This document shows positions 1 to 64,000 of a DNA stretch of 64,000 nucleotides, piece after piece. The DNA is taken from assembly GCF_006542275.1 (NCBI RefSeq), contig NZ_CP041217.1, positions 2,155,501-2,219,500 of the forward strand, given 5' to 3'. The notes below the pieces were generated by a model, which saw nothing but the letters and a program-made list of their open reading frames with translations, had not been told where the DNA came from and searched no databases. Made by a program: the position numbers and the translations under genes. Position 1 is the stretch's first letter; the number at the start of each line of letters is the position of its first letter. This stretch comes from Saccharibacillus brassicae (lineage in GTDB: Bacteria; Bacillota; Bacilli; Paenibacillales; Paenibacillaceae).

Positions 1-625
1 GCGTCCGAAGCGAGGCGTCGGGATTGTAGATTTTGACGACGTCGCCGGCCTTGACGGCGCCGACCGTAACGGTATCGGCAGCGCCGGGATTGTTGACGAC
101 CTGGATGCCGCCGATCGACAGGCTCAAGGCGCCGATCGACAGCCCTGCCGTTTGCGTTTCGCTTGGCGTGGTGTTGATGACGGTGAGGGTAAGACCGTAG
201 ACCCGGACTTCGAAATTATAATTGCCGGATACGGGCATCGTTTTCTGTTTGAGCGAGAGCGTCGAAGTCGCTTGCAGAAGCGTGAGGCTCAGCCCGCTGA
301 TCCGTACCCGCTGGCCGCCATCCAAAATCTGCGAAGGGGTCAGATTCACGCCGTTGATCTGGTCCGACGTGGTCGCTTTGAGGCCCGTCGGAAGATGGAA
401 ATCGACGGCGCCCACATTCAGGTTCAATACCGCGCTGTTCGTATACGCCAGATTGATATCGGTCGTATCGCCGGCTACGGCGTTGGGCACCGAAGTCGTG
501 ACGTTAAGCGTCCCTGCCGCCAAAGCGCGTCCCGGCCCCACCGGGAACATGGCGATGACCATGACGACGGCCAGCAGTCCGCTGATCCAAGATCTCCAAG
601 TCCTTTGCTGTATCCCTTTTTCCAT
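1..625 (-). CDS. Secreted surface protein, N-terminal part (3' end outside window)
   Basis: The frame is open from an ATG at 625 to the window edge, about 208 residues. The N-terminus MEKGIQQRTW is followed by a hydrophobic stretch (GLLAVVMVIAMFPV) and an ALAAG site, which looks like a signal peptide. The mature part is rich in Thr, Val, Asn and Gly with alternating hydrophobic residues (AGTLNVTTSV, NYNFEVRVYG), as in beta-sandwich surface proteins. The last visible part, NNPGAADTVTVGAVKAGDVV, resembles the repeated beta modules of Paenibacillaceae cell-surface proteins. A GAGAGGG sequence lies about 12 bases before the ATG. Function is unknown and the C-terminus cannot be seen. Confidence 0.7.
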   Translation of the reverse strand, partial: MEKGIQQRTWRSWISGLLAVVMVIAMFPVGPGRALAAGTLNVTTSVPNAVAGDTTDINLAYTNSAVLNLNVGAVDFHLPTGLKATTSDQINGVNLTPSQILDGGQRVRISGLSLTLLQATSTLSLKQKTMPVSGNYNFEVRVYGLTLTVINTTPSETQTAGLSIGALSLSIGGIQVVNNPGAADTVTVGAVKAGDVVKIYNPDASLRT

Positions 626-826
626 TTGCGCATCCGCACCCTCTCTGTTTCTGTCTCTGTTGTTGCGACTCAACGACGGCAAGCTTTGGGCAGTCCGGCG
701 GATCGATGCCTTTTCCCAAATAAAAATCTCTTTGGAACTTTTATACATCATTCCACTTTAATTTTCCATATCAAGTTAGAGAAAGGGGAATTTTTGACTA
801 GTCTGTTCGAAAAACCGACAAAAAAA

Positions 827-850
827 GAACCTTCCAAAGTAGGAAGGTTC
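827..850 (-). terminator. Rho-independent terminator of the LuxR-type regulator operon
   Basis: A 9-bp perfect stem (GAACCTTCC / GGAAGGTTC) with a 6-nt loop is followed on the minus strand by a run of T. It lies about 50 bases past the stop codon at 900. A short T run on the plus side could give weak activity that way too. Confidence 0.85.
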
Positions 851-899
851 TTTTGTTTCACGCCGTATGGATCAGGGTAGTAGTACGATCGTCGGCGGA

Positions 900-3086
900 T
901 CAGCCGATGCCCCGGTTGAACACTCTCGCGATCGCCTGGGCCCGATCGCTTACACTCATCTTGTTGAAAATGTTCGTCAAATGGTTTTTGACCGTATGCT
1001 CGCTAATAAACAGCTTGGCGGCGATGTCTTTGTTGCTCGACGCGCGCACGACGAGCTCCAGCACTTCTTTTTCCCGCTTGGACAGCCCGAATTCCTTGAC
1101 GATCGCGTCGATGCCGCGTTCTTCGGCTTCGGCGGGATTGAAAGCGGCCGTCGAACCGTCCGACAGCACGACTTCGCTCTGCACCGTATGCCGAACCGCC
1201 ATGAACTTGCGGAAATGGTTGAACAGTTCCGGCGAGACGCCCGTCAGATGCAGGCGGCCCGCCGTTTCTTCGTCGAGCGCCGCGAAGTACAGCGCGGTGC
1301 GCAGCAGTTGGGCCAGCCGGGAATAGGAAAAATTTCCCGTTTGGCCTTCCGAGTCGACCATGGCGCGATATTCTTTGAGCACCGCCAGCTCGTCGGGGAA
1401 CGCTTCGCCCAATTCGCGCCGCGCGGCATCGTCCAGCACCGACAGCATGCTTGTCCGCTGCAGGAAAGTCGCTTCCTCGGGCTTGATGCCGCCGTAGCGG
1501 GCGTACTCGTCGACCAGTCTCAGCGACAGGTCGGACACTTTGCCCTGATCGCTTTCGCCAAGCTTGGCCGAAGCGTGCATCAGGCGCAGGAAGCGTTCGT
1601 TCTGCAGGCCGAGCTGCCGCTGGTCATGCACCGACTGCAGGATGATGCTGCCCATCGTGGCAAGCGCCAGCAGCACTTCGCGGCATTCTTCCGCTTCCTG
1701 CTCGCTGCCGAGCGAGACGGCCAGAACGCCGCGCGTCTTGCCCGCGTACACGATCGGGTATTCGATCATGAGCTGGCCTTCTTCGGTCTGCGACAGTTCG
1801 AAGCCCGGCGAATGCGCCGGATTTTCGCGCAGGATGCGCTTGGCGACGTCGCGCGCGTACTGCTCGGCGAAATCGTTGGCGATGCCGCGGGAGACGATCT
1901 GCACTTTTTGCCCGTTGGAGCTTTCGTGCACGATGATCGCCGACGAAGGATTCCAGACGAGGCTGAGGCTCATGTCGACGAGCATGAACATGATCCGCTG
2001 CGTGTTCTGGGCGGAGATCATGAAGCGGGTCACTTCCATCAGCGGACGCAGGCGCTGGATCTGGCGTTCCATGCGCGCTTCGATCGTGCCGCTGGCGATA
2101 TATTCGCCGACGAGCGCAATCAGGATGTCTTCGAATTCGCGCAGCAGCGAATCGACCTGCACCTTGTTCTTGTCCACGATGAACAGAATGCCGAGCTGCT
2201 CGCCGCCCACGCGGACGGGAAAGCAGCGCAGCCCGTAAAATTCGGCGCCCAGCCGCTGCTTGAGAAAGAACGAGCGCGGGTCCCGCTGGATATCGGTCCA
2301 CTGCATCGGACTGTCGCTCAGCGCGGCCTGCCCGAGAAAGCCTTCGCCTTCGCGGAACTCGGCGTCCTGCAGCGCGGCCGTGCCTTCGCCCGCGATCCGG
2401 TTGATCCGGTATTCGCCGGGACCGATCTTCTCGGCGTAGCCCATCACACCGGATGCGCCGCTGACTTCCATAAACTGTTCGAACGTCTGGCTGACCGATG
2501 CACGGTCCCGCCGCGCCACGGACAGCACGCCGCGCAGTTCGGCGAGGCGATCCCGCACGTACGTCTCGCGGTAAGCGGAGCGCAGGATGCGTTCGGCCGT
2601 CTCCGCCAGCTTCCCGATCTTCTCGCGCCAGATGTCGGCTTCTTCGCTCGACAGCTCTTCCGCTTCCAGCACGAGATCGAGCAGCAGCTTGCGCCCTTCG
2701 TCGTACAGGCCGCTGCGGGTCACTTCTTCTTCCAGCATCGCTTTGGTGCCCGACTGGATCAGCACCCCGGCCACGACGTAGTGCACGGCGTCTCCGGCCG
2801 GCGACCGGAAAGGCGCGATGATGAACTTCACGCCCGGCAGCCACAGGTCGCACAGCGCGGGCTTGGTCAGCCCCGCGTAATGGCGGACTTCCTGCCAGAA
2901 GCGTTCGCGCGTTTCCCCGTCCGATTCGACCAACTTTTTGAAGAAGGGATGGTAAGAGGAAGGCTTGACGAGCGGCCGCCCTTCCCCGTCCACGATCAAA
3001 ATGGAAAGATTCGTAAATTCGGCATAGGTATGTTGGATTTCTTCGACGGTTTTCCTGACGTCCATTGCCCAGCTTTTCTCGATCAT
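900..3086 (-). CDS. GAF-domain transcriptional regulator with C-terminal LuxR-type HTH (PocR-like N-terminus)
   Basis: About 728 residues. The first ~110 residues (EFTNLSILIVDGEGRPL, then LPGVKFIIAPF) resemble a PocR-like ligand-sensing domain. Two GAF-like regions follow at about 175-305 and 335-470. The C-terminus is a LuxR/GerE helix-turn-helix: LSKREKEVLELV, SNKDIAAKLFISEHTVKNHL. No receiver domain is visible, so the input is probably a ligand or a partner protein. The start at 3086 is preferred over in-frame ATGs upstream because it follows the TAA of the preceding gene by one base and has GGAG about 10 bases before it. Last gene of a three-gene operon with a KaiC-like ATPase. The signal and targets are unknown. 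Confidence 0.85.
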   Translation of the reverse strand: MIEKSWAMDVRKTVEEIQHTYAEFTNLSILIVDGEGRPLVKPSSYHPFFKKLVESDGETRERFWQEVRHYAGLTKPALCDLWLPGVKFIIAPFRSPAGDAVHYVVAGVLIQSGTKAMLEEEVTRSGLYDEGRKLLLDLVLEAEELSSEEADIWREKIGKLAETAERILRSAYRETYVRDRLAELRGVLSVARRDRASVSQTFEQFMEVSGASGVMGYAEKIGPGEYRINRIAGEGTAALQDAEFREGEGFLGQAALSDSPMQWTDIQRDPRSFFLKQRLGAEFYGLRCFPVRVGGEQLGILFIVDKNKVQVDSLLREFEDILIALVGEYIASGTIEARMERQIQRLRPLMEVTRFMISAQNTQRIMFMLVDMSLSLVWNPSSAIIVHESSNGQKVQIVSRGIANDFAEQYARDVAKRILRENPAHSPGFELSQTEEGQLMIEYPIVYAGKTRGVLAVSLGSEQEAEECREVLLALATMGSIILQSVHDQRQLGLQNERFLRLMHASAKLGESDQGKVSDLSLRLVDEYARYGGIKPEEATFLQRTSMLSVLDDAARRELGEAFPDELAVLKEYRAMVDSEGQTGNFSYSRLAQLLRTALYFAALDEETAGRLHLTGVSPELFNHFRKFMAVRHTVQSEVVLSDGSTAAFNPAEAEERGIDAIVKEFGLSKREKEVLELVVRASSNKDIAAKLFISEHTVKNHLTNIFNKMSVSDRAQAIARVFNRGIG

Positions 3087-3087
3087 A

Positions 3088-3342
3088 TTAATGGATCTCC
3101 ACTTCATTTTGAGTATAAGGGGTTTTGTACGAATAGATAGCCATGTTCCCTTCACCTCTTTTGTCCAGGATGGAGATTGCGGCCAAGCGGTTTAGTACGA
3201 CTTCCAGCGGCTCAACGCCGCGTCCGAGTTTTTTGGCGAGCCCCCTTGCGGTTTCATAGGCGTAAGGGTTGTTTTCAAAAAACACGGTGCACTCCATCTG
3301 CAGTTTCAACAACTCCTGATCCGAAATCGTCATCTTTCTCAT
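3088..3342 (-). CDS. Small protein, possible winged-helix fold
   Basis: 84 residues, soluble, mostly helical, ending in a short strand-rich segment (NMAIYSYKTP). The pattern YETARGLAKKLGR...VLNRLAAISILDKRG is what a small winged-helix DNA-binding protein would show, but no family was recognised with certainty. It starts 7 bases after the KaiC-like gene (AGGGGG directly upstream) and its TAA is one base from the ATG of the LuxR-type regulator, so the three are probably translationally coupled. It may link the ATPase to the regulator; that is inference from position only. Confidence 0.7.
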   Translation of the reverse strand: MRKMTISDQELLKLQMECTVFFENNPYAYETARGLAKKLGRGVEPLEVVLNRLAAISILDKRGEGNMAIYSYKTPYTQNEVEIH

Positions 3343-3349
3343 GTGCCCC

Positions 3350-4795
3350 CTATATCAGCCTAACATACGGTCTGTCCCTGATATTATCGACGATATGGGG
3401 AGCCGACATGCGGCCGCCCGGGGATTTCGTGATCTGGAGATACTGATAGCTTCCGTCTACCCAGGTGCGGATGACCCCGTTCGAAGCCCGTTCGAGGAAG
3501 GAAGACGTCTCCAATCCGATTTCCGTAAAATTGCTCTGGCAGAGAACCGTAATGCCGGCCGCCCTGCAGCGGGCCATCTCGTCGGCGAAATTCCGTTTGA
3601 CAAATTCGCGTCCCCGCTCGGAAATGATCGTGTTGAGGTCATAGTGGATAAACCAGCGTTTGCCCAGCACCATCGATTCGCGGAAATACGGATTGATCGC
3701 TTCATACACTTTTTTCTGGTATTCCTCGTTTGAGAGACGGTCGACGTACACGATCCGGTTCTCGTACTCGGGCGCGACTTTACGGTGATAATGATCGATG
3801 AAAAAGACCCGTTCTTCCAGCGCCGCTTCCTTCAGCGATACCCCGAACAGTTCCAGCGTCTGCTCCAGCGTCTCGACCGAACTCAGCCCCGACAGCATGA
3901 ACAGCACGCAGTCCCCTTGTCTCAACCGTTCCGCATGGATCGAATTCATCAGGTACTTGTAGTTGGCTTTGCTGTTGCTGTCGAACATGAATGCGCTTCC
4001 CTGCGGGATTCCGCCCATCATCAGCTCGTCCAGCGACTCGATGCCCGTACTCAGCCGGTCCACGCCGTCGTTCAGAATCTTGTCTTCGACCATCGACAGC
4101 GCGGGCAGGATGCGAATGCCGTCTTTCAAAAAGCGGTAATGGTGTTCGCCTTCCACGATGCACGTGCCGCGCATCTTGAGGATTTCGATCGTGCGCTTGC
4201 GGTATTTTTCGAGATGTTCCCTCAGCGACAGGCGGATGATGCCGTCGCACACGTAGTTTTCGAAAGGCGTCGAGCGTCCTTCCGTCTCTCCGTATTCTCT
4301 CAGGAAAAAAGCGGTGAGGTCGAACTTGCGCATAATGTTGCGGATGGAATAGATCTGGTCGCGTCCGTCGGTCTGGTCGCCGCCCAGTTTGCGGAACAGG
4401 CTGATGCTGTCGATCACGACGCGCTTGCAGTCGATCTCGCGGATAAGCTGTTCGAACAGCCCGTCCGTGCGCATCATCTGGTCGAGCAGTACGTCCGGTT
4501 CCAGACAGATGATCCGCAGCTTGTTCTGTCTCTCAAGCTCTCTCAGATCCCAGCCGAACCCCGACATGTCGCGGTAAATTTGCTCCGGAAGTTCTTCGAA
4601 CGTAATATAAATGCCGGACTCTCCGTACTGCCTGGCTCCCTCCAGCAAAAACTGAATCCCGAGCGTCGTCTTGCCCGTGCCCGGATTGCCTTCGAGAATG
4701 ATGGTGGTCCCCCTTGGAACACCGCCTCCAAGCAGTTCGTCAAGCCCCGGAACCCCTGTGTATACGATATCCTGAATTAGTCCCGTCTCTTGCAT
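3350..4795 (-). CDS. KaiC-like RecA-superfamily ATPase, two domains, second one degenerate
   Basis: 481 residues from the chosen start. Domain 1 has TGVPGLDELLGGGVPRG, Walker A GNPGTGKTT, a KaiC-type acidic pair in FEELPEQ, and Walker B (VVIDSIS). Domain 2 keeps the STGIESLDELMMGGIPQG entry motif, but the Walker A position reads FDSNSKANY, so it cannot bind ATP in the usual way. The protein therefore has one active and one inactive KaiC module, unlike cyanobacterial KaiC where both bind ATP. The ATG at 4795 is chosen for its GAGGGGG site 11 bases upstream; in-frame ATGs at 4831 and 4927 lack a good site. First gene of the operon. A signalling switch is more likely than a clock; no KaiA or KaiB is present. 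Confidence 0.85.
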   Translation of the reverse strand: MQETGLIQDIVYTGVPGLDELLGGGVPRGTTIILEGNPGTGKTTLGIQFLLEGARQYGESGIYITFEELPEQIYRDMSGFGWDLRELERQNKLRIICLEPDVLLDQMMRTDGLFEQLIREIDCKRVVIDSISLFRKLGGDQTDGRDQIYSIRNIMRKFDLTAFFLREYGETEGRSTPFENYVCDGIIRLSLREHLEKYRKRTIEILKMRGTCIVEGEHHYRFLKDGIRILPALSMVEDKILNDGVDRLSTGIESLDELMMGGIPQGSAFMFDSNSKANYKYLMNSIHAERLRQGDCVLFMLSGLSSVETLEQTLELFGVSLKEAALEERVFFIDHYHRKVAPEYENRIVYVDRLSNEEYQKKVYEAINPYFRESMVLGKRWFIHYDLNTIISERGREFVKRNFADEMARCRAAGITVLCQSNFTEIGLETSSFLERASNGVIRTWVDGSYQYLQITKSPGGRMSAPHIVDNIRDRPYVRLI

Positions 4796-4880
4796 AAGTT
4801 CCGTCGCCCCCTCTTGAATCGATGTGTGCATTACGCCCGATTCGTTATATTGGGAATAGGAAATTCCTCTTATCTTGATC

Positions 4881-4906
4881 TTACCCGATAACAATAAAGT
4901 TTGAAA
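4881..4906 (-). promoter_or_regulatory. Possible sigma-B-like promoter of the KaiC-like operon
   Basis: On the minus strand, TTTCAA and GGGTAA are separated by 14 bases, against the sigma-B consensus GTTTAA-N12-15-GGGTAT. The -10 element fits well, the -35 only 4 of 6. It lies about 85 bases before the preferred KaiC start at 4795 and downstream of the longer possible start at 4927, which agrees with the shorter protein. Confidence 0.35.
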
Positions 4907-5043
4907 TAGCTTTTCCATTTTTTCCATAGTGCTGTAAATCTCGTTTCACGTCCGCCGCAAAAGGGTAGCCGGCAAGCGCCGGAGGTGTTCGGGACGGCGC
5001 CGGCGCTCAAAGCGCCGGATCAAGCATCCGACCAGGCGTCCGA

Positions 5044-5889
5044 TTACCGGTATTCTTCGTACGCGGTGAACCGGGGCGCTCCGGCCTGCAGCACGCCGTT
5101 GGCGTACGTGTACACAAGCTTGAGATCGCCGATGAATTCGGAAGACCCGACCTGCACGCCCGCCGTCGCGGTCAGACGCCCGTCCTCGACCGCGTAGCGC
5201 ACGACCCCGCCGAAAGTCGGCGCCGCCCCCGGATTGCCGCGATCCGTCAGCAGCCGCTGCGCCGCGATGGCGGTGAACTGCCCGCCCGTCTCGACGAAGA
5301 CGCTCCCGTCCGCACGGAAGCCCGCCCGGGTCTGCTTGCGCATCGACACGAGGGCGTCTTCGAGCGCAACCGGCTCAAGCTCAGCCGTATAGACGAACGC
5401 TTCGTTGACGTACAACCCGGTCCCGTAGCCCTGCGTCAGCAGGATGACGATGTCCGCAGCCGGGCCTCCCGTAAGCGGAGCCGAAGCGAATTCCGGCGGA
5501 TACGGGCTGTCCGGCCCGAGCGTCTTGCCCGGCACGCCGACGACGCGATCGCCGCTGCGCAGCATCAGGTCGTCCCACATGCCGTTCAAGGCGGCCGTGC
5601 CGGTCACCGCCAGCTTGCCGTCCGCGGACTTCGCGATCTCGCCTGTCCGGCTGTCGACGTTGAGCACGCGCTGCACGGAATCGTAGTCCATGTCCTGGTC
5701 GAACAGTTCTCCGGCGAGGCTGAGCGGGATCATGACCTGTCCTTCGACGAATCTCGGGGAAGCTTCGGTCACGACTTCGGTCCCGTTTCGGTACACTTTG
5801 ATGGAAGCGGCGGCGGACGCGGTCAGCGCCGCAGCCGCGACGGACAGGCAGACCAGGACAGAGACGGCAAGGCGGCGTGTTCTTTTCAT
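5044..5889 (-). CDS. Secreted protein with copper-amine-oxidase-type stalk domain
   Basis: 281 residues. A clear signal peptide (MKRTRRLAVSVLVCLSVAAA...ASA) precedes a stalk domain of the copper amine oxidase N-terminal type: a short strand segment (IKVYRNGTEV), then FVEGQVMIPLSLAGELF and the following VLNVDSRTG. These domains are common in Paenibacillaceae extracellular proteins and often mediate wall or matrix association; they do not imply amine oxidase activity. The remaining ~190 residues are beta-rich (QLTAIAA, GGVVRYAVEDGRLTATAGVQVG) and were not assigned. It seems to be a single-gene unit. The start has GAGG about 11 bases upstream. Confidence 0.75.
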   Translation of the reverse strand: MKRTRRLAVSVLVCLSVAAAALTASAAASIKVYRNGTEVVTEASPRFVEGQVMIPLSLAGELFDQDMDYDSVQRVLNVDSRTGEIAKSADGKLAVTGTAALNGMWDDLMLRSGDRVVGVPGKTLGPDSPYPPEFASAPLTGGPAADIVILLTQGYGTGLYVNEAFVYTAELEPVALEDALVSMRKQTRAGFRADGSVFVETGGQFTAIAAQRLLTDRGNPGAAPTFGGVVRYAVEDGRLTATAGVQVGSSEFIGDLKLVYTYANGVLQAGAPRFTAYEEYR

Positions 5890-6134
5890 AATTGGAGGTC
5901 CTCATTTCGTTCCCGAAGGATATATGGAGTGGAAGGCGCTGTTCGCGAAGCACCGAGAATGTTCAAGAGTTCACATAGCGGGTCAGGTTCAAGCGACGGG
6001 GATGCCCGTGCGCGGAGTCGGTGTCATCGATCGTTGTTGTCAATCGGGAAAAACCCTGCTCTTCTAGCTTAAGACATCCTGAGGATATTTCCAGAAAAAA
6101 AGTTGTAACCTTATATTACGGTTCGATGACAAAA

Positions 6135-6158
6135 GCCCCTTTCCTCCCGGAAAGGGGC
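6135..6158 (-). terminator. Terminator of the MFS exporter gene
   Basis: Perfect 10-bp stem GCCCCTTTCC / GGAAAGGGGC with a 4-nt loop, followed on the minus strand by TTTT. It lies about 20 bases past the stop at 6177. Confidence 0.85.
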
Positions 6159-6176
6159 AAAAAGAGGTCCAAATTC

Positions 6177-7514
6177 CTACTTCGCAGGCGTCGTCTTCCA
6201 AAAAGTCCGTCCGAACACAAATCCCGCCGCTCCGAGCAGCAGAATCGACAGTCCGGCCGCCGCGAATACGGGGCCCGGTCCGAACCGCTGCACCAACAGC
6301 CCGCCAAGCGGCGGAGCCGCGAGCATGACCGCGCTCAGCAGCGTGCCCTGGATGCCGAAGACGCGGCCGGTCATATTAGCCGGCGTCTGGGTCTGAAGCG
6401 CATGGTTGAACGTGACCATGAACAGCCCGTTGCCCGCTCCGAGCAGCAGCCCGAGGCCGAGCAGCGCGGCGGTCGAAGCGCCGGTCGGCAGCAGGCCGAG
6501 CAGCAGGATCGACAGTCCGATCAGGACATAGCTCCCGCCGAGCTTGAGCCCGTACCCGCTGCGCCGCAGCGGCCCGAAGCGCATATTGGCCGCGGCCGCA
6601 GCGGCCGCCGACACGCCGGAAGCGGCCAGCAGCCAGCCGATCGCCGTCTCGCGGTCCGGCGCGATCGCGCGAAACAGGCTGATGAACTGGAAGTCGATCA
6701 TCTGCACGACGAGCATGCCGCACAGCGCGAACGCCATCGCGCGCAGCAGCGGCGGAGTGCGGCGGATCAACGCCCAGCCTTCCCGCCATTCGCGGCGGAA
6801 GTTCGAGCCGCCTTTGCCCTTCGCCTGCCCGGCAGGTTCCGGACCTCGATCGGCCTCCCGGGGAACGGTCTTCAAAATGCCGTACGACAGCAGCCGCGCG
6901 CCGGCATTGATCAGCATGCACGCCTGCGGCGACAGCAGCGCGAGCACGGCCGCCCCGGCAAGCGGCCCGGCGATCCGCGACAGTTGGCTGGCCAGGCCGT
7001 TGAGCGAGGACGCGTCGATCAGACGCTCCTCGTCGACGACGCGGCGGGTCAGCGCCTGCTGCGCCGGCACGTTGAATACGCCGAGCGCGGCCCGCAGCGC
7101 CAGCAGCGGAAACAGCCCGTACAGGTTCGGAACGAACAAAATGCCCAGCGTGGCCAGCGCCGTGAGCACGTCGCACAGGCGCATCAGCGCGAGCCGGTTC
7201 CAGCGGTCGGCGGCCGTTCCCGCTGCCGTGCCGAGCAGCATGCCCGGCAGCGCCATACAGACGGGCACCAGCGCGATCTCCAGCGGGCTCGCCTGCCAGC
7301 GGTAGCCGATCAGTACCTGGATCGCGATCACGTCGAACCAGTCGCCGAATACGGAAATGCCGTACGCCGCGAACATCCGGCCAAAGACCGGATGCCGGAG
7401 CAGCGAAGACCGGCGGGCGCCCGCGGCCTCGCTGTTTGCCTTGCGACCGCTTTCCGCGCCTCTTGCCGGGACCGGGCGGCCCTGTCTTGCTTCTTGCCTC
7501 TTCTTGTTCTCCAT
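6177..7514 (-). CDS. MFS transporter, drug-exporter type
   Basis: 445 residues with about 12 hydrophobic segments and a charged N-terminal tail of ~40 residues. FGDWFDVIAIQVLIGYRW in TM1, the AADRWNRLALMRLCD loop between TM2 and TM3, and ALGVFNVPAQQALTRRVV are typical of the macrolide/multidrug or siderophore exporters of the MFS_3 group. The start at 7514 is chosen because GAGAGGAAG lies 8 bases upstream; an ATG at 7568 is in frame but has no good site. It follows the winged-helix regulator gene by 88 bases in the same direction, so the two may form one unit. Substrate unknown. Confidence 0.85.
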   Translation of the reverse strand: MENKKRQEARQGRPVPARGAESGRKANSEAAGARRSSLLRHPVFGRMFAAYGISVFGDWFDVIAIQVLIGYRWQASPLEIALVPVCMALPGMLLGTAAGTAADRWNRLALMRLCDVLTALATLGILFVPNLYGLFPLLALRAALGVFNVPAQQALTRRVVDEERLIDASSLNGLASQLSRIAGPLAGAAVLALLSPQACMLINAGARLLSYGILKTVPREADRGPEPAGQAKGKGGSNFRREWREGWALIRRTPPLLRAMAFALCGMLVVQMIDFQFISLFRAIAPDRETAIGWLLAASGVSAAAAAAANMRFGPLRRSGYGLKLGGSYVLIGLSILLLGLLPTGASTAALLGLGLLLGAGNGLFMVTFNHALQTQTPANMTGRVFGIQGTLLSAVMLAAPPLGGLLVQRFGPGPVFAAAGLSILLLGAAGFVFGRTFWKTTPAK

Positions 7515-7602
7515 TCCTCGTTCTTCCTCTCCCGGCGATTCCGAAGAACCGCCTCCGTCGTTAAGCACGGATTCAGTCTAGCCGGGAAATGTCAGAGGTT
7601 TA

Positions 7603-8766
7603 TCAGAGGGACTCTTCCAGCCGGTCCAAATAATCGAGAATGCGTTCGCCGAGCCGGTCCTGCCATTCGTCCAGACCGAACTTCGCGTATTCCGCCTGCA
7701 GCTGCTTCGCGTAGCGGCGCCCGGCGTCCCCGCCTGGCGCATGCCGGTCCAGCACGCCGACCAGCCTGCGCAGCGCGAGCAGCCGATGCGGCACGAAGCC
7801 CGACCGCGCAAGCGTGTCCAGCCCTTCGCGGATCAGCGCCTCGCCTGCCGCGGCGCTGCCCGCAAGCAGCAGCCGGGCTCCTTCGAGCAGCCGGTAGCCG
7901 GCCAGCTCGCGCAAATAAGGCTCGCGTTCGAGCAGCCGGGCCGCTTCCGCAGACTGCCGCTCCGCAAGGGCCGGATCGCCCTGCATCAGCCGGACGTACA
8001 ACGCGCTGATCTCGATCGGGACGACGAATCCGTCCAGAGCCTGTTCCCGCGACACGCGGCGGGCGGTATCCAGCGTGGACAGCGCTTCGCCGATCCGTCC
8101 TTCCTCCGCGTACAGGTCGGCGATGTTCAGAATCTCCATCTCCCGGTGCCCTTCGGGCGGCAGGGCGCGCAGCCGAAGCGCGCGTTCGCATACGGCCGAC
8201 TTGGGCTCCGGCGTATCGACGACCAGATAGAACAGCAGCAGCCAATAGATCCGCTCGCGGATCGGCGCAGCTTCGTGCGTCACGAACCAGCGCAGGTCCC
8301 CTTCGACGAAATGCACGTACAAGGCGTAGAACGCGTCCAGCTCGAAGCCGAGCGATTCCCGCTGCGCCGCCAACGCGAGCAGCGCCCGGCCCTGTCCCAG
8401 ACGGTGATACCGCGCGAAGATGCCGTTCATCGCTTCCTGCACCGCCGGATCGCGCAGCGACAGTGCGTCGGCGCCTACAGGCGACGGACTCAGCGCCAGG
8501 CTGTACCCGATGCCGCGAATCGTCTCGATCGACGGCCCGCCCGCCGCTTTGAGCTTTTTGCGCAGCCGGTAGACGTGATCGTCCACCGTGCGGTCGACCG
8601 GGTATTCGCCCGGCCAGACCCGGTCCAGCAGTTGGTCGCGGCTGAACACCCGGTTGACGTTGTCGTGCAAAAAGCGCAGCAGCGCATACTCTTTGGCCAG
8701 CAGCTTCATGTCCCTTCCGCCGCATGCGGCTTCCATCCGCTCGTCGTCAAAACTAATCACCGCCAC
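7603..8766 (-). CDS. Winged-helix transcriptional regulator with C-terminal helical repeat region
   Basis: 387 residues from a GTG start at 8766, which has GGAGG 7 bases upstream; in-frame starts further upstream have none. Residues ~15-95 form an OmpR/PhoB-type winged helix (LLAKEYALLRFLHDNVNRVF, SRDQLLDRVWPGEYPVDRTV, VYRLRKKL, IRGIGYSL). The rest is an alpha-helical region of TPR or BTAD character. There is no receiver domain, so it is a one-component regulator, perhaps acting on the adjacent MFS exporter. The effector is unknown. Confidence 0.8.
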   Translation of the reverse strand: MAVISFDDERMEAACGGRDMKLLAKEYALLRFLHDNVNRVFSRDQLLDRVWPGEYPVDRTVDDHVYRLRKKLKAAGGPSIETIRGIGYSLALSPSPVGADALSLRDPAVQEAMNGIFARYHRLGQGRALLALAAQRESLGFELDAFYALYVHFVEGDLRWFVTHEAAPIRERIYWLLLFYLVVDTPEPKSAVCERALRLRALPPEGHREMEILNIADLYAEEGRIGEALSTLDTARRVSREQALDGFVVPIEISALYVRLMQGDPALAERQSAEAARLLEREPYLRELAGYRLLEGARLLLAGSAAAGEALIREGLDTLARSGFVPHRLLALRRLVGVLDRHAPGGDAGRRYAKQLQAEYAKFGLDEWQDRLGERILDYLDRLEESL

Positions 8767-8923
8767 ATCCGTGCCTCCTTCCGGCTCCGGCCCGCTATGC
8801 CGCGTCCTCCGTACGGAGACGCGCGGGCCTCGCCTTTTTTCCCATGCCGCCATTATACGCCATGCCCCGCCGATCCATCCATGCCGGACTGATCTTGCGC
8901 CGGGCCCTTTTTTGATACGCAAA

Positions 8924-8962
8924 AAGCGCCCGGCCCGCCTTCGCAGGCGAAACCGGACGCTT
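8924..8962 (-). terminator. Terminator of the CUT1 sugar ABC operon
   Basis: Minus-strand reading gives AAGCG-T-CCGG, an internal GCCTGCGAAGGC hairpin, then CCGG-G-CGCTTTTT. It is about 30 bases past the stop codon at 8995. Confidence 0.8.
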
Positions 8963-8994
8963 GAAGCCGGACATTAACGACATTTCGGAGAAGC

Positions 8995-9822
8995 TTATTT
9001 GACCGCGCCCTGCGTAACGCCGTTGATGATCCACTTCTGAGCGAACAGATAGATGACGATCATCGGCAGCATCGCCAGCAGGTACGACGCGAACGCCAGG
9101 TTGAACTCCGTGTTGAACTGTCCCTGGAACACGTACTGCACGAGCGGCAGCGTGTACTGGTTCTGATCGCTCAAGATGACGAGCGGCAGCAGGAAGTCGT
9201 TGTACGTCGACAGGCAGATCAGGATGCCCACCGTCGCGTTGATCGGCGCCATCAGCGGGAAGATGATACGGACGAACGTCCCGAACGTCCCCGTGCCGTC
9301 GACCGTCGCCGCTTCTTCCAGATCGATCGGAATCGAGCGGATGTAGCCGACGTAGATGAACACGTTGAAGGCGAGTCCGTACACCGTGTGCAGGATGATC
9401 AGGCCGAGCAGGTTCGTCATCCCGAACGATGCCGTCAGTTTGACGATCGGCAGCATGATAATCGGGAACGGGATGAACATGGCGCTGATAAAGTAGAAAT
9501 ACAGTCCTTTGAAAAACTTGCTCTTGCCCATGTTCCGCGCGACCGCGTAGGCGACGAGCGAGTTGCTCAGGATGGTCAGGACAACGGTCGAGATCGTGAC
9601 GATCGCGCTGTTGCCGAGTGCCTGGAAAAAGTTCGTCATTTCGATCGCTTTGGCGAAGTTTTCAAAGCGCAGATTGGTCGGCAGGCCGAAAATGGAATTC
9701 AGCATGTCCGTCTGGTTTTTGAGCGCGATGGTGACGGCCATGTACAGCGGGAACAAGATGAAGATCGTCCCGAGCGCAATCAGGATCATGGCGATCCAGT
9801 TGGTCCGTTTGCGGGTTTTCAT
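8995..9822 (-). CDS. Carbohydrate ABC transporter permease, MalG type
   Basis: 275 residues, six predicted membrane segments, and the cytoplasmic EAA loop EEAATVDGTGTFGTFVRIIFPL, which contacts the ATPase. It forms the membrane channel with the MalF-type permease directly upstream; the TAA of that gene overlaps this ATG (TAATG), indicating translational coupling. No ATPase is encoded in this operon, so a shared MsmX-like ATPase elsewhere is expected, as is usual for CUT1 systems of Bacillales. Substrate unknown, probably an oligosaccharide. Confidence 0.92.
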   Translation of the reverse strand: MKTRKRTNWIAMILIALGTIFILFPLYMAVTIALKNQTDMLNSIFGLPTNLRFENFAKAIEMTNFFQALGNSAIVTISTVVLTILSNSLVAYAVARNMGKSKFFKGLYFYFISAMFIPFPIIMLPIVKLTASFGMTNLLGLIILHTVYGLAFNVFIYVGYIRSIPIDLEEAATVDGTGTFGTFVRIIFPLMAPINATVGILICLSTYNDFLLPLVILSDQNQYTLPLVQYVFQGQFNTEFNLAFASYLLAMLPMIVIYLFAQKWIINGVTQGAVK

Positions 9823-10688
9823 TACATATCCGTCTCCCTTCTCTGCAAGTATCGGATCTGCACGATCGAGATGACCGCAATCACGATAAAGTAGATGACC
9901 GAGTTCGCCGACTGATACGCGAATTCGCCGCCTTCGAAGCCACCCGTGTAGATCAGGTGCGAGATCGACTGCGTGGCGCGGCCCGGCCCGCCGTTCGTCA
10001 GCGCGACGATCAGGTCGAATACCATCAGCGCATTCTTCATCGCCAGGACCATATTAATGGTGAAAAAAGGAGCGATGAGCGGGAACGTAATTTTCCAAAA
10101 CTCCTGCCATTTGTTGGCGCCGTCGAGACCGGAAGCTTCGTACAGCTGCGTCGGAATCGTCTGCAGGCCGGACAGGTACAAGATCGTGTTCAGCGCGATG
10201 CCCTGCCAGATCGCGACGAACGCGACGCCGATCCAGGCGAGCGTCTGGCTGCCGAGCAGGTTCGTGGACAGCGCCCCGATGCCGAGGTTCTCGCCCCAGA
10301 CGGTGAACACGTTGGAGAACAGGTAGTTGAATATGTAGCCGACGATCAGGACGCTCAGGATGTTCGGCAGGAAGTACACGCCGCGGAAAAAGTTCCGTGC
10401 TTTGATGCTGGCGTTCAGCCCCATCGCGATCAGCAGGCTGAGCACGTTGATCACGATCGTGACGAGAATCGCGAACTTGAACGTGAACCAGTAGGCGTTG
10501 CCGACGTTGTCGTCCTGGAACAGATAATAGTAGTTCTTGAAGCCGACGAAGTCGTACGTTTTGGCGAAACCGTTCCAGTTCGTGAAGGAGTAGAATACCC
10601 CCTGCAGGGCCGGGAACGTATGGAATACGAAAAACAGCAGCAAAGCCGGGACGGTCATCCAGTAAAAGGCGGCTTTTCTTTTTGCCAT
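9822..10688 (-). CDS. Sugar ABC transporter permease, MalF type
   Basis: 288 residues from the ATG at 10688 (AGGAGG upstream). N-terminus MAKRKAAFYWMTVPALLLFF leads into the first of six membrane segments; the EAA loop reads YEASGLDGANKWQEFWKITFPLI. Partner of the MalG-type permease at 8995-9822. It is separated from the binding-protein gene by about 345 bases containing a large stem-loop and short tandem repeats, which could lower permease expression relative to the binding protein. Confidence 0.92.
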   Translation of the reverse strand: MAKRKAAFYWMTVPALLLFFVFHTFPALQGVFYSFTNWNGFAKTYDFVGFKNYYYLFQDDNVGNAYWFTFKFAILVTIVINVLSLLIAMGLNASIKARNFFRGVYFLPNILSVLIVGYIFNYLFSNVFTVWGENLGIGALSTNLLGSQTLAWIGVAFVAIWQGIALNTILYLSGLQTIPTQLYEASGLDGANKWQEFWKITFPLIAPFFTINMVLAMKNALMVFDLIVALTNGGPGRATQSISHLIYTGGFEGGEFAYQSANSVIYFIVIAVISIVQIRYLQRRETDM

Positions 10689-10724
10689 AGGGTCCTCCTT
10701 TCTCGACGCTTGAGCGGTGTGGGG

Positions 10725-10892
10725 GCTCGGGAGGCGCTTCGGGTGCTTGGGAGGCGCTCCGGTGCTCGGGAGGCGCTCCGGGCGGGGAATCCCTTCAATC
10801 GCTGTTTCGGTCCGATTTTTGGATTGAACTTTTGCAAGGTGAAAATCGGACCTCAAAGGCGACCGCTTCGCTTTTCCGGGATTTCCCCGCCC
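10725..10892. repeat. Intercistronic element: three ~19-bp tandem repeats and a long nested stem-loop
   Basis: Three near-identical units containing GGGAGGCGCT run from about 10725 to 10782. Directly after is a nested inverted repeat: outer arms GGGCGGGGAATCCC (10780-10793) and GGGATTTCCCCGCCC (10878-10892), inner arms GGTCCGATTTT (10809-10819) and AAAATCGGACC (10842-10852). It lies between the solute-binding-protein gene and the permease genes. A role in mRNA stability or partial termination is inferred. Confidence 0.8.
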
Positions 10893-11033
10893 TCCGCTCA
10901 CGCTCGCGCGTCGAGTTGTTTTTTTAGGGTAGGGGGCAGGCAGCCTTGTATCCAGGCCGCCTGGGTGGAGCGGGCCGAGCAGATCAGGGACGGCAGATCA
11001 ATAGCGGGTCAAAAGAGCCGCCGGATCAAAAGG

Positions 11034-12272
11034 TCAGGATCTGCGGTTGGCGACTTTGGTCCATTCGCTGTCGAGGCGCTTCAGGAAAGCGTCGACGTCG
11101 CCGCGCTGAAGGAATTCCTGCACGAGCGAGTTGAGCTGTACGGCGGCCGGGATGTAATGGTCGGCAAAGTCGACGAGGCGGCCGGAGTCGAAATAAGGCT
11201 GAAGCTCGGCCACGGCCGGATCGTTCTGGTCGATGCCTTCGACGGCGGAAAAGGCGGTCTGTTCCTTGATGTACTGCGAAATGTTCTCGTCCGCGATCAG
11301 GAATTCGATAAATTTCATCGATTCTTCGCGGTGGTCGGTGCTTTCGGCGACGGCCAGCAGCGTATCGACGCCGGAGACGAGATTGTTGCTTTCGGCGTCG
11401 TCGCCGGTCGGAGTCGCGAAGAAGCCGAGGTCGATATCGGCGTTGGCTTTGCGGATCTCCGGGATCGCCCAGCTGCCCTGAATATACATCGCGGCTTCGC
11501 CGTTGGCGAAAGCGCGGTTGCCGTCGGCGTACGTGCGGCCGAAGTTGTCGTTCGTGCCGTAAGGCAGCACGGCGAGCGCTTTCTCGGCGACTTCGCGCAT
11601 GACGGGATCCGCGAACGTCACTTTGTCGTCGCGCCGTTCCAGGAAAAAGTCGATGCCGGCGATGTTCGGGGCCAGCGCGTTGAACAGCAGATTGGTCGTC
11701 CAGTCGTCTTTGTACGTGAGATAGAACGGCGTGATGCCCGCGTCCTGAATCTTCTGCGCGGTGTCCATGAACTCGTCCCACGTCTTCGGCACGTCCAGAT
11801 TCAGCTCTTCGAAAATTTTGCGGTTGTACATAATCCCGTCGGCATTGGCCGCGTAGGGAATGCCGGTAATCGCTTCCTCGCCGGTCAGATCGTTCAGCAT
11901 CTGCATATAGCGGGGATTAATCCGGTCCAGAAAAGGCTCTCCGGCCAGATCGGCGAAAATCTCGCTTTGTCCGAGGACGGAGTACGTGTCCGTCGCGCCC
12001 ATCCCGATGACGTCCGGCACGTCGTTTTTGACGACCCGCGTCATGAGCACCGTCTCGGCGTCCGGCGGATTGGTCTGCGTGACGACGATGTCCGGATTCT
12101 CCTCGTTGAACTTCGCGATCAGCTTGTCGAACGAACCTTTGGCTTCCGGCTTGTTTTGGAAAAACTCGATATGTACTTTCCCGTCAGCCGATTGGCCGTT
12201 TCCGCAGGCCGTCAGCATGAGCAGCACGCCCGACAAGCACGCCGCTCCCAGCAGTCTGCTCCATTTTGCCAT
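11034..12272 (-). CDS. Extracellular sugar-binding lipoprotein of the CUT1 ABC transporter
   Basis: 412 residues. Lipoprotein signal MAKWSRLLGAACLSGVLLML followed by lipobox LTAC and a Gly/Asn/Ser-rich linker. The mature part has the family-1 solute-binding pattern: VHIEFFQNKPE near the start, FDKLIAKFNEENPDIVVTQ, GIPYAANADGIMYNRKIFEE, and GEAAMYIQGSWA. First gene of the operon with the two permeases downstream. GGAGG lies about 12 bases before the ATG. It captures the sugar outside the membrane. No sugar-specific enzyme is adjacent, so the ligand cannot be named. Confidence 0.92.
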   Translation of the reverse strand: MAKWSRLLGAACLSGVLLMLTACGNGQSADGKVHIEFFQNKPEAKGSFDKLIAKFNEENPDIVVTQTNPPDAETVLMTRVVKNDVPDVIGMGATDTYSVLGQSEIFADLAGEPFLDRINPRYMQMLNDLTGEEAITGIPYAANADGIMYNRKIFEELNLDVPKTWDEFMDTAQKIQDAGITPFYLTYKDDWTTNLLFNALAPNIAGIDFFLERRDDKVTFADPVMREVAEKALAVLPYGTNDNFGRTYADGNRAFANGEAAMYIQGSWAIPEIRKANADIDLGFFATPTGDDAESNNLVSGVDTLLAVAESTDHREESMKFIEFLIADENISQYIKEQTAFSAVEGIDQNDPAVAELQPYFDSGRLVDFADHYIPAAVQLNSLVQEFLQRGDVDAFLKRLDSEWTKVANRRS

Positions 12273-12753
12273 ATGATGCGCCTCCTTACAGTGTGATTTA
12301 TGACAGTCTGATTTCTATTGTTTGGGGCGACGGCGGCGGCTTGACCGATCGCTCTGCGCGCCTGCTCGATCGCATGTCCGCGCCTTGCGAATTGATTCAA
12401 TCGCAGCTTGCCCGCTCGGAAACGGCCTGTTCGCTCCGCCTGCGCCGCCGTTCGCCCGTCCGCTTAACAATACCCTCTCGGGGATAGGGGCGAATCGCCG
12501 GGGTAAAACGCTTTCGGGAAAAGAGAGTTCCGCTTCGACCGCTTTTTTTGGACGACCCGGGGATTCAACGCCGATTTGCGGGTAATAGATAAGCGATCGA
12601 TCGCAGGCCTTCGCCGCGGGCCCAATCCCCCGGCCCGGCGGCGCGGCAGCGATCCTAATCCCAGATATCGTTTTGGCCTATTCATCTTATCCATCATTCG
12701 CCACATACATCGCACTCCGCATACGCGGCACACATCCGAGGAGGTTTTTGAAC
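12273..12753. other. Divergent intergenic region (binding protein / hydrolase)
   Basis: About 480 bases without a convincing gene between two divergent units; promoters for both must lie here. A weak cre-like sequence (GTAAAACGCTTTCG, about three mismatches) is at about 12501-12514. No confident -35/-10 pair was found. Confidence 0.5.
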
Positions 12754-13560
12754 ATGGGAAAATACGTTGAAGTGGAACCGGGAGTCAATATTTACGTGGA
12801 AGACGTAGGTCAGGGAAGACCGGTTATTTTCCTGCACGGATGGCCGCTCGATTCGCGAATGTTCGAATACCAATATATGCGCCTGCCGGGCATGGGCTTC
12901 CGCTGCATCGGCATCGACGCGCGCGGCTTCGGCAAATCCGACGCCCCGTGGGAAGGCTACACGTATGACCGCTACGCGGACGACGTCCGTGCGGTCATCG
13001 ACGCGCTGGGCCTCGAAGACGCCGTGCTGGTCGGCTTCTCCATGGGCGGCGCGACAGCGGTACGCTACGCGGCCCGCCATCAATCGCACGGCGTATCGAA
13101 GCTGCTGCTGATCGGCGCGGCCGCTCCGAGCTTCACCGTTCGCGACGGCGTGCCGAACGCGATGACGATCGAAGACGTCAACGAACAGATCATTCAGCCT
13201 ACGCTGGAAGATCGCCCGAAAATGATTACGGCGTTCGGCAAAAAGCTGACGCACAAATCGCCAAGCGCTTCTTCGTTCGCCTGGGTCGAAATGGTCGCTT
13301 TCCAGGCGTCCGCCGTCGGCACGCTCCGCGCCGCCGAGATGCTGCGCGACGAAGACCTGCGCGGCGACCTGGCGCAGATCACCGTACCGACCGCCATTTT
13401 CCACGGCGAGAAAGACGAGATTTGCCCTTACGGCCTGGCGCAGACGATGAACGCCGGCATCGCCACGTCCCACGTCGTGACGTTCGAGAAAAGCGGCCAC
13501 GCCCTCATGATGGACGAACCGGAGAAATTTAATGAGGAGATTGTTGCGTTTTTACGTTGA
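12754..13560 (+). CDS. Alpha/beta-fold hydrolase
   Basis: 268 residues from the ATG at 12754, with GAGGAGG upstream. Family features in order: oxyanion-region VIFLHGWPLDSR, GIDARGFGKSD, nucleophile elbow GFSMGGA (Ser catalytic), acid loop FHGEKDEICPYG, and catalytic His in KSGHALMMDEP near the end. The overall pattern matches the non-haem chloroperoxidase / arylesterase branch of the superfamily, which are serine hydrolases acting on esters or related bonds. Monocistronic, with a strong terminator downstream. Substrate unknown. Confidence 0.9.
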   Translation: MGKYVEVEPGVNIYVEDVGQGRPVIFLHGWPLDSRMFEYQYMRLPGMGFRCIGIDARGFGKSDAPWEGYTYDRYADDVRAVIDALGLEDAVLVGFSMGGATAVRYAARHQSHGVSKLLLIGAAAPSFTVRDGVPNAMTIEDVNEQIIQPTLEDRPKMITAFGKKLTHKSPSASSFAWVEMVAFQASAVGTLRAAEMLRDEDLRGDLAQITVPTAIFHGEKDEICPYGLAQTMNAGIATSHVVTFEKSGHALMMDEPEKFNEEIVAFLR

Positions 13561-13637
13561 TTAACGTAAAAACCAAAAGATAAATTGTTGCGTTTCCTCG
13601 GCCTGACCGGCTCGGAGCCGCCTTTACAGATAAAAAA

Positions 13638-13667
13638 GCCGTACGCCCCGGGCGTACGGCTTTTTTT
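13638..13667 (+). terminator. Terminator of the alpha/beta hydrolase gene
   Basis: Near-perfect palindrome GCCGTACGCC / GGCGTACGGC with a very short loop, preceded by AAAAAA and followed by TTTTTTT. Confidence 0.92.
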
Positions 13668-13707
13668 AATACCTGGCATCCTGCATAACTGAACGCCACG
13701 GCCGACC

Positions 13708-13890
13708 TAACGAATCCTACACACGCTATTTGCCCTCGAAACCGCTTTTGCGCATTTTTAACGAATGCTAATCACGCTATTTGCTCCAAAACGGCCAAAT
13801 CCCTGCTCAAAATGCCAAATAAGAACATCACGATTCGTTAGATTTTCAAAAAAGCGAAATAAACGCAAATAGCGATAACAGGATTCGTTG
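13708..13890. repeat. Four copies of a ~26-bp repeat, two direct and two inverted
   Basis: Units at 13708-13733 and 13759-13784 (plus orientation) start TAACGAAT and end GCTATTTGC. Units at 13814-13840 and 13865-13890 are the same element on the minus strand (ATTCGTTAG, GCAAATAGCG). The layout lets unit 1 pair with 4 and unit 2 with 3 in one long imperfect hairpin. It is noncoding, in the gap before the K+ transporter gene. Confidence 0.85.
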
Positions 13891-14107
13891 GCTCTGGATT
13901 GCCGTTCGATCGCCTCTCGATTGTCCGTCGATTGCCACAGGGCCGCCTATGATTGCTTGCGTTTGCTTCTGGTTGCTTTCTGCTTACCTCGCGACTGCCC
14001 CTCGGCGGCCGGTTCGCCGTATGTTCGCAGCGCGGACAAGCACGATTTCGAACCTCTCCGCTCGTCGCCGGGCAGGGTGCGCCAAGCGCCCGCCTATAGG
14101 CGATCCT

Positions 14108-14135
14108 TTACTTTGACGGACGCCGGTAATACAAT
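14108..14135 (+). promoter_or_regulatory. Possible sigma-A promoter of the K+ transporter gene
   Basis: TTTACT and TACAAT are 16 bases apart, ending 45 bases before the ATG at 14180. The elements are only moderate matches. No riboswitch fold was recognised in the leader. Confidence 0.3.
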
Positions 14136-14179
14136 GAATCGGAAATCCCATTTCTAACCTATAAGGCGAGGGCACCATT

Positions 14180-15544
14180 ATGTTCAAACCCGTAAGAAGC
14201 CGAAATCCGCTGCTCAGACTCAATCCGCCCCAAGTGTTGGCCGCCGGTTTCCTCGTCATGATTCTGGCCGGTTCCGGCCTTTTGTGCCTTCCGGCCGCTT
14301 CCGCCTCCGGGCAATCGATGGCTTACCTCGATGCCGTGTTCATGGCCGCTTCGGCGACGTGCGTCACCGGACTGTCCGTCGTCAATCCCGGCGTCGACCT
14401 GACGACGTTCGGGCAGCTCGTTCTGATCGGGCTCGTCCAGATCGGGGGACTCGGCTTCATGACCGTCGCCACGCTGATCGCGCTGGTGTTCCGCCGCCGG
14501 ATCACGTTCCGCGAACGGCTGATTTTGCAGGAAACGCTGAGCCAGAGCTCGACGGAAGGTATCATTCGGCTGATCCGCAAAGTGCTGGTGTACGCGATCG
14601 TGATCGAATCGGTCGGCGCGATTCTGTTGTTCGCCCGTTTCTCGTTTGAAATGCCGCTGGGACAGGCCGCCTATTTCGGCGCTTTTCATAGCATCTCCAT
14701 TTTTAACAATGCGGGCTTCGACCTGTTCGGGGCTATCGAAGGCCGGGCGGGCAGCCTGATCCATTACGTGGATGACCCGTTTATCAACCTGATCGCCATG
14801 CCGATGATTCTGCTCGGCGGCATCGGTTTTATCGTCATTGCCGACCTGCTCGCTTTTCCCAAAAAGCGCAAACTGTCGCTGCACAGCAAAGTCGTGCTGT
14901 CGATGACCGGCGCTCTCGTTATCGTCGGCGCAATCGTGATCTTCGTGTTCGAATTCAACAATCCCGCGACGCTCAAGCCGCTGGATCTGTCCGGCAAAAC
15001 GTTTGCTTCGTTTTTCCAGTCGGTCACTTCCCGTTCGGCCGGTCTCGCGACGCTCGACGTGGGCGCGCTGCGGCAGGCGACGCAGTTCTTCATCGTCATC
15101 ATGATGTTTATCGGCGCGGCTCCCGGCTCGGCCGGAGGCGGCATCAAAGTGACCACGTTCGCCATCCTGATCGGAGCGGTGCTCGCCATGATCCGCGGCC
15201 GGCAGGATATCGTCTTTTTCCGCTACCGGATCGCGCAGGACCGCGTATACAAAGCGATCACGTTTTCCCTGCTGTCTTTTCTGCTGATCGTCGTGGCCGC
15301 CATGATCTTGTCCGTCACGGAAAACTATTCGTTCCTCGGTATCTTGTTCGAAACGACGTCCGCCTACGCGACCGCAGGCATCTCGATGGGATTGACGTCC
15401 CAACTGACGCCGTTCGGACAATTCCTGATCATCGTTCTCATGTTCGTCGGCCGACTCGGGCCGATCACGCTCGCTTTTACCCTGACGCCGAAAATGGACA
15501 AAGAGCCGTTCCGCTATCCGGAAGGCAAAGTGACCATCGGCTGA
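14180..15544 (+). CDS. ktrB: Potassium uptake transporter, TrkH/KtrB family
   Basis: 454 residues, integral membrane. The four pore-loop repeats of the family are visible: AASATCVTGLSVV (repeat 1), SISIFNNAGFDLFG (repeat 2), SVTSRSAGLATLDVG (repeat 3) and TTSAYATAGISMGLT (repeat 4), each with the central Gly of the K+ filter. GAAPGSAGGGIKVTT is the conserved gating-loop motif of KtrB. Length matches KtrB/KtrD of Bacillus (~445). No KtrA-type RCK subunit is adjacent, so the regulatory partner must be elsewhere. GCGAGGG precedes the ATG. Whether it is KtrB or KtrD cannot be decided. Confidence 0.9.
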   Translation: MFKPVRSRNPLLRLNPPQVLAAGFLVMILAGSGLLCLPAASASGQSMAYLDAVFMAASATCVTGLSVVNPGVDLTTFGQLVLIGLVQIGGLGFMTVATLIALVFRRRITFRERLILQETLSQSSTEGIIRLIRKVLVYAIVIESVGAILLFARFSFEMPLGQAAYFGAFHSISIFNNAGFDLFGAIEGRAGSLIHYVDDPFINLIAMPMILLGGIGFIVIADLLAFPKKRKLSLHSKVVLSMTGALVIVGAIVIFVFEFNNPATLKPLDLSGKTFASFFQSVTSRSAGLATLDVGALRQATQFFIVIMMFIGAAPGSAGGGIKVTTFAILIGAVLAMIRGRQDIVFFRYRIAQDRVYKAITFSLLSFLLIVVAAMILSVTENYSFLGILFETTSAYATAGISMGLTSQLTPFGQFLIIVLMFVGRLGPITLAFTLTPKMDKEPFRYPEGKVTIG

Positions 15545-15560
15545 GTCCGACACGCACCAC

Positions 15561-15590
15561 GCCGCGGCCGAATACGGAATCGGCCGCGGC
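15561..15590. other. GC-rich hairpin between the K+ transporter and HNH genes
   Basis: 11-bp perfect stem GCCGCGGCCGA / TCGGCCGCGGC with an 8-nt loop and no T run. It may weakly stop or pause transcription, but is not a standard terminator. Confidence 0.5.
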
Positions 15591-15614
15591 CTATCCGGAA
15601 AGGAGGATCGCCTC

Positions 15615-17072
15615 ATGACACGTGAACGCAACCCGCAAGAACCGAAGCCGCTGGCCGATTCGGCGGCAGGCTCGCATGCCTCCCCGTCCGAACGGGACGC
15701 GGCGCCGCCCGAGACGCCGGAACCGATCGCGGCCGACGCGCCGCGCAAACGCAAACGCCGGCGCAAGCGGCGCTCCGGTTCGCAGACGCCGGCGGGCAGC
15801 CCGCCGGCGTCCGAACCTTCGGCCGAGGCGCCCGGCGCTTCCCGCGAAGTTCAGCCGGCCGCCCCGGCGCCGGAAGAAGACCGCGGCCAGCGCCGCGAAG
15901 CCGATCCCGCCGACGCCGAAGCCCCCGCTTCCGCCCGGCGCAAAAAAAGACGCGGCGGCGCGAAAAGCCGCCGCGGCAAGCGCGGCGCCGAAGCGGCCGC
16001 CGAGCCCGGCCCGACGGCCGAGGCCGAAGCAGAGCGCCACGCCGGCGGCGAAGCCGACAACGTCGGCCGGGCCGAGACCGTGCGCAGCGCCGGTCCCGCC
16101 GTCGACGGCGCCAAGCCGCGCAAGCGGCGCCGCAAGCGCCGTCGGAGCGGCGCGAACAAAACCGCGCCGCCGGGCGCCGAAGGCGCGGAGAGCCTGTCCG
16201 GCGGCATAACGCCGGACGAAGAGCGGTCCGGCGCGCCTCGCTCGCCGGACAAGGAAACGCCGCCGGCCCCGGACAGGCCGGCGGAGGCGCGGACCGGCGC
16301 GGCGGAACAAGCCGCCGCCGATCCGCGCGAGGACGCCGCGCCGACAGGCGGCGTCAAGGCGTGCCTGTACTGCGGCGAGCCGAAGCCGCTCGGAGACTTC
16401 CTGCGCCGGACCGGCAAGCGGTCCGGCAGCGAATCGCGGCGCGGGGCCTGCCGCGACTGCCGCAAGCGGCGCCGGTCGCCGAATCTGGAGGCGCCCGACG
16501 CGGCATCCGACCCGATGCCGCCTTCGGCCGAAGCGCGGCCGCATGAGCCGCTGCCCGAAGAAGTCGAAGCGGTCGAAGCCGCGCCCAAGCGGCGCGTTCG
16601 GCGTCCGCCGCCGGAACCGCCGGCCGACGCGCTGCTGGAGCCGACGCGCGAAGCCGAGCTGCGGCCGACCCGCCAGGGGACGATCCGCATGCGCGGCCGT
16701 ACCGACAAAGGGCGGCGCTGGCAGCAGGAGACCGACCTCGAAATGGCGCGCTGCCTCGTGCGCGAGCACGCGGCCGTACTCGTCAACCGCTTCACGATCC
16801 GGCGGTTGTATACGAATCGGACGTTCCGCCGCTACATTCTGGAACGCGACCGCTATACATGCCATTTCTGCGGCGAATACGGCGACACGATCGACCATCT
16901 GCTGCCGCGCGCCAAAGGCGGCCATACGACGCCGCTCAACTGCGTCTGCGCCTGCATGCTGTGCAACCAGAACAAAGCGGACCGCGACCTGGACGAATTC
17001 ATGGAAGACGCGGAGCCGTTCGACGCTCCGGCGTCCGGCGGCGTCGAGTCCGGCAGCCCGTCGTCCCCGTAA
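15615..17072 (+). CDS. HNH endonuclease-domain protein with long basic low-complexity arm and zinc finger
   Basis: 485 residues; AAAGGAGG precedes the ATG. Residues 1-250 are Ala/Pro/Glu-rich with three blocks of Arg/Lys repeats (PRKRKRRRKRRSG, RRKKRRGGAKSRRGKRG, PRKRRRKRRRSG). Residues ~255-295 hold a four-Cys zinc-binding motif (CLYCGEPKPLGDFL...CRDCRKRR). The C-terminal ~100 residues are an HNH nuclease fold: RDRYTCHFCGEYGDTIDHLLPRAKGG...CMLCNQNKADRDL. That C-terminal part alone resembles the common small Firmicutes HNH proteins of unknown function. The basic arm probably binds nucleic acid. Confidence 0.85.
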   Translation: MTRERNPQEPKPLADSAAGSHASPSERDAAPPETPEPIAADAPRKRKRRRKRRSGSQTPAGSPPASEPSAEAPGASREVQPAAPAPEEDRGQRREADPADAEAPASARRKKRRGGAKSRRGKRGAEAAAEPGPTAEAEAERHAGGEADNVGRAETVRSAGPAVDGAKPRKRRRKRRRSGANKTAPPGAEGAESLSGGITPDEERSGAPRSPDKETPPAPDRPAEARTGAAEQAAADPREDAAPTGGVKACLYCGEPKPLGDFLRRTGKRSGSESRRGACRDCRKRRRSPNLEAPDAASDPMPPSAEARPHEPLPEEVEAVEAAPKRRVRRPPPEPPADALLEPTREAELRPTRQGTIRMRGRTDKGRRWQQETDLEMARCLVREHAAVLVNRFTIRRLYTNRTFRRYILERDRYTCHFCGEYGDTIDHLLPRAKGGHTTPLNCVCACMLCNQNKADRDLDEFMEDAEPFDAPASGGVESGSPSSP

Positions 17073-17149
17073 GCGGCAGACCGCCGGCGGCCGAGTCCTA
17101 CACGCTGCCGCTTCGACAAGCGGAAGACGACGCACGCGGCACCCAGCAC

Positions 17150-17192
17150 AAAGGACCTTTCCCGCCCCGCCGAGGGGCTTGAAAAGGTCCTT
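17150..17192. terminator. Bidirectional terminator between convergent genes
   Basis: AAAGGACCTTT and AAAAGGTCCTTTTT form the stem around an inner CCCCGCCGAGGGG hairpin, followed by a T-rich run on the plus strand. It serves the HNH gene and may also serve the kinase gene from the other side. Confidence 0.8.
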
Positions 17193-17270
17193 TTTCTTTT
17201 TCCTTTTTCCTTTTTCCTCTTCCCGTTTTCCATTTCCCGTTGGCTCGCCGCATCGCTCGCGGCCGCCCGT

Positions 17271-18821
17271 TCAACCTTCGGCCGGGCAGCAGGCCAGCGC
17301 CAACACGCTGCACAGTTCGCTCCGCCGGACAGGCTTCGTCAGCGAAGCCGGGACCGGGCGTCCGCCGGGCGCGGCAGGCTCGCTGTCGTGAATCAGCGGG
17401 TGCAGCAGGATAAGCGGAGCGGCCGGCGCAGCCCCGGGCGGCAGATCGGGCCGCGGCCCGGGGTCTTCTTCGAGCGCCCATTCGCTCAGCACGAGATCGA
17501 ACGGGCCTTCGCCGACGAGCACGAGCGCCGCTTCCGCCACGGTCGATGCCGTCCACACTTCCATGCCGAGACGCGCGGCCAGGCGCGACAGCGTCAGGCG
17601 CGTTCCGCTTCCGCGCGCGGCGAGCAGCAGACGCCGGTCCCGCAGTTGCGCCGGATCGGACACGCCGGGTTCGACTTCGCGGTCGATCTCCAGCGGCACG
17701 GCGAAGATCATTCGCGTGCCTACGCCTTCGCGTCCTTCGGCCCGAATCCGGCCGCCCATCAGCTCGACCAGCCGCCTGCTGATCGACAGGCCGAGTCCCG
17801 TTCCGCCATAGTCTCCCGCTTCGTCGCGGTGCACCTGGGCATAATCCTGAAACAGCCGGCCGATGTCGGCTTCCGACAAGCCGATTCCGGTATCGCAGAC
17901 GACGATTTCGATCCATGCCCGGGCATCGCCGCCCTCTTGCCCGTCCAGTCGGCGCGCCGAAATCCGCACTTCCCCGGCCGCCGTGAATTTGATCGCGTTG
18001 CTCAGCAGGTTGCTGACGACCTGGCGAATCTTGCCGACGTCCCCGATCAGGATCAGTCCGGGGTCGAGATCGAGATCCAGCGTCAATTCGAGCTCCGGGC
18101 GCTGCGCCGCTTTGGCCGCGAATTGGTAGACCGTGTCTTCGAGCGCCCCCAGCAGGTCCATGGGCGCCGGCTCAAGCTTCATCTGCCGGGCTTCCAATTT
18201 GCCGTAATCGAGAATGCTGCCGACCAGTTCCAGCAGCGACTGCTGGCTGCCTTCGATGATTTGCAAATACTGCTGCTGCTCGGTCGTCAGCCCGCTTTCC
18301 TTGAGCAGTTCCGACATGGCGACGATGCCGTTCATCGGCGTGCGAATATCGTGCCCCATCATCGCGAGCAGCTCGCCGGTCTGGCGGGCGGCCCGCTCCG
18401 CGTCTTCGCGGCTTTGGCGCAGTTCTTGCTCGCGCCGCACGGCAGAGCTTTTCTCTTCCGACTCGGCCAGACGCGCGAGGACGGAAGCCGCGCGTCCGAG
18501 CGCCTGCTCTTCGCCGGCGTCGAACGCCCTGCCGCTGCGCCGGGCGCCCAGCAGCCCGTGTTCGTTCCCGTTCAGCAGCGGCAGCTCAACGGTGAGGCCG
18601 CTCTCCCCGCCCGACGGATCGGGCAGGTTCAGCAGTTCACCGACGCGAAGCCCTTCCCGGGCCCGGCCCCATACGAACAGCGGACGGATGCCGTCCTCCG
18701 TCCGCTTGGCGACGAACAGCGTCTCCGCGCCCGACACTTCGGCGGCAAGTTGAAGCAGGTCGCCGGCCGCCGCGGTCAAAGCCGGCGACGGACACGCCGC
18801 CGCTTGCATCGAATCTTTCAT
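17271..18821 (-). CDS. Hybrid sensor histidine kinase, GAF - HisKA - HATPase - degenerate receiver
   Basis: 516 residues, no membrane segment. A GAF-like sensor occupies ~10-125 and a coiled coil ~125-155. The HisKA motif is MMGHDIRTPMNGIVAM with the phospho-accepting His, followed by the HATPase boxes NLLSNAIKFT (N), CDTGIGLSE (G1), DYAQVHRDEAGDYGGTGLGLSI (F/G2). Residues ~385-510 look like a receiver, but the phospho-Asp position reads FDLVLSEWALE, without the usual Asp; the late Lys is kept (SLTKPVRRSEL). Soluble kinases of this shape sense internal signals. No cognate regulator is adjacent. Confidence 0.88.
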   Translation of the reverse strand: MKDSMQAAACPSPALTAAAGDLLQLAAEVSGAETLFVAKRTEDGIRPLFVWGRAREGLRVGELLNLPDPSGGESGLTVELPLLNGNEHGLLGARRSGRAFDAGEEQALGRAASVLARLAESEEKSSAVRREQELRQSREDAERAARQTGELLAMMGHDIRTPMNGIVAMSELLKESGLTTEQQQYLQIIEGSQQSLLELVGSILDYGKLEARQMKLEPAPMDLLGALEDTVYQFAAKAAQRPELELTLDLDLDPGLILIGDVGKIRQVVSNLLSNAIKFTAAGEVRISARRLDGQEGGDARAWIEIVVCDTGIGLSEADIGRLFQDYAQVHRDEAGDYGGTGLGLSISRRLVELMGGRIRAEGREGVGTRMIFAVPLEIDREVEPGVSDPAQLRDRRLLLAARGSGTRLTLSRLAARLGMEVWTASTVAEAALVLVGEGPFDLVLSEWALEEDPGPRPDLPPGAAPAAPLILLHPLIHDSEPAAPGGRPVPASLTKPVRRSELCSVLALACCPAEG

Positions 18822-18953
18822 TTTTTGTTCACCCGCTTTCCCATAGAAAATGAAAACTGCGTATTGTGCCTGCGGGAGAGCCGACCCGTGCGTCCGACCC
18901 GTGCCCCAAAATATTCAAGCGGTCTTGAATAAAAATAAAACCCCGTTGAACCG

Positions 18954-18959
18954 ATTATA
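18954..18959 (-). promoter_or_regulatory. -10 element upstream of the histidine kinase gene
   Basis: TATAAT on the minus strand, about 133 bases before the kinase start. No good -35 at 16-18 bases was found, so this rests on one hexamer. Confidence 0.35.
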
Positions 18960-19092
18960 CCATCGGCACGGGGGGACGAGTCCAATAAAACCCTCCCGGC
19001 CCCGGATTCCGCCAAGCCTTCTTCCGAACCCGAAGGAAATTCGGGCGGCTCGCCGCCGTTCGCGATCGGCAGACGATTTATCGACAAATTTC

Positions 19093-19118
19093 GTTTAACC
19101 TCCGCAGGCGAAGGGTAA
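19093..19118 (+). promoter_or_regulatory. Sigma-B-type promoter of the csbD-like gene
   Basis: GTTTAA, 14 bases, GGGTAA. This is the sigma-B consensus in all but the last base, and CsbD is a known sigma-B-controlled stress protein in Bacillus subtilis. It ends 57 bases before the start codon. Confidence 0.75.
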
Positions 19119-19175
19119 TTAAAAACTAGCACCACGATGTGAACTTATTCCCAAAATGCGAAGGAGATGTTCGGC

Positions 19176-19352
19176 ATGAGCGACAACGGACTTGGCGACA
19201 AAATCAAGGCAGGCGTGAACAAAGCCAAAGGCGAGATCAAAGATCAGGTCGGCAATGCGAAGAACGATCCGGGCATGCAAGCTGACGGCAAGATGGACAA
19301 AGCCAAAGGCGCCGTACAGGAAAAAATCGGCGAAGCCAAAGACCGCCACTAA
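19176..19352 (+). CDS. CsbD-family stress-response protein
   Basis: 58 residues, very hydrophilic and Lys/Ala/Gly-rich, with the family repeat KIKAGVNKAKGEIKDQVGNA and KMDKAKGAVQEKIGEAKD. CsbD proteins accumulate in general stress and stationary phase; the molecular role is unknown. The start at 19176 is chosen because GGAG is 9 bases upstream; the in-frame ATG at 19167 overlaps that site. The sigma-B-type promoter at 19093-19118 supports stress control. Confidence 0.92.
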   Translation: MSDNGLGDKIKAGVNKAKGEIKDQVGNAKNDPGMQADGKMDKAKGAVQEKIGEAKDRH

Positions 19353-19492
19353 TTTTTACGACGAATGATCGATTTTCCGCCTTACGGCGGTTAACGCAGC
19401 CCTTTGGGCTTGCCCTTACTTAACACACCTCGAGGAATGCCGCCGAGCCGATCGGCGGCAGCCGGAGCGCAAGCTTCGGGTACATTAAGAAG

Positions 19493-19527
19493 AGACCGCC
19501 CCCGCTTACGCGGGCTGCGGTCTTTTT
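19493..19527 (+). terminator. Terminator downstream of the csbD-like gene
   Basis: AGACCGC / GCGGTCT stem with inner CCGC / GCGG, then TTTTT. It lies 140 bases past the stop and may also limit readthrough from the convergent galactosidase gene. Confidence 0.75.
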
Positions 19528-19540
19528 GCCGTTTTCGCCT

Positions 19541-21673
19541 TTATTTGGTGCCTGTCGTTCCGCTCTCGACGACTTCGAACAGCCGCGCCGTCCGCTCCCG
19601 GTCGAGCCGGACCTTCAATTCGCCGTCTTCGGCGTTCCAGACGCAGCCGCCGCCGGAGCGGCCCTGCGGGTACAGCAGGCGGCATTCCGCCGCTTTGCCG
19701 GCCAGGCCGGGCAGGGGCAGCGACGCTTCGCTTGCGGCGTCGTCCAGCCGCCATACGGCGACGTAGCGCGTGCCGCCCCGGCGCAGGCCGAAGCTGACCC
19801 AGCCGTCTTCGATTTTCGGCAGCCCCAGCGGCCAGAACGGAAGCCCTTCGCGAATATCGCCGCGAATGGCTTTGTACACCGCAAGCGCCTCGCGAACGAG
19901 CTCGCGGCGCGGCGGGCTCAGCTCCGCCAGATGCCCGCTCTGGTGCACGCGCAGCAGCAGCGCGTTCACCATATTGAAGACGACTTCCTCGTCGTCGCCT
20001 TCGCGCAGCGGATACGACCAGATCGCCGACTGCTCCGGCGTCAGCGCGGCCGGCGAACTCGCCGCGATCTGCGCGTAGTTCACGTAGTTTTCCTGATCGC
20101 TTGTCGACTGGATGCTGTGCCGGCTGAGCATCGCGTAATCCATACGCATGCCGCCGCTGGAACAGTTTTCGATGACCAGTTCCGGATACGCGGCGAAGAT
20201 GCGGTCGATCCACGACAGATACGCGCGGTTATGTTCGAGCAGGCCGTCACCGAGGCTGTCCGAATCGAGTTCCGTGCCGAGTCCGGCGTTGATATTGTAA
20301 TCCATTTTGATATATCCGACCCCGTACTCCTCGACGAGCCGGCGCAGCACTTCGTCCGCATGGGCGACGACGGCCGGATTGCGGAAATCGAGATGGTAGC
20401 GGCTGCGGTCTTTGACCCTTTTGCCGTGCCGCATGAAGAACCAGGAATCGTCCGCCTCCGCAAGCTTCGGACTGTGGATGCCCATGACTTCGATCTCCAG
20501 CCACAGTCCCGGGACCATGCCTTTGCCGCGAATATAGTCGAGCACGTATTTGATGCCTTCCGGGAAGCGCTCCTCCGACGGCAGCCATTCGCCCACTCCG
20601 TCCCACCAGACGCCCGGCGAATACCACCCGCAGTCGATACAGAAATATTTGCAGCCCACGTCCGCGGCGGCATCGATCAGCGGCAGCAGGTTCTGCGTCG
20701 TCGGATTGCCCCACAGGCAGTTCATGTAATCGTTGAAAATGATGCGCAGATGCTCGTTGTCCGCATTCGGACGCCGGGTGGCACGGCGGTACCGCGTCAG
20801 TTCGCCGATCGCTTCCTCGAAGCCGCCGCGCGCCCAGCCGACCGCGACCGGTACGCTTGCGAACGTCTCGCCGGGCAGCAGTTTTTTCCACCAGCCGTGA
20901 TCGTGCTCCGACGGACCGCTCACGAGCAGCGACAGATGGTCGAACTGGTTGAGCAGTTCCCAATGCCAAGATCCGTTATGCTCGATCTGCCAGAACAGCG
21001 TCGTGCCGGCTTCCGTATTTTCCAGCAGCCCCATCGGCAGATGTTCCGCGGCGGCCCACGAACCCGTGTTGCTCAGGGAGATCCGTTTGGAGCTGCGATC
21101 CGTCATATGCGACAATCCGAGCTCCGGCAGCGTGTTGCTGCGCCACTGGACTTCGCTTTGCCAGCCGTTGTGCGCCAGATGCAGCTTCATTTTGTCGTCC
21201 TGGTCGCCCGCTCCGTCCTTGGCCAGCCCGTTCAGCGAAAACGACGACACGTATTCGACGCCAAGCTCCTCCGTGCCGGCATTGCGCAGCTCGGTCCAGC
21301 TCTTGAGCACCGCAAGCCCGTCATGGAATTGGAAAAAAGAAGTCGTCGCAAGTCCCGTCGCCGGGTCGTGCATGTCGAGCGTGAACAGCAGTCCCGCCCC
21401 GGTGCGCTGTTCGGCATGCCGGACGTATCTCAGGCGCAGTCCCGGATAGGAAGCCCGGTGGCTTCTCCCGTGGTATTCGTCGCGGTCTTCGCCGCTGAGC
21501 TGTACTTCGAGCACCCGGAAGCCCTGCCGCGCCCGCTCGTCGATCCGCTCTTCTTCGAACGGCAGGCAGCCTGCGTGCAGCAGCCGGACGTCGCCTTCCT
21601 CCGTCACGTCGAACACCAAACTTAAACCGTTTTCGAAAAGCTCGATCCGCTGTTTCCCCTGTTGCGCCATCAT
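19541..21673 (-). CDS. Alpha-galactosidase, glycoside hydrolase family 36
   Basis: 710 residues, cytoplasmic (no signal peptide). The catalytic barrel contains FCIDCGWYS, the nucleophile Asp in IKMDYNINAG, and the acid/base region ENCSSGGMRMDYAM with SDQENYVNYAQI after it, all typical of GH36. GH36 enzymes release terminal alpha-galactose from melibiose, raffinose and galactomannan fragments. The start at 21673 (AGGGGA 11 bases upstream) is preferred over an ATG at 21787; a second ATG follows directly at 21670. Monocistronic; no galactose genes are adjacent. The length is typical for the family. Confidence 0.93.
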   Translation of the reverse strand: MMAQQGKQRIELFENGLSLVFDVTEEGDVRLLHAGCLPFEEERIDERARQGFRVLEVQLSGEDRDEYHGRSHRASYPGLRLRYVRHAEQRTGAGLLFTLDMHDPATGLATTSFFQFHDGLAVLKSWTELRNAGTEELGVEYVSSFSLNGLAKDGAGDQDDKMKLHLAHNGWQSEVQWRSNTLPELGLSHMTDRSSKRISLSNTGSWAAAEHLPMGLLENTEAGTTLFWQIEHNGSWHWELLNQFDHLSLLVSGPSEHDHGWWKKLLPGETFASVPVAVGWARGGFEEAIGELTRYRRATRRPNADNEHLRIIFNDYMNCLWGNPTTQNLLPLIDAAADVGCKYFCIDCGWYSPGVWWDGVGEWLPSEERFPEGIKYVLDYIRGKGMVPGLWLEIEVMGIHSPKLAEADDSWFFMRHGKRVKDRSRYHLDFRNPAVVAHADEVLRRLVEEYGVGYIKMDYNINAGLGTELDSDSLGDGLLEHNRAYLSWIDRIFAAYPELVIENCSSGGMRMDYAMLSRHSIQSTSDQENYVNYAQIAASSPAALTPEQSAIWSYPLREGDDEEVVFNMVNALLLRVHQSGHLAELSPPRRELVREALAVYKAIRGDIREGLPFWPLGLPKIEDGWVSFGLRRGGTRYVAVWRLDDAASEASLPLPGLAGKAAECRLLYPQGRSGGGCVWNAEDGELKVRLDRERTARLFEVVESGTTGTK

Positions 21674-21790
21674 GGCCTCGTCCCCTTTTCGCCGGCCCGC
21701 TCCGGTCTGCGCCCGGGCGGGCTTTCGTTGGAATATCCCGATTATACCGCAGCCCCGCCCAAACGGTAACGCCCTATTTTTTCCCACAAC

Positions 21791-21815
21791 AAAACCGTTC
21801 CCGATCCGGAAACGG
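21791..21815 (-). terminator. Terminator of the VTT-domain membrane protein gene
   Basis: Minus-strand CCGTTTCCGGATCGGGAACGG hairpin with a TTTTGTT tail, about 65 bases past the stop at 21880. Confidence 0.65.
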
Positions 21816-21879
21816 CTCTCTGCTACTGCTCTGCCGCGACTCTGCGCAGGTGTACACGGCGTTGTTCCGCGGCCTGTCC

Positions 21880-22479
21880 CTATGGCGTGTCCCGCGTAAA
21901 ATAAGCTTCCGCCCGCCGGCTCGCCCAGAACGAGAACGCGAGAAACCCGACCACGTACAGCAGCTCGTACGGCCGCTCGACGAACCGGGCCAGATCATGC
22001 CCCACGTACGAGACGGCCAGCACCATGATCGCTTTGCCTCCGGCAATCGCGAGCAGAAACGCGCGTCTGGGCATCTGCACGACCGCCGCCGCCGTGTTCA
22101 CGATCGCGAACGGCCCGACCGGCATCATGCTCAGGATGAACACGAAGCTGAACGCGTTGCGGCGTGCCCAGAGCAGGCTTTTCTGCACTTTGGGCCGCTC
22201 CGCCCAGCGCCGGAAATACGGACGCGACGCGACGGCGCGCACGATCAGGAACGTCGTCATGCAGCCCGCGACCAGCCCGATCCACGAGTAGAGAAAGCCG
22301 AGCCACAGTCCGTACGCCGCCGCGTTGACGCCCACGATCACGGCGGTCGGCAGCGGCGGCACGAACGATTTGAGGAACGTCAGAAAAATGCCGGGCAGCG
22401 GTCCGAGCGCGCGGAACCGTTCCATCCACTCGCGCAAATTCTCTTCCGTCATATACGATAAAAGGTCCAGGGTCGGCAT
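21880..22479 (-). CDS. TVP38/TMEM64 (VTT-domain) membrane protein
   Basis: 199 residues with about five hydrophobic segments. The motif order of the VTT domain is visible: FLKSFVPPLPTAVIVGVNAAAYGLWLGFLYSWIGLVAG early, MMPVGPFAIVNTAAAVVQMP in the middle, and GHDLARFV near the end. These proteins are related to DedA and are linked to lipid handling or membrane homeostasis; individual roles are mostly unknown. GAAAGGAG precedes the ATG. Single-gene unit. Confidence 0.88.
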   Translation of the reverse strand: MPTLDLLSYMTEENLREWMERFRALGPLPGIFLTFLKSFVPPLPTAVIVGVNAAAYGLWLGFLYSWIGLVAGCMTTFLIVRAVASRPYFRRWAERPKVQKSLLWARRNAFSFVFILSMMPVGPFAIVNTAAAVVQMPRRAFLLAIAGGKAIMVLAVSYVGHDLARFVERPYELLYVVGFLAFSFWASRRAEAYFTRDTP

Positions 22480-22668
22480 ATGCTGCGCTCCTTTCCGAAT
22501 TTCCGGGTCCGTCCGCGAAGTTCCCGCCGGATCCGGCCTATCCGCTATTATAGCGGGTAAAGTACCTTTTTTGCCGCGAAATTGTGGATTTTCTCCGCCG
22601 ATTCCGTATCGCTGACCGCCGCATTCGGGTAATCATTGCCATACATTCATCCTGCGGAGGTGCGTACC

Positions 22669-23178
22669 ATGAACGAACGACGCGAAGCGCAAACGTTTTA
22701 TTTCGAGGACGACGGCATCATTCCCAACAATCCGAAGCTGCCCGTGATCTTGTATCCCGGCGCGCTCGGCGACAAGCCGGAGTGGGCCGAATCGGTCTTC
22801 AACAGCCACAACTGGCGCAACAGCTGGGAGAACGGCGTGTTCAATTACCATCATTACCACAGCAGCGCGCACGAAGTGCTCGGCGTGACGTGCGGCACCT
22901 TGCTGCTCAAGGTCGGCGGCGAGAACGGCAGCACATTCGACCTGCAGGCGGGCGACGTTATCGTGCTGCCGGCCGGCACCGGCCACAAACGCATTACCGC
23001 GAGCGCCGATTTTCGGGTCGTGGGCGCTTACCCGGACGGCATGGACTACAACACGCGGATCGAAAACGACGGCAAGCGGGAGCAGTCGATCGAAGAAATC
23101 GCCCGCGTGCCGCTGCCCCGAACCGATCCGGTCCACGGCGACGGCGGACCGCTCGCGGAGCACTGGCCGATTCGTTAA
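22669..23178 (+). CDS. Cupin-fold protein, YjlB-like
   Basis: 169 residues; start 22669 with CGGAGG upstream. The cupin core is visible: HYHSSAHEVLGVTCGTLLLKVGG (motif 1 with His and Glu) and GDVIVLPAGTGHKRI (motif 2 with the second His), so a metal site is probable. The N-terminal EDDGIIPNNPKLPVILYPGAL is characteristic of the YjlB group found in many bacteria. Biochemical function is unknown. Single-gene unit. Confidence 0.88.
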   Translation: MNERREAQTFYFEDDGIIPNNPKLPVILYPGALGDKPEWAESVFNSHNWRNSWENGVFNYHHYHSSAHEVLGVTCGTLLLKVGGENGSTFDLQAGDVIVLPAGTGHKRITASADFRVVGAYPDGMDYNTRIENDGKREQSIEEIARVPLPRTDPVHGDGGPLAEHWPIR

Positions 23179-23313
23179 AATTGTGCATATATTTCTGCCT
23201 CGGCCGGGGATAAAACGACTTTTCGCGCATCTTTTTATGGTATGATTTTGATGCTGTACGAATCGGATTGCGCAAAATCGGTTTGACTCTAAAAGACAGG
23301 AGTTCCCCCATCC

Positions 23314-24945
23314 ATGAATACTGCGTTCTCCACCTTTATCGCTGTTTTTGCCATGTCGGGCGTACTCAGCGTTCTGTTGGCCCTATACGCTTCTTTTCAA
23401 AAAACGCGCTTCACGGGCATGACGCTGTTCATCTGGATGTCCGTGGCAACCGCCATTTATACGTTCGGCAGTTCCCTCGAACTGGCCAGCTCGTCGCTTG
23501 CGGAGATCAAGTTCTGGATTTCTTTCGAGTATCTGGGGCTTCCTTTCATTTCGCCGTTGAACCTGCTTGTGGTGTTCCACTACATCGGGCGCGAACGAAT
23601 GATGACTCCCCGCGCGACGGCGGCCTTTTTGGTCATTCCCTTCCTTACCTCGCTGCTTATGCTGACCAACGACCTGCACGGCCTCGTCTACCAGAGCATG
23701 GACCTGCGCGCCGATTCCCCGTGGCCGCTGGCCGACTTCGCGATGGGCCTCTGGTACGTCGTCAACGGCAGCTATACGCTCGGCTGCGGCGTCGTGGGCA
23801 TGTGGCTGCTGGCCATGCACATGCGCCAGACGCTGAACGTCTACCGCAAGCAGACGGCGACCATGTTCGTCAGCTTGTTTCTTCCGATCGGCGCCTCCCT
23901 GGTCTACATCCTGAACCTTACCCCCTACCATATCGATCCCGTACCCGCTACCATGAGCTTGACCAACCTGCTGTACTGCTGGGCGATCCTGTCGGCCGGC
24001 ATGCTGACTTCGACCCCGGTCGTACGCGAAAATATTTTGGAAAGCATGCGCGACGGCGTCCTCGTCCTCGACGCCGCCGGCCGGCTCGCCGACTACAACA
24101 AAGCCGCTTCGCAGATGTTCCCGTTCCTCACGCCCGAGCGCATCGGCCAAAAAGCGGACCAGGCGTTCCCGGCGCGCCGTCTCCGTCCGTGGGATACGGA
24201 CATGACGTTCCTCGAAGCGGAAGACCGCCAGATCGAATGGCTGGCGGACGACGGCGCCCGCCATTACCGCTTCCGTTCGTCGATCGTCTACCATAAGCAC
24301 GGAGGCTCTCCGGCCGGACGCACGGTCGTCGTGCTCGACGTCACCGAGAACGTGCTGCTGCACCGCAAGCTGGAACAGATGGCGACCTATGACGGCATGA
24401 CGCAGATCTACAACCGGACGCATTTCGTCGAGCGTTCGGAGAAGCTGCTGATCGAAGCGTGGGAGATCGGCGAACCGCTGACGATCGCCCTGTTCGATAT
24501 CGACCGCTTCAAATCGATCAACGATACGCACGGCCACGACGTCGGCGACTGCGTGATCCGGCATGTCGTGCATGCCTGCAAAATCTATCTCGGCGATCGC
24601 GACGTATTCGGCCGTTACGGCGGCGAGGAGTTCGCGCTCTGCATGCCGGGGCGCTCTCTCGAAGACGCCTACGGCCTGCTCGAACGCGTCCGGCGCGAAC
24701 TGGATTCCGGTCCCGTCATGACCCCTTCGGGTCCGGTCGGCGCGACCGCAAGCTTCGGCCTCGTCGAAGCCCGTCCGGGCCGCCCGCTCAAGCGGCTGAC
24801 CAAGCTCGCCGACGAAGCGCTCTACCGCGCCAAACAAAGCGGCCGCAACAACGTCCAGCTCGCCGCCGGCGAGCACATCCCCGAACCGGACGCGGAGCCG
24901 CTGCCGACAGGCAAGGACGTGCCGGCGAAATCGGTCGGGGATTGA
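23314..24945 (+). CDS. Membrane diguanylate cyclase (7TM - PAS-like - GGDEF)
   Basis: 543 residues. The first ~230 residues carry seven hydrophobic segments of the 7TM sensor type seen in histidine kinases. A PAS-like domain (ILESMRDGVLVLDAAGRLADYN) covers ~240-345. The GGDEF domain covers ~360-520: MTQIYNRTHF, FDIDRFKSINDTHGHDVGD, active site RYGGEEFAL, and ADEALYRAKQSGRNNV. The site is intact, so it probably makes cyclic di-GMP. The inhibitory RxxD site is missing: the four residues ending in the conserved Asp are GDRD. Single gene with no EAL partner nearby. Confidence 0.92.
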   Translation: MNTAFSTFIAVFAMSGVLSVLLALYASFQKTRFTGMTLFIWMSVATAIYTFGSSLELASSSLAEIKFWISFEYLGLPFISPLNLLVVFHYIGRERMMTPRATAAFLVIPFLTSLLMLTNDLHGLVYQSMDLRADSPWPLADFAMGLWYVVNGSYTLGCGVVGMWLLAMHMRQTLNVYRKQTATMFVSLFLPIGASLVYILNLTPYHIDPVPATMSLTNLLYCWAILSAGMLTSTPVVRENILESMRDGVLVLDAAGRLADYNKAASQMFPFLTPERIGQKADQAFPARRLRPWDTDMTFLEAEDRQIEWLADDGARHYRFRSSIVYHKHGGSPAGRTVVVLDVTENVLLHRKLEQMATYDGMTQIYNRTHFVERSEKLLIEAWEIGEPLTIALFDIDRFKSINDTHGHDVGDCVIRHVVHACKIYLGDRDVFGRYGGEEFALCMPGRSLEDAYGLLERVRRELDSGPVMTPSGPVGATASFGLVEARPGRPLKRLTKLADEALYRAKQSGRNNVQLAAGEHIPEPDAEPLPTGKDVPAKSVGD

Positions 24946-24954
24946 GGCCGGGAG

Positions 24955-25149
24955 AAAAGTGTGCAAAAGGTCAACATTTTGGGCGATAATCTTCAATTCC
25001 GGCCTAAATGTGTACGAAAAGTCAACTTTTCGCCCGATTCAGCGCCGTTACGGACCGATATGAAGAGAAAAGTGTGCAAAAAGTCAACATTCGGCAGGAA
25101 AACGGCTCTCGGAGCGGAAAATGTATACCGGAAGTCAACATTTTCGTCG
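24955..25149. repeat. Four spaced copies of a ~30-bp direct repeat before the amidase gene
   Basis: Units begin at 24955, 25006, 25068 and 25118 and share the order AAA-TGT-N-A/GTC-AAC-ATTTT, with cores AAAAGGTCAACATTTT, AAAAGTCAACTTTT, AAAAGTCAACATTC and GGAAGTCAACATTTT. Spacing is 50 to 62 bases. The reading frame across them is not a credible protein. They fill most of the 397-base gap. Confidence 0.85.
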
Positions 25150-25342
25150 TCCTAACGTCCGGGCAGGTCGGGTTCCGGTTAGAGCAGGTCCGGTTCAGAC
25201 CCGCCCGGACCTGTTCACCCGGCCGTGTGCCAAACCGGTTCCACTCCATTCCATTCCGTCATTCCCCGCTGCTCCGCGCCGTTTCAGGAAAAGCCTTAGG
25301 CGGCGCGAAGCGGCGGCGACGTTCAGAAAGAAGGAATCTCTT

Positions 25343-26842
25343 ATGAAGTTCGCCCAATACGTCCAATACGATGCGGTCGGCCTGGCCGGGCTGCTGCGCA
25401 ACAAGGAAGTGTCGGCCGTCGAGCTGGCGCAGGCCGCTTTGTCGCGGATGGACGAAGTGAATCCGCGGCTTAACGCCGTCGTGCGCGACCGGCGCGAAGC
25501 CGCGCTCGCGGAAGCGGCGGCGATCTCCGCCCCGAGCGCGGAGCGCCCGTTTGCCGGCGTGCCGTACCTGCTCAAAGACATTTCGCAGGCGCTCGCAGGC
25601 GAGCCGCTCACTTCCGGCTCGGCCCTGCTGCAGGGCAACGTCGCGCGCCGCGATTCCAATTACGTCGCCCGCCTGCGGGCCGGCGGCCTGATCCCGCTCG
25701 GCCACACGAATACGCCCGAATTCGGGCTCAAGAACATTACCGAACCGGCCCTATACGGGCCGGCGCGCAATCCGTGGAATCCGGAGTATTCCCCGGGCGG
25801 CTCCAGCGGCGGCGCGGCGGCCGCGATCGCCTCGGGCATCGTGCCCGCCGCCGGCGCGAGCGACGGCGGCGGTTCGATCCGCATCCCGGCGTCGTTCACC
25901 GGCCTGTTCGGCCTCAAGCCGACGCGCGGCCGGACCCCGGTCGGCCCCGGCATCGGCCGCCAATGGCAGGGCGCGTCGATCGACTTCGCCCTGTCGCGCA
26001 CCGTGCGCGATAGCGCGGCGCTGCTGGACCTGCTGCAAATCGTGCAGCCCGAAGCCGCGTTCCAGACGCCGCTCTATCCGGGCGTCTACGCCCAAGACAT
26101 GCTCGCGCCTCATCCGCGCCCGCTGCGGATCGCCTTTACGACCGCGTCGCCGGTCGGCACGCCCGTCGGCGAAGACGCCGTGCAGGCCGTGCTGAAGACC
26201 GTCCGCTGGCTGGAAAGCCAGGGCCACGAGGTCGAAGAAAAGCTCAGCCCGGTCAACGGCGTCCGCCTGATGGAAAACTATTACACGATGAACGCGGGCG
26301 AAGTGTCCGCCATGTTCATCTCGCTGGAGCGCATGCTCGGCCGCGACATCCGGCCCGAAGAGGTGGACATCATCACGTGGGTGTTCGCCGAAGCCGGCAA
26401 AAACGTCTCCGCCGCCGAGTTCGTGCACAGCCTGAACGAATGGGACGTCGCCGCGGCGCAGATGGCCGAATTGTCGGCACGCTACGATCTGTACGTGACG
26501 CCGGCAAGCGCCCTGCCCGCTCCGCGCGTCGGCGAGCTGACGCATACGCCGGAGCAGGCCGCTCCGTGGATGCGCGTGAGCGAGCTTTCCGCCGGCGAAC
26601 AGCGGCAGATGCTGTACGACATTTTCGAGCGCAGCCTGACGTATACGCCGTTTACGCAGCTCGCCAACCTGACCGGCCAGCCCGCGACCAGCCTGCCGCT
26701 GCACCTGACCGAAGACGGCCTGCCGCTCGGCGTGCAGATGATCGCCGCCAAAGGGCGCGAAGACCTGCTGCTGCGCATCGCCGCGCAGCTGGAGCAGTCC
26801 GACCTGTGGGTCGGCATGCAGGGCAATCCGATGCTCGGCTGA
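25343..26842 (+). CDS. Amidase (amidase signature family)
   Basis: 499 residues from the ATG at 25343. The Ser-cisSer-Lys triad of the amidase signature family is visible: Lys in PYLLKDIS, cis-Ser in SPGGSSGGAAAAIASG, and nucleophile Ser in ASDGGGSIRIPASFTGLFGLKPTRGR. These enzymes hydrolyse amides to the acid and ammonia. The closing QLANLTGQPATSLPLHLTEDGLPLGVQMI is also typical. It is not GatA of the glutamyl-tRNA amidotransferase, because no gatC or gatB is adjacent. Substrate unknown. Confidence 0.92.
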   Translation: MKFAQYVQYDAVGLAGLLRNKEVSAVELAQAALSRMDEVNPRLNAVVRDRREAALAEAAAISAPSAERPFAGVPYLLKDISQALAGEPLTSGSALLQGNVARRDSNYVARLRAGGLIPLGHTNTPEFGLKNITEPALYGPARNPWNPEYSPGGSSGGAAAAIASGIVPAAGASDGGGSIRIPASFTGLFGLKPTRGRTPVGPGIGRQWQGASIDFALSRTVRDSAALLDLLQIVQPEAAFQTPLYPGVYAQDMLAPHPRPLRIAFTTASPVGTPVGEDAVQAVLKTVRWLESQGHEVEEKLSPVNGVRLMENYYTMNAGEVSAMFISLERMLGRDIRPEEVDIITWVFAEAGKNVSAAEFVHSLNEWDVAAAQMAELSARYDLYVTPASALPAPRVGELTHTPEQAAPWMRVSELSAGEQRQMLYDIFERSLTYTPFTQLANLTGQPATSLPLHLTEDGLPLGVQMIAAKGREDLLLRIAAQLEQSDLWVGMQGNPMLG

Positions 26843-27090
26843 CCGGCCCCGGCGCGGAATCCGAGCCCGGAGCCCGGACGCCTTTTGAAGACCGCCGTCT
26901 CCGGTCCGCGGCCCTCGCAAGCGGCGGCTCTCGCCCGAACGCCGTCTGGTCTGGCACCGCCGAGCGTACCCTGCCCGATCCGCATGCGTCCGTATGCGCC
27001 GACCGCAAGGCACCGGCTGCGAGACACCGGCTGCGAAGCCTGCCTTCGAGGTCCTGCCTTCGAGGCCTCACCTCGAGGCCCGTACAACCA
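26843..27090. other. Intergenic region with two pairs of 12-bp direct repeats
   Basis: No gene recognised. CACCGGCTGCGA occurs at 27011 and 27025, and CTGCCTTCGAGG at 27040 and 27054; both pairs are spaced 14 bases. Confidence 0.6.
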
Positions 27091-27131
27091 AAAAGCCGTC
27101 CCGACCGCGTTTGCGGACAGGGACGGCTTTT
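27091..27131. terminator. Bidirectional terminator between amidase and NTF2-like genes
   Basis: AAAAGCCGTCCC / GGGACGGCTTTT stem enclosing a CCGC-GTTT-GCGG hairpin, with T runs on both strands. It separates two convergent genes. Confidence 0.9.
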
Positions 27132-27161
27132 CCTTTTCGGCGTATTGCCCCGCGCTTCCCG

Positions 27162-27515
27162 TCACTCCGAGACGAACCAGGCGGCCGTAATGCGGCCGCT
27201 GTGCGTGTCGTAGATCGCGGCGGCCTGCGTGACCGCGTCCGATCCGGCCCGGGTCACATGCTCGTGGTCGATGACCCGGCTGCCGAGCACCATGCGGTTG
27301 ACGAGCTTGGCCTGCACTTTGTCGAGCTCGAACCGTGTGCGGTAGCGCTCGCGCATCTGCTCGCGCCCTTCGGCGATCAGCGTCCCGCCCGGCAGCACGT
27401 ACAGCTTCGCGTCTTCGGCATACACGTCCAGAAAGCCCTCCAGGTCGTGGGCGTTATAGCAGTCGAGCTGGCGCTGGGCCAACTCTTCGGCGGTCTCGAA
27501 TCGGGATTCCGTCAT
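27162..27515 (-). CDS. SnoaL/NTF2-like fold protein
   Basis: 117 residues from the ATG at 27515 (GGAGAGG 6 bases upstream; in-frame ATGs further up lack a site). The pattern ELAQRQLDCYNAHDLEGFLDVYAEDAKLYV followed by EQMRERYRTRFE and the beta-rich end TQAAAIYDTHSGRITAAWFVSE is that of the nuclear-transport-factor-2 / SnoaL-like fold. Such small proteins include isomerases and binding proteins; no catalytic assignment is possible. Single gene. Confidence 0.85.
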   Translation of the reverse strand: MTESRFETAEELAQRQLDCYNAHDLEGFLDVYAEDAKLYVLPGGTLIAEGREQMRERYRTRFELDKVQAKLVNRMVLGSRVIDHEHVTRAGSDAVTQAAAIYDTHSGRITAAWFVSE

Positions 27516-27606
27516 GTTCTTCTTCCTCTCCGCTGCGGGAATATGATCGTGCTTCTCCATTGTACCTGCCGCGGGCCCAGGCTTCACCCTTCATTTGCGC
27601 TGCCGA

Positions 27607-27633
27607 TTGCTTCGCCCCGTTTTCGTGTAATAA
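27607..27633 (+). promoter_or_regulatory. Possible promoter of the DUF72 gene
   Basis: TTGCTT and TAATAA are 15 bases apart. If used, the transcript starts near 27640, so translation must begin downstream of that, in agreement with the non-standard start at 27675. Confidence 0.35.
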
Positions 27634-27674
27634 GAAGAAAAAGGCTTCTCAGCGCCGGACGAGGAGGGATTCCC

Positions 27675-28577
27675 ATCATCACGATCGGACTTACGAATTT
27701 TAGCGACCACGACGAACTATACGGCAAAAAGAAACCCGCCGAACGGCTGCCCGCCTACAGCGAGACGTTCAAGCTGGTCGAGTTGGACAGTTCGTTTTAC
27801 GCGATCCAGCCCGTCAAAAATTATGAGAAATGGGTGTCCCAGACGCCGGACGATTTCGGGTTCGTCATCAAGGCGTATCAGGGCATGACCGGGCATCTGC
27901 GCGAGAAAAAGAATTATTTTGACACGCCGGAAGAGATGTTCGCCGCTTTTCATACGAGCCTTGCGCCCGTCATCGAAGCGGACAAACTGACGATGACGCT
28001 GTTCCAATACCCGCCCTGGTTCGACTGCACCCGCGAGAACGTGGAGAAGCTGCGCGTCACGCGCGAATTCATGAAGGACGTGCCGTGCGCACTCGAATTC
28101 CGGCACCAATCGTGGTATTCGCCGCAGTTCCGCGACAAGACGCTTGATTTTATGCGCAAAGAAGGCTGGATTCAGACCGTCGTCGACGAACCGCAGGCCG
28201 GCAGCGGATCGATTCCGATCATCGCGCACGCGACGAGCGACGAAGCGACCTATGTGCGGATGCACGGACGCAACGTCGGCGGCTGGCACAAGAGCAGCGA
28301 TCCGAACTGGCGCAAGCTGCGCTATCTGTACCGCTACAGCACCGAGGAGTTGACCGAATGGCGCGATATCCTGCTCGACCTGGACAAGCAGAGCAAGCAT
28401 GTGTACGTCGCGTTCAACAACAACTCCGACAAGGACGCCACGCCCAACGCGCTGGAGCTGATGGAACTGCTCGGCCAGCCGATTCCCGCCGGAGCGCCGT
28501 GGCCGCCGCCGGAACAAGCCGGGCAGGCGGCGCAGGCCGACGAACCGGAACAACCGCAGCAGGAGAAACTGTTCTAA
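27675..28577 (+). CDS. DUF72 family protein (YunF/YecE-like), apparent ATC start
   Basis: About 300 residues. The N-terminal strand IGLTNFSDHDELYGKK and the later LVELDSSFYAIQP, QYPPWFDC, ALEFRHQSWY, VVDEPQ, TYVRMHGRN and YVAFNNN segments match the DUF72 barrel family, whose function is unknown. No ATG, GTG or TTG is in frame near the 5' end. GAGGAGG at 27661-27667 points to ATC at 27675 (7 bases from GGAGG) or the adjacent ATC at 27678; ATT at 27669 is too close. The C-terminal tail is Pro/Gln/Ala-rich. Database annotation may place the start elsewhere. Confidence 0.85.
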   Translation: MITIGLTNFSDHDELYGKKKPAERLPAYSETFKLVELDSSFYAIQPVKNYEKWVSQTPDDFGFVIKAYQGMTGHLREKKNYFDTPEEMFAAFHTSLAPVIEADKLTMTLFQYPPWFDCTRENVEKLRVTREFMKDVPCALEFRHQSWYSPQFRDKTLDFMRKEGWIQTVVDEPQAGSGSIPIIAHATSDEATYVRMHGRNVGGWHKSSDPNWRKLRYLYRYSTEELTEWRDILLDLDKQSKHVYVAFNNNSDKDATPNALELMELLGQPIPAGAPWPPPEQAGQAAQADEPEQPQQEKLF

Positions 28578-28582
28578 CTCGC

Positions 28583-28630
28583 AAAAAGACCGCTCCGATG
28601 CGTAAACGACGCATCGCGAGCGGTCTTTTT
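28583..28630. terminator. Terminator between DUF72 and nitroreductase genes
   Basis: AAAAAGACCGCTC and GAGCGGTCTTTTTTT with an inner GATGCGT / ACGCATC stem. It works for both convergent genes. Confidence 0.9.
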
Positions 28631-28690
28631 TTCTGTGATAGCCATTCTTTTTCCCTAATTGTGATTCCCGTGATGAGGGTCCGCCGCGCC

Positions 28691-29293
28691 TTACTTAAAC
28701 CATTTCAGGCGTTCTTCGAGCGGCTTGAACTGCTTCTCGCCGGCCGGGGCCGTCGGCTTGCCGAACGGCATCTGCGCGATCAGCTTCCAGCTCTCCGGGA
28801 TGTCCCATTCCGGCTTGACCTTCTCGTCGATCAGCGGATTGTAATGCTGGAGCGAAGCGCCGTAGCCTTCCGCTTCGAGCAGCGTCCAGATCGCGTACTG
28901 GTGCATGCCCGAAGACTGCTGCGACCAGATCGGGAAATTGTCCTGATACGCCTGGAACTGCTCCTGCATGCCGCGGATAACCGATTCGTCCTCGAAGAAG
29001 AGAATGGTGCCGTAGCCCGCTTTGAAGCTGTCCATTTTTTCCTGCGTCGGCCCGAAGCTGCCTTCCGGCACGATTTCTTTTAGGATGCCTGTCGTGAAGT
29101 CCCACAGTTTGTCGTGATGCTCGCCGAGCAGGACGACGACGCGCGCGCTCTGCGAATTGAATGCCGACGGCACGTGCAGCAGCGCCTGCTCGATCAGCTC
29201 GCGGATTTTGTCGTCGGATGCTGTCTGTTCCTTGCTGATTCCGTAAATACTGCGTCTGTTTTGCATCAGTTCCAGCATGTTTTCGGTCGTCAA
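28691..29293 (-). CDS. Nitroreductase-family protein (Hbn1/Frm2-like)
   Basis: 200 residues from a TTG start at 29293 (GGGGAGG 8 bases upstream); an ATG at 29278 is the alternative. The N-terminal MLELMQNRRSIYGISKEQ and the PSAFNSQSARVVVLLGEHHDKLWD segment are those of the FMN-binding nitroreductase subgroup related to yeast Hbn1/Frm2. The EGYGASLQHYNPLID region follows the family pattern. It probably reduces nitro or quinone compounds with NAD(P)H; the substrate is unknown. Confidence 0.85.
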   Translation of the reverse strand: MTTENMLELMQNRRSIYGISKEQTASDDKIRELIEQALLHVPSAFNSQSARVVVLLGEHHDKLWDFTTGILKEIVPEGSFGPTQEKMDSFKAGYGTILFFEDESVIRGMQEQFQAYQDNFPIWSQQSSGMHQYAIWTLLEAEGYGASLQHYNPLIDEKVKPEWDIPESWKLIAQMPFGKPTAPAGEKQFKPLEERLKWFK

Positions 29294-29415
29294 GAAAAAC
29301 GCCTCCCCAAAGTTGGTCCGCTTCCGCAAAGATCCCGCAAACGGCACAGTTTATCATTACCCCCTGCGGCTCCCTATTCAAGCAGGCCGGCTCAATCGTT
29401 CCCTTATCTTTTCCA

Positions 29416-29429
29416 TGTAAGCGTTAACG
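29416..29429. promoter_or_regulatory. cre-like site (CcpA) upstream of the alpha-amylase gene
   Basis: TGTAAGCGTTAACG fits the catabolite-responsive element consensus TGWAANCGNTNWCA at 13 of 14 positions. It lies about 300 bases before the amylase start. Amylase genes are classic CcpA targets in Bacillales; binding here is inferred. Confidence 0.5.
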
Positions 29430-29472
29430 AAATCCCTATCGATTTATTCTGCCCACAAAAAAAATCCGGCTC

Positions 29473-29499
29473 GTTTAAGCCCCCCATCCTTTTGGGTAA
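29473..29499 (+). promoter_or_regulatory. Sigma-B-like promoter upstream of the alpha-amylase gene
   Basis: GTTTAA and GGGTAA separated by 15 bases, the same two hexamers as at the csbD-like gene. The -10 element ends 227 bases before the ATG, so the leader would be long. Confidence 0.5.
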
Positions 29500-29725
29500 C
29501 TTGTATTATTCCTTTAGCGAGCGAGCCACTCTTTCTTCGTCATCGAAAAGAGATCCGGCATCCCGATCGCGACTTTCCAACGCAGCGTTCCTTACCGATT
29601 ACCCCGGACGCCCATGCGTCTTTTATCTACATGACGGCCTGATGGCATCCGGCTTCCGAGTTCGCTTTTACGGACATCCGCATACGCAGCCGAACCCCAA
29701 CATATTCGAGGAGGTTTTTTTTAAC

Positions 29726-31216
29726 ATGCCCGCTAACCACACAATGATGCAATTTTTTGAATGGCACGTAGATGCCGACGGTCAGCATTGGAACCGACTC
29801 AAGGAAATGGCTCCCGAACTCAAGCAATGGGGCATTGACTCCGTCTGGATTCCGCCTGTCACCAAAGGCCAATCCGCGGAAGATACCGGCTACGGCGTAT
29901 ACGATTTGTACGATCTGGGCGAATTCGACCAGAAAGGCACGGTCCGGACCAAATACGGCACGAAGGAAGAATTGAAAAGCGCTATCGCGGCCTGCCACGA
30001 ATTCGGCGTTGCCGTCTACGTCGACCTGGTCATGAACCACAAAGCCGGCGCGGACGAGACGGAACGGTTCAAAGTCGTCGAAGTCGATCCGAACAACCGC
30101 AACGAAGTCATCTCGGAAGAGCCGTTCGAGATCGAAGGCTGGACCAAGTTCACGTTCCCGGGCCGCGGCGAGCAGTATTCCGCGTTCAAATGGGATGCCA
30201 CCCACTTCAACGGCACGGACTTCGACAACGCGACCGGCAACAACGGCATCTACCGCATCGGCGGCGAGAACCGCGGCTGGGACGACAAGGTCGACAACGA
30301 ATTCGGCAACTACGATTACCTGATGTTCGCCAATATCGACTACCGGCTGCCGGAAGTGCGCGAAGAGATGATGGAGTGGGGCCGCTGGCTCGTCGATACG
30401 CTTCAGTGCAGCGGCTACCGCCTGGACGCGATCAAGCACATCAACCATGACTTCATCCGTGAATTCGCGGGCGAGATGATCCGCAAGCGCGGCGAAGACT
30501 TCTACATCGTCGGCGAATTCTGGAACAACGACCTGAACGCCTGCCGGGAATTCCTCGACAACGTCGATTACCGGATCGATCTGTTCGACGTCGCGCTGCA
30601 CTACAAGCTGCACGAAGCTTCGCAGTCCGGCAGCGCCTTCGACCTGACGAAAATTTTCGACGACACGCTCGTGCAGACCCACCCGACGAACGCCGTTACT
30701 TTCGTGGACAACCATGACTCCCAGCCGGGCGAATCGCTGGAATCGTGGATCGACGACTGGTTCAAGCAGAGCGCATACGCGCTGATCCTGCTGCGCCGCG
30801 ACGGGTATCCGTGCGTCTTCTACGGCGATTACTTCGGTATCGGCGGCGAGAACCCGATCGAAGGCAAGAAAATGGCGATCGATCCGCTGCTCTACGCGCG
30901 CTGCCAAAAAGCGTACGGCGAGCAGGTCGACTACTTCGACCATCCGAACACGATCGGCTGGGTCCGTCTGGGCAGCGAAGAAGTCGAAGGTTCCGGCTGC
31001 GCGGTCGTCATTGCGAACGGCGAACCGGGCGAGAAAAGAATGAACGTCGGCGCGGAGCGCGCGGGCGAAGAATGGATCGACCTGACGAACACGCGCGAAG
31101 ACAAGATCGTGATCGAGGAAGACGGCTTCGCCACGTTCCCGGTCAACGGCGGCAGCGTATCCGTCTGGGCGCTTCCCGAACAAGACAGCACGATGGACTG
31201 CGCCGTACAGGAGTAA
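29726..31216 (+). CDS. Cytoplasmic alpha-amylase, glycoside hydrolase family 13
   Basis: 496 residues from the ATG at 29726 (GAGGAGG upstream). No signal peptide, so it acts inside the cell. Conserved regions in order: VYVDLVMNHK (region I), GYRLDAIKHI (region II, nucleophile Asp), FYIVGEFW (region III, acid/base Glu) and FVDNHDSQP (region IV, transition-state Asp). NHTMMQFFEWHVDADG at the start is typical of the GH13 subfamily of liquefying amylases of Bacillus. It hydrolyses internal alpha-1,4 bonds of starch or glycogen-like glucans. Monocistronic. Confidence 0.95.
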   Translation: MPANHTMMQFFEWHVDADGQHWNRLKEMAPELKQWGIDSVWIPPVTKGQSAEDTGYGVYDLYDLGEFDQKGTVRTKYGTKEELKSAIAACHEFGVAVYVDLVMNHKAGADETERFKVVEVDPNNRNEVISEEPFEIEGWTKFTFPGRGEQYSAFKWDATHFNGTDFDNATGNNGIYRIGGENRGWDDKVDNEFGNYDYLMFANIDYRLPEVREEMMEWGRWLVDTLQCSGYRLDAIKHINHDFIREFAGEMIRKRGEDFYIVGEFWNNDLNACREFLDNVDYRIDLFDVALHYKLHEASQSGSAFDLTKIFDDTLVQTHPTNAVTFVDNHDSQPGESLESWIDDWFKQSAYALILLRRDGYPCVFYGDYFGIGGENPIEGKKMAIDPLLYARCQKAYGEQVDYFDHPNTIGWVRLGSEEVEGSGCAVVIANGEPGEKRMNVGAERAGEEWIDLTNTREDKIVIEEDGFATFPVNGGSVSVWALPEQDSTMDCAVQE

Positions 31217-31263
31217 GCTTGCGTCTGGCGCCTGGAGCGGCTTCGGACGGCTGTGAGCCGTTG

Positions 31264-31293
31264 CGGGCCGGGGAGCGCAAGTTCCCCGGCCCG
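31264..31293. other. GC-rich hairpin downstream of the amylase gene
   Basis: CGGGCCGGGGA / TTCCCCGGCCCG arms with a 7-nt loop and no T run. It may terminate or stabilise the amylase transcript. Confidence 0.5.
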
Positions 31294-31328
31294 ACCGTCC
31301 GCGTCCTGTGCGTGTGTCATACCAACAG

Positions 31329-31374
31329 CCCGTTAGAAGCGAATCCGCCGAAAGGCGAATTTGCGGCTAACGGG
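31329..31374. other. Long imperfect hairpin between amylase and LysE genes
   Basis: CCCGTTAG / CTAACGGG outer arms with inner GCGAATCCGCC / GGCGAATTTGC. There is no T run. Its position near the end of the convergent LysE gene suggests a terminator-like role. Confidence 0.5.
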
Positions 31375-31385
31375 TTGCTTGGCGT

Positions 31386-32021
31386 TCAGCCGCGCGGCAG
31401 CTCCTGCAGCAGATTCCACGCCAGCACCAGCGCGGTGCCCCAGATGAACAGCGCCGAGCCGCGGTTGAACCGCAGCATCAGCCGGCCGCCGCCGTCGAAG
31501 CGGCGCAGCACCGAACCGGCTCCGGCCAGGCCGGCGAACCAGATCCACGAGACGGCGACGCAGGCCGCCGCAAAGCGCACTTGGTCCGCGCCGGCGTAAG
31601 CGAGCGCGCTCGTCCCGATCACGCCGATCGTATCGAGCAGCGCGTGCGGATTGAGCAGCGATACCGAAGCGGCGAACAGGATCTGCTTCGCCGGCGGCAG
31701 CGCCCGGGTAGGCGCGGCGGAGCCGCCCTGCGCTTCGGCCGGGCGCGACCGCCAGAGAGAGAAGCCCATATAGGCGAGAAAAGCGATCCCGGCCAGCATC
31801 AGGGCGAGGCGAAGCCCTTCGAACTCCAGCACGACGGCGGAGACGCCGAATACGGCGAGCAGGATCAACAGCGTGTCGCACAGCGAAGCCGCGACCACCG
31901 CCGGCAGGGCGCCAGGCAGGCGCGGCTGGGCCGCGCCCTGGGTAAACACAAATACGTTCTGCACGCCAAGCGGCAGAATCAGGCCGAGAGCCAGCACGAA
32001 TCCGTGCAGGATGGCTTCCAT
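31386..32021 (-). CDS. LysE/ArgO-type amino acid exporter
   Basis: 211 residues with six hydrophobic segments. The N-terminal GFVLALGLILPLGVQNVFVFTQG motif is characteristic of LysE/ArgO exporters of basic amino acids, and SLLNPHALLDTIGVIG in the second half is the matching repeat. These use the proton gradient to release excess Lys or Arg. The substrate is not proven by sequence. The ATG at 32021 has GGAG about 11 bases upstream. Single gene; no LysG-type regulator is next to it. Confidence 0.9.
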   Translation of the reverse strand: MEAILHGFVLALGLILPLGVQNVFVFTQGAAQPRLPGALPAVVAASLCDTLLILLAVFGVSAVVLEFEGLRLALMLAGIAFLAYMGFSLWRSRPAEAQGGSAAPTRALPPAKQILFAASVSLLNPHALLDTIGVIGTSALAYAGADQVRFAAACVAVSWIWFAGLAGAGSVLRRFDGGGRLMLRFNRGSALFIWGTALVLAWNLLQELPRG

Positions 32022-32122
32022 GGGGCATCGACTCCTTTGCTTGTTCCTCCCCTATGTTAAGCGATGCAAGGACGCGGTGCAGCCGGTTTTTTGCAGCGGC
32101 AAATCCGGATTCGACGCAAAAA

Positions 32123-32165
32123 ACAGGAAAAAGCCCGCCTTGTGACAAGGCGGGCTTTTTCCTGT
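32123..32165. terminator. Terminator formed by a 43-bp perfect palindrome
   Basis: Two 21-base arms (ACAGGAAAAAGCCCGCCTTG + T and its complement) around a single central G. On the minus strand it ends in TTTTTCCTG and follows the nitroreductase gene at 32201. It can act in both directions. Confidence 0.9.
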
Positions 32166-32200
32166 TCGTTTCGCGAAAGTGGGGCTTCGCGGCGGCGCGC

Positions 32201-32866
32201 TTACACCCAGCGGATGACGTCTTCCACCGGTCTGCGCGTCTGCGGCCGGGGTTCTTTGTCCCGGTAGCCGAACGCTGCCATGACGCTGACGCCGTAGGCG
32301 CCGTCTTCGAGCAGGCCCGCTTCCGCCAAAACCTCGTCCAGCTTGGCGCGGTCGAAGCCTTCGATCGGGCACGAGTCGATGCCGATCTGTGCGGCGGCGG
32401 TCATCATGTTGCCGAGCGCGATATACGTCTGCTTCGAAGCCCAGTCGAACAGGCTGCGTTCGTCGCGCAGGTCCATATGTTCTTCCTGGAACGTCTTGTA
32501 CAGATCCGTCGTCATCTTCTCGACGAGTTCGGGCGGATACTTTTTCACTTCAAGCATCTGCTCTTTCATATAGGCCGAATCGTAGCGCACGTCGCGGCGG
32601 GCCAGAATAACGACGAAGTGGCTGGCCGTCGATAGATGGCCCTGTGCGCCCCACGAGACCGGGCGCATCTTCTCGCGCAGTTCCCGATTCTGGACGACGA
32701 CGAATTTCCACGGCTCCAGACCGACCGAACTTGGCGACAGCCGCCCTGTCTCCAGAATAAAATCGAATTCCTCGGCCGGAATTTTCCGGTCGGGATCAAA
32801 AGTTTTGGTTGCATGTCTGAACCGGTACGCGTCCAGAATGTCTTGTCTTTTTGCTTCGCTGCTCAT
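32201..32866 (-). CDS. NAD(P)H-dependent nitroreductase, NfsB/YfkO type
   Basis: 221 residues from the ATG at 32866; a GTG at 32878 sits too close to GGAGG. ILDAYRFRHATKTFDPDRKI at the start and RLSPSSVGLEPWKFVVVQN form the FMN phosphate and nicotinamide site; GNMMTAAAQIGIDSCPIEGFD is the second conserved block. It reduces nitro compounds, quinones or flavin with NAD(P)H. It lies between a LysE exporter and a gene of unknown function, so context does not suggest a substrate. Confidence 0.92.
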   Translation of the reverse strand: MSSEAKRQDILDAYRFRHATKTFDPDRKIPAEEFDFILETGRLSPSSVGLEPWKFVVVQNRELREKMRPVSWGAQGHLSTASHFVVILARRDVRYDSAYMKEQMLEVKKYPPELVEKMTTDLYKTFQEEHMDLRDERSLFDWASKQTYIALGNMMTAAAQIGIDSCPIEGFDRAKLDEVLAEAGLLEDGAYGVSVMAAFGYRDKEPRPQTRRPVEDVIRWV

Positions 32867-33115
32867 AGATCCGGTCACCCTCCGATAGATGCTAAAATCG
32901 ATAATTGGTTACTTTTAATTACCGATACATTCTATCGCGTTTGCCGCCCCGGGTCAAACAGGCGAAAATTCCTTACTCCCGCTCGGCTGCGAAGGCTGAG
33001 ATAGAACCGCAAAGCGGCCGCGGCGCCGACATCCGTCCGCACGCAAAAAGCCCCGCTGCCGGCCGGGGCCGTAAACGGGGCTTTTCTTGTTGGTGCCGAC
33101 TTGAATCGGCGGCAT

Positions 33116-33712
33116 TTAGATGCTGACGTCGAAATTGCGTCCGACCCGTACGGCCTTGGCCGGTTCGGAACGGTTCTCCCACGGCTGCACCGCGCCCGGA
33201 GCGGCCGGCGGCGCGTAGAGCGACCCCAGCGAACCGAGCGCCTCCAACGAGCCGAGCATCGCTCTGGCGTAATCGTCGCCGCCTTTGGGCGCTTTGCGCG
33301 GCGCGGCGGGCTGTTCGTTGACCGACTGTTCGTGAAGTTCTTCGGTCATGCTGAATTCAGGCTGCGCCTGAGGTTCCGACTCCGGATGCTCGCGATCCGG
33401 ACGTCCCTGCACGGAAGTGAATTCCGGGCGTTCCCCGTTGGCTGCGTCCAGCAGCGCGATATGCCGTTCCAGCAGCGCGATATGGCGCCGGATACGCATG
33501 GCGCGCTGTTCCCGATCCTGATCCGATACCGGAAGCTGAAGGATACGGGACAGCTCGACTTCCAGACTCGCTTTACGATTCTCCAACGGCGCCTTGCCGT
33601 GACGGCTCGGCGTGTAGGACGTATTCAGCGCGGGCAGTGCGCTGAGCGGAGCCACCGGCGAAGTTCTGCCCTGTATGCCTTGTATGCCTTGTATACTGCT
33701 CATTGAAGCCAT
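33116..33712 (-). CDS. Hypothetical protein with central helical segment
   Basis: 198 residues; start 33712 (AAGGA 7 bases upstream). No family recognised. The first 40 residues are low-complexity with a SSIQGIQGIQGR repeat. Residues ~45-90 form an amphipathic helix with a duplicated RHIALLERHIALLD, which could be a short coiled coil. The rest is Pro/Glu/Gln-rich and probably disordered. No signal peptide or membrane segment. A weak sigma-B-like element (GTTACA-N13-GGGTAA, minus strand 33921-33897) lies about 185 bases upstream. Confidence 0.65.
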   Translation of the reverse strand: MASMSSIQGIQGIQGRTSPVAPLSALPALNTSYTPSRHGKAPLENRKASLEVELSRILQLPVSDQDREQRAMRIRRHIALLERHIALLDAANGERPEFTSVQGRPDREHPESEPQAQPEFSMTEELHEQSVNEQPAAPRKAPKGGDDYARAMLGSLEALGSLGSLYAPPAAPGAVQPWENRSEPAKAVRVGRNFDVSI

Positions 33713-34025
33713 CCGCCTTTCCTTGTCAAAATGAAAAACGTCGAATTTCAAATGCGCTGCACAAACTTAAGCCGTGTATTTCATTCATGTGTTGAAGCAC
33801 TTGCTGCGGTTGTGATCACACAGGTTGGACAGGCGCAAGCGGTTCGTCGGCTGGAGCAGAGCGAAGTAGATTACGAAGGTTGTGATTCCGTAATCATTAC
33901 CCCGTTTTCAAACTTTGTAACGGCCTTCCGCAAAAAAAATGTAAATTCAGGCATAAACGGATAATATAAGTTAGCCTGCAAGCAAAACTTGATATTTCGC
34001 GGTTCCGTTACCGCAAATCGCCTGC
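33713..34025. other. AT-rich intergenic region with small inverted repeats
   Basis: No convincing gene. A GATTACG / CGTAATC inverted repeat spans 33869-33895 and the palindrome TGTGATCACA lies near 33813. The region is clearly more AT-rich than its surroundings and probably holds the promoter of the gene at 33116-33712. Confidence 0.5.
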
Positions 34026-34664
34026 TTAATCGGCGCCGCGCACCGCTTCGGCCGTGACGCGGACGATGAGGCGCAGCGCTTCGAGCAGCGTCTCCTGCGG
34101 CAGCGAAGGCAGCGAAGGCTTGAGCGCGGCAAGCCGGGTCGACGCCGGAAAATGGACGAAGCCCGCAAGCGCCGGCGAGCCGCTTTCCCGAAGATCGTCA
34201 AGCAGCGCGTACATCGTATTGTTGCAAATATACGTGCCGGCCGTATTGGAGACAGCAGACGGAATGCCGGCCGCCTGCAGCTCCTGCACGATCCGGCGGA
34301 TCGGCAGCGTCGAGAGCAGGCCGTCCGGGCCGTCCGCGCGGATCGGTTCGTCTCTCGGGCTGCGCCCTTCGTTATCGGCGTAACTTTCCGTGTCCTTGAC
34401 GTTGATCGCGATCCGCTCCGGCGTGATGGCGGTGCGCCCCGCGGCAAGGCCGCAGGCGATAACCGCATCCGGCTTCAGCCGCCGCGTCTCGGCCAGCAGC
34501 TTCGCGGCGCATTCGTCGTAGCGGACCGGCAGCAGCAGCGTATGCAGCCGCACGTCCGCGAACGCTTCGCCCAAATCTTCCCGTCCGATCTGCTCCATCA
34601 GCTCCTCGGTCGGATTGATCGGCGAACCGCCGAACGGCTCGAAGCCGGAAATCAAAATATTCAT
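34026..34664 (-). CDS. pcp: Pyrrolidone-carboxylate peptidase (pyroglutamyl peptidase I)
   Basis: 212 residues. MNILISGFEPFGGSPINPTEE is the diagnostic start of the family. Catalytic triad regions: Glu in ITPERIAINVKD, Cys in SNTAGTYICNNTMY, His in AGFVHFPA. The enzyme removes N-terminal pyroglutamate from peptides in the cytoplasm. Its ATG overlaps the stop of the K+ channel gene by 4 bases (ATGA), so the two are co-translated; GGGGG lies about 8 bases upstream. Confidence 0.95.
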   Translation of the reverse strand: MNILISGFEPFGGSPINPTEELMEQIGREDLGEAFADVRLHTLLLPVRYDECAAKLLAETRRLKPDAVIACGLAAGRTAITPERIAINVKDTESYADNEGRSPRDEPIRADGPDGLLSTLPIRRIVQELQAAGIPSAVSNTAGTYICNNTMYALLDDLRESGSPALAGFVHFPASTRLAALKPSLPSLPQETLLEALRLIVRVTAEAVRGAD

Positions 34665-35065
34665 ATTTTTTCCCCCGTTCGTTTATTTGGCGTTTTTTTC
34701 CCCGAAGTTCGGCCGAAGCCGTCTTCTTCGTCATGTTCTTCGCGCCTTTTATCTTTGAAAATGGCGTAGGCGATATGCAGGATCAGGGCGATAAAAATGC
34801 CCGTGCCGGCCATGACGTATACCATCGTGAACACTTTGCCGAGGTTCGTCGCCGGCACGAAATCCGGATGCCCGACCGTACTCAGCGTCATGACGCAGAA
34901 ATAGAGCGCGTCCACGACCGTCAGCCCTTCTTCGTTGACGTAGAACAGGGTGCCGGACAGCAGGAATACGAGCACAAGCACGAACAGCGCCTGAAAATTT
35001 TTGGAACGGAACGCCCGGAAGATGCCGCCGAGCAGACGCTTGAGCGTCAGCAGAAACGAAATCAT
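34661..35065 (-). CDS. Two-TM ion channel subunit, K+ channel family, unusual filter
   Basis: 134 residues from the ATG at 35065 (AGGAGG 6 bases upstream). Two hydrophobic helices (ALFVLVLVFLLSGTLFYV; VFTMVYVMAGTGIFIALIL) flank a pore helix and filter reading MTLSTVGHPDFVP. Canonical K+ channels have TVGYGD; here Tyr-Gly is replaced by His-Pro. The C-terminal tail is charged (KDKRREEHDEEDG) and has no RCK domain. Selectivity cannot be predicted. It is upstream of, and overlaps, the pcp gene. Confidence 0.85.
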   Translation of the reverse strand: MISFLLTLKRLLGGIFRAFRSKNFQALFVLVLVFLLSGTLFYVNEEGLTVVDALYFCVMTLSTVGHPDFVPATNLGKVFTMVYVMAGTGIFIALILHIAYAIFKDKRREEHDEEDGFGRTSGKKTPNKRTGEKI

Positions 35066-35263
35066 GCCATCCCTCCTTTTTTGTATCCACCGTACGACAA
35101 AAAAATCCGTACGGCAAATGCGCGACGCTATTGCCTCTGCCGCACGCCGTCTTCCGGGGCACAATCGGTCTTGAGACCGAGTCCTTTTCAACCCGTTGAA
35201 CGAGGTGCCGATCGGCAGAAGGGCGTATAGTGAACTCAAACGATATAAAGAGGAGAGGTTGTT

Positions 35264-35791
35264 ATGTCAAAAAAAGCGATTTGGGGACCCCTGCTGATCC
35301 TGCTCGGCGCTTATCTGCTGCTCGGCCAAGGCATCGGCATGAACTCGGGCATGATCTTCGGTTATTTCTGGGCGTCGCTGTTCATTCTTCCGCTGGGCCT
35401 GTTCTTCCATTGGATGTATTTCTCGATGACGCACGGGCGGCTGCCCGGACTGCTGATTCCCGGCGGTATTCTCGTGACCGTCGCGATCGTCTGCCAGATT
35501 GCGATGCTATTCGGCAGTTGGAACGTCATGTGGCCGGGCTTCATTCTCGCTCCCGCCGTCGGATTGTTCGAATTCTATTGGTTCAGCGGCCGCAACCGCT
35601 GGCTGCTGATCCCGATCAACATCCTGACCGTGCTGTCGCTGCTGTTCTTCGCCGTCTTCTCGATCGAAGCGCTGACGACCCGCACGTTCATGGAGCAGCC
35701 GCTGCTGGCGTTCGTCCTGATCGGCCTGGGCGCCCTGCTGCTGCTGCCGCTGCGCAGAAAATCCAAATCCGGCCCGGTCGGCCGCGTCTAG
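35264..35791 (+). CDS. Small multi-pass membrane protein, LiaF-like TM region
   Basis: 175 residues with five or six hydrophobic segments (GPLLILLGAYLLLGQGIG at the start). The arrangement resembles the N-terminal TM region of LiaF/YvqF-type or DUF5668 proteins, but the C-terminal beta domain of LiaF is missing. It ends in a basic tail RRKSKSGPVGRV. AGAGGAGAGG precedes the ATG. No partner gene is adjacent and the function is unknown. Confidence 0.8.
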   Translation: MSKKAIWGPLLILLGAYLLLGQGIGMNSGMIFGYFWASLFILPLGLFFHWMYFSMTHGRLPGLLIPGGILVTVAIVCQIAMLFGSWNVMWPGFILAPAVGLFEFYWFSGRNRWLLIPINILTVLSLLFFAVFSIEALTTRTFMEQPLLAFVLIGLGALLLLPLRRKSKSGPVGRV

Positions 35792-35851
35792 GCGAAATTC
35801 CGCCGGGTACGCCGCATAAGCGGCACACCCCGCCTATGCCGGATACGTCAA

Positions 35852-35890
35852 AAAGCCCCTGTGTCCGCAATCGGCGGCAGCAGGGGCTTT
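35852..35890. terminator. Bidirectional terminator between membrane protein and acyltransferase genes
   Basis: AAAGCCCCTG / CAGGGGCTTT stem with an inner CCGC-AATC-GGCGG hairpin, between convergent genes. Confidence 0.85.
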
Positions 35891-35909
35891 CTTCTATTAT
35901 TGAGATCCG

Positions 35910-35945
35910 AATCCGTGAATGTTTCTTAATCCGTGAATGTCTCTT
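35910..35945. repeat. Two tandem 18-bp repeats
   Basis: AATCCGTGAATGTTTCTT followed directly by AATCCGTGAATGTCTCTT, then a partial third copy (AATCCG). They sit between the terminator and the acyltransferase stop codon. Confidence 0.8.
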
Positions 35946-35966
35946 AATCCGCATCCGCGGCTCCGG

Positions 35967-37856
35967 TCACGAGCCTTTGAGCGCGTCCACGAGCAGCTGC
36001 GTGTAGGCGCGCGCGCCGGCCGGCATCAGATGCACGCCGTCGCGGGCAAAGTAATCGTCGCGCCCGGCGCTGGCCGAATGCCAGTCGATCAGCAGGACGC
36101 GGTCGTCCCGCTGCGCCGCGCGTTCCAGCGCGCTGTTGACGACGCCTTCCCACGGACGCGGCACCCGCGTGTTGACCAGAATGATCTTCTTCGCTTCCGG
36201 CAGCTTCGCCAGCAGCCCGTCCAACTGCTCGTCGGTAAACGAGCCGTTCGTTCCGAGCTGGATCAGCACGGTCGTGCCGATCCGGCCTTCCGCTTCGAGC
36301 TGGTCGACCAGCGCCGGCGCCTGCGACATCTGGCGGCCGACGAGGCCGTCGACCGCGATGCCCGGCAGTTCCGCCGTCAGGTACGGCTTGATGTCGAGCA
36401 TGACGGAGTCGCCGATAGCCGTCATGCCGACGCCTGTTCCGGCCGGCAGCGGCACATCCGCGGCGTCGACCGCCGGCACCGCCGCAGCCGGATCGGCTGC
36501 CGCTTCCACAGCCGGCACATCCGTGCCGGCATAAGGCGTCTGCGCTTCGGCCGGCGGCGCCAGGCGGTTCATCGCGAAGCCGAGCACCAGCACGAGCGCC
36601 GCCGTGCCGCCAAGCGTGCGCAGCAGCCGCTTGCGGCCGATGCCGGGCTCGCGCATGACCCGCTTCCACCAGCGACCGAAATTGCCGCTCCGCACAGGCT
36701 GCTCCACGTAGCGGTACGACAGTTCCGCCAGCACGAAGCTGACGAGCAGCTGGAGCAGGATGCGCGTCATGTTCGGGCCGCCGGTATTGACGAGCGGGGT
36801 CGTCAGCACGATGACCGGATAGTGCCACAGGTACAGTCCGTACGAGCGGGCGCCGATCCAGCGCAAAGGCTTGGCGCCGAGCACCCGGCCGAGCCGGCAG
36901 GCCGGATGGGCGAGCGCCGCGACGAGAATCGTCGTCGCCAGCGACAGCAGCACCATGCCTCCGCGGTACAGGAACGTACCGTAATCGTTAGACTTGAAGA
37001 TAAGCACCGCGATCACGATCAGGCAGATCGTCGCCGTGACGTCGAGCGTCTTCGTGGCCGATCTGGAAATGTTCGTTTTGAGCTTGCGGCTCGGCCAGAC
37101 GACGGCGAGCGCCGCGCCGATCAGCAGCGAGAACAGGCGCGTATCCGTGCCGTAGTAGACACGGCTCGGGTCCTGCCCCGGCTGGTACATGATGCCCATC
37201 GCGAGCGCCGAAGCGAGCGACAGGCCGGCCAGCACGAGCGCCAGCTTGCCGCGGTTCTTCTGCGCCAGAATAAGCCCGATGCCGAGCAGTACCGGCCAGA
37301 AAATGTAGAACTGCTCCTCGACCGCGAGCGACCACAGATGGCCGAGCGGCGAGAGCGGGCCGAAGCTCTCGAAGTAAGACACTTCGTGGAAGATCAGCCA
37401 CCAGTTGCTGTAATACAGCAGCGCAGCCGGCACGTCGCCGAGCATCGCCGGCAGGCGGCTGCGGTCGACGAGAATCGACCACAGCACCGTCGCCAGCACG
37501 ACCGCGAGCATGGCCGGCAGCAGTCTTTTGGCCCGCCGGACCCAGAAATCTTTCATGTCGAAGCGACCTGTCCGGTCCCACTGCGCCAGCAGGATATCCG
37601 TGATCAGGTAGCCCGACAGCACGAAGAACATCGTGACGCCGAGCAGTCCGCCCGGTGCCCACTGCGTATGCAGATGATAGAAAATGACGGCGAGCACCGC
37701 GAGCGCGCGCAGTCCGTCCAATCCCGGCATGTAGCGGCCCGCGCCCGGCTTGGGGTGCTCGGCCGCCGGTTCGCGGTGCCGGGGCGGGGAATCGTGTCCG
37801 GCATACCGCCGATTTTCGCTGTTCGCCTCGCTGCCTGCGTATCTTCCATTGCTCAT
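35967..37856 (-). CDS. Acyltransferase with C-terminal SGNH domain, OatA-like
   Basis: 629 residues; start 37856 (GAAAGGG 8 bases upstream). The first ~400 residues are an acyltransferase-3 domain with ten or so membrane helices: YMPGLDGLRALAVLAVIFYHL, GVTMFFVLSGYLITDILL, RRAKRLLPAML, LGHLWSLAVEEQFYIFWP. After a linker, an extracytoplasmic SGNH hydrolase domain has AIGDSVMLD (Ser), LVGRQMSQ, LGTNGSFTD (Asn) and FARDGVHLMPAG (Asp-x-x-His). This is the architecture of peptidoglycan O-acetyltransferase OatA, which confers lysozyme resistance. Other cell-surface sugars are possible acceptors. Confidence 0.92.
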   Translation of the reverse strand: MSNGRYAGSEANSENRRYAGHDSPPRHREPAAEHPKPGAGRYMPGLDGLRALAVLAVIFYHLHTQWAPGGLLGVTMFFVLSGYLITDILLAQWDRTGRFDMKDFWVRRAKRLLPAMLAVVLATVLWSILVDRSRLPAMLGDVPAALLYYSNWWLIFHEVSYFESFGPLSPLGHLWSLAVEEQFYIFWPVLLGIGLILAQKNRGKLALVLAGLSLASALAMGIMYQPGQDPSRVYYGTDTRLFSLLIGAALAVVWPSRKLKTNISRSATKTLDVTATICLIVIAVLIFKSNDYGTFLYRGGMVLLSLATTILVAALAHPACRLGRVLGAKPLRWIGARSYGLYLWHYPVIVLTTPLVNTGGPNMTRILLQLLVSFVLAELSYRYVEQPVRSGNFGRWWKRVMREPGIGRKRLLRTLGGTAALVLVLGFAMNRLAPPAEAQTPYAGTDVPAVEAAADPAAAVPAVDAADVPLPAGTGVGMTAIGDSVMLDIKPYLTAELPGIAVDGLVGRQMSQAPALVDQLEAEGRIGTTVLIQLGTNGSFTDEQLDGLLAKLPEAKKIILVNTRVPRPWEGVVNSALERAAQRDDRVLLIDWHSASAGRDDYFARDGVHLMPAGARAYTQLLVDALKGS

Positions 37857-38089
37857 GGCCTCTGCCCTTTCGACATCTCGAATAGTCCGATTTTTGAAAA
37901 TCCCGTCTCTTTTAGAATCCAATCTCTATGTAAAATCTAATCTCTATTATAGCAGGACGCCGGTGGATATCTAGAACAGGAACGGAGAAACTCGGCAGCG
38001 GAGACCGCATTATTTGAATTGTTAGGCAGGAATGGGTAAGATCAACGGGATTGCCCCAAATACATATAGCGAAAGCGAGGTTCGGGCCC

Positions 38090-38563
38090 ATGTTCGAATG
38101 GATTAGGGAATTGGACGTAGTGTGGCAGTACGCGGCTTTGTTTCTGCTGGCAGCCGCCCCGTGGTTGGACATTTTTCTGGTCGTGCCGCTCGGCATTGTC
38201 TGGGGCTTGTCCCCGGTCGCCGTGTCGATCATCGGCTTCGCGGGCAACTTCCTCATGGTTCTGCTGATCGGCCTCTTCTTCACCCGCATCTCCGCCTGGC
38301 TGGAGCGCCGCAAGGTCAAGCAGGGCCGCACGGCTTCTTCCAAAAAAGAAACGCGGGCCAGGCGGGTGTGGGAAAAATACGGCGTCCCCGGCCTCGCGCT
38401 CGTCGCTCCGGCGCTCGTGGGTACCGATATTGCCGCCGTGCTCGCCTTGTCGTTCGGTTCTTCCCGCCGCTGGGTGATCGGCTGGATGGCGGTCAGCCTG
38501 GCCGTCTGGACGGTGGTCATGGCTGTTGGCTCGGTGTACGGCTTGAGCTATGCGACGCAGTAG
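38090..38563 (+). CDS. Putative small multidrug export family membrane protein
   Basis: 157 residues with about four hydrophobic segments; start 38090 with GAGG 9 bases upstream. The FLLAAAPWLDIFLVVPLGIVWGLSPVAVSIIGFAGN and KYGVPGLALVAPALVGTDIAAVLALSFGSSRR segments match the protein family named putative small multi-drug export, whose transport role is weakly supported. A basic cytoplasmic loop (ERRKVKQGRTASSKKETRARR) separates the halves. Single gene. Confidence 0.82.
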   Translation: MFEWIRELDVVWQYAALFLLAAAPWLDIFLVVPLGIVWGLSPVAVSIIGFAGNFLMVLLIGLFFTRISAWLERRKVKQGRTASSKKETRARRVWEKYGVPGLALVAPALVGTDIAAVLALSFGSSRRWVIGWMAVSLAVWTVVMAVGSVYGLSYATQ

Positions 38564-38594
38564 ATTTAAGATGTCCGTCAAAAAAAGAACGAAA

Positions 38595-38630
38595 AAAATC
38601 CCGTCCGCGCTTCTGCGCGAACGGGATTTT
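38595..38630. terminator. Bidirectional terminator, 3' end of pot operon
   Basis: AAAATCCCGT / ACGGGATTTT stem with an inner CGCG hairpin, an A run before and a T run after, between convergent genes. Confidence 0.9.
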
Positions 38631-38704
38631 TCGTCGTGTGCCGTACGTGGTCCCTTTTCCATTTACATTTTGCGTTTTGAGTTTTGTGTTGAGGATGCTG
38701 CGCT

Positions 38705-39775
38705 TTAAGAACCGTTCATTTTGAACTGCAGGAACAATTCGTTGTAGCGGACCAGCCATTTTTTGCCCAGATTCTCGTACACTTCAAGCTGATTCGTCAG
38801 CTCGTCGGACGGATAGAAACGTTCGTCGCCCGAGATGTCTTCCGGCAGCAGCGCAAGCGCGGCGTCGTTCGGCGTCGAATACCCGACGTATTCCGTGTTC
38901 TGCGCGTTCACTTCCGGATCGAGCATGAAGTTGATAAACGCCATCGCCCCGTCGACGTTCTGCGCCGTTCTCGGAATGACCATGTTGTCGAAGTACAGGT
39001 TGGACCCTTCCTTCGGCACCACGTAATCGAGTTCTTCGTTCTCGCTCATGATCTCCGAGGCGTCGCCCGAAAATACAAGGCCCGCCGCCGCTTCGCCGTT
39101 CGCCAGCAGCAGCTTGATCTCGTCGCCGACGATCGCTTTGACGTTCGGCGTCAGGTCCATCAGATGGTCCAGCGCCTGCGCCAGATGCTGTTCGTTCTTG
39201 TCGTTAAGCGAATAGCCCTGGCTGACGAGCCCGGTGCCGATCACTTCGCGCGCCCCGTCGGTCAGCAGAATGTCGTTGCGAAGCGTCGGGTCCCACAGGT
39301 CTTCCCAGCTCTCGAACTTCAGGTCGGTCAGAGTCGGGTTGTAGACGACGCCGAGCGTGCCCCAGAAATACGGCATCGAGTACTCGTTGCCCGGGTCGAA
39401 CGACAGATCGAGGAACTTGGGATCGAGATGCCGCATATTCGGAATCTTGGCGTGATCGAGCGGAATAAGCAGATTCTCTTCCCGCATCTTCTCGATCGCG
39501 TAATCGGACGGGATCGCCACGTCGAACGTCGTGCCGCCCTGTTCGATCTTGGTCAGCATCGCTTCGTTCGAATCGAACGTCTGGTAGATGACCGTGATGC
39601 CCGTCTCTTCCTGAAAGCGGTCGAGCAGTTCGGGGTCGATATAATCGCCCCAGTTGTAGATGGTCAGCGTATTGCCGCTGCTGTAGCCTTCGCTGGAGTT
39701 CAGCCGGTTGGCGAGAAACATCAGCGCAAAAGCCGCGACCAGTATCAGGATCAGCGTGCGCGTCATCGATTTCAT
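38705..39775 (-). CDS. potD: Spermidine/putrescine-binding protein PotD
   Basis: 356 residues. Mature protein starts NTLTIYNWGDYIDPELLDRFQEETGI, the signature of polyamine-binding proteins; DVAIPSDYAIEKM, PYFWGTLGVVYNP and GDASEIMSEN follow. The N-terminus (MTRTLILILVAAFALMFLANRL) is hydrophobic but has no lipobox Cys, so the protein may be membrane-anchored or secreted rather than lipidated. Its ATG overlaps the stop of potC by 4 bases. It presents polyamine to the PotBC channel. Confidence 0.93.
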   Translation of the reverse strand: MKSMTRTLILILVAAFALMFLANRLNSSEGYSSGNTLTIYNWGDYIDPELLDRFQEETGITVIYQTFDSNEAMLTKIEQGGTTFDVAIPSDYAIEKMREENLLIPLDHAKIPNMRHLDPKFLDLSFDPGNEYSMPYFWGTLGVVYNPTLTDLKFESWEDLWDPTLRNDILLTDGAREVIGTGLVSQGYSLNDKNEQHLAQALDHLMDLTPNVKAIVGDEIKLLLANGEAAAGLVFSGDASEIMSENEELDYVVPKEGSNLYFDNMVIPRTAQNVDGAMAFINFMLDPEVNAQNTEYVGYSTPNDAALALLPEDISGDERFYPSDELTNQLEVYENLGKKWLVRYNELFLQFKMNGS

Positions 39776-40593
39776 TCCGGCACCCCCATTCGCGCGGCCG
39801 CGTCGGCCAGCTTGCGCTTTTCGCCGCGGCGCATCGAAATGTAGTACGCGACGACGAGGAACACGGTGAACAGGAAGATCAGCGTGGACAGCGCGTTGAT
39901 CGACAGCGAGACGCCCTGTCTGGCCCGCGAGTAGATTTCGACGGCAAGCGTCGAATAGCCGCTGCCTGTCACGAAGAACGTGACGGCGAAGTCGTCCAGC
40001 GAATACGTCAGCGCCATGAAGAAGCCGCTGAAGATGCCGGGACGGATAAACGGCAATATGACTTTGGTCAGCACGTCGCGCTTGCTCGCGCCGAGATCGC
40101 GTGCCGCGTCGAGCAGCGTCGGGCTCATCTCCTGCAGCCTCGGCAGGATCATGAGCACCGTGATCGGAATGCTGAACGCCACGTGCGAGATCAATACCGA
40201 AGCGAAGCCGAGCTTCACCCCGACCATCGTGAACAGGATCAGGAACGAAGCGCCGATGATGACGTCCGGGCTGACGATCAGCACGTTGTTAAGCGACAGC
40301 AGCGTGTTCTTGAGCCGGGCGCGCCGGATATTCTCGATCGCGAGCGATCCGAATACCCCGATGATCGTCGCGATCGTCGAAGACAGCAGCGCGATGACGA
40401 GCGTGTTGATCACGATGATGATCAGCCGCGTATCGGCGAACACTTCCTTGTAATAATCGAGCGTAAAGCCTTCGAAGCCGTGCATCGTGCCGCCGCTGTT
40501 GAACGAGTAGAACATCAGGTACAGGATCGGCGCGTACAGGACGGCGAAGACGAGGACCAGATACAGATTGGAGATGCCGTTCTTTTTCCTCAT
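39772..40593 (-). CDS. potC: Polyamine ABC transporter permease PotC
   Basis: 273 residues, six hydrophobic segments, beginning NLYLVLVFAVLYAPILYLMFYSFN. The EAA-type loop is [27 protein letters not shown]. Typical PotC length. It overlaps potB upstream and potD downstream by 4 bases each (ATGA), showing tight coupling. It forms the inner-membrane channel with PotB. Confidence 0.93.
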   Translation of the reverse strand: MRKKNGISNLYLVLVFAVLYAPILYLMFYSFNSGGTMHGFEGFTLDYYKEVFADTRLIIIVINTLVIALLSSTIATIIGVFGSLAIENIRRARLKNTLLSLNNVLIVSPDVIIGASFLILFTMVGVKLGFASVLISHVAFSIPITVLMILPRLQEMSPTLLDAARDLGASKRDVLTKVILPFIRPGIFSGFFMALTYSLDDFAVTFFVTGSGYSTLAVEIYSRARQGVSLSINALSTLIFLFTVFLVVAYYISMRRGEKRKLADAAARMGVPE

Positions 40594-41408
40594 CTTCGCA
40601 CCCCTTTTCCGGTTCCGCCGGTCAGGAACATGATGACGGCCATCGCGACGATCAGGAACACGGCGACGGTCGAGCCCATGCCCCAGTCCTGCGTGACGAG
40701 GAAGTGCTGCTCGATCGCCGTGCCGAGCGTGATGACCTTGTTGCCGGCGATCAGGCGCGTGATCATGAACAGCGACAGCGCCGGGATGAATACGGAGATG
40801 CAGCCCGATTTGACCCCGGAGAGCGTCAGCGGGAAAATGACCCGGCGGAACGTGATCCAGCTGGAAGCGCCCAGGTCGCGGGCGGCGTCGGTGAGCGACA
40901 CGTTCAGTTCTTCGAGCGCGTTATAGATCGGCATGATCATGAACGGCACGAAGATGTAGATCGACACGAACACGAAGCTTCCGCTCGTGAACAGCAGCTG
41001 CTGTTCGCCGAACCCGATCGAGCCGAGCAGGGCGTTGATCGGGCCGTACGTGCCGAAGATGCCGATGAACGCATACGTCTTGAGCAGCAGGTTGATCCAC
41101 GTCGGCAGGATGATGAGCAGCAGCCACAGCTGCTTGTGCTTGGTGCGCGTCAGCAGATACGCCGCCGGATACGCGATCAGCAGCGAGAACAGCGTAATAA
41201 GAAACGCGTACCAGAACGAACTCAGCGTCATGCTCAGATAGACGGGAGTGAAAAAGTCCGCGTAATTCGACAGCGTCAGATTGCCTTCCACGTCGAACAG
41301 CGAATAATAGACGACCAGCACGACAGGCGCGATAACGAACAACGCCACCCACAGATAATAAGGAATGTAGGCGAGCGACCGCGCGTTTCCGCTGCCCTTA
41401 CCGTTCAT
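40590..41408 (-). CDS. potB: Polyamine ABC transporter permease PotB
   Basis: 272 residues, six hydrophobic segments, first one [22 protein letters not shown]. Conserved [21 protein letters not shown] and EAA loop [24 protein letters not shown]. Overlaps the end of potA by 11 bases and potC by 4. Together with PotC it forms the channel energised by PotA. Confidence 0.93.
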
Positions 41409-42525
41409 GGACCGGCACTCCCGCGTCTTCGTCTTCTTCGTACGCTTCCAGGCGGCGGTCGAATTCTTCCTCCGTTTCGCCGAAACGCATGACGTGGATC
41501 GCTTCCGGATCGAACGTCAATCCGATCTGCGCGCCGACTTCGGCCCGTTTGGTCGAATGCACGAGCCATTCCTGGCCGGAATCGTCGTAGCAGCTAATCT
41601 CGTAATGGACGCCGCGGAACAGCTGCGAATCGACGCGGACTTGCATTTTGCCGGCTTCCGGCGTCGTGATCTCCAGATCTTCCGGACGAACGACGATCTC
41701 GATCGGCTCGTTCGGACGCAGTCCCGCGTCGACGCATTCGAAGCGCCGGCCGTTAAATTCGACGCGGTAGTCTTCGATCATGACGCCGGGCACGATATTC
41801 GATTCGCCGATAAAATCGGCCACAAAGCGGTTGATCGGCTCGTCGTAAATATCGTTCGGCGTGCCGCTCTGCTCGATCCGGCCCTGGTTCATGACGAAAA
41901 TATAATCCGACATCGCCAGCGCCTCTTCCTGGTCGTGCGTGACGAAGATGAACGTAATGCCCAGCCGCTGCTGCAGCTCGCGCAGGACGTACTGCATCTC
42001 GGTCCGCAGCTTGAGGTCGAGCGCGGACAGCGGCTCGTCGAGCAGCAGCACTTCCGGCTCGTTCACGATCGCCCGGGCGATCGCCACGCGCTGGCGCTGG
42101 CCGCCGGACATCTCGGTAATCGCGCGGTTCTCGTAGCCGTCGAGATTGACCATGTTCAACGCTTCCGTCACTTTGGCCGCGATGACGTTCGGCTTCATTT
42201 TCTTGATCCGCAGCCCGAACGCGACGTTCTCGAACACGTTCAGATGCGGGAACAGGGCGTAGTCCTGGAAGACGGTATTGACCTGCCGTTTCTCCGGCGG
42301 CACTTTGTTGATGACCCGTCCGCCCAGATAGATCGAGCCTTCCGTCGGTTCCATGAAGCCCGCGATCATGCGCAGGATGGTCGTTTTGCCGCAGCCCGAA
42401 GGACCGAGCAGCGTGTAGAACTTGCCCCGCTCGATTTCGAAATCGATCTTTTTGAGCACGGTGAGCCCGTCGTCGTACTGCTTCGTCACGGACTCGAAAC
42501 GAATGATGTGTGGATCTGTGATGAT
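41398..42525 (-). CDS. potA: Polyamine ABC transporter ATPase PotA, apparent ATC start
   Basis: About 375 residues. Walker [11 protein letters not shown]-loop [21 protein letters not shown], signature [15 protein letters not shown], Walker [13 protein letters not shown], switch His in [10 protein letters not shown], then a C-terminal TOBE-like regulatory domain ([12 protein letters not shown]). First gene of potABCD. The first standard start in frame is GTG at 42489, inside the strand preceding [15 protein letters not shown] is followed by ATC ATC ACA at 42525-42517, giving (M)[16 protein letters not shown], which matches usual PotA N-termini. Start taken as the first ATC; 42522 is equally possible. 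Confidence 0.9.
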
Positions 42526-42693
42526 GAAACCCCTCCTCTGGCAACCGGATGCCCGGACCCCGATCGGCTCCGGTCTTTTCCCGATATTTAACGGTATCTT
42601 TAACTTCTTTCTAACCGCTATTCTATAGAAAAAAACGCATGAAGGCTACATTTCTATGTATGCGGACGTCGCTTTCTTGATTAAAAAGCAGGG

Positions 42694-42723
42694 AAAAGAT
42701 CGGCTGCGGCAGCCCGATCTTTT
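42694..42723 (-). terminator. Terminator of the biosynthetic gene set
   Basis: AAAAGATCGG / CCGATCTTTT arms with inner GCTG-CGG-CAGC, about 50 bases past the acyltransferase stop at 42773. It separates this cluster from the pot operon. Confidence 0.8.
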
Positions 42724-42772
42724 CGGCGGAAGCCAGGCGCGGATCGCGAAGGCGATTCCCGCTCCGATTCCG

Positions 42773-44050
42773 TCAAAATTTATATTTGTGCATGATCGGC
42801 ACGCCGACCCGGTTGAGCAGCGGCGACAGCAGCGCCCAGCCGGCCCGGCGATGCGGCGGCAGATGCCGGTCGTACACGGCGCTGTATTCGATCTCCGCGA
42901 CCGCGCCGCGGTTGCGCTTGAACTGCGCCGCTCCGGCGCTCTCGTGCAGCAGGCAGCCTTCTTCGGCCGCCAGGCGCAGCAGCACCGCCGACAGCATGCG
43001 GTACAGCCCGATCTCCTGCGGCACGCCCGTGTCGTAGCCGAACACGGGCGTCGTCATGATGCCGCCCTGCGCGTAATAGCCGAGCACGGCGTCCAGCCGG
43101 CCGCTTGCCCGCGAGCGCAGCGCATGCAGCTTCAGCAGATTCGACCGCAGCGCCCGCTCAAAAAAGCGCGGCGTGAACGCCGGATTGTGCGCCGAATATT
43201 TGTCGAGGTACAGCAGCCGGTACAGCTCGGCCAGCCGCGGCGCGTCGGCTTCGCCCAACTCTTCCGGCCCGCACACGTCGTAGCCGTGCTTGTCCAGCAG
43301 GCCGTAATCGCGCTTCTGCAGCCAGCGGGCTTTGGACGGAATCCGGTCCGGCGCTTCGTACAGATACACCTGGCGGCTCGGCACGAGCCGGAAGCCCATC
43401 TCCGTCAGCGCGTCGAGACAACCGGGCGTCGTGCGGCGGTTGAGCGAACGGAATACGATCGAGCGGTCCGGGAACTCCCGGAGCAGCAGGGCAACGGCCG
43501 ATGCAAGAGCCGACCCGTCAAGCGGCGGATACAGATTCGTCGACAGCAGCCGGTTGTTGACCTGGACCGCGCGGTTGAACCGCGACGCCTTGAGCAGCCA
43601 GCCGGCCGGCGTCAACAGCACGCCGAGCAGGGCGCGGGCGGCGCGCGATTCCAGCAGCGACAGCTCCTCGCGCGCGTAGCTGATGTAATGCGTGTACGGC
43701 GAGAACACGTAGGAATCGCCGTATTCGCGTTCGCCCACGCTCAGCGGAAGCGTCACGCCGAGCGATTCGCAGCGCAGGGCGCGCAGCGTCGTATCGACGT
43801 TCGCGATCAGCGCAGGCACGCCTTCGCCCTGCATGGCGGACAGCCAGCGCAGCGTGGAGGCGTCGTCCGAATCTTCGTTAGGGGACGCTTCATTATAAGA
43901 TCCTTTATTGTCAGGTTTATTATTGAAAGATTCCTTACTGTAAGTAATCTTACTCTTCGCGGATTTGGCGTCCGCAGCTTCGCGGCGGGATCGTTGTTCC
44001 GTCAGCCAGCGCTCCAGACTGTCCCCTTCATACAGGTTCCATTCGGTCAT
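42773..44050 (-). CDS. GNAT-like acyltransferase of the KAS III / ATP-grasp cluster
   Basis: 425 residues. Residues ~25-65 are Ser/Lys/Asn-rich. No strict motif was identified, but the second half (LAELYRLLYLDKYSAHNPAFTPRFFERAL, then GRLDAVLGYYAQGGIMTTPVFGYDTG and LYRMLSAVLLRLAAEEGCLLHESAGAAQFKRNRG) has the layout of GNAT-type N-acyltransferases related to FemAB. Its ATG lies 23 bases inside the ligase gene, with AGAGGAGG 10 bases upstream, so it is coupled to it. It probably transfers an acyl group to the pathway product; donor and acceptor are unknown. Confidence 0.75.
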   Translation of the reverse strand: MTEWNLYEGDSLERWLTEQRSRREAADAKSAKSKITYSKESFNNKPDNKGSYNEASPNEDSDDASTLRWLSAMQGEGVPALIANVDTTLRALRCESLGVTLPLSVGEREYGDSYVFSPYTHYISYAREELSLLESRAARALLGVLLTPAGWLLKASRFNRAVQVNNRLLSTNLYPPLDGSALASAVALLLREFPDRSIVFRSLNRRTTPGCLDALTEMGFRLVPSRQVYLYEAPDRIPSKARWLQKRDYGLLDKHGYDVCGPEELGEADAPRLAELYRLLYLDKYSAHNPAFTPRFFERALRSNLLKLHALRSRASGRLDAVLGYYAQGGIMTTPVFGYDTGVPQEIGLYRMLSAVLLRLAAEEGCLLHESAGAAQFKRNRGAVAEIEYSAVYDRHLPPHRRAGWALLSPLLNRVGVPIMHKYKF

Positions 44051-45380
44051 TCACCGCAAACCTCCTCTGCACCCGTCTCAATTTGACCGCTCCGGGCACG
44101 AAGGCGTACGGCGCGAACGCCGTCTCCGGCATGGCCGCGCCGATACGCGCGCACAGCGCAGCCAGCGCATTTTCCACGTCGGATTCGGTCTGCGCCCGCG
44201 CCTCCGTTCCGGCTGCCGCGGCCGTATCCAGTTCGATCTCAAGCCTGTCCGGCGCGTGCAGGACGGCGCGGTACGCTTCGACCCGCTCCGACGCGCCGAT
44301 AATCGCCCGCGAGACGTAGTCCGGGAACAGCGTGACGAAGCCCGTCCCGTTTGCCGCCGGCAGCACGAACAAGTCGTCGCTCCGCCCTTCAATCCGCTCG
44401 ATCGCCGTAAAGGGCGAGCCGCAGGCGCAGGACACCGGACTTTCGGTCAGCAGGTCGCCGAGCCGGTAGCGCACGATCGGCTGGGAGAAGCGGACGAAAT
44501 CGGTTACGATCGGCACGAACGTTTTGCGCTCCGCGTCCACGTATTCTTTTTCGATATGGACGACGTCTTCGTTGAGATGCAGCGTCCCGTGGCTGCACGA
44601 CGCGCCCAGAAAACCTTCGGTGCACTGGTACACCTGATGGATACGCAGACCGAAGCTCTCTTCGATCATGCGCCGGTCCAGCGGATCGAGCACTTCGGCC
44701 ATCGACACCAGATGTCCGGGCGCGATGCGGAGCCGGCCGGAGCGAACTTCGCCCGCCAGCAGGCGCAGCATCGACGGCGGCGCGGCAAGCACGCTCGGAC
44801 GCTGCGCGTTCAGCCGTTCCACGTGCCGCTCAAGCGGATGCAGCAGATCGTAGAACTCGAACGCCACCCGCCGGCTGCGCACCGATCCGTACAAATTGCT
44901 GTCGGCCCGCAGGAAAAAAGCGATCCGGTGTCCCTGAAGCAGCGGTCCGGGCAGCACGCGCTGCAAAATGGTCCCCGTCCAGGCCAACCGCTCGCGGCGG
45001 CTGACGAGAAACAACCCCCGGCTGCCCGACGTGCCGGACGACAGGCCGATCGTCAGCCCGCCGATCTCCGGCGTGAAATCGCGCGTGCGCTCTCCTTCCA
45101 GCGCCAGCTCCATCGCTTCTTCGCGGCGGACGCCCGCCGTATTGAGCGTGTCGAAATGCTCCATCATCGCTTTTTTGTCGATCTCCGGGAACCGGCGCCA
45201 GTCCCGCGTATCCAGCCCCTGCCACAGCTCCCGGTAAAAAGGCGAAGCGGCACGCACCCTGTCCAGATGGCGGAGGATGCGCGGCTCCCGCCACCGTTCC
45301 AGAGCATCGCGATCCGGTATGGCCGCGCGCCGGCGTGCCGCCGCGTACTGCATAAGAATATGTAGGGAATCGGTCTTCAT
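44028..45380 (-). CDS. Adenylate-forming enzyme, F390 synthetase / phenylacetate-CoA ligase-like
   Basis: 450 residues; start 45380 with AGGAGG 9 bases upstream. The AMP-binding P-loop is LTIGLSSGTSGSRGLFLVSR; VYQCTEGFLG and VRYRLGDLLTE are the later ATP-contact motifs, and RSDDLFVLPAANG opens the C-terminal lid. A Cys pair (CACG) sits between VRYRLGD and the lid, as in coenzyme F390 synthetase-related proteins. It should activate a carboxylic acid as acyl-AMP. Within this cluster it could activate a beta-hydroxy or fatty acid intermediate, by inference only. Confidence 0.85.
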   Translation of the reverse strand: MKTDSLHILMQYAAARRRAAIPDRDALERWREPRILRHLDRVRAASPFYRELWQGLDTRDWRRFPEIDKKAMMEHFDTLNTAGVRREEAMELALEGERTRDFTPEIGGLTIGLSSGTSGSRGLFLVSRRERLAWTGTILQRVLPGPLLQGHRIAFFLRADSNLYGSVRSRRVAFEFYDLLHPLERHVERLNAQRPSVLAAPPSMLRLLAGEVRSGRLRIAPGHLVSMAEVLDPLDRRMIEESFGLRIHQVYQCTEGFLGASCSHGTLHLNEDVVHIEKEYVDAERKTFVPIVTDFVRFSQPIVRYRLGDLLTESPVSCACGSPFTAIERIEGRSDDLFVLPAANGTGFVTLFPDYVSRAIIGASERVEAYRAVLHAPDRLEIELDTAAAAGTEARAQTESDVENALAALCARIGAAMPETAFAPYAFVPGAVKLRRVQRRFAVNDRMEPV

Positions 45381-45431
45381 CGGCAGGTTCCTCCTGTTTG
45401 AAATGCGAATGTTCGGCGCAAAAGTTCGAGC

Positions 45432-45668
45432 GGCGCGCCCGAAGCGGAAAGTTCGGCGGTCGGCGGCGCATGCGCATGCCTCGCGCGGACGACGCGATTG
45501 AGGCGGGATGGGGCCGCAGGCCTTGCATAGCCCGCGCGGACGGCGCGATTGAGGCGGGATGGGCCTCAGGCGTTGCATAGCCCGCGCGGACGGCGCGATT
45601 GAGGCGGGATGGGCCTCAGGCGTTGCATAGCCCGCGCGGACGGCGCGCCCGAAGCGGAAAGTTCGGCG
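45432..45668. repeat. Minisatellite: three 50-bp tandem units flanked by a 27-bp direct repeat
   Basis: Units at 45491-45540, 45541-45590 and 45591-45640; the last two are identical and the first differs at a few positions. A sequence starting GGCGCGCCCGAAGCGG occurs on both sides (45432-45458 and 45642-45668). The 50-bp period is not a multiple of three and no gene crosses it. It lies between the MBL-fold and adenylate-forming genes. Confidence 0.92.
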
Positions 45669-45671
45669 CCC

Positions 45672-46712
45672 TTATAGCGGGCTGCCGCCTATCGCGTAGG
45701 CGGCTTCCGCTTCCGGGCAGTGCGAAGCGACGATGCGCAGCTCCGGGAAAGCTTCGTGCAGCCCGCGCAGCGCGCGGAAGCTGTCCGCGTAGGCGCGGCG
45801 GTCAGGCATGATAACGCCCGCAAGCGCGCTGGGCGGGCGGTCTTCCCGGTAAGCCGCCGCCGACCAGGCGGCATCGGCGCACAGCAGCGCCGGTCCGCGG
45901 GCCGTGCGCAGCAGCAGCCCGATCTGCCCGTAGGCATGGCCGGGCAGATCGACGGCGAGCAGGCTGCCGTCGCCGAGCACGTCGGTCAGGCGCCGCCAGG
46001 CAAAGCCGGGCAGGAACCCTTCCGGCACGTCGACGCGCGACTCCGGCGCGAACGGCCGCGCCCGGCGGTCGAAATCGCCGGGCAGCAGCCCCGGCAGGAA
46101 TCCGCGCTTGACCGCGCCGATCCCGCGCAGTCCGCGCATCTTGTCGAGCGCTTCGCGCTCGTACAAAAAGGACGCCTGCGGAAAATCGCGCAGTCCCGCC
46201 ACATGGTCGGCGTGAAAATGCGAGATAATAATGCGGCCGACCGCTTCCGGCCGCATGCCCGCGGCCCGCAGCCGTTCGGCCGCGCTCTGCCCGGCTTCGA
46301 ACTGCACCGGAGTCGTGATCCGGTACAGCCGTTCCGGGAACGGGTCCGTCTCGCGGAAAAAGCGGTCCGAATAGCCCGTATCGAACAGGATCAGGCCGTG
46401 CCGCGGATGGCGGATACAGGCGAACAGCGCCGGAATACGGACGCTGCGCAGCCGGCCGCCCCGGATCGTGACCCATTCCGGATGGCGGCAGCTTCCGGTC
46501 GGGAACAGCCTGAGTTCCACTCTGGGCGCGGGTCCGCCGGCCAGTTCCCAGAGCGAATCCAGCGCGGAAGGAGTCGGGCGCACGCCCGTTTTTGCCTCGT
46601 CCGATTCGGCAGTTCTCTCCGCATGCCTATTGGCGTTCGGGTTGACGTTCGGGTTGGCTTTCCTGTTGGAGTTCCGTTCGACGTTCGCTTCGGTATTCAA
46701 TTTGATTTTCAA
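45672..46712 (-). CDS. Metallo-beta-lactamase-fold hydrolase
   Basis: 346 residues from a TTG start at 46712 with GGAAGGAG upstream, overlapping the epimerase stop (TTGA). The first ~45 residues are Asn-rich (RKANPNVNPNANRHAERTAE) and look disordered. The core has FDTGYSD, the zinc motif ISHFHADHVAGL, DLPGHAYGQIGLLL, LLCADAAW, and a late ASHCPE. The order resembles the N-acyl-homoserine-lactonase branch of the superfamily. In the cluster it could open a lactone or cleave a thioester; this is inference. Confidence 0.88.
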   Translation of the reverse strand: MKIKLNTEANVERNSNRKANPNVNPNANRHAERTAESDEAKTGVRPTPSALDSLWELAGGPAPRVELRLFPTGSCRHPEWVTIRGGRLRSVRIPALFACIRHPRHGLILFDTGYSDRFFRETDPFPERLYRITTPVQFEAGQSAAERLRAAGMRPEAVGRIIISHFHADHVAGLRDFPQASFLYEREALDKMRGLRGIGAVKRGFLPGLLPGDFDRRARPFAPESRVDVPEGFLPGFAWRRLTDVLGDGSLLAVDLPGHAYGQIGLLLRTARGPALLCADAAWSAAAYREDRPPSALAGVIMPDRRAYADSFRALRGLHEAFPELRIVASHCPEAEAAYAIGGSPL

Positions 46713-47722
46713 CGCGATCGCTCTCCTTCCTGCCCGGTCCACCATTCGACGAAACGGTCCAGCCCTTCTTCGATGCCGACGAGCGGTTCGTAGCCGAGTC
46801 CGCTCCGCGCGGCGCCGATATCCAGCGTTTGGCTGCTGCCGAGCATGCCGACCAGCGCGCGGGTCAGCATCGGTTCGCCGCCCGAAGGCCGCAGCCGCGC
46901 GGCGCTTTCCATCAGGGAGGCGAGTGCATAAGCGGCGGCAAAAGACAGCTTTTTGCCGCGCAGCGGACGGCCCAGCTTCGCGAACAGCAGCCCGGCGGCC
47001 GCAGCCAAAGCAATCGGCGCGCCTCCGCTTATGTTATAAATGCGGGCGCCGTCCGAAAGTTCCGCCGGGGCGAACGCGGCCAGCTTGAGCGCGCGGACCG
47101 CGTCGTCCACGTACGTCAGGTCGATCAGCGCCTCACCTCCGCCGATCAGCGGCACGCCCGTCCGGCCGTTGGCTTCGATCAGCCGGGGCAGGATCGTGAG
47201 ATCTCCCGGCCCGTACAAAGCGCGGGGCCGCAGCACGATCGCGTCCAGCCCGAGCCGGCGCACGCGTTCGACTTCCTGTTCCGCCAGCCGTTTGGTCCGG
47301 GCGTACGCGCTGATCGGCTTCGCGGGCAGCGGATCGTGTTCCCGCACGCCGATCCGGGCTTTGGCCCCGAAATACAGGCTCGGCGTGGAGATATGTACGA
47401 GGCGGGACACGCCGGCGCGCAGGCAGGCTTCCGCCACATTCGCCGTGCCGTTCACATTCGCCGCCATGAACGTCTCTTCCCGTCCCCACGCAGCGGAATG
47501 CGCGCCGCAGTGGATCACGGCGTCGAATCCCGTGCCTATCGCCCGCCCGATAGCTTCCGCATCGTCCAGTTCCGCGCGGACGAAGCGGATTCCGCTCTGC
47601 TCCAGCCGCTCGCCGGCCTGTACGCTTCGGCCCAAGCCGGTCACTTCGTGTCCGTCTTCCAGCAGGCTTCGCGCCGTATGCCCGCCCAAAAACCCGGTCG
47701 CTCCGGTCACCAAAATCTTCAT
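46709..47722 (-). CDS. NAD-dependent epimerase/dehydratase family (extended SDR)
   Basis: 337 residues; start 47722 with GGAGG 8 bases upstream. Nucleotide motif TGATGFLGG, VIHCGAHSAAWG, catalytic YxxxK in SAYARTKRLAE, with HISTPSLYFG before it. The C-terminal LRPRALYGPGDLTILPRLIEA and YVDDAVRAL fit the 3-beta-hydroxysteroid dehydrogenase / OleD-like branch. It probably reduces or epimerises an oxo intermediate with NAD(P)H. It overlaps the downstream MBL gene. Confidence 0.9.
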   Translation of the reverse strand: MKILVTGATGFLGGHTARSLLEDGHEVTGLGRSVQAGERLEQSGIRFVRAELDDAEAIGRAIGTGFDAVIHCGAHSAAWGREETFMAANVNGTANVAEACLRAGVSRLVHISTPSLYFGAKARIGVREHDPLPAKPISAYARTKRLAEQEVERVRRLGLDAIVLRPRALYGPGDLTILPRLIEANGRTGVPLIGGGEALIDLTYVDDAVRALKLAAFAPAELSDGARIYNISGGAPIALAAAAGLLFAKLGRPLRGKKLSFAAAYALASLMESAARLRPSGGEPMLTRALVGMLGSSQTLDIGAARSGLGYEPLVGIEEGLDRFVEWWTGQEGERSR

Positions 47723-47775
47723 TTTCCGTCCCTCCAGAGGCCGTGATGTTGAATTTTGCCCGTAAATTTCGGCGC

Positions 47776-47957
47776 TGTGTACAACTTTTTCCAAAACAAA
47801 TTTTTCATTCATCCACAGAAAAGGGGGGTGGTTATCCACGTTGTCCACGGTTTTTCCCCAATTTGGACACGAAATAGCCTAAAACAGTCCTTTTAGACAC
47901 TTCTCCACATGTGGATAACTTTTTTTCGCCCAAGGGGTTGTCCCTCCCTTATGCACA
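47776..47957. promoter_or_regulatory. Cluster of DnaA-box-like 9-mers in an AT-rich gap
   Basis: Against TTATNCACA: perfect boxes at 47910-47918 (reverse) and 47949-47957; one mismatch at 47776-47784 (reverse), 47809-47817, 47832-47840 and 47901-47909; two mismatches at 47841-47849. The boxes at 47901 and 47910 form an inverted pair. No dnaA or dnaN gene is near, so this is probably an accessory DnaA-binding cluster, not oriC. The 340-base gap around it has no gene. Confidence 0.65.
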
Positions 47958-48062
47958 CGCAGCGCCCGGTATCCTTTTGGCAGGATCTCTCCGGGACGGA
48001 CTTTGTATCCGCGACACCTCGGCGGGCTGCCGGAATCGCGTCCGGGCCGAACGGCCTTCGCT

Positions 48063-49547
48063 TCAATCGTTCGGACGGGCGGCTCGCCCGTCGATCCCTT
48101 CTTCCCCGATCGGCTGGCCGTCCCAGCCGATATCGGCTACCGAAGCTTCCGACAGCGAACCTCCGATCGAACGCGCGCGGCGGCGAAGTTCCAGCATCAT
48201 GCGCAGCGCCTGCGGCAGCACGCGGGCGTCGCCGCGCCGCAGCAGCACGTCGCGCGAGCCGCGCAAATCGCGCAGCCAGCCGGCAAACCGCCTGGGCCGC
48301 GTCAGCTGGCCCAGTCCGCTGCCGAGCATCGGCAGCAGCAGCATCGGCGTCCTCGCCGGCCGGGCCAGAATCACGGCGTCCACCGTATCCGGCCGCGCCA
48401 GCGCATCCGTCAGGTCCGGAACGCGCCGACGATCGCCGGACGCGGACAGCTCCGCGTGCTCCGCGTCCCCGCGCGAAGTTCCGCCGCCCGCGGCCTGCGG
48501 CGCAAGCAGCAGATGCACGCCGCTTGTGGCGCGCGGATTGCATTCGATCGGCAGCAGCTCCCCTTCCTCCGTCCGGATGAAGTCGAACGCCAGCTGACCG
48601 CTGAAGTTCGTCCGCTCCACGAAGCGGACCACCCATTCCCGCACCTGCGGATCGGCGTCGGGTTCGAAGCAGACGGACGCTCCGCTCGCCGTCTGCGGCG
48701 CGCGATACGCCGCGTGCGCGAGCAGCCGCCCTTCGTGCGCCGCTCCGTACGTGCACAGCAGCTCGCCCGCGGCGTAGCGCTGCGCCACCCACGACCCGCC
48801 CGCGCGGCGCGCATGCTCGCGCGCTTCGCCGAGCGAGCCGTGCCGGGACACCCCGGCCGAGAACCGGGAAAACTCCGGCTTCAGCACATAAGCCGGATCG
48901 CCGGGCGCCGTCCGCGGAATCCGCCCTTCGATGCGCGCTTCTTCGCGGCCGCTTCCCCGGCCCCCGCCGCCGGATAGCGCTTCGCTCGGGGCCGCTCCGC
49001 CTTCGCCCACGCTTTCCCCGGCTCCGCTTGGCGCCACGCCCGTCCACTGGGCTTCACTCCCAGCTTCCCGGCCTTCCTCCGCGTCTCCCCCGACCTCTCC
49101 GCTATCTCCGGCGCTTCCGCCAGCCCCATCCGCAAACGTCAGCCGCACCGTTTCCGGCACGGCCAACCCCAACCGCGCGCACAGCGCGATAAACGCCCAT
49201 TTGCTGTGCAGTTCGCGCAGCGTCCCCAGCGGGGGCGCGAGCACGCGGCAGTCCGGGCCGAAGCTGCCCCGGTACGCGGAAACGTAGAAGATTTCCTCGC
49301 AGGTCGGCAGCAGCAGACCGATACCCTCGCGGCGCACGATGTCGCGCAGCGCAGCCGCGTAGCCCGCCGGGTCCTGCGCCGGCGGCGGCACGCGGAAGCT
49401 CCGCTTGACCGCGCGCGAAGCCGCGCACAGCGGATGCTCCAGACTCTCGGCGGCATACACCTCCGCGCCTCTCGCCGCGAAAGCGCGCGCCAGGTCCAGC
49501 GCGCAAGGCGCGCGGCCGCCCGTAATCAGAACGCGCAGCCCGTTCAT
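48063..49547 (-). CDS. ATP-grasp ligase with low-complexity insert
   Basis: 494 residues; start 49547, GGGGGAG close upstream. The N-terminal pre-ATP-grasp fold begins MNGLRVLITGGRAPCALDLARAFAARGAEV. After LAVPETVRLTF comes a ~75-residue Gly/Glu/Ser-rich insert, then the ATP-grasp domain (YVLKPEFSRFSAGVS; LAFDFIRTEEGELLPIECNPRATSGVHLL, the metal-binding Glu and Asn). ATP-grasp enzymes join a carboxylate, through acyl phosphate, to an amine or thiol. In this cluster it could ligate an amino acid to an acyl chain. It follows the KAS III gene by 53 bases. Confidence 0.88.
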   Translation of the reverse strand: MNGLRVLITGGRAPCALDLARAFAARGAEVYAAESLEHPLCAASRAVKRSFRVPPPAQDPAGYAAALRDIVRREGIGLLLPTCEEIFYVSAYRGSFGPDCRVLAPPLGTLRELHSKWAFIALCARLGLAVPETVRLTFADGAGGSAGDSGEVGGDAEEGREAGSEAQWTGVAPSGAGESVGEGGAAPSEALSGGGGRGSGREEARIEGRIPRTAPGDPAYVLKPEFSRFSAGVSRHGSLGEAREHARRAGGSWVAQRYAAGELLCTYGAAHEGRLLAHAAYRAPQTASGASVCFEPDADPQVREWVVRFVERTNFSGQLAFDFIRTEEGELLPIECNPRATSGVHLLLAPQAAGGGTSRGDAEHAELSASGDRRRVPDLTDALARPDTVDAVILARPARTPMLLLPMLGSGLGQLTRPRRFAGWLRDLRGSRDVLLRRGDARVLPQALRMMLELRRRARSIGGSLSEASVADIGWDGQPIGEEGIDGRAARPND

Positions 49548-49600
49548 GACGTCTCCCCCTTCTTGGGGCCGTCGCCCCGCGTGTCCATGCGCCGCGCGCC

Positions 49601-50599
49601 TCAATAGACCAGCGCGATCCCGCCGAGCGACAGCCCGGCCGACGTGCCGACCAACAGCACGTTGTCGCCGCGTTCCAGCCGACCTTCGCGCACGGCCCGG
49701 TCCAGCCCGAGCGGAATCGAAGCGGCGATGACGTTGCCGTAATGCGGCGCGATATAGAGCATTTGCTCCTCGCTGATGCCCAGCTTGCGCTGAAGCAGCC
49801 GCATGGCCATCACGCTGCCCTGATGCGGCACGACGAGCTTGAAGTCGGCCATGGACAAGCCGGCGCCGCCCAGCAGTTCCTGCATGAACGCCGGCAGCAG
49901 GCGCGAAGCCTGGCGGAAGATGCCTTCGCCGTCCATCGAGAACAGGTAATCGGCGGCCGCAGCGGAGCTGTAGGACGCAGACGGCAGGCCGCTGCCTCCG
50001 CCCCGGATCTCCGAATGGCGCGCGCCTGCGCTGTGCGTCGTCATCCGGGCATGCAGGATGCGCGAAGGCTCGCCCGCAGCGGAGCGTTCCACGACCGCGG
50101 CGGCGGCTCCGTCGCCGAACAGCGCCGCGCTTTCTTTGTCGGACCAGTTCAGCCCTTTGGACGCGATCTCGCTGGACACGATCAGCACCCGGCGATAGCG
50201 GCCCGCGTCCACGAGATACGACAGCGTGTCGAGCGCGGTCACGAAGCTCAGGCAGGTCGCATTGATGTCGAAGCACGGCACGCCGGATTCTTCTTCGCCC
50301 AGCGCGCGCTGGATCAGCGCGGCCGTGCACGGAATCGGCTGCTCCATCGTACCGCTTGCGCAGACGAGGCAGTCCATATCGGCAAAAGCCAGTCCGGCTC
50401 TCTCCAGCGCTTCGCGGGCCGCTTCCGCACCCATCTGCGAAGCGGTCTCCGCGCCGACGAAATGCCGGTTGGCCACGCTCGTCTTGCGCATGACCCAGCC
50501 CGGTTCGGTCCCCAGCCTGTCGTCGATCTGTGCGGCCGATATGCCGACTCCCGGCAAATACCGTCCCGTTCCCGTAATTTTGACATGACGCGCTTCCAT
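49601..50599 (-). CDS. 3-oxoacyl-ACP synthase III (FabH)-like enzyme
   Basis: 332 residues; start 50599 with GGGGG 7 bases upstream. Thiolase fold with the KAS III triad: Cys in FDINATCLSFVTALD, His in KLVVPHQGSVMA, Asn in APHYGNVIAASIPLGL; GDGAAAAVVE and the end GTSAGLSLGGIALVY are conserved. Start HVKITGTGRYLPG is typical. It condenses an acyl thioester with another acyl or malonyl thioester. As it sits away from fab genes and beside an ATP-grasp ligase, a specialised pathway is likelier than housekeeping FabH. First gene of the cluster. Confidence 0.92.
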   Translation of the reverse strand: MEARHVKITGTGRYLPGVGISAAQIDDRLGTEPGWVMRKTSVANRHFVGAETASQMGAEAAREALERAGLAFADMDCLVCASGTMEQPIPCTAALIQRALGEEESGVPCFDINATCLSFVTALDTLSYLVDAGRYRRVLIVSSEIASKGLNWSDKESAALFGDGAAAAVVERSAAGEPSRILHARMTTHSAGARHSEIRGGGSGLPSASYSSAAAADYLFSMDGEGIFRQASRLLPAFMQELLGGAGLSMADFKLVVPHQGSVMAMRLLQRKLGISEEQMLYIAPHYGNVIAASIPLGLDRAVREGRLERGDNVLLVGTSAGLSLGGIALVY

Positions 50600-50693
50600 A
50601 ACCATTCCCCCTACCGAGTATCTGACCCCACCCTCCGGCGTTTGCCGGCCGCGAATTCGTGATCGGCGGCCGACCGCTTCGGGTTTTGTCTTC

Positions 50694-50699
50694 ATTATA
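50694..50699 (-). promoter_or_regulatory. -10 element of the KAS III gene
   Basis: TATAAT on the minus strand, about 95 bases before the KAS III start; the -35 region is a poor match. This would be the start of the 42.8-50.6 kb cluster transcript. Confidence 0.4.
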
Positions 50700-50771
50700 C
50701 GACGGACGGTCCGCGCGGTTTCTCACATTCGCCGCGCTTCGGCCGTTCCAACCTTCATTCACACGCCCAAA

Positions 50772-50813
50772 CAAAAAAAATCGCTTCCGGTTCGAGGCTC
50801 AAAAAGAGCGATT
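50772..50813 (-). terminator. Terminator of the ydjO-like gene
   Basis: AATCGCT / AGCGATT arms, loop of about 21 bases, followed on the minus strand by eight T. Confidence 0.65.
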
Positions 50814-50888
50814 CGTACCGAAAACGATTTGATGTTGGGTCTTCAATGAACTCATGTATGGCGCTTGCTTTCGACCGGTCTGCCGGTC

Positions 50889-51104
50889 TTACTTGTTCTG
50901 CGCTTTAGGATCTCCGGTCGGATTGGCCAGCACCGGAAGCATTTTCGTATCCCGTTTCATCGAAGACGAGCAGATCGGACACTTCGGTTCATCCTCGAAC
51001 GAAAAGTTGTCTCTCATCCAGCCCTTGCAGTCTTCCTGCTCGCAAGTCCATACCGCGGTGCTTTCTTTCACAAGTTCCTCGTCCTGTTTTTTACGAAAAT
51101 ACAT
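50889..51104 (-). CDS. Cold-inducible protein, YdjO-like
   Basis: 71 residues. A four-Cys zinc-ribbon pattern (WTCEQEDCKGWMRDNFSFEDEPKCPICSS) is the core of the YdjO family, named from cold induction in Bacillus subtilis. The role is unknown, perhaps RNA or protein binding. It lies next to, and on the same strand as, a cold-shock protein gene, with a terminator in between. Confidence 0.88.
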   Translation of the reverse strand: MYFRKKQDEELVKESTAVWTCEQEDCKGWMRDNFSFEDEPKCPICSSSMKRDTKMLPVLANPTGDPKAQNK

Positions 51105-51183
51105 GCTCGATGCCTCCCCGCATTTGATAGGGGCCGCAGCCGGTCCCGGTATATGTTAATCGTTAAAAAGTTGTCTCCAAGTG

Positions 51184-51221
51184 AAAAAGGACTGCCCCCA
51201 ACGCATGGTTAAGAGCAGTCC
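51184..51221 (-). terminator. Terminator of the cold-shock protein gene
   Basis: GGACTGC / GCAGTCC arms with a TTTTTC tail on the minus strand, 14 bases past the csp stop. Confidence 0.85.
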
Positions 51222-51234
51222 GTTCATTGAGTTC

Positions 51235-51435
51235 TTACAGTTTAGTTACGTTTTCAGCTTGTGGTCCACGGTTGCCTTCAACGATGTTGAATTCTACGCG
51301 TTGGCCTTCGTCGAGGGTTTTGAAACCGTCGCCTTGGATAGCGGAGAAGTGAACGAATACGTCGCTTCCGCCTTCTACTTCGATAAAGCCGTAACCTTTT
51401 TCTGCGTTAAACCATTTTACTGTTCCTGTTTCCAT
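51235..51435 (-). CDS. Cold-shock protein, CspA/CspB family
   Basis: 66 residues; start 51435 with GGAGG 9 bases upstream. The single OB-fold cold-shock domain has RNP1 (KGYGFIEV) and RNP2 (VFVHFSAI) and begins [16 protein letters not shown]. It binds single-stranded RNA or DNA and prevents mRNA structure at low temperature. The long leader contains two inverted repeats that may give temperature control. Confidence 0.97.
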
Positions 51436-51462
51436 GAGAGAAAACCTCCAAAAATTTTGATT

Positions 51463-51491
51463 CCGGAGCTTTGGAGATGATCCAAGTCCGG
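51463..51491 (-). promoter_or_regulatory. Leader hairpin directly before the csp ribosome binding site
   Basis: CCGGA / TCCGG outer and TTGGA / TCCAA inner arms. It ends about 20 bases before the SD sequence, so it could affect translation. Confidence 0.45.
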
Positions 51492-51524
51492 TCAACATGC
51501 ATTTTTTATGCTCCGTGGGGATAT

Positions 51525-51585
51525 AAAAAAATCACACATTGGAAAAGGTTCCATAACCCATACATGACAACCCTTTCCAATATGT
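51525..51585 (-). terminator. Long hairpin with T run upstream of csp (terminator or leader attenuator)
   Basis: CACATATTGGAAAGGGTT pairs with AACCTTTTCCAATGTG across a ~20-base loop, then TTTTTTT on the minus strand. It is about 240 bases past the tatC stop and 90 bases before csp. It could end tatAC transcription or act in the csp leader. Confidence 0.7.
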
Positions 51586-51827
51586 GAAATCAGGGGGCAT
51601 ATTCATATTCGCTGTTACCTAAAATATTACCACAGCCTTTCCCCAAAAGCAAACGTTTCCGCCATTTTTTTCGATAATTTTGCCCGAATTTTAGCTTGGA
51701 CGCTCGCTTTAAGCCACGCCGGACCTGGGAAAAAGCCCTCTGCACTTTTTTGCTTTTCGCACTCGCATTCAGGGGAACCGGCAGGCTCTCCCGCCCCGAC
51801 AATCGCTTCCGATCCGGCGAGGCGAAA

Positions 51828-52535
51828 TTACGAACTCCGGACTTTTCCGTAAGCCAGCGAACTGATGCCGATCCCCGCCTCGTACAGCAGGATGAGCGGC
51901 AGCGTCACGATCAGCAGCGACAGCGCGTCCGGCGGAGCGATGAAGCCGGCGGCGACCAGCAGGGCCAAATACGCGTACTTGCGGATACGCCGCAGCGAAG
52001 CCGGAGTCACGATCCCGAGCCGGGTCAGCAGCGTCAATAGAAGCGGAAGTTCGAACAGGATGCCAAAAGGAACGACAAGCCGCAGCATGAAGTCGAAATA
52101 TTCGCGAATGCCGATCACCGGCTCAAGTCCCAACTCCGCCGTCAGCCCGAACATAAAGCGCAGCATGACCGGAAACACGATCTCGTACGCAAACGCCGCC
52201 CCGACCAGGAACAACGCGAAGATCGCAAAAATATGCAGCCGGATCGCGCGGCGTTCGGCTCCGTACAGCCCCGGCTTGACGAACTGCCACGTCTGATGCA
52301 GCGCAAGCGGCAGAATCAACACCGCGGCGAACCAGAACGCGGCCTGCACCATAATGGAGAGCGCGTCCGTCACGCGGAACACGTGCAGCGACACGCCGAG
52401 CTCCGCGCCGGAACGTTCGAGCAGGCCGATGACCGGAGGCGCCGCGAAGAACCCGCCGACGAACAGCGCGAGAAAAACGCCCGCGCATACCAGCAGGCGC
52501 CGACGCAGCTCGACCACGTGATCCAGCAGTCCCAT
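51828..52535 (-). CDS. tatC: Twin-arginine translocase subunit TatC
   Basis: 235 residues from the ATG at 52535 (GAGG 5 bases upstream). MGLLDHVVELRRRLLVC is the typical TatC start; six hydrophobic segments follow, with GLYGAERRAIRLHIFAIFALFLVGAAFAYEIVFPVMLRFM and FELPLLLTLLTRLGIV conserved. An in-frame start at 52607 would overlap tatA by 62 bases and is less likely. TatC recognises the RR signal of Tat substrates, here plausibly EfeB. Lies directly after tatA. Confidence 0.93.
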   Translation of the reverse strand: MGLLDHVVELRRRLLVCAGVFLALFVGGFFAAPPVIGLLERSGAELGVSLHVFRVTDALSIMVQAAFWFAAVLILPLALHQTWQFVKPGLYGAERRAIRLHIFAIFALFLVGAAFAYEIVFPVMLRFMFGLTAELGLEPVIGIREYFDFMLRLVVPFGILFELPLLLTLLTRLGIVTPASLRRIRKYAYLALLVAAGFIAPPDALSLLIVTLPLILLYEAGIGISSLAYGKVRSS

Positions 52536-52545
52536 GCGCGCCTCG

Positions 52546-52806
52546 TCAGGGAGAGTCGGGCCGTCCTCCCCCGCCTTCGCCTTCAACCGGCTCTTTCGAC
52601 AGGGCAACCGTCGGCGCCGCTTCGGCCGATTTGCGTGCGGCCGCGCCCGAATCCTTGGCGGAGTCGTCTCCGAGTCCCCGCGTCGCGCTGCGGAATTCCT
52701 TCAGCGTCTCTCCGGCCGCACGCCCCAGCTCCGGCAGCTTTTTCGGACCGAACACCAACAAGGCCACCCCTACTACGACCGCAATGCTTCCCGGCCCAAA
52801 AGCCAT
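52546..52806 (-). CDS. tatA: Twin-arginine translocase subunit TatA
   Basis: 86 residues; start 52806 with GGAGG 8 bases upstream. One N-terminal membrane helix ([18 protein letters not shown]), the hinge [18 protein letters not shown], and an amphipathic helix followed by a charged Ala/Glu-rich tail. It forms the Tat pore with TatC. The promoter region contains a Fur box. Confidence 0.95.
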
Positions 52807-52831
52807 AGTCAACGCCTCCGTTTTACATAAT

Positions 52832-52846
52832 TGATAATGATTATCA
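52832..52846. promoter_or_regulatory. Fur box upstream of tatA
   Basis: TGATAATGATTATCA is a near-perfect 7-1-7 Fur box, 25 bases before the tatA start. It predicts iron repression of tatAC. Confidence 0.88.
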
Positions 52847-53059
52847 CCTAAGCGAAATAAACTCAGTATAGAGCGCGCGAAAGCCCTTGTCAAACTTAAA
52901 TCTTCCCCACGAAAACGGAAAACCGTTTCGGTGGATATTCGGCTGTAATCGTTGCTGTTATGGGCTTTGTCTTCCCGCTCACCCCGGACGTACCTGCTAA
53001 TTTTTTGACATTGACAACCGTCTTCCGCGCTTCTATACTCAGAGTTACTTTTAACCAAA
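52847..53059. other. Divergent tatA / efeU promoter region
   Basis: Noncoding stretch between the two Fur boxes. It must contain promoters for both directions; TTGACA at about 53004-53009 is a possible plus-strand -35, but no exact pair was confirmed. Confidence 0.4.
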
Positions 53060-53074
53060 TGATAATCATTATCA
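53060..53074. promoter_or_regulatory. Fur box upstream of efeU
   Basis: TGATAATCATTATCA is a near-perfect 7-1-7 Fur box, about 48 bases before efeU. It predicts iron repression of efeUOB. Confidence 0.9.
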
Positions 53075-53121
53075 AAATGAATACAACGAACGAGGCGTTA
53101 CCCGGAAAGGAAGATTCGTCC

Positions 53122-54597
53122 ATGTCCATCCCGTTTCTGATTCCTGTCCGCGTTCGTGTCCCGGCCGTCCTGCTGGCGCTGCTTCTGCTGCTCGGCATCT
53201 TCGGCGGGCACGCTTCGGCTGCCGGCGATGCGCCGGCCCCGGCCGACGCGCTCGCGGCCGTGGACGCAGCCCTGCTTCAGCTCCGCAGCGGCGACGCGGA
53301 AGCCTCGAAAGCCAGCTTCGCGCCGGTCAAGTCGTGGTGGGCCCGCAGCAAGCAGGGCGCCAAAGCCGACTCCGCGGCGCTTTCCGCCGAAATCGGCAGC
53401 GGGATCGCCGACGTGTCGCTGGCCTATGTCGGCGGCGATCCCGGCGAGATCCGCTCGAAGCTTGAAGCGCTGCGCCTCGCGCTCGTCAGCTACGACGAAG
53501 GCGCCTACGCCGACAACGAAGGCCGTACCCGCATGACGCTCGGCGCTTACCTATCGAAGCTTGGCGGCGTCAAATCGGCGATCGAAGCCGGCGATCCGGA
53601 CGGCGCGGCCCGCGGAGCGCGGGAGCTGCAGAACCTGTGGCTGGCCGTCGAAGGCGAAGTCGTCGGCCGTTCGGCTTCCGTCTACGCGAATACCGAACGC
53701 GATCTCGTGCTGCTGCCCGCCTACCTGGACGATCCGGACCAGATCGACCGGGCCGTGCCGCTGCTCGACAACATGATCGCCGCGCTGACGCCGCTCGCCG
53801 ACGCCGGCTACAGCTGGATCGACGCGGCGCTCATTCCGATCCGGGAAGGACTTGAAGCGCTGCTCGTCGTCGGCTCGCTGCTCGCTTTCGTCCGCAAGTC
53901 CGGCTCCGCGCGCGGACAGCGCTGGATCGTCGCCGGTTCGGCGGCCGGCCTACTGTTCTCGGTCGCGGCGGGCGCCGGCGTCTCGCTGCTGCTGTCCGCT
54001 TCCGTGTTCGGGGCGGGCAACTCGCTGCTGAACGGCTGGACCGGCATTGCGGCCGCCGCCATGCTGCTGTACGTCGGGTATTGGCTGCACCGCAGCTCCG
54101 ATATCCGGCGCTGGAACGAGAAGCTGCAAGCAGGCAGCCGCCGTGCCCTTTCGGGCGGGTGGACGTTTTCGCTTGCGCTGCTCGCTTTTCTCGCGATCGT
54201 ACGCGAAGGACTGGAGACCGTCATCTTCCTGATCGGCCTCGCCGGCCGGATGCCGGGACGCGAACTGCTGCTGGGGATCGGAGCCGGATTCGGCGTGCTG
54301 ATCGTCGTCGCCGTCGTCATCTTGAAGCTGGGCGACCGGCTGCCGTTGAGACCTTTTTTCCTCATTTCAAGCGTCGTCGTGTTCTATCTGGGCTTCAAAT
54401 TTCTCGGCTCGGGCATTCACAGCCTGCAGATGGCGGGCCTGATTCCGTCCACGACCGAAAGTTACCTGCCGTCGATCCCGTCGATCAGCCTGTATTCCTC
54501 ATGGTACAGCACGCTGCCCCAACTGCTGCTTCTGTCCGCCGCGCTGGCCGCCTATCTCGGTCCGCTGCTGCCCCGCAGAAGCCGCCGGGCGGCCTGA
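53122..54597 (+). CDS. efeU: Iron permease EfeU/FTR1 family
   Basis: 491 residues; start 53122 with GGAAAGGAAG 8 bases upstream. An N-terminal signal (AVLLALLLLLGIFGGHASA) and ~230-residue extracytoplasmic helical part precede the FTR1 membrane domain of about seven helices. The two iron-binding REGLE motifs are present (PIREGLEALLVVGSL and IVREGLETVIFLIGL). It imports iron supplied by EfeO and EfeB. First gene of efeUOB, under a Fur box. Confidence 0.95.
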   Translation: MSIPFLIPVRVRVPAVLLALLLLLGIFGGHASAAGDAPAPADALAAVDAALLQLRSGDAEASKASFAPVKSWWARSKQGAKADSAALSAEIGSGIADVSLAYVGGDPGEIRSKLEALRLALVSYDEGAYADNEGRTRMTLGAYLSKLGGVKSAIEAGDPDGAARGARELQNLWLAVEGEVVGRSASVYANTERDLVLLPAYLDDPDQIDRAVPLLDNMIAALTPLADAGYSWIDAALIPIREGLEALLVVGSLLAFVRKSGSARGQRWIVAGSAAGLLFSVAAGAGVSLLLSASVFGAGNSLLNGWTGIAAAAMLLYVGYWLHRSSDIRRWNEKLQAGSRRALSGGWTFSLALLAFLAIVREGLETVIFLIGLAGRMPGRELLLGIGAGFGVLIVVAVVILKLGDRLPLRPFFLISSVVVFYLGFKFLGSGIHSLQMAGLIPSTTESYLPSIPSISLYSSWYSTLPQLLLLSAALAAYLGPLLPRRSRRAA

Positions 54598-54636
54598 TCC
54601 CGCTTTTTTTCCTATTCCATTTACGGAGGTACCCCC

Positions 54637-55905
54637 ATGACCCATCTGCACCCGATCAAAAATAACGAACCGACGTCCCGCCGCAAGCTCCCGTTCGCCA
54701 TCCTCTCTTCGGCCGCTCTGGTCGCGATGCTCGCGCTGAGCGCCTGCGGCGCCGCCGCGGAAGACACGGCCGCAAGCACGCAGACCGCTCCGGCAGCCGC
54801 CGAGAAACCGGCTTCCGAAGCGTCGGCACCGGCCGACACCGCAGACGCCGCGGCAGATCGCGCAGCCGACGAAGCGGTGCGGCAGGGCGCGCAGAAGATG
54901 AAGGACGAGACGACGCAATTCCAGGCGGCGCTCGCCGCCAAAGACGACGCCAAAGTCAAAAAACTCAGCGGATCGATCAACGATTTGTGGCTCTCCTACG
55001 AGAACACGGTGCGCGACCGCTTCCCGCTGCTGTACACCGAAGTGGAGAAATACGAGATGCCGATCTTTTCCGCTTCCGCCTATGACAAAATGGATTACGC
55101 TGCGCTGACCGACAACGCCGGCAAGCTGCAGGGTGCTCTGGACGACCTGCTGACGGCCAAAAAGACCGACGCCGCCGCTTCCGAAGTGCTCGCCGAGGCC
55201 GTCTCCGGCTACGAGAAATACGTACGCGAGCAGACGGACCGCTTCGTGGAAGAGACGCAGGTGTTCGCCGACGCGGTCAAAGCGGGCAATATCGAAGCGG
55301 CCAAAACCGCTTACCCCATCTCCCGCACCTATTACGAAAATATCGAACCGATCGCGGAAAGCCTCGGCGACCTCGATCCGAAGATCGACGCGCGGCTGCC
55401 GGACGTGGAGAACGAAGAACAGTGGACCGGCTTTCACCGGATCGAACGTGCGCTGTGGGAAGACGGTTCGCTGGAAGGGCAGGGCAAATACGCGGATCTG
55501 CTCATGACGGACGTCAAAGCGCTGCAAGCCAAAATCGCCGACCTCAAGCTCGAACCGGAAGCGATGGTCGCCGGCGCGATGGAACTGCTGAACGAAGCGG
55601 CAACCTCGAAGATTACGGGCGAGGAAGAGACGTATTCGCATACCGACCTTGTCGATCTGGCCGCGAACGTGGAAGGCTCCAAAGCGGTCTACTTCGCGAT
55701 GATCCCGGCGCTGAACGACGGACACCGGGAGCTGGCGGACCAGCTCGACCAACAGTTCCGTACGATGGAAGAGACGCTGGCCCAATATAACAAAGACGGC
55801 AGCTATGCGCTCTACACCGATCTCAAGACGGAACAAATCCGGGAACTGAGCGATCAGCTGTCCCAACTGTCGGAACTGATGTCGCAAACGGCGAAAATCT
55901 TGTAG
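54637..55905 (+). CDS. efeO: EfeO/EfeM lipoprotein (imelysin-like iron-binding)
   Basis: 422 residues; GGAGG upstream. Lipobox LSAC after a hydrophobic signal, then a ~50-residue Ala/Ser/Glu-rich linker. The mature part is helical, with the M75/imelysin motif HxxE in GFHRIERALWE. It binds iron outside the membrane for EfeU. There is no N-terminal cupredoxin, so this is the short (EfeM-like) form, though the linker includes repeats. It follows efeU by 39 bases. Confidence 0.93.
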   Translation: MTHLHPIKNNEPTSRRKLPFAILSSAALVAMLALSACGAAAEDTAASTQTAPAAAEKPASEASAPADTADAAADRAADEAVRQGAQKMKDETTQFQAALAAKDDAKVKKLSGSINDLWLSYENTVRDRFPLLYTEVEKYEMPIFSASAYDKMDYAALTDNAGKLQGALDDLLTAKKTDAAASEVLAEAVSGYEKYVREQTDRFVEETQVFADAVKAGNIEAAKTAYPISRTYYENIEPIAESLGDLDPKIDARLPDVENEEQWTGFHRIERALWEDGSLEGQGKYADLLMTDVKALQAKIADLKLEPEAMVAGAMELLNEAATSKITGEEETYSHTDLVDLAANVEGSKAVYFAMIPALNDGHRELADQLDQQFRTMEETLAQYNKDGSYALYTDLKTEQIRELSDQLSQLSELMSQTAKIL

Positions 55906-55930
55906 GCGCCACGGAGCGGAGGACGAAAAG

Positions 55931-57298
55931 ATGAAGCATACGAAGCACGAACCGGCAGACGGCGAACGCGGCACCGAACGCGCAGACGGGAATCATTCGG
56001 CGCAAGACGCGAAGGCAGGCGAAGCCGCAGGAGCAAGCGAAACGGGCGGTTCGGGCCGTTCGGGAAAAGGCTACACGCGGCGGGAAATGCTCAAAATGTC
56101 CGCCGCCGCGGGCGGCGGGATCGCGCTGGGCGCAAGCGGCCTCGGCGCCATCCTGAAAATGTTCGGAGCGGCGGAAGCCCCTCCGGCCGCGGCCGGCGGA
56201 GAATCGGCGGCGGCCGCGAACGAGCGGCTGGACTTCTACGGCGAACACCAGGCCGGCATCGTCACCCCGCAGCAGACCTATATGTATCTGGTCGGCTTCA
56301 AGGTGACGGCAGCCGATCGCAAGACGCTGATCGGCCTGCTGCGGGACTGGACCCGCTTTTGCGACCTCAGCACGGGCGGCGCTTCCGCCGTCGAAGCGAA
56401 CGGGCGCCTGCTGCCGCCGAGCGACAGCGGCGAAAGCGTCGACCTTCCGGCCGCGAAGCTCAGCGTCACGTTCGGGTTCGGCCCTTCCCTGTTCGCGCAG
56501 GGCGGACAGGATCGGTTCGGCCTTGCGGCGCGGGCGCCCAAGCATCTGCGCGACATTCCGCGCATGCCGAAAGACCGGATCGACGAAGCGCTGTCCGGCG
56601 GGGACATCTGCGTGCAGGTGTGCGCGGAAGACCAACAGGTCGCTTTTCACGCGGCGCGCAATTTGATCCGGCTGTCGGCTTTTACCGCCTCGGTGCTGTG
56701 GATGCAGGAAGGCTTCATCAGCTCGCCTCCGGGCAGCACGCCGCGCAACCTGTTCGGCTTCAAGGACGGCACGGCCAACGCGCTGCACGATTCCGGCGCC
56801 GGCTACGGCGACGTCGTCTGGTGCGGCGAAGACGAGCCGGACTGGATGCGGGGCGGCAGCTACCTCGCCTACCGCAAAATCCGCATGCTGCTGGAAGTGT
56901 GGGACCGTTCCTCGCTCAAGGACCAGGAAGACACGTTCGGCCGGCGCAAAGACTCCGGCGCGGCCTACGGCAAGACGGGCGAATTCGATACCGTCTCGCC
57001 GGGCGAACTGCCCGCGGACTCCCATGTCCGCCTGGCCAAACAAGACGGTGCGCAGATGCACCGCCGGGCCTATTCGTATACGGGCGGGATCGACGCCCGG
57101 ACCGGCAATGTAGACGCCGGACTGCTGTTCCTCAGCTACCAGCGCGACCCGGACAAGCAGTTCGTGCCGATGCTGCGGCTGATGAGCCAAATGGACAAAT
57201 TGAACGAATATACCGTGCATATCGCGAGCGGCCTGTTCGCCTGTCCGGGCGGCTGGAAGCCCGGCGAATACGTGGGGCAGCGCCTGCTGGAAGGCTAG
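55931..57298 (+). CDS. efeB: Dyp-type haem peroxidase EfeB with Tat signal
   Basis: 455 residues. After a hydrophilic ~45-residue extension comes a Tat signal: YTRREMLKMSAAAGGGIALG. The Dyp motif GXXDG is in NLFGFKDGTAN; proximal-haem region AYSYTGGIDART and LSYQRDPDKQFVPM match EfeB. The enzyme works with EfeO and EfeU in iron uptake, oxidising ferrous iron or acting on haem. It is probably exported folded by TatAC encoded divergently. The stop codon abuts that of the convergent gene. Confidence 0.95.
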   Translation: MKHTKHEPADGERGTERADGNHSAQDAKAGEAAGASETGGSGRSGKGYTRREMLKMSAAAGGGIALGASGLGAILKMFGAAEAPPAAAGGESAAAANERLDFYGEHQAGIVTPQQTYMYLVGFKVTAADRKTLIGLLRDWTRFCDLSTGGASAVEANGRLLPPSDSGESVDLPAAKLSVTFGFGPSLFAQGGQDRFGLAARAPKHLRDIPRMPKDRIDEALSGGDICVQVCAEDQQVAFHAARNLIRLSAFTASVLWMQEGFISSPPGSTPRNLFGFKDGTANALHDSGAGYGDVVWCGEDEPDWMRGGSYLAYRKIRMLLEVWDRSSLKDQEDTFGRRKDSGAAYGKTGEFDTVSPGELPADSHVRLAKQDGAQMHRRAYSYTGGIDARTGNVDAGLLFLSYQRDPDKQFVPMLRLMSQMDKLNEYTVHIASGLFACPGGWKPGEYVGQRLLEG

Positions 57299-57844
57299 CT
57301 AGGCGCCGAGCAGCGGGCGCAGCGCCTGCACGATCTCGCCCGCCCGCTCCAGGGCGCCGTCCCCGCTTCGCACGATGAGGTCGCAGCCGCTCAAGGCCGC
57401 GATCTCTTCGTCGTATCCGGCGAGGCGCGCCGCGATCTGCGCGGCGTCCGACCCGCGTGCCAGCAGGCGCGCTTCGCATTCGGCGCGCGAAGCGGCCACG
57501 CCGAGCAGCAGCGCGCGCTCGCCGAGCAGCGCCCGGGCGACGCGGGCTCCGCTTGCGTCGAGCACGATCGAACGCAGCCCCGCGCCGCGGGCCGTTCCTT
57601 CGATCGAAGCGAGCGACGTGCCGTACAGGTGGCCGCGGTATTCGCTCGTCTCCAGCATGTCTCCCGCGTCCTTCATCCGCTCAAGCGTCTGCCGCGGCGC
57701 GAAATGGTAATCGACTCCGTCGAGCTCGCCTGCGCGCGGCGCCCGCGACGTCCAGGTCACGATGCGGGGCAGCCCCAGCAGCGCTTGAAGCGTACTTTTG
57801 CCCGAAGCGCTCGGCCCTTGAAAAACAACCAGTGATACGTTCAT
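57299..57844 (-). CDS. Guanylate kinase-like P-loop protein
   Basis: 181 residues; GGAGG 8 bases before the ATG. P-loop GPSASGKST, then TWTSRAPRAGELDGVDYHF, close to the guanylate kinase GMP-binding motif, and YRGHLYGTSLASIE. Length is slightly short for Gmk (~205). The genuine gmk usually sits with rpoZ and dfp, not here, so this is likely a paralogue of unknown substrate. Its stop codon abuts that of efeB (TAGCTA), so both genes end convergently without a spacer. Confidence 0.82.
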   Translation of the reverse strand: MNVSLVVFQGPSASGKSTLQALLGLPRIVTWTSRAPRAGELDGVDYHFAPRQTLERMKDAGDMLETSEYRGHLYGTSLASIEGTARGAGLRSIVLDASGARVARALLGERALLLGVAASRAECEARLLARGSDAAQIAARLAGYDEEIAALSGCDLIVRSGDGALERAGEIVQALRPLLGA

Positions 57845-57861
57845 GTTCCAACCTCCGAATA

Positions 57862-57897
57862 CCGAAATCGCGGGAAGCGCGGCTTCTGCGATTTCGG
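57862..57897 (-). promoter_or_regulatory. Leader hairpin before the guanylate kinase-like gene
   Basis: Perfect CCGAAATCGC / GCGATTTCGG stem with inner AAGC / GCTT, ending just before the GGAGG. It could regulate translation or mark the end of an upstream transcript. Confidence 0.5.
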
Positions 57898-58159
57898 TCT
57901 GATAAGATGCACGGTGTATTTTCTCACGTTCGGACGCAAATCGCCAGCCGGGCCGCGCTTTTTTCGAAAGCCTTTTTCATGATAAACTAACGGTATGCGC
58001 GTGCCCGCCGCATGCTTGCGTGCGAGCCGGGCCGCCAAATCGAAGCGCCGATCCGGTCGGAATGCCGCGCCGAAGCGCGCCTGCTCCCTTTTGCCGGGCG
58101 AGAGGCGTCCGCTTCTTCGGCCCGCCGGAGACGGCCCACGGAAAGAAGGCTTTGCATCC
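57898..58159. other. Intergenic region before pepT
   Basis: About 260 bases; no gene or clear element beyond a TTTTTC...GATAAACT stretch near 57970-57990 that may include the pepT promoter. Confidence 0.4.
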
Positions 58160-59395
58160 ATGAAAAAAGAGCTGATCGAACGTCTCGACCGCTATGCCCG
58201 TTTCGATACCCAGTCCAACGAAGACAGCGAGACCTGCCCGTCCACGCCGGGACAGATGAAGCTGGCCGAGCAGCTCGTACGCGAGCTGACAGAAATGGGA
58301 CTTACCGAAATCACGCTCGACGAAAACGGTTACGTCATGGCTTCGCTCGAAGCCAAAACCGACAAAAGCGACGTGCCCGTCATCGGCTTCCTCGCCCACC
58401 TCGACACGGCGACCGAACTGAGCGGCGCCAACGTCAATCCGCAGATCGTCGAGCGCTACGACGGCGGAGACATCGTGCTGAACCGCGAACTGGGCATCGT
58501 GCTCTCCCCGCGCGACTTCCCGGAGCTTACGCACTACGTCGACCATACGCTTGTGACGACCGACGGCACGACGCTGCTCGGCGCCGACGACAAAGCGGGC
58601 ATGGCCGAGATCATGACTGCCCTGAATCATCTGATCGCGCATCCCGAACTGAAGCACGGCAAGATCCGCGTGGCGTTCACGCCGGACGAAGAGATCGGGC
58701 GCGGCCCGCAGCGCTTCGACGTGGAAGCGTTCGGCGCGAAATACGCCTATACGATGGACGGAGGCCCGCTCGGCGAACTGGAGTACGAAAGCTTCAATGC
58801 GGCGGCCGCCAAAGTGACGATCAAAGGCGTGAGCGTCCATCCGGGCACGGCCAAAGGCAAAATGATCAACGCCGCCAAGATCGCGATGGAGTTCCACCGC
58901 CGCCTGCCGGAGCAGGAGTCGCCGGAATTCACGGAAGGCTACGAAGGCTTTTTCCACCTGCTCGACATGAACGGGGGAACGGATCAGGCGACGCTGTCGT
59001 ACATCATCCGCGATTTCGACCGCAGCAGCTTCGAAGCGCGCAAAAAGCTGATGGAAAGTATCGCCGGCGAGTTCCGTCAGACGTACGGCGACGAGAACGT
59101 GCTGCTGGAGCTGCGCGATCAGTACTATAATATGCGCGAGAAAATCGAACCGGTGATCGAGATCGTGGACCTGGTCGGCGACGCGATGAAGAAGCTCGGC
59201 ATCGAGCCGGACATCCGTCCGATCCGCGGCGGCACCGACGGCTCGCAGCTGTCGTACATGGGCCTGCCGACGCCGAACATTTTCACCGGCGGCGAAAACT
59301 ACCACGGCCGTTACGAGTTCGTCTCCGCCGACAACATGGTCAAAGCGACCGAAGTCATTCTGGAAGTCGTCCAGGCGTTCGAGCGCCGGGCCTAG
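58160..59395 (+). CDS. pepT: Peptidase T (tripeptide aminopeptidase)
   Basis: 411 residues; AGAAGG 10 bases upstream. M20 metallopeptidase with FLAHLDTA (zinc His and catalytic Asp), [19 protein letters not shown] (bridging Asp), [10 protein letters not shown] (catalytic Glu pair), TMDGGPLGE and the dimer domain, ending [33 protein letters not shown] (His). It removes N-terminal residues from tripeptides in the cytoplasm. Length matches PepT exactly. Confidence 0.97.
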
Positions 59396-59413
59396 ACGGG
59401 AGGCGCCATCGAC

Positions 59414-60019
59414 ATGTTCGAATATCAAAATCGCGAATACGAAGACGTCGATTTCGGCTCGCAGGAGATGCGCGACGGCGAATTGGTCAACTGCACGTTC
59501 GTCCGCTGCCGCTTCGCCTACGGTTCGATGGAAGAGATTCTGACGACAGGCTGCCGGTTCACCGAATGCGATTTTCGCGGCGCTTCGATGAACGGATCGA
59601 TCCATACCGATTCCGCGTTCGAGAACTGCAAGTTTACGGAAGCGAATCTGTTCGCGGCCAAGTTCGACAGCTGCAAGATGACCGGGTCCGACTTCGCGGG
59701 CGCGAAGCTGGACGGCTTTACGGTCGTGCGCGGCGACTGGTCGTACACGAATCTGCGGCAGACGCGGCTGGACCGGCAGGATCTGCGCGGAGCGCGCTTT
59801 TTCGAAGCGGATCTGTCGCAGACCAGCCTGCAAAAAGCCGATCTGCGCGGAGCCGACCTGACCCGCTGCGTGCTGGCCGGAGCGAAGCTGCAGGGCGCGG
59901 ATCTGCGCGAAGCGATTCTCGACGGCGTCGATTTCAAATCGCTGGACGTCAAAAACGTGCGTATGGACCGCGAGCAGGCCGTCCTGTTCATGCGCGCCTA
60001 CGGGGCCAAAGTCGATTAA
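59414..60019 (+). CDS. Pentapeptide-repeat protein
   Basis: 201 residues; GGGAGG 10 bases upstream, 18 bases after pepT. Tandem A(D/N)LXX-type repeats (ADLSQTSLQKADLRGADLTRCVLAGAKLQGADLREAIL) form a right-handed beta-helix. Related proteins include Qnr and MfpA, which mimic DNA and bind gyrase, but most are uncharacterised. After the TAA, 26 further sense codons in the same frame run to a TGA at 60098-60100, suggesting an ancestral longer form or readthrough. Confidence 0.9.
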   Translation: MFEYQNREYEDVDFGSQEMRDGELVNCTFVRCRFAYGSMEEILTTGCRFTECDFRGASMNGSIHTDSAFENCKFTEANLFAAKFDSCKMTGSDFAGAKLDGFTVVRGDWSYTNLRQTRLDRQDLRGARFFEADLSQTSLQKADLRGADLTRCVLAGAKLQGADLREAILDGVDFKSLDVKNVRMDREQAVLFMRAYGAKVD

Positions 60020-60166
60020 AGCGACGCCAATCTCAAGACGCCCGGCGACGCGCTGACGCCGCAGCGGATCGAGCAGATCGACTTCCTGTTCCGGGACTGA
60101 ACCGGAGCACGACCGGAGCACGCCGGAGTCCGTCGTGATCGCTAGCACTTGGCTGCCTGTTCCAGA

Positions 60167-60192
60167 CCGCCGGCTTCGGCCGGCGGTTTTTT
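60167..60192 (+). terminator. Terminator of pepT / pentapeptide-repeat unit
   Basis: CCGCCGGC-TTCG-GCCGGCGG followed by TTTTTT. Confidence 0.92.
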
Positions 60193-60340
60193 GGCGTGTC
60201 CGCGAACCGGGTGGGCGAAAGGCGTCTCTTCGTCCGGACCACAGACAGCCGTTTTTTCGAATCGCGGGTCCGGTAAGCGCATCCACTTTCTTCCCGCTGC
60301 CGATTCCCGAAATTTTTTCGTAGAAACATGACTTTCCATA

Positions 60341-60369
60341 TTCATTTCGGCTTTCTTTTCGAGTACAAT
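60341..60369 (+). promoter_or_regulatory. Possible sigma-A promoter of the acetate transporter gene
   Basis: TTCATT and TACAAT separated by 17 bases; start codon 84 bases on. Confidence 0.4.
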
Positions 60370-60452
60370 AGGTCAGTTGAGTTCTACACGGAACGTAAAG
60401 CTCCGGGCCTTATCCGCTTTCTATCTTGCATTGTTGGAGGAATAACAGAATC

Positions 60453-61073
60453 ATGAATCACCCGTCCCCTACCCACGTCAAAATCACTACCGCCGATCCC
60501 GGCGCCATCGGCTTGTTCGGTCTGGCCATCGTCACGCTCGTCGCTTCGTCGCAGAAGCTCGGACTGACGGAAGGTCTCGGTTACGCTGCAGCCTGGGCCG
60601 TTTTCCTGGGCGCCTGCGCCCAGTTGTTCGCCGCGATCCAGGACGCCAAGCACGACAATACGTTCGGCATGACCGCTTTTGCGGCGTACGCGTTTTTCTG
60701 GTTCGCGATGGCGGCCAACTGGATGATCAAACTCGGCACGTTCGGACCGGAACTGGCCGGGTCTGTCGACGGCAAGCAGCTCGGCTTCGCCTTCGGCGGC
60801 TATCTGGTCTTCACGCTGTTCATGACGATCGGGGCGATGGAGACGAACAAAGTGCTGTTCTTCATCTTCTGCCTGATCGACGTGCTGTTCCTCGGCCTGA
60901 CGTTCGACGCGTTCGGCGCTCCGGAATTTTTCCACCAGCTCGCCGCTTACGCGGAAATGGCGATCGGCCTGCTGTCGCTGTACGGCTGCGGCGCCAACGT
61001 GCTCAACGCGCACTTCGGCCGCGAGTTCCTGCCGATCGGCAGACCGTTCGGCATCTTCAAGCCCCGTCCTTAA
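60453..61073 (+). CDS. Acetate uptake transporter, GPR1/FUN34/YaaH (SatP) family
   Basis: 206 residues; GGAGG 12 bases upstream. Six hydrophobic segments. The family motif NPxPLGL is seen in variant form as DPGAIGLFGLAIVTL at the N-terminus; GMTAFAAYAFFWFAMAANW and FLFFIFCLIDVLFLGLTFDAF-like stretches (LFFIFCLIDVLFLGL) follow. SatP proteins take up acetate and succinate with protons. Monocistronic. Confidence 0.9.
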   Translation: MNHPSPTHVKITTADPGAIGLFGLAIVTLVASSQKLGLTEGLGYAAAWAVFLGACAQLFAAIQDAKHDNTFGMTAFAAYAFFWFAMAANWMIKLGTFGPELAGSVDGKQLGFAFGGYLVFTLFMTIGAMETNKVLFFIFCLIDVLFLGLTFDAFGAPEFFHQLAAYAEMAIGLLSLYGCGANVLNAHFGREFLPIGRPFGIFKPRP

Positions 61074-61097
61074 CCGGAACAGGCAAAGGTTCGACCG

Positions 61098-61132
61098 TCC
61101 CGCTTCGCGTATGTGCGCGAAGCGGGATTTTT
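61098..61132 (+). terminator. Terminator of the acetate transporter gene
   Basis: TCCCGCTTCGCG / CGCGAAGCGGGA stem and TTTTT. Confidence 0.92.
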
Positions 61133-61221
61133 GCGTTCAGCCTGCCGCGTGCTGCGTGTACGGACCTGCTGCGGCTGCGGCGACGCGCGGCGGACGCAGC
61201 CGCTTGGCGCCGGAAAAGCTT

Positions 61222-61276
61222 CAGAACAGGGTCGGAACAGGGTCAGAACAACGCCGGAACAGGGTCAGAACAGTGT
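61222..61276. repeat. Five tandem 11-bp repeats
   Basis: Units CAGAACAGGGT, CGGAACAGGGT, CAGAACAACGC, CGGAACAGGGT, CAGAACAGTGT, in register. They end 27 bases before the -35 element of the DsbA-family gene. The 11-bp period is close to one helical turn. Confidence 0.85.
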
Positions 61277-61303
61277 AGGAAGCTCTTCTTTTCACGAAAA
61301 GGC

Positions 61304-61349
61304 TTGATTTACTTACTAAATGTAACTATAATGATGTTAAGTAAGCAAA
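61304..61349 (+). promoter_or_regulatory. Sigma-A promoter with overlapping inverted-repeat operator
   Basis: TTGATT, 17 bases, TATAAT: a strong sigma-A promoter. Arms TTTACTTACT (61308-61317) and AGTAAGCAAA (61340-61349) form an inverted repeat (9 of 10 paired) that brackets the -10 region. A repressor of the MarR or HxlR type is plausible; inference. Confidence 0.75.
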
Positions 61350-61442
61350 TCATAGCCATTCCTGCGGAACGCCGCGCGCTGCCCGATCCCTAGAGGAGCG
61401 TAAGCGCGCCGTCCGCATGCAGCGGCAAAAGGAGTTTTTCCC

Positions 61443-62165
61443 ATGAAAATCGAAGTCTGGTCGGACTATGTCTGCCCGTTCTGTTATATCGGCAAGCGCC
61501 GCCTCGAACACGCCCTGGAGCGGTTCCCGCATCAGGATCAGGTCGAAGTCGTCTATAAGAGCTTCGAACTTGACCCCAATGCCCATGTGCATATCGAAGG
61601 CGATATTCACGATCTGCTCGCCGGCAAGTACGGCATGAGCCGCGAACAGGCGATCGCTTCGAACCACAGCGTCGGCGAAGCGGCCAACGGCGTCGGCCTG
61701 CATTACGATTTCGACCGGATGCGCTACACGAATACGTTCGATGCGCATCGCGTCGCGCATTTCGCGGCGGAGAAAGGGCTGTCCCAGGCCGTGACCGAAC
61801 GCCTGATGCAGGCTTACTTCACCGAAGGCGCCTTCCTGGGCGATCCCGAAGAGATCGCGAAGCTTGCGGCCGAAGCGGGCCTGGACAAGGACGAAGTGCT
61901 CGGCGTGCTGAACTCGGACGCCTATGCCCAAAACGTCCGGGCGGACGAAGAACAAGCGACGCAGCTCGGCGTGCGCGGCGTGCCGTTCTTCGTGCTCGAC
62001 GGCAAGTTCGCCGTATCCGGCGCGCAGCCGGACGAAGTGTTCGATCAGGCGCTGACCCGCGCCTGGGGCGAACGTTCGCCGCTGACCGTGCTCGGCGCGG
62101 ACGACGGCGATGCCGAAGGCTGCTCGGACGGTTCGTGCGCGGTGCCGCAGGCCAAGTCGGAGTAA
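61443..62165 (+). CDS. DsbA-family oxidoreductase, FrnE-like
   Basis: 240 residues; AAGGAG 8 bases upstream, no signal peptide, so cytoplasmic. Thioredoxin-fold active site VCPFCYIGK, substrate helical insert, cis-Pro loop VRGVPFFVLDGKFAVSGAQ. This is the FrnE branch, involved in polyketide or oxidative stress redox chemistry. The C-terminal tail has an extra Cys pair (CSDGSC). Promoter and operator at 61304-61349 suggest induction by a chemical signal. Confidence 0.93.
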   Translation: MKIEVWSDYVCPFCYIGKRRLEHALERFPHQDQVEVVYKSFELDPNAHVHIEGDIHDLLAGKYGMSREQAIASNHSVGEAANGVGLHYDFDRMRYTNTFDAHRVAHFAAEKGLSQAVTERLMQAYFTEGAFLGDPEEIAKLAAEAGLDKDEVLGVLNSDAYAQNVRADEEQATQLGVRGVPFFVLDGKFAVSGAQPDEVFDQALTRAWGERSPLTVLGADDGDAEGCSDGSCAVPQAKSE

Positions 62166-62274
62166 GCCCGCTTGCAGGCGTGCTGACGGTCCGGGCCAGG
62201 CAGGCTCAGGCGTTCCGTTTACGGAGCCGGATGCCTGACTGGCTGCCTGCCGCGCGGCGCCGCATAAGCCAGAC

Positions 62275-62315
62275 AAAAGCCCCGATGACCGCAGCTGCGG
62301 TCATCGGGGCTTTTT
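62275..62315. terminator. Bidirectional terminator between DsbA and response regulator genes
   Basis: AAAAGCCCCGATGACCGCA and its complement form an almost loop-free ~19-bp palindrome with T runs on both sides. Confidence 0.92.
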
Positions 62316-62332
62316 GGGGTGCGTCGCGATAT

Positions 62333-63487
62333 TCAGCTTCGGATCCGCTCGTACAGACGTTCCGTCTGCGACTCCGGCCTGACGCCGAGTTCTTCCTGCA
62401 GCAGGCGCTCCAGCGACAGATAATGTTCGCGCGCCTGCCGCTTGTCTCCGGCCGCCTCGCAGGACCGCATCAGCTCCCGGCAGACGTCTTCGGCGAACGG
62501 TTCCTCGCCCTGAAGCGCGCTCAGGCGGCGGATCGCTTCCTGCGGACTGCCGCTTTCCCGCTCCCGTTCGGCCAGCTCCAGCGTCAGGCGCAGACGCAGC
62601 CTCTTCAACTCGTCGGCCCGGTTCTCGGCCCAGCCGTAGTCGTGCTGCTCCAGGTATCCGCCGCGCCACATGGCGAGCAGCCGCTGCAGGCCGGACATTC
62701 GCCCGGCCGCGTCGCGGGGCAGTTGTTCGCTGCCGCGCTCGAACAGCTCGGCGTCGGACGACGCCCCGCCGCGCAGCAGGCGGTAACTCTCCTGCCGGTA
62801 TTCCAGCTGCAGCCGGGGATTCCACTCTTTGAGCATCTTGCGCAGCTGGTAGACGGACGTGTGCAGATACGCCGCCGATTTATCGATCGGGGCGTCCGGC
62901 CAGAGCAGGTCGATCAGCTCGTCGCGCCGCACCCATTGCTCGCCTTGATGCAGCAGGTAGGCGAAAAGTTCCTGCGCCTTCGCCGTGCGCCATTTGATCG
63001 CACGAACGTCGCCGGACTCGGGATCGACCAGTTCCAGGCGGCGAAAAGTCAGGATGTCCGCAGGCGGCCGCTCTTCGTCCGCCGCCGAAGAGACGGGCGC
63101 CGAAGGGACACCGGCGGCCTGTCTGGCTTGAACGGAAGGCACGATCCGGTCAATCGCTTTTTGCAGGCGCGGCGTGCCGATCGGCTTGAGCAGGTAATCG
63201 ATCGCCTGCAGATCGAACGCTTCCACCGCGTAATCGGAATAGGCGGTCACGAAGATGATCGCGATGCCGGGGCGGGCCTGCTGGATATACTCCGCCGCTT
63301 CGAGGCCGTTCATCTCGGGCATACCGATATCCAGAAAAACGGCATCTACCGCTTCCTGTTCCAGCCGTTCGAGCCCTTCGCGCGCCGACGTGCACAGAAC
63401 GGCCGGCTCGATCCGTCCGTCTGTTCGCAACAGGCGCTCCAAGTGCATCAAAGCCGGCTTTTCGTCGTCGATCAGCATTGCCCGCAT
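62333..63487 (-). CDS. Response regulator with winged-helix and BTAD domains (SARP-like)
   Basis: 384 residues. Receiver domain 1-120: LIDDEKPALMHLERLL, phospho-Asp in AVFLDIGMPEMNG, VTAYSDYAVEAF, IDYLLKPI. Residues ~150-240 are an OmpR-type winged helix (AKAQELFAYLLHQGEQWVRRDELIDLLWP, YLHTSVYQLRKML), and ~245-380 a bacterial transcriptional activation domain with helical repeats. This architecture is common among Paenibacillaceae regulators. The partner kinase is not in the window. It lies 46 bases after the receiver-only gene. Confidence 0.92.
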   Translation of the reverse strand: MRAMLIDDEKPALMHLERLLRTDGRIEPAVLCTSAREGLERLEQEAVDAVFLDIGMPEMNGLEAAEYIQQARPGIAIIFVTAYSDYAVEAFDLQAIDYLLKPIGTPRLQKAIDRIVPSVQARQAAGVPSAPVSSAADEERPPADILTFRRLELVDPESGDVRAIKWRTAKAQELFAYLLHQGEQWVRRDELIDLLWPDAPIDKSAAYLHTSVYQLRKMLKEWNPRLQLEYRQESYRLLRGGASSDAELFERGSEQLPRDAAGRMSGLQRLLAMWRGGYLEQHDYGWAENRADELKRLRLRLTLELAERERESGSPQEAIRRLSALQGEEPFAEDVCRELMRSCEAAGDKRQAREHYLSLERLLQEELGVRPESQTERLYERIRS

Positions 63488-63533
63488 GCCTACTCACTCC
63501 TGTTGTGTATGACTTGTCTATATCCGCGAACGC

Positions 63534-63920
63534 CTAGTCTTCCTGGCGCCACAAAGCGTTTTCGCAGGAATGCCGCAGCCGGACAACCGTCCGCGCCAGC
63601 CTTTCTCGCGTCAGGGGTTTGATCAAATAGTCGAAGGCCCGCTGCTCGAACGCTTCGACCGCGTACTCCCGGCTGGCCGTCACGTAGACGACGCGCAGGC
63701 GGGGGAACTCGCGCAGCAGCCGTTCGGAAGCCGCAAGCCCGGAGATGCAGCCGAGCTTCGTGTCGATGAATACGGCATCGGGCTCAAGCCGGGCGACTTC
63801 CTGCAATCCCGGGGACGCGTCTCCCGAACAGCCGAGCAGGTCGATGTCGGTATATTCTTCCAACATTCGGGCGGTCAGCAGGGAGGACCTTTCGTCGCTG
63901 TCCAATATATAGATCCGCAA
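63534..63920 (-). CDS. Receiver-domain protein (single-domain response regulator)
   Basis: 128 residues from a TTG start at 63920 with AAAGGG 9 bases upstream; an ATG at 63974 is in frame but has no site. One receiver domain: IYILDSDERSSLLTARML, phospho-Asp in AVFIDTKLGCISG, VYVTASREYAVEAF, FDYLIKPLTRERL. The short tail ends LRHSCENALWRQED. There is no output domain, so it probably acts through protein contact or phosphotransfer together with the SARP-like regulator next to it. Confidence 0.85.
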   Translation of the reverse strand: MRIYILDSDERSSLLTARMLEEYTDIDLLGCSGDASPGLQEVARLEPDAVFIDTKLGCISGLAASERLLREFPRLRVVYVTASREYAVEAFEQRAFDYLIKPLTRERLARTVVRLRHSCENALWRQED

Positions 63921-64000
63921 ATTTCTCAGCCCTTTCCCGGGAACGCGGACGTATCCGTCCGCTGCAACCAGCATAACGGACAGGGCTGAACATTTTCTGA

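Follow-up and report, generated by a model that had tools for sequence, protein, structure and literature searches.

Within a single operon, pathways of the Ole type unite a thiolase-fold synthase with the reductase OleD, a hydrolase and an AMP-forming ligase; OleB is a decarboxylase and not an MBL protein. In the PQS system, PqsA acts first, on an aryl or short acid that it activates, and PqsE is a thioesterase. MprF and FemX are aminoacyl transferases with a double-GNAT fold. The head-to-head ketosynthases CorB and MxnB serve polyketide pathways with alpha-pyrone products, as described in PMC5724707.

The locus compared here with these systems lies in a window (the whole stretch of DNA analysed, 64,000 nucleotides) of Saccharibacillus brassicae and comprises six genes (Table 1). 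We see about an even chance that it represents, for Paenibacillaceae, the local version of a widespread pathway of lipid synthesis, in which a lipid-backbone cassette is combined with exchangeable head-group enzymes. No paper on the cluster, nor on TIGR02304, PRK07204 and their synonyms, was found in the open-licence PMC literature; since the search covered this part of the literature, the absence is weak evidence. The pathway is widespread, occurs also in some Escherichia coli and is apparently undescribed.

Organization of the Locus

In agreement with the initial annotation, six intact minus-strand open reading frames with the named catalytic motifs in their products were located at 42773-50599. 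Families were assigned by comparing profile scores with the curated cut-offs of NCBIfam and Pfam.

Table 1. Genes of the cluster, with positions in the window.
Feature	Position	Strand	Remarks
KAS III synthase	49601-50599	-	PRK07204 family, with Cys-His-Asn; several residues as in CorB/MxnB; without OleA glutamate
ATP-grasp protein	48063-49547	-	resembles PRK06849 (below cut-off); fold close to PurK, PylC and L-amino-acid ligases
Extended SDR	46709-47722	-	top model OleD 2-alkyl-3-oxoalkanoate reductase
MBL-fold hydrolase	45672-46712	-	nearest lactonases; HxHxDH plus His, Asp, His; TTG start, uncertain
Adenylate-forming ligase	44028-45380	-	TIGR02304 (F390 synthetase-related); conserved motifs and C-terminal lysine
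GNAT-like protein	42773-44050	-	predicted double-GNAT fold resembling MprF/FemX transferases

Several of the genes had been called overlapping or coupled. This applies to SDR/MBL (4 nt) and ligase/GNAT (23 nt), whereas the remaining junctions are gaps of 53, 340 and 291 nt, so that only two pairs are tightly coupled in the window. In one relative (L184), all five junctions overlap with start codons as called. The window contains no RNA genes or riboswitches at gathering threshold and no tRNA. A pattern scan of 42300-51300 gave no sigma-70-type promoter, and 10 terminator-like sites compared to 8.4 in shuffles. Anti-phage defence was rejected, as none of the six proteins has a PADLOC match at E 0.001; phage families were matched neither by the GNAT-like nor by the ATP-grasp protein.

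Conservation and Spread of the Gene Set

The six genes form a conserved unit. Among 80 relatives, chosen by ligase similarity and with loci not all from Paenibacillaceae, the order KAS III, ATP-grasp, SDR, MBL, ligase is found in 76, and in 70 all five genes are full-length in that order. With this order in 76 of the 80, the clustering exceeds chance. The initial annotation was to be given up if the families were not neighbours in other Paenibacillaceae; in these loci they are neighbours.

Two less selected samples were also analyzed. In 398 genomes of the phylum, nine exceeded the ligase cut-off; in seven of these (window included) at least SDR and MBL adjoin, and for two ligases (L072, L073) the retrieved stretch shows no neighbour from the core. 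In 59 genomes of relatives (window included), the SDR adjoins the ligase in 17 of 17 cases and the MBL gene does so as well in 16. For the four core proteins, distances correlate with r 0.86-0.95. After removal of short rows (KAS 1, SDR 4, MBL 4, ligase 1), the relatives' alignments retain in at least 97% of rows Cys-His-Asn of the KAS (97 rows), Tyr-x3-Lys of the SDR (94), HxHxDH plus His, Asp, His of the MBL protein (95), and SxGTSG, Thr-Glu-Gly and the C-terminal Lys of the ligase (105). Core genes are dispensable in places: one genome is cleanly devoid of MBL, and in Brevibacillus reuszeri-type loci (L099, L102, L103) remnants of SDR and MBL are fused by deletion. ATP-grasp and GNAT genes are absent from L156 and L186.

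A core of KAS III, SDR, MBL and TIGR02304 ligase is found again, for the most part with its gene order unchanged, in Paracoccus, Rhizobium, Shinella, Burkholderia, Pseudomonas, Fusobacterium and E. coli. Loci with the unchanged order come from E. coli, Paracoccus (2), Ketogulonicigenium, Shinella, Rhizobium (2), Paraburkholderia, Roseateles, Pseudomonas FeN3W and B. stagnalis. Of 5,426 complete E. coli genomes, 672 carry the core, ST131 being among them, and in at least 20 of the 26 plasmid records with the KAS the ligase lies within about 4 kb. Its neighbours vary by lineage: ATP-grasp/GNAT; PAP2 with fatty-acid hydroxylase and desaturase; sulfotransferase; DUF3419; or glycosyltransferases. 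Lipid-type or alcohol-type families among them are PAP2, FA_hydroxylase, FA_desaturase, Glyco_transf_21, DUF3419 and sulfotransferase, with few records per head-group type (DUF3419, Glyco_transf_21 and GT28-like one each, sulfotransferase three). Spread and synteny of the core are observed directly; adjacency does not equal function. This cross-phylum core and its swapping neighbours had been missed in the initial annotation, as had the double-GNAT fold.

Properties of the Enzymes

The KAS III scores 443 bits with PRK07204 (cut-off 402) and 220.1 bits with the FabH model TIGR00747, below its cut-off of 292.1. In a tree of cluster, FabH and CorB/MxnB rows, without OleA, the five FabH rows separate at support 100/100 and the window synthase lies outside FabH; the tight grouping with housekeeping FabH, named as an outcome that would overturn the first reading, does not occur. 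The cluster synthases are placed on the CorB/MxnB side, CorB/MxnB forming a branch of their own that carries a long-branch warning; a published larger tree places MxnB and CorB within the FabH clade (PMC4578411). Similar to CorB/MxnB, which are also the top PDB sequence matches, the cluster synthases exhibit Gln85, Ser247, Ile/Val276 and Thr304 (numbered as in E. coli FabH) and lack a glutamate where OleA has one. Thr304 occurs in 31 of 32 cluster KAS, likewise in MxnB/CorB, and corresponds by numbering derived by hand to MxnB T322, which PMC5724707 locates near the junction of the two MxnB tunnels. According to PMC7064751, glutamate 117 of OleA is followed by proline. In this column, located via MxnB Val94 with OleA itself outside the alignment, the 32 selected cluster KAS carry Ile (17) or Leu (15) and never glutamate, and the next residue is Pro in 32/32; MxnB Val94 was aligned with the PpyS/OleA-type glutamate in PMC4578411.

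With 478 bits (cut-off 251.9), the ligase is a member of TIGR02304, a family whose name carries no assigned reaction. The coenzyme F390 synthetase model yields only 19.8 bits, and no Pfam family is matched, PF00501 included. For the window SDR, OleD is the top NCBIfam match with 238.2 bits (cut-off 580), and OleD models are also the best NCBIfam match for the SDRs of E. coli (154.3), Fusobacterium (177.7) and Paraburkholderia (199.9), in all four below cut-off.

The ATP-grasp protein reaches 294 bits with PRK06849 (cut-off 406). PurK-type structures come first among the matches of its predicted fold, which also include PylC and L-amino-acid ligases; these fold relatives count for the lipid reading, the leading place of PurK-type structures against it. 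A low-confidence insert covers residues about 142-196 of the model. The GNAT-like protein of the window has no family match, be it DUF2156 or another Pfam family. Its model (pLDDT 90.9) matches MprF aPGS domains, FemX and Sba18 in Foldseek (E about 2e-8 to 4v36, 5vrv and 9j8q), with TM values by query length of 0.27-0.46 for the listed rows, the first of which is 3frm, a protein whose function is unknown. At fold level, the predicted structure is a double GNAT of the aPGS/FemX kind; in contrast to MprF/FemX, the protein lacks DUF2156 and a predicted membrane domain. The Paraburkholderia homologue matches Acetyltransf_6 with 24.8, above the cut-off of 22. Double-GNAT folds include acetyl-CoA enzymes, a point against an aminoacyl head-group step.

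Alternative Explanations

It is extremely improbable that housekeeping fatty-acid genes became neighbours by accident. The KAS III does match FabH models, below cut-off, but the host genome has two further FabH-like copies (31% and 29% identical to it), the FabH rows separate in the tree, and the gene order is conserved, also across phyla; a FabH identity was rejected based on tree and residues. The cluster resembles Ole operons in that a single operon combines a thiolase-fold synthase and an OleD-like SDR with a hydrolase and an AMP-forming ligase. However, the cluster synthase lacks the OleA Glu-Pro motif, the ligase belongs to TIGR02304, ATP-grasp and GNAT genes are added, and the hydrolase is PF00753 (Lactamase_B), so that by family no OleB-type hydrolase is among the six. 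Among the listed NCBIfam matches of the six proteins (for the SDR, the best 25 of 59), no family bears the name OleB or OleC. True membership in an olefin pathway, for which OleD as top SDR match would speak, is very improbable and was rejected because of the missing glutamate in 32/32 synthases, the OleD score below cut-off and the MBL hydrolase. The comparison holds as analogy, not as membership. The interpretation in the initial annotation is partly supported: its comparison to OleD is fair, and its description of the ligase as F390-synthetase-like and not a close OleC fits. The synthase without the OleA glutamate is a weak point, and so is an MBL enzyme in place of OleB, with the MBL lost from one genome.

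A PQS-like order, in which the ligase acts first on an aryl or short acid, the KAS III adds malonate, the MBL protein serves as thioesterase and the SDR reduces, would lead to a small diffusible product and no membrane lipid. Phenylacetate-CoA-ligase-like PDB relatives of the ligase and the PQS enzymes 3h76 and 6esz among the KAS III matches fit this order, but the synthase is nearer to CorB/MxnB than to PqsC-type chains, and the tailoring neighbours in E. coli, Burkholderia and Fusobacterium are lipid enzymes; we consider it unlikely. A beta-lactone or alpha-pyrone, arising from CorB-like condensation, OleD-like reduction and ring closure by the ligase, appears distinctly unlikely. The best MBL models are lactonases, which could protect the producer or recycle the lactone, and MxnB and CorB, the best PDB hits of the KAS, are pyrone synthases (PMC4578411 and PMC5724707). 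On the other hand, an operon that both forms and opens a lactone would run a futile cycle unless the two steps were timed, the ligase lacks a Pfam match, and the neighbours in other lineages are of lipid type. Unlike the polyketide pathways of CorB/MxnB, the cluster has SDR and ligase genes and no PKS among the six.

Proposed Pathway

In the lipid-building pathway, the cysteine of the KAS III would be loaded with an acyl chain, which the enzyme would condense with a partner; this could be malonyl-ACP or another acyl thioester, probably 3-keto, the latter as in CorB/MxnB. The MBL hydrolase, as thioesterase or lactonase, would release the product acid, and the OleD-like SDR would reduce the 3-keto group to a 3-hydroxy acid, possibly alpha-alkylated and resembling a small mycolic acid. 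Adenylation by the ligase would then prepare the acid for transfer. A head group of amino-acid type may be attached in the window by the ATP-grasp and double-GNAT proteins; in other lineages, other tailoring enzymes would act. The KAS III could equally use malonyl-ACP, yielding a single chain.

A bolder and rather unlikely reading is a modular lipid class without a name so far, in which the four core enzymes would produce a 3-hydroxy acid backbone with two tails, and amino-acid, aminocarboxypropyl, sulfate, sugar or hydroxylated variants would arise by lineage. The lipid would resemble ceramides or mycolates but be made with neither sphingolipid nor mycolate genes. A correct lipid reading would add a lipid class; otherwise the cluster still offers a pathway context for TIGR02304, PRK07204 and PRK06849, named only 'F390 synthetase-related protein', 'beta-ketoacyl-ACP synthase III' and 'hypothetical protein' by NCBI. 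The conserved cross-phylum biosynthetic core without assigned product can be tested in tractable E. coli; if the modular reading is true, an unrecognised lipid would be expected from about one in eight complete genomes of this species, including ST131.

Results and Discussion

Six intact genes on one strand of the window are transcribed in the order KAS III synthase, ATP-grasp enzyme, SDR, MBL hydrolase, adenylate-forming ligase and GNAT-like protein. SDR and MBL overlap by 4 nt and ligase and GNAT by 23 nt, and the remaining three intergenic gaps measure 53, 340 and 291 nt. In NCBIfam, the ligase matches TIGR02304 with 478 bits (cut-off 251.9) and the synthase PRK07204 with 443 bits (cut-off 402). 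Best models of the SDR (OleD, 238 bits, cut-off 580) and the ATP-grasp enzyme (PRK06849, 294 bits, cut-off 406) stay below their cut-offs; the MBL enzyme gives weak matches to AHL lactonases and the GNAT-like protein of the window no match. Pfam returned none for the window's ligase, ATP-grasp and GNAT proteins. The two potABCD-like permease families downstream recur in 8 and 7 of 88 loci, window counted, mostly in Saccharibacillus.

Coordinates of the cluster, its surroundings and compared loci
Locus	Position (strand)	Feature
Window	42773-50599 (-)	Six-gene cluster
Window	38705-42489 (-)	Polyamine ABC transporter-like genes (potABCD type, by eye), directly after the cluster
Window	51828-57298	TatC/TatA-like genes and iron-uptake-like set (FTR1-, EfeO-, Dyp-peroxidase-like; the last with twin-arginine signal), by eye
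L063	4546-10161	Two ATP-grasp genes, one before the SDR, one after the ligase
L099, L102, L103 (Brevibacillus)	about 9034-9986	SDR and MBL remnants merged by a deletion; other cluster genes still open
L105 (Paenibacillus MSJ-34)	8955-11263	SDR overlaps ligase
L166 (E. coli ST131 chromosome)	8001-14882	Seven-gene set between narI and tRNA-Tyr/purU
L177 (Priestia megaterium plasmid)	6992-10620	KAS homologue, ACP gene and MMPL transporter; no ligase annotated nearby

The initial annotation had read these genes as one biosynthetic cluster, and their families are indeed neighbours in relatives. Scanning 84,980 species genomes with a ligase alignment yielded at least 584 relatives, and the best 80 were kept, a sample chosen by ligase similarity that leans to near kin. 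With profiles built from these loci and our own score limits, KAS, ATP-grasp, SDR, MBL and ligase were recognisable in exactly this order in 76 of the 80; among these, GNAT is also present in 51, a second SDR, absent from the window, in 59, and both in 35. One full-length match for each of the five genes was found in 70 of 80 loci. The others are without MBL (L105), without ATP-grasp (L156) or without ATP-grasp or SDR and with a short KAS (L144), carry a split gene or a short best match (L111, L116, L121, L128), or, in three Brevibacillus loci, have lost about 900 bases so that SDR and MBL remnants are fused. The cluster is thus one conserved unit.

In less selected samples, the ligase cut-off is exceeded in 9 of 398 Bacillota genomes, with at least SDR and MBL adjoining in seven (exceptions L072 and L073), and in 17 of 59 relatives, with SDR adjoining in all 17 and MBL in 16; the window is counted in both. 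At family and genus level, own genome counted, it is exceeded in 71/197 and 13/16 genomes. From these frequencies and the sample counts, the cluster is common but accessory.

The core of KAS, SDR, MBL and ligase reaches across phyla. A tblastn search of 72,556 plasmid records with the ligase gave 82 matches, and among those listed 13 contexts were examined. Nine hold the core in order (P. urinalis, Pontibacillus, B. stagnalis, E. coli, Paracoccus alcaliphilus, Pseudomonas FeN3W, Ketogulonicigenium, Paraburkholderia and Shinella), two of them with ATP-grasp between KAS and SDR; the B. stagnalis stretch is unannotated and its core genes were assigned by profile. Elsewhere the order is SDR-MBL-ligase-KAS (Fusobacterium, unannotated stretch), the cluster genes are interrupted by others (Pseudomonas Leaf58), or only ligase and ATP-grasp (P. 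amygdali) or a ligase-like gene (Rubrobacter) lie nearby. The synthase matched 26 plasmid records, with the ligase within about 4 kb in at least 20, and four of six contexts examined show the core in order; of the other two, Priestia combines the KAS with ACP and MMPL, and in Paracoccus TOH the KAS stands alone. Among 14 named control genomes only Deinobacterium chartae exceeds the ligase cut-off. The E. coli set occurs in 672 of 5,426 complete genomes (in 671 of them with coverage of at least 80%), and identity to the window is 38% for KAS and 46% over the best segment for the ligase. The four core proteins have correlated distances, with r of 0.93-0.95 across 90 loci and 0.86-0.90 across 20 mostly distant loci, and 0 of 499 permutations reached any observed r. 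This shows a shared history, not a function.

By sequence, the closest PDB relatives of the synthase are the head-to-head ketosynthases MxnB (4v2p, identified from PMC5724707; E 1.8e-66) and CorB (E 3.3e-62), with FabH chains behind. In an alignment of 32 selected cluster KAS with FabH, MxnB and CorB (E. coli FabH numbering), the catalytic Cys, His and Asn are invariant, Gln85, Ser247 and Ala306 occur in all 32, position 276 is Ile or Val, and 31 have Thr at position 304. Of these residues, Gln85, Ser247, Ile276 and Thr304 recur in MxnB and CorB; the four printed FabH rows carry Asn247 and Ser276, with Phe at position 304 in three and Ile in one. Counted from the catalytic C121, Thr304 is T322 of MxnB, which PMC5724707 describes as lying near the point where the enzyme's two acyl tunnels join. 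An MxnB-like two-chain reaction is, judged by these residues, possible for the cluster KAS. The initial annotation's expectation that the synthase would not group with housekeeping FabH was borne out: in our tree, built without an OleA row and with a long-branch warning for Priestia with MxnB, five FabH rows separate from all others at 100/100, and 33 cluster-type rows, Paracoccus TOH counted, join at 95/82. However, the larger tree of PMC4578411 puts MxnB and CorB inside the FabH clade, which counts against our reading. A further distant KAS III-like gene lies in the host genome (L175, 25% identity).

The likeness to the Ole pathway proposed initially holds in part. The cluster is alike in logic, and OleD is the best SDR model, but it is not an Ole member. 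According to PMC4578411, position 87 is Val94 in MxnB and the site of the glutamate base in PpyS; PMC7064751 reports Glu117-Pro for all but two of the OleA proteins in its alignment. Cluster KAS have Ile (17) or Leu (15) here, which gives no support to base catalysis of the OleA type.

2-Alkyl-3-oxoalkanoate reductases were the best NCBIfam models for all four SDRs tested, each below cut-off. The MBL enzyme keeps HxHxDH, His, Asp and His, and its closest PDB relatives are lactonases; the ligase keeps SxGTSG, Tyr-x-x-Thr-Glu-Gly and the C-terminal Lys. For the ATP-grasp model (pLDDT 83.7), PurK leads the matches, followed by PylC and L-amino-acid ligases. The GNAT model (pLDDT 90.9) resembles, at modest TM-scores, MprF aPGS domains, FemX and the peptide synthases Sba18/Sbb17 as well as tandem GNATs of the acetyl-CoA type; its first hit is a protein of unknown function. 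A Paraburkholderia homologue exceeds the Acetyltransf_6 cut-off, whereas the window GNAT does not.

The analysis shows a conserved unit with conserved catalytic residues, together with its families and folds; we infer a route in which KAS III would perform the condensation, MBL would release the product and SDR reduce it, either step first, the ligase would adenylate, and ATP-grasp and GNAT would add an amino-acid-type head group. In Paenibacillus MSJ-34 the MBL gene has been lost cleanly, a sign that a bypass of its step may exist.

Neighbours of the core differ between lineages, each type being supported by few records: ATP-grasp and GNAT in Bacillota and Paraburkholderia; GNAT, Rieske and ATP-grasp in Shinella, Rhizobium BT03 and Roseateles; DUF3419, the BtaA family, and a GNAT homologue in Rhizobium NIBRBAC000502774; and a sulfotransferase with TetR next to the core in Ketogulonicigenium and two Paracoccus, one of which three was analysed with Pfam. 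E. coli carries PAP2, FA_hydroxylase and FA_desaturase genes, and B. stagnalis has their homologues in that order. Of the glycosyltransferases, Glyco_transf_21 occurs in Fusobacterium and a GT28-like one in the compared genome G347. In some lineages the fetched stretch shows none of these; in Pseudomonas FeN3W, for instance, a 530-aa protein of no family adjoins the core. Because several neighbours act on lipids or alcohols, the core may well be a maker of lipid backbones with exchangeable head groups, a reading we regard as evenly balanced.

In the open literature, a scope outside which most subscription journals lie, we found no paper on the cluster; it is real and conserved, and apparently undescribed. 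Pseudomonas genes named 'coenzyme F390 synthetase' appear in tables of PMC5467263 and PMC9823363. The latter table lists a kiwifruit-canker Pseudomonas transposon mutant in such a gene, a match by gene name only.
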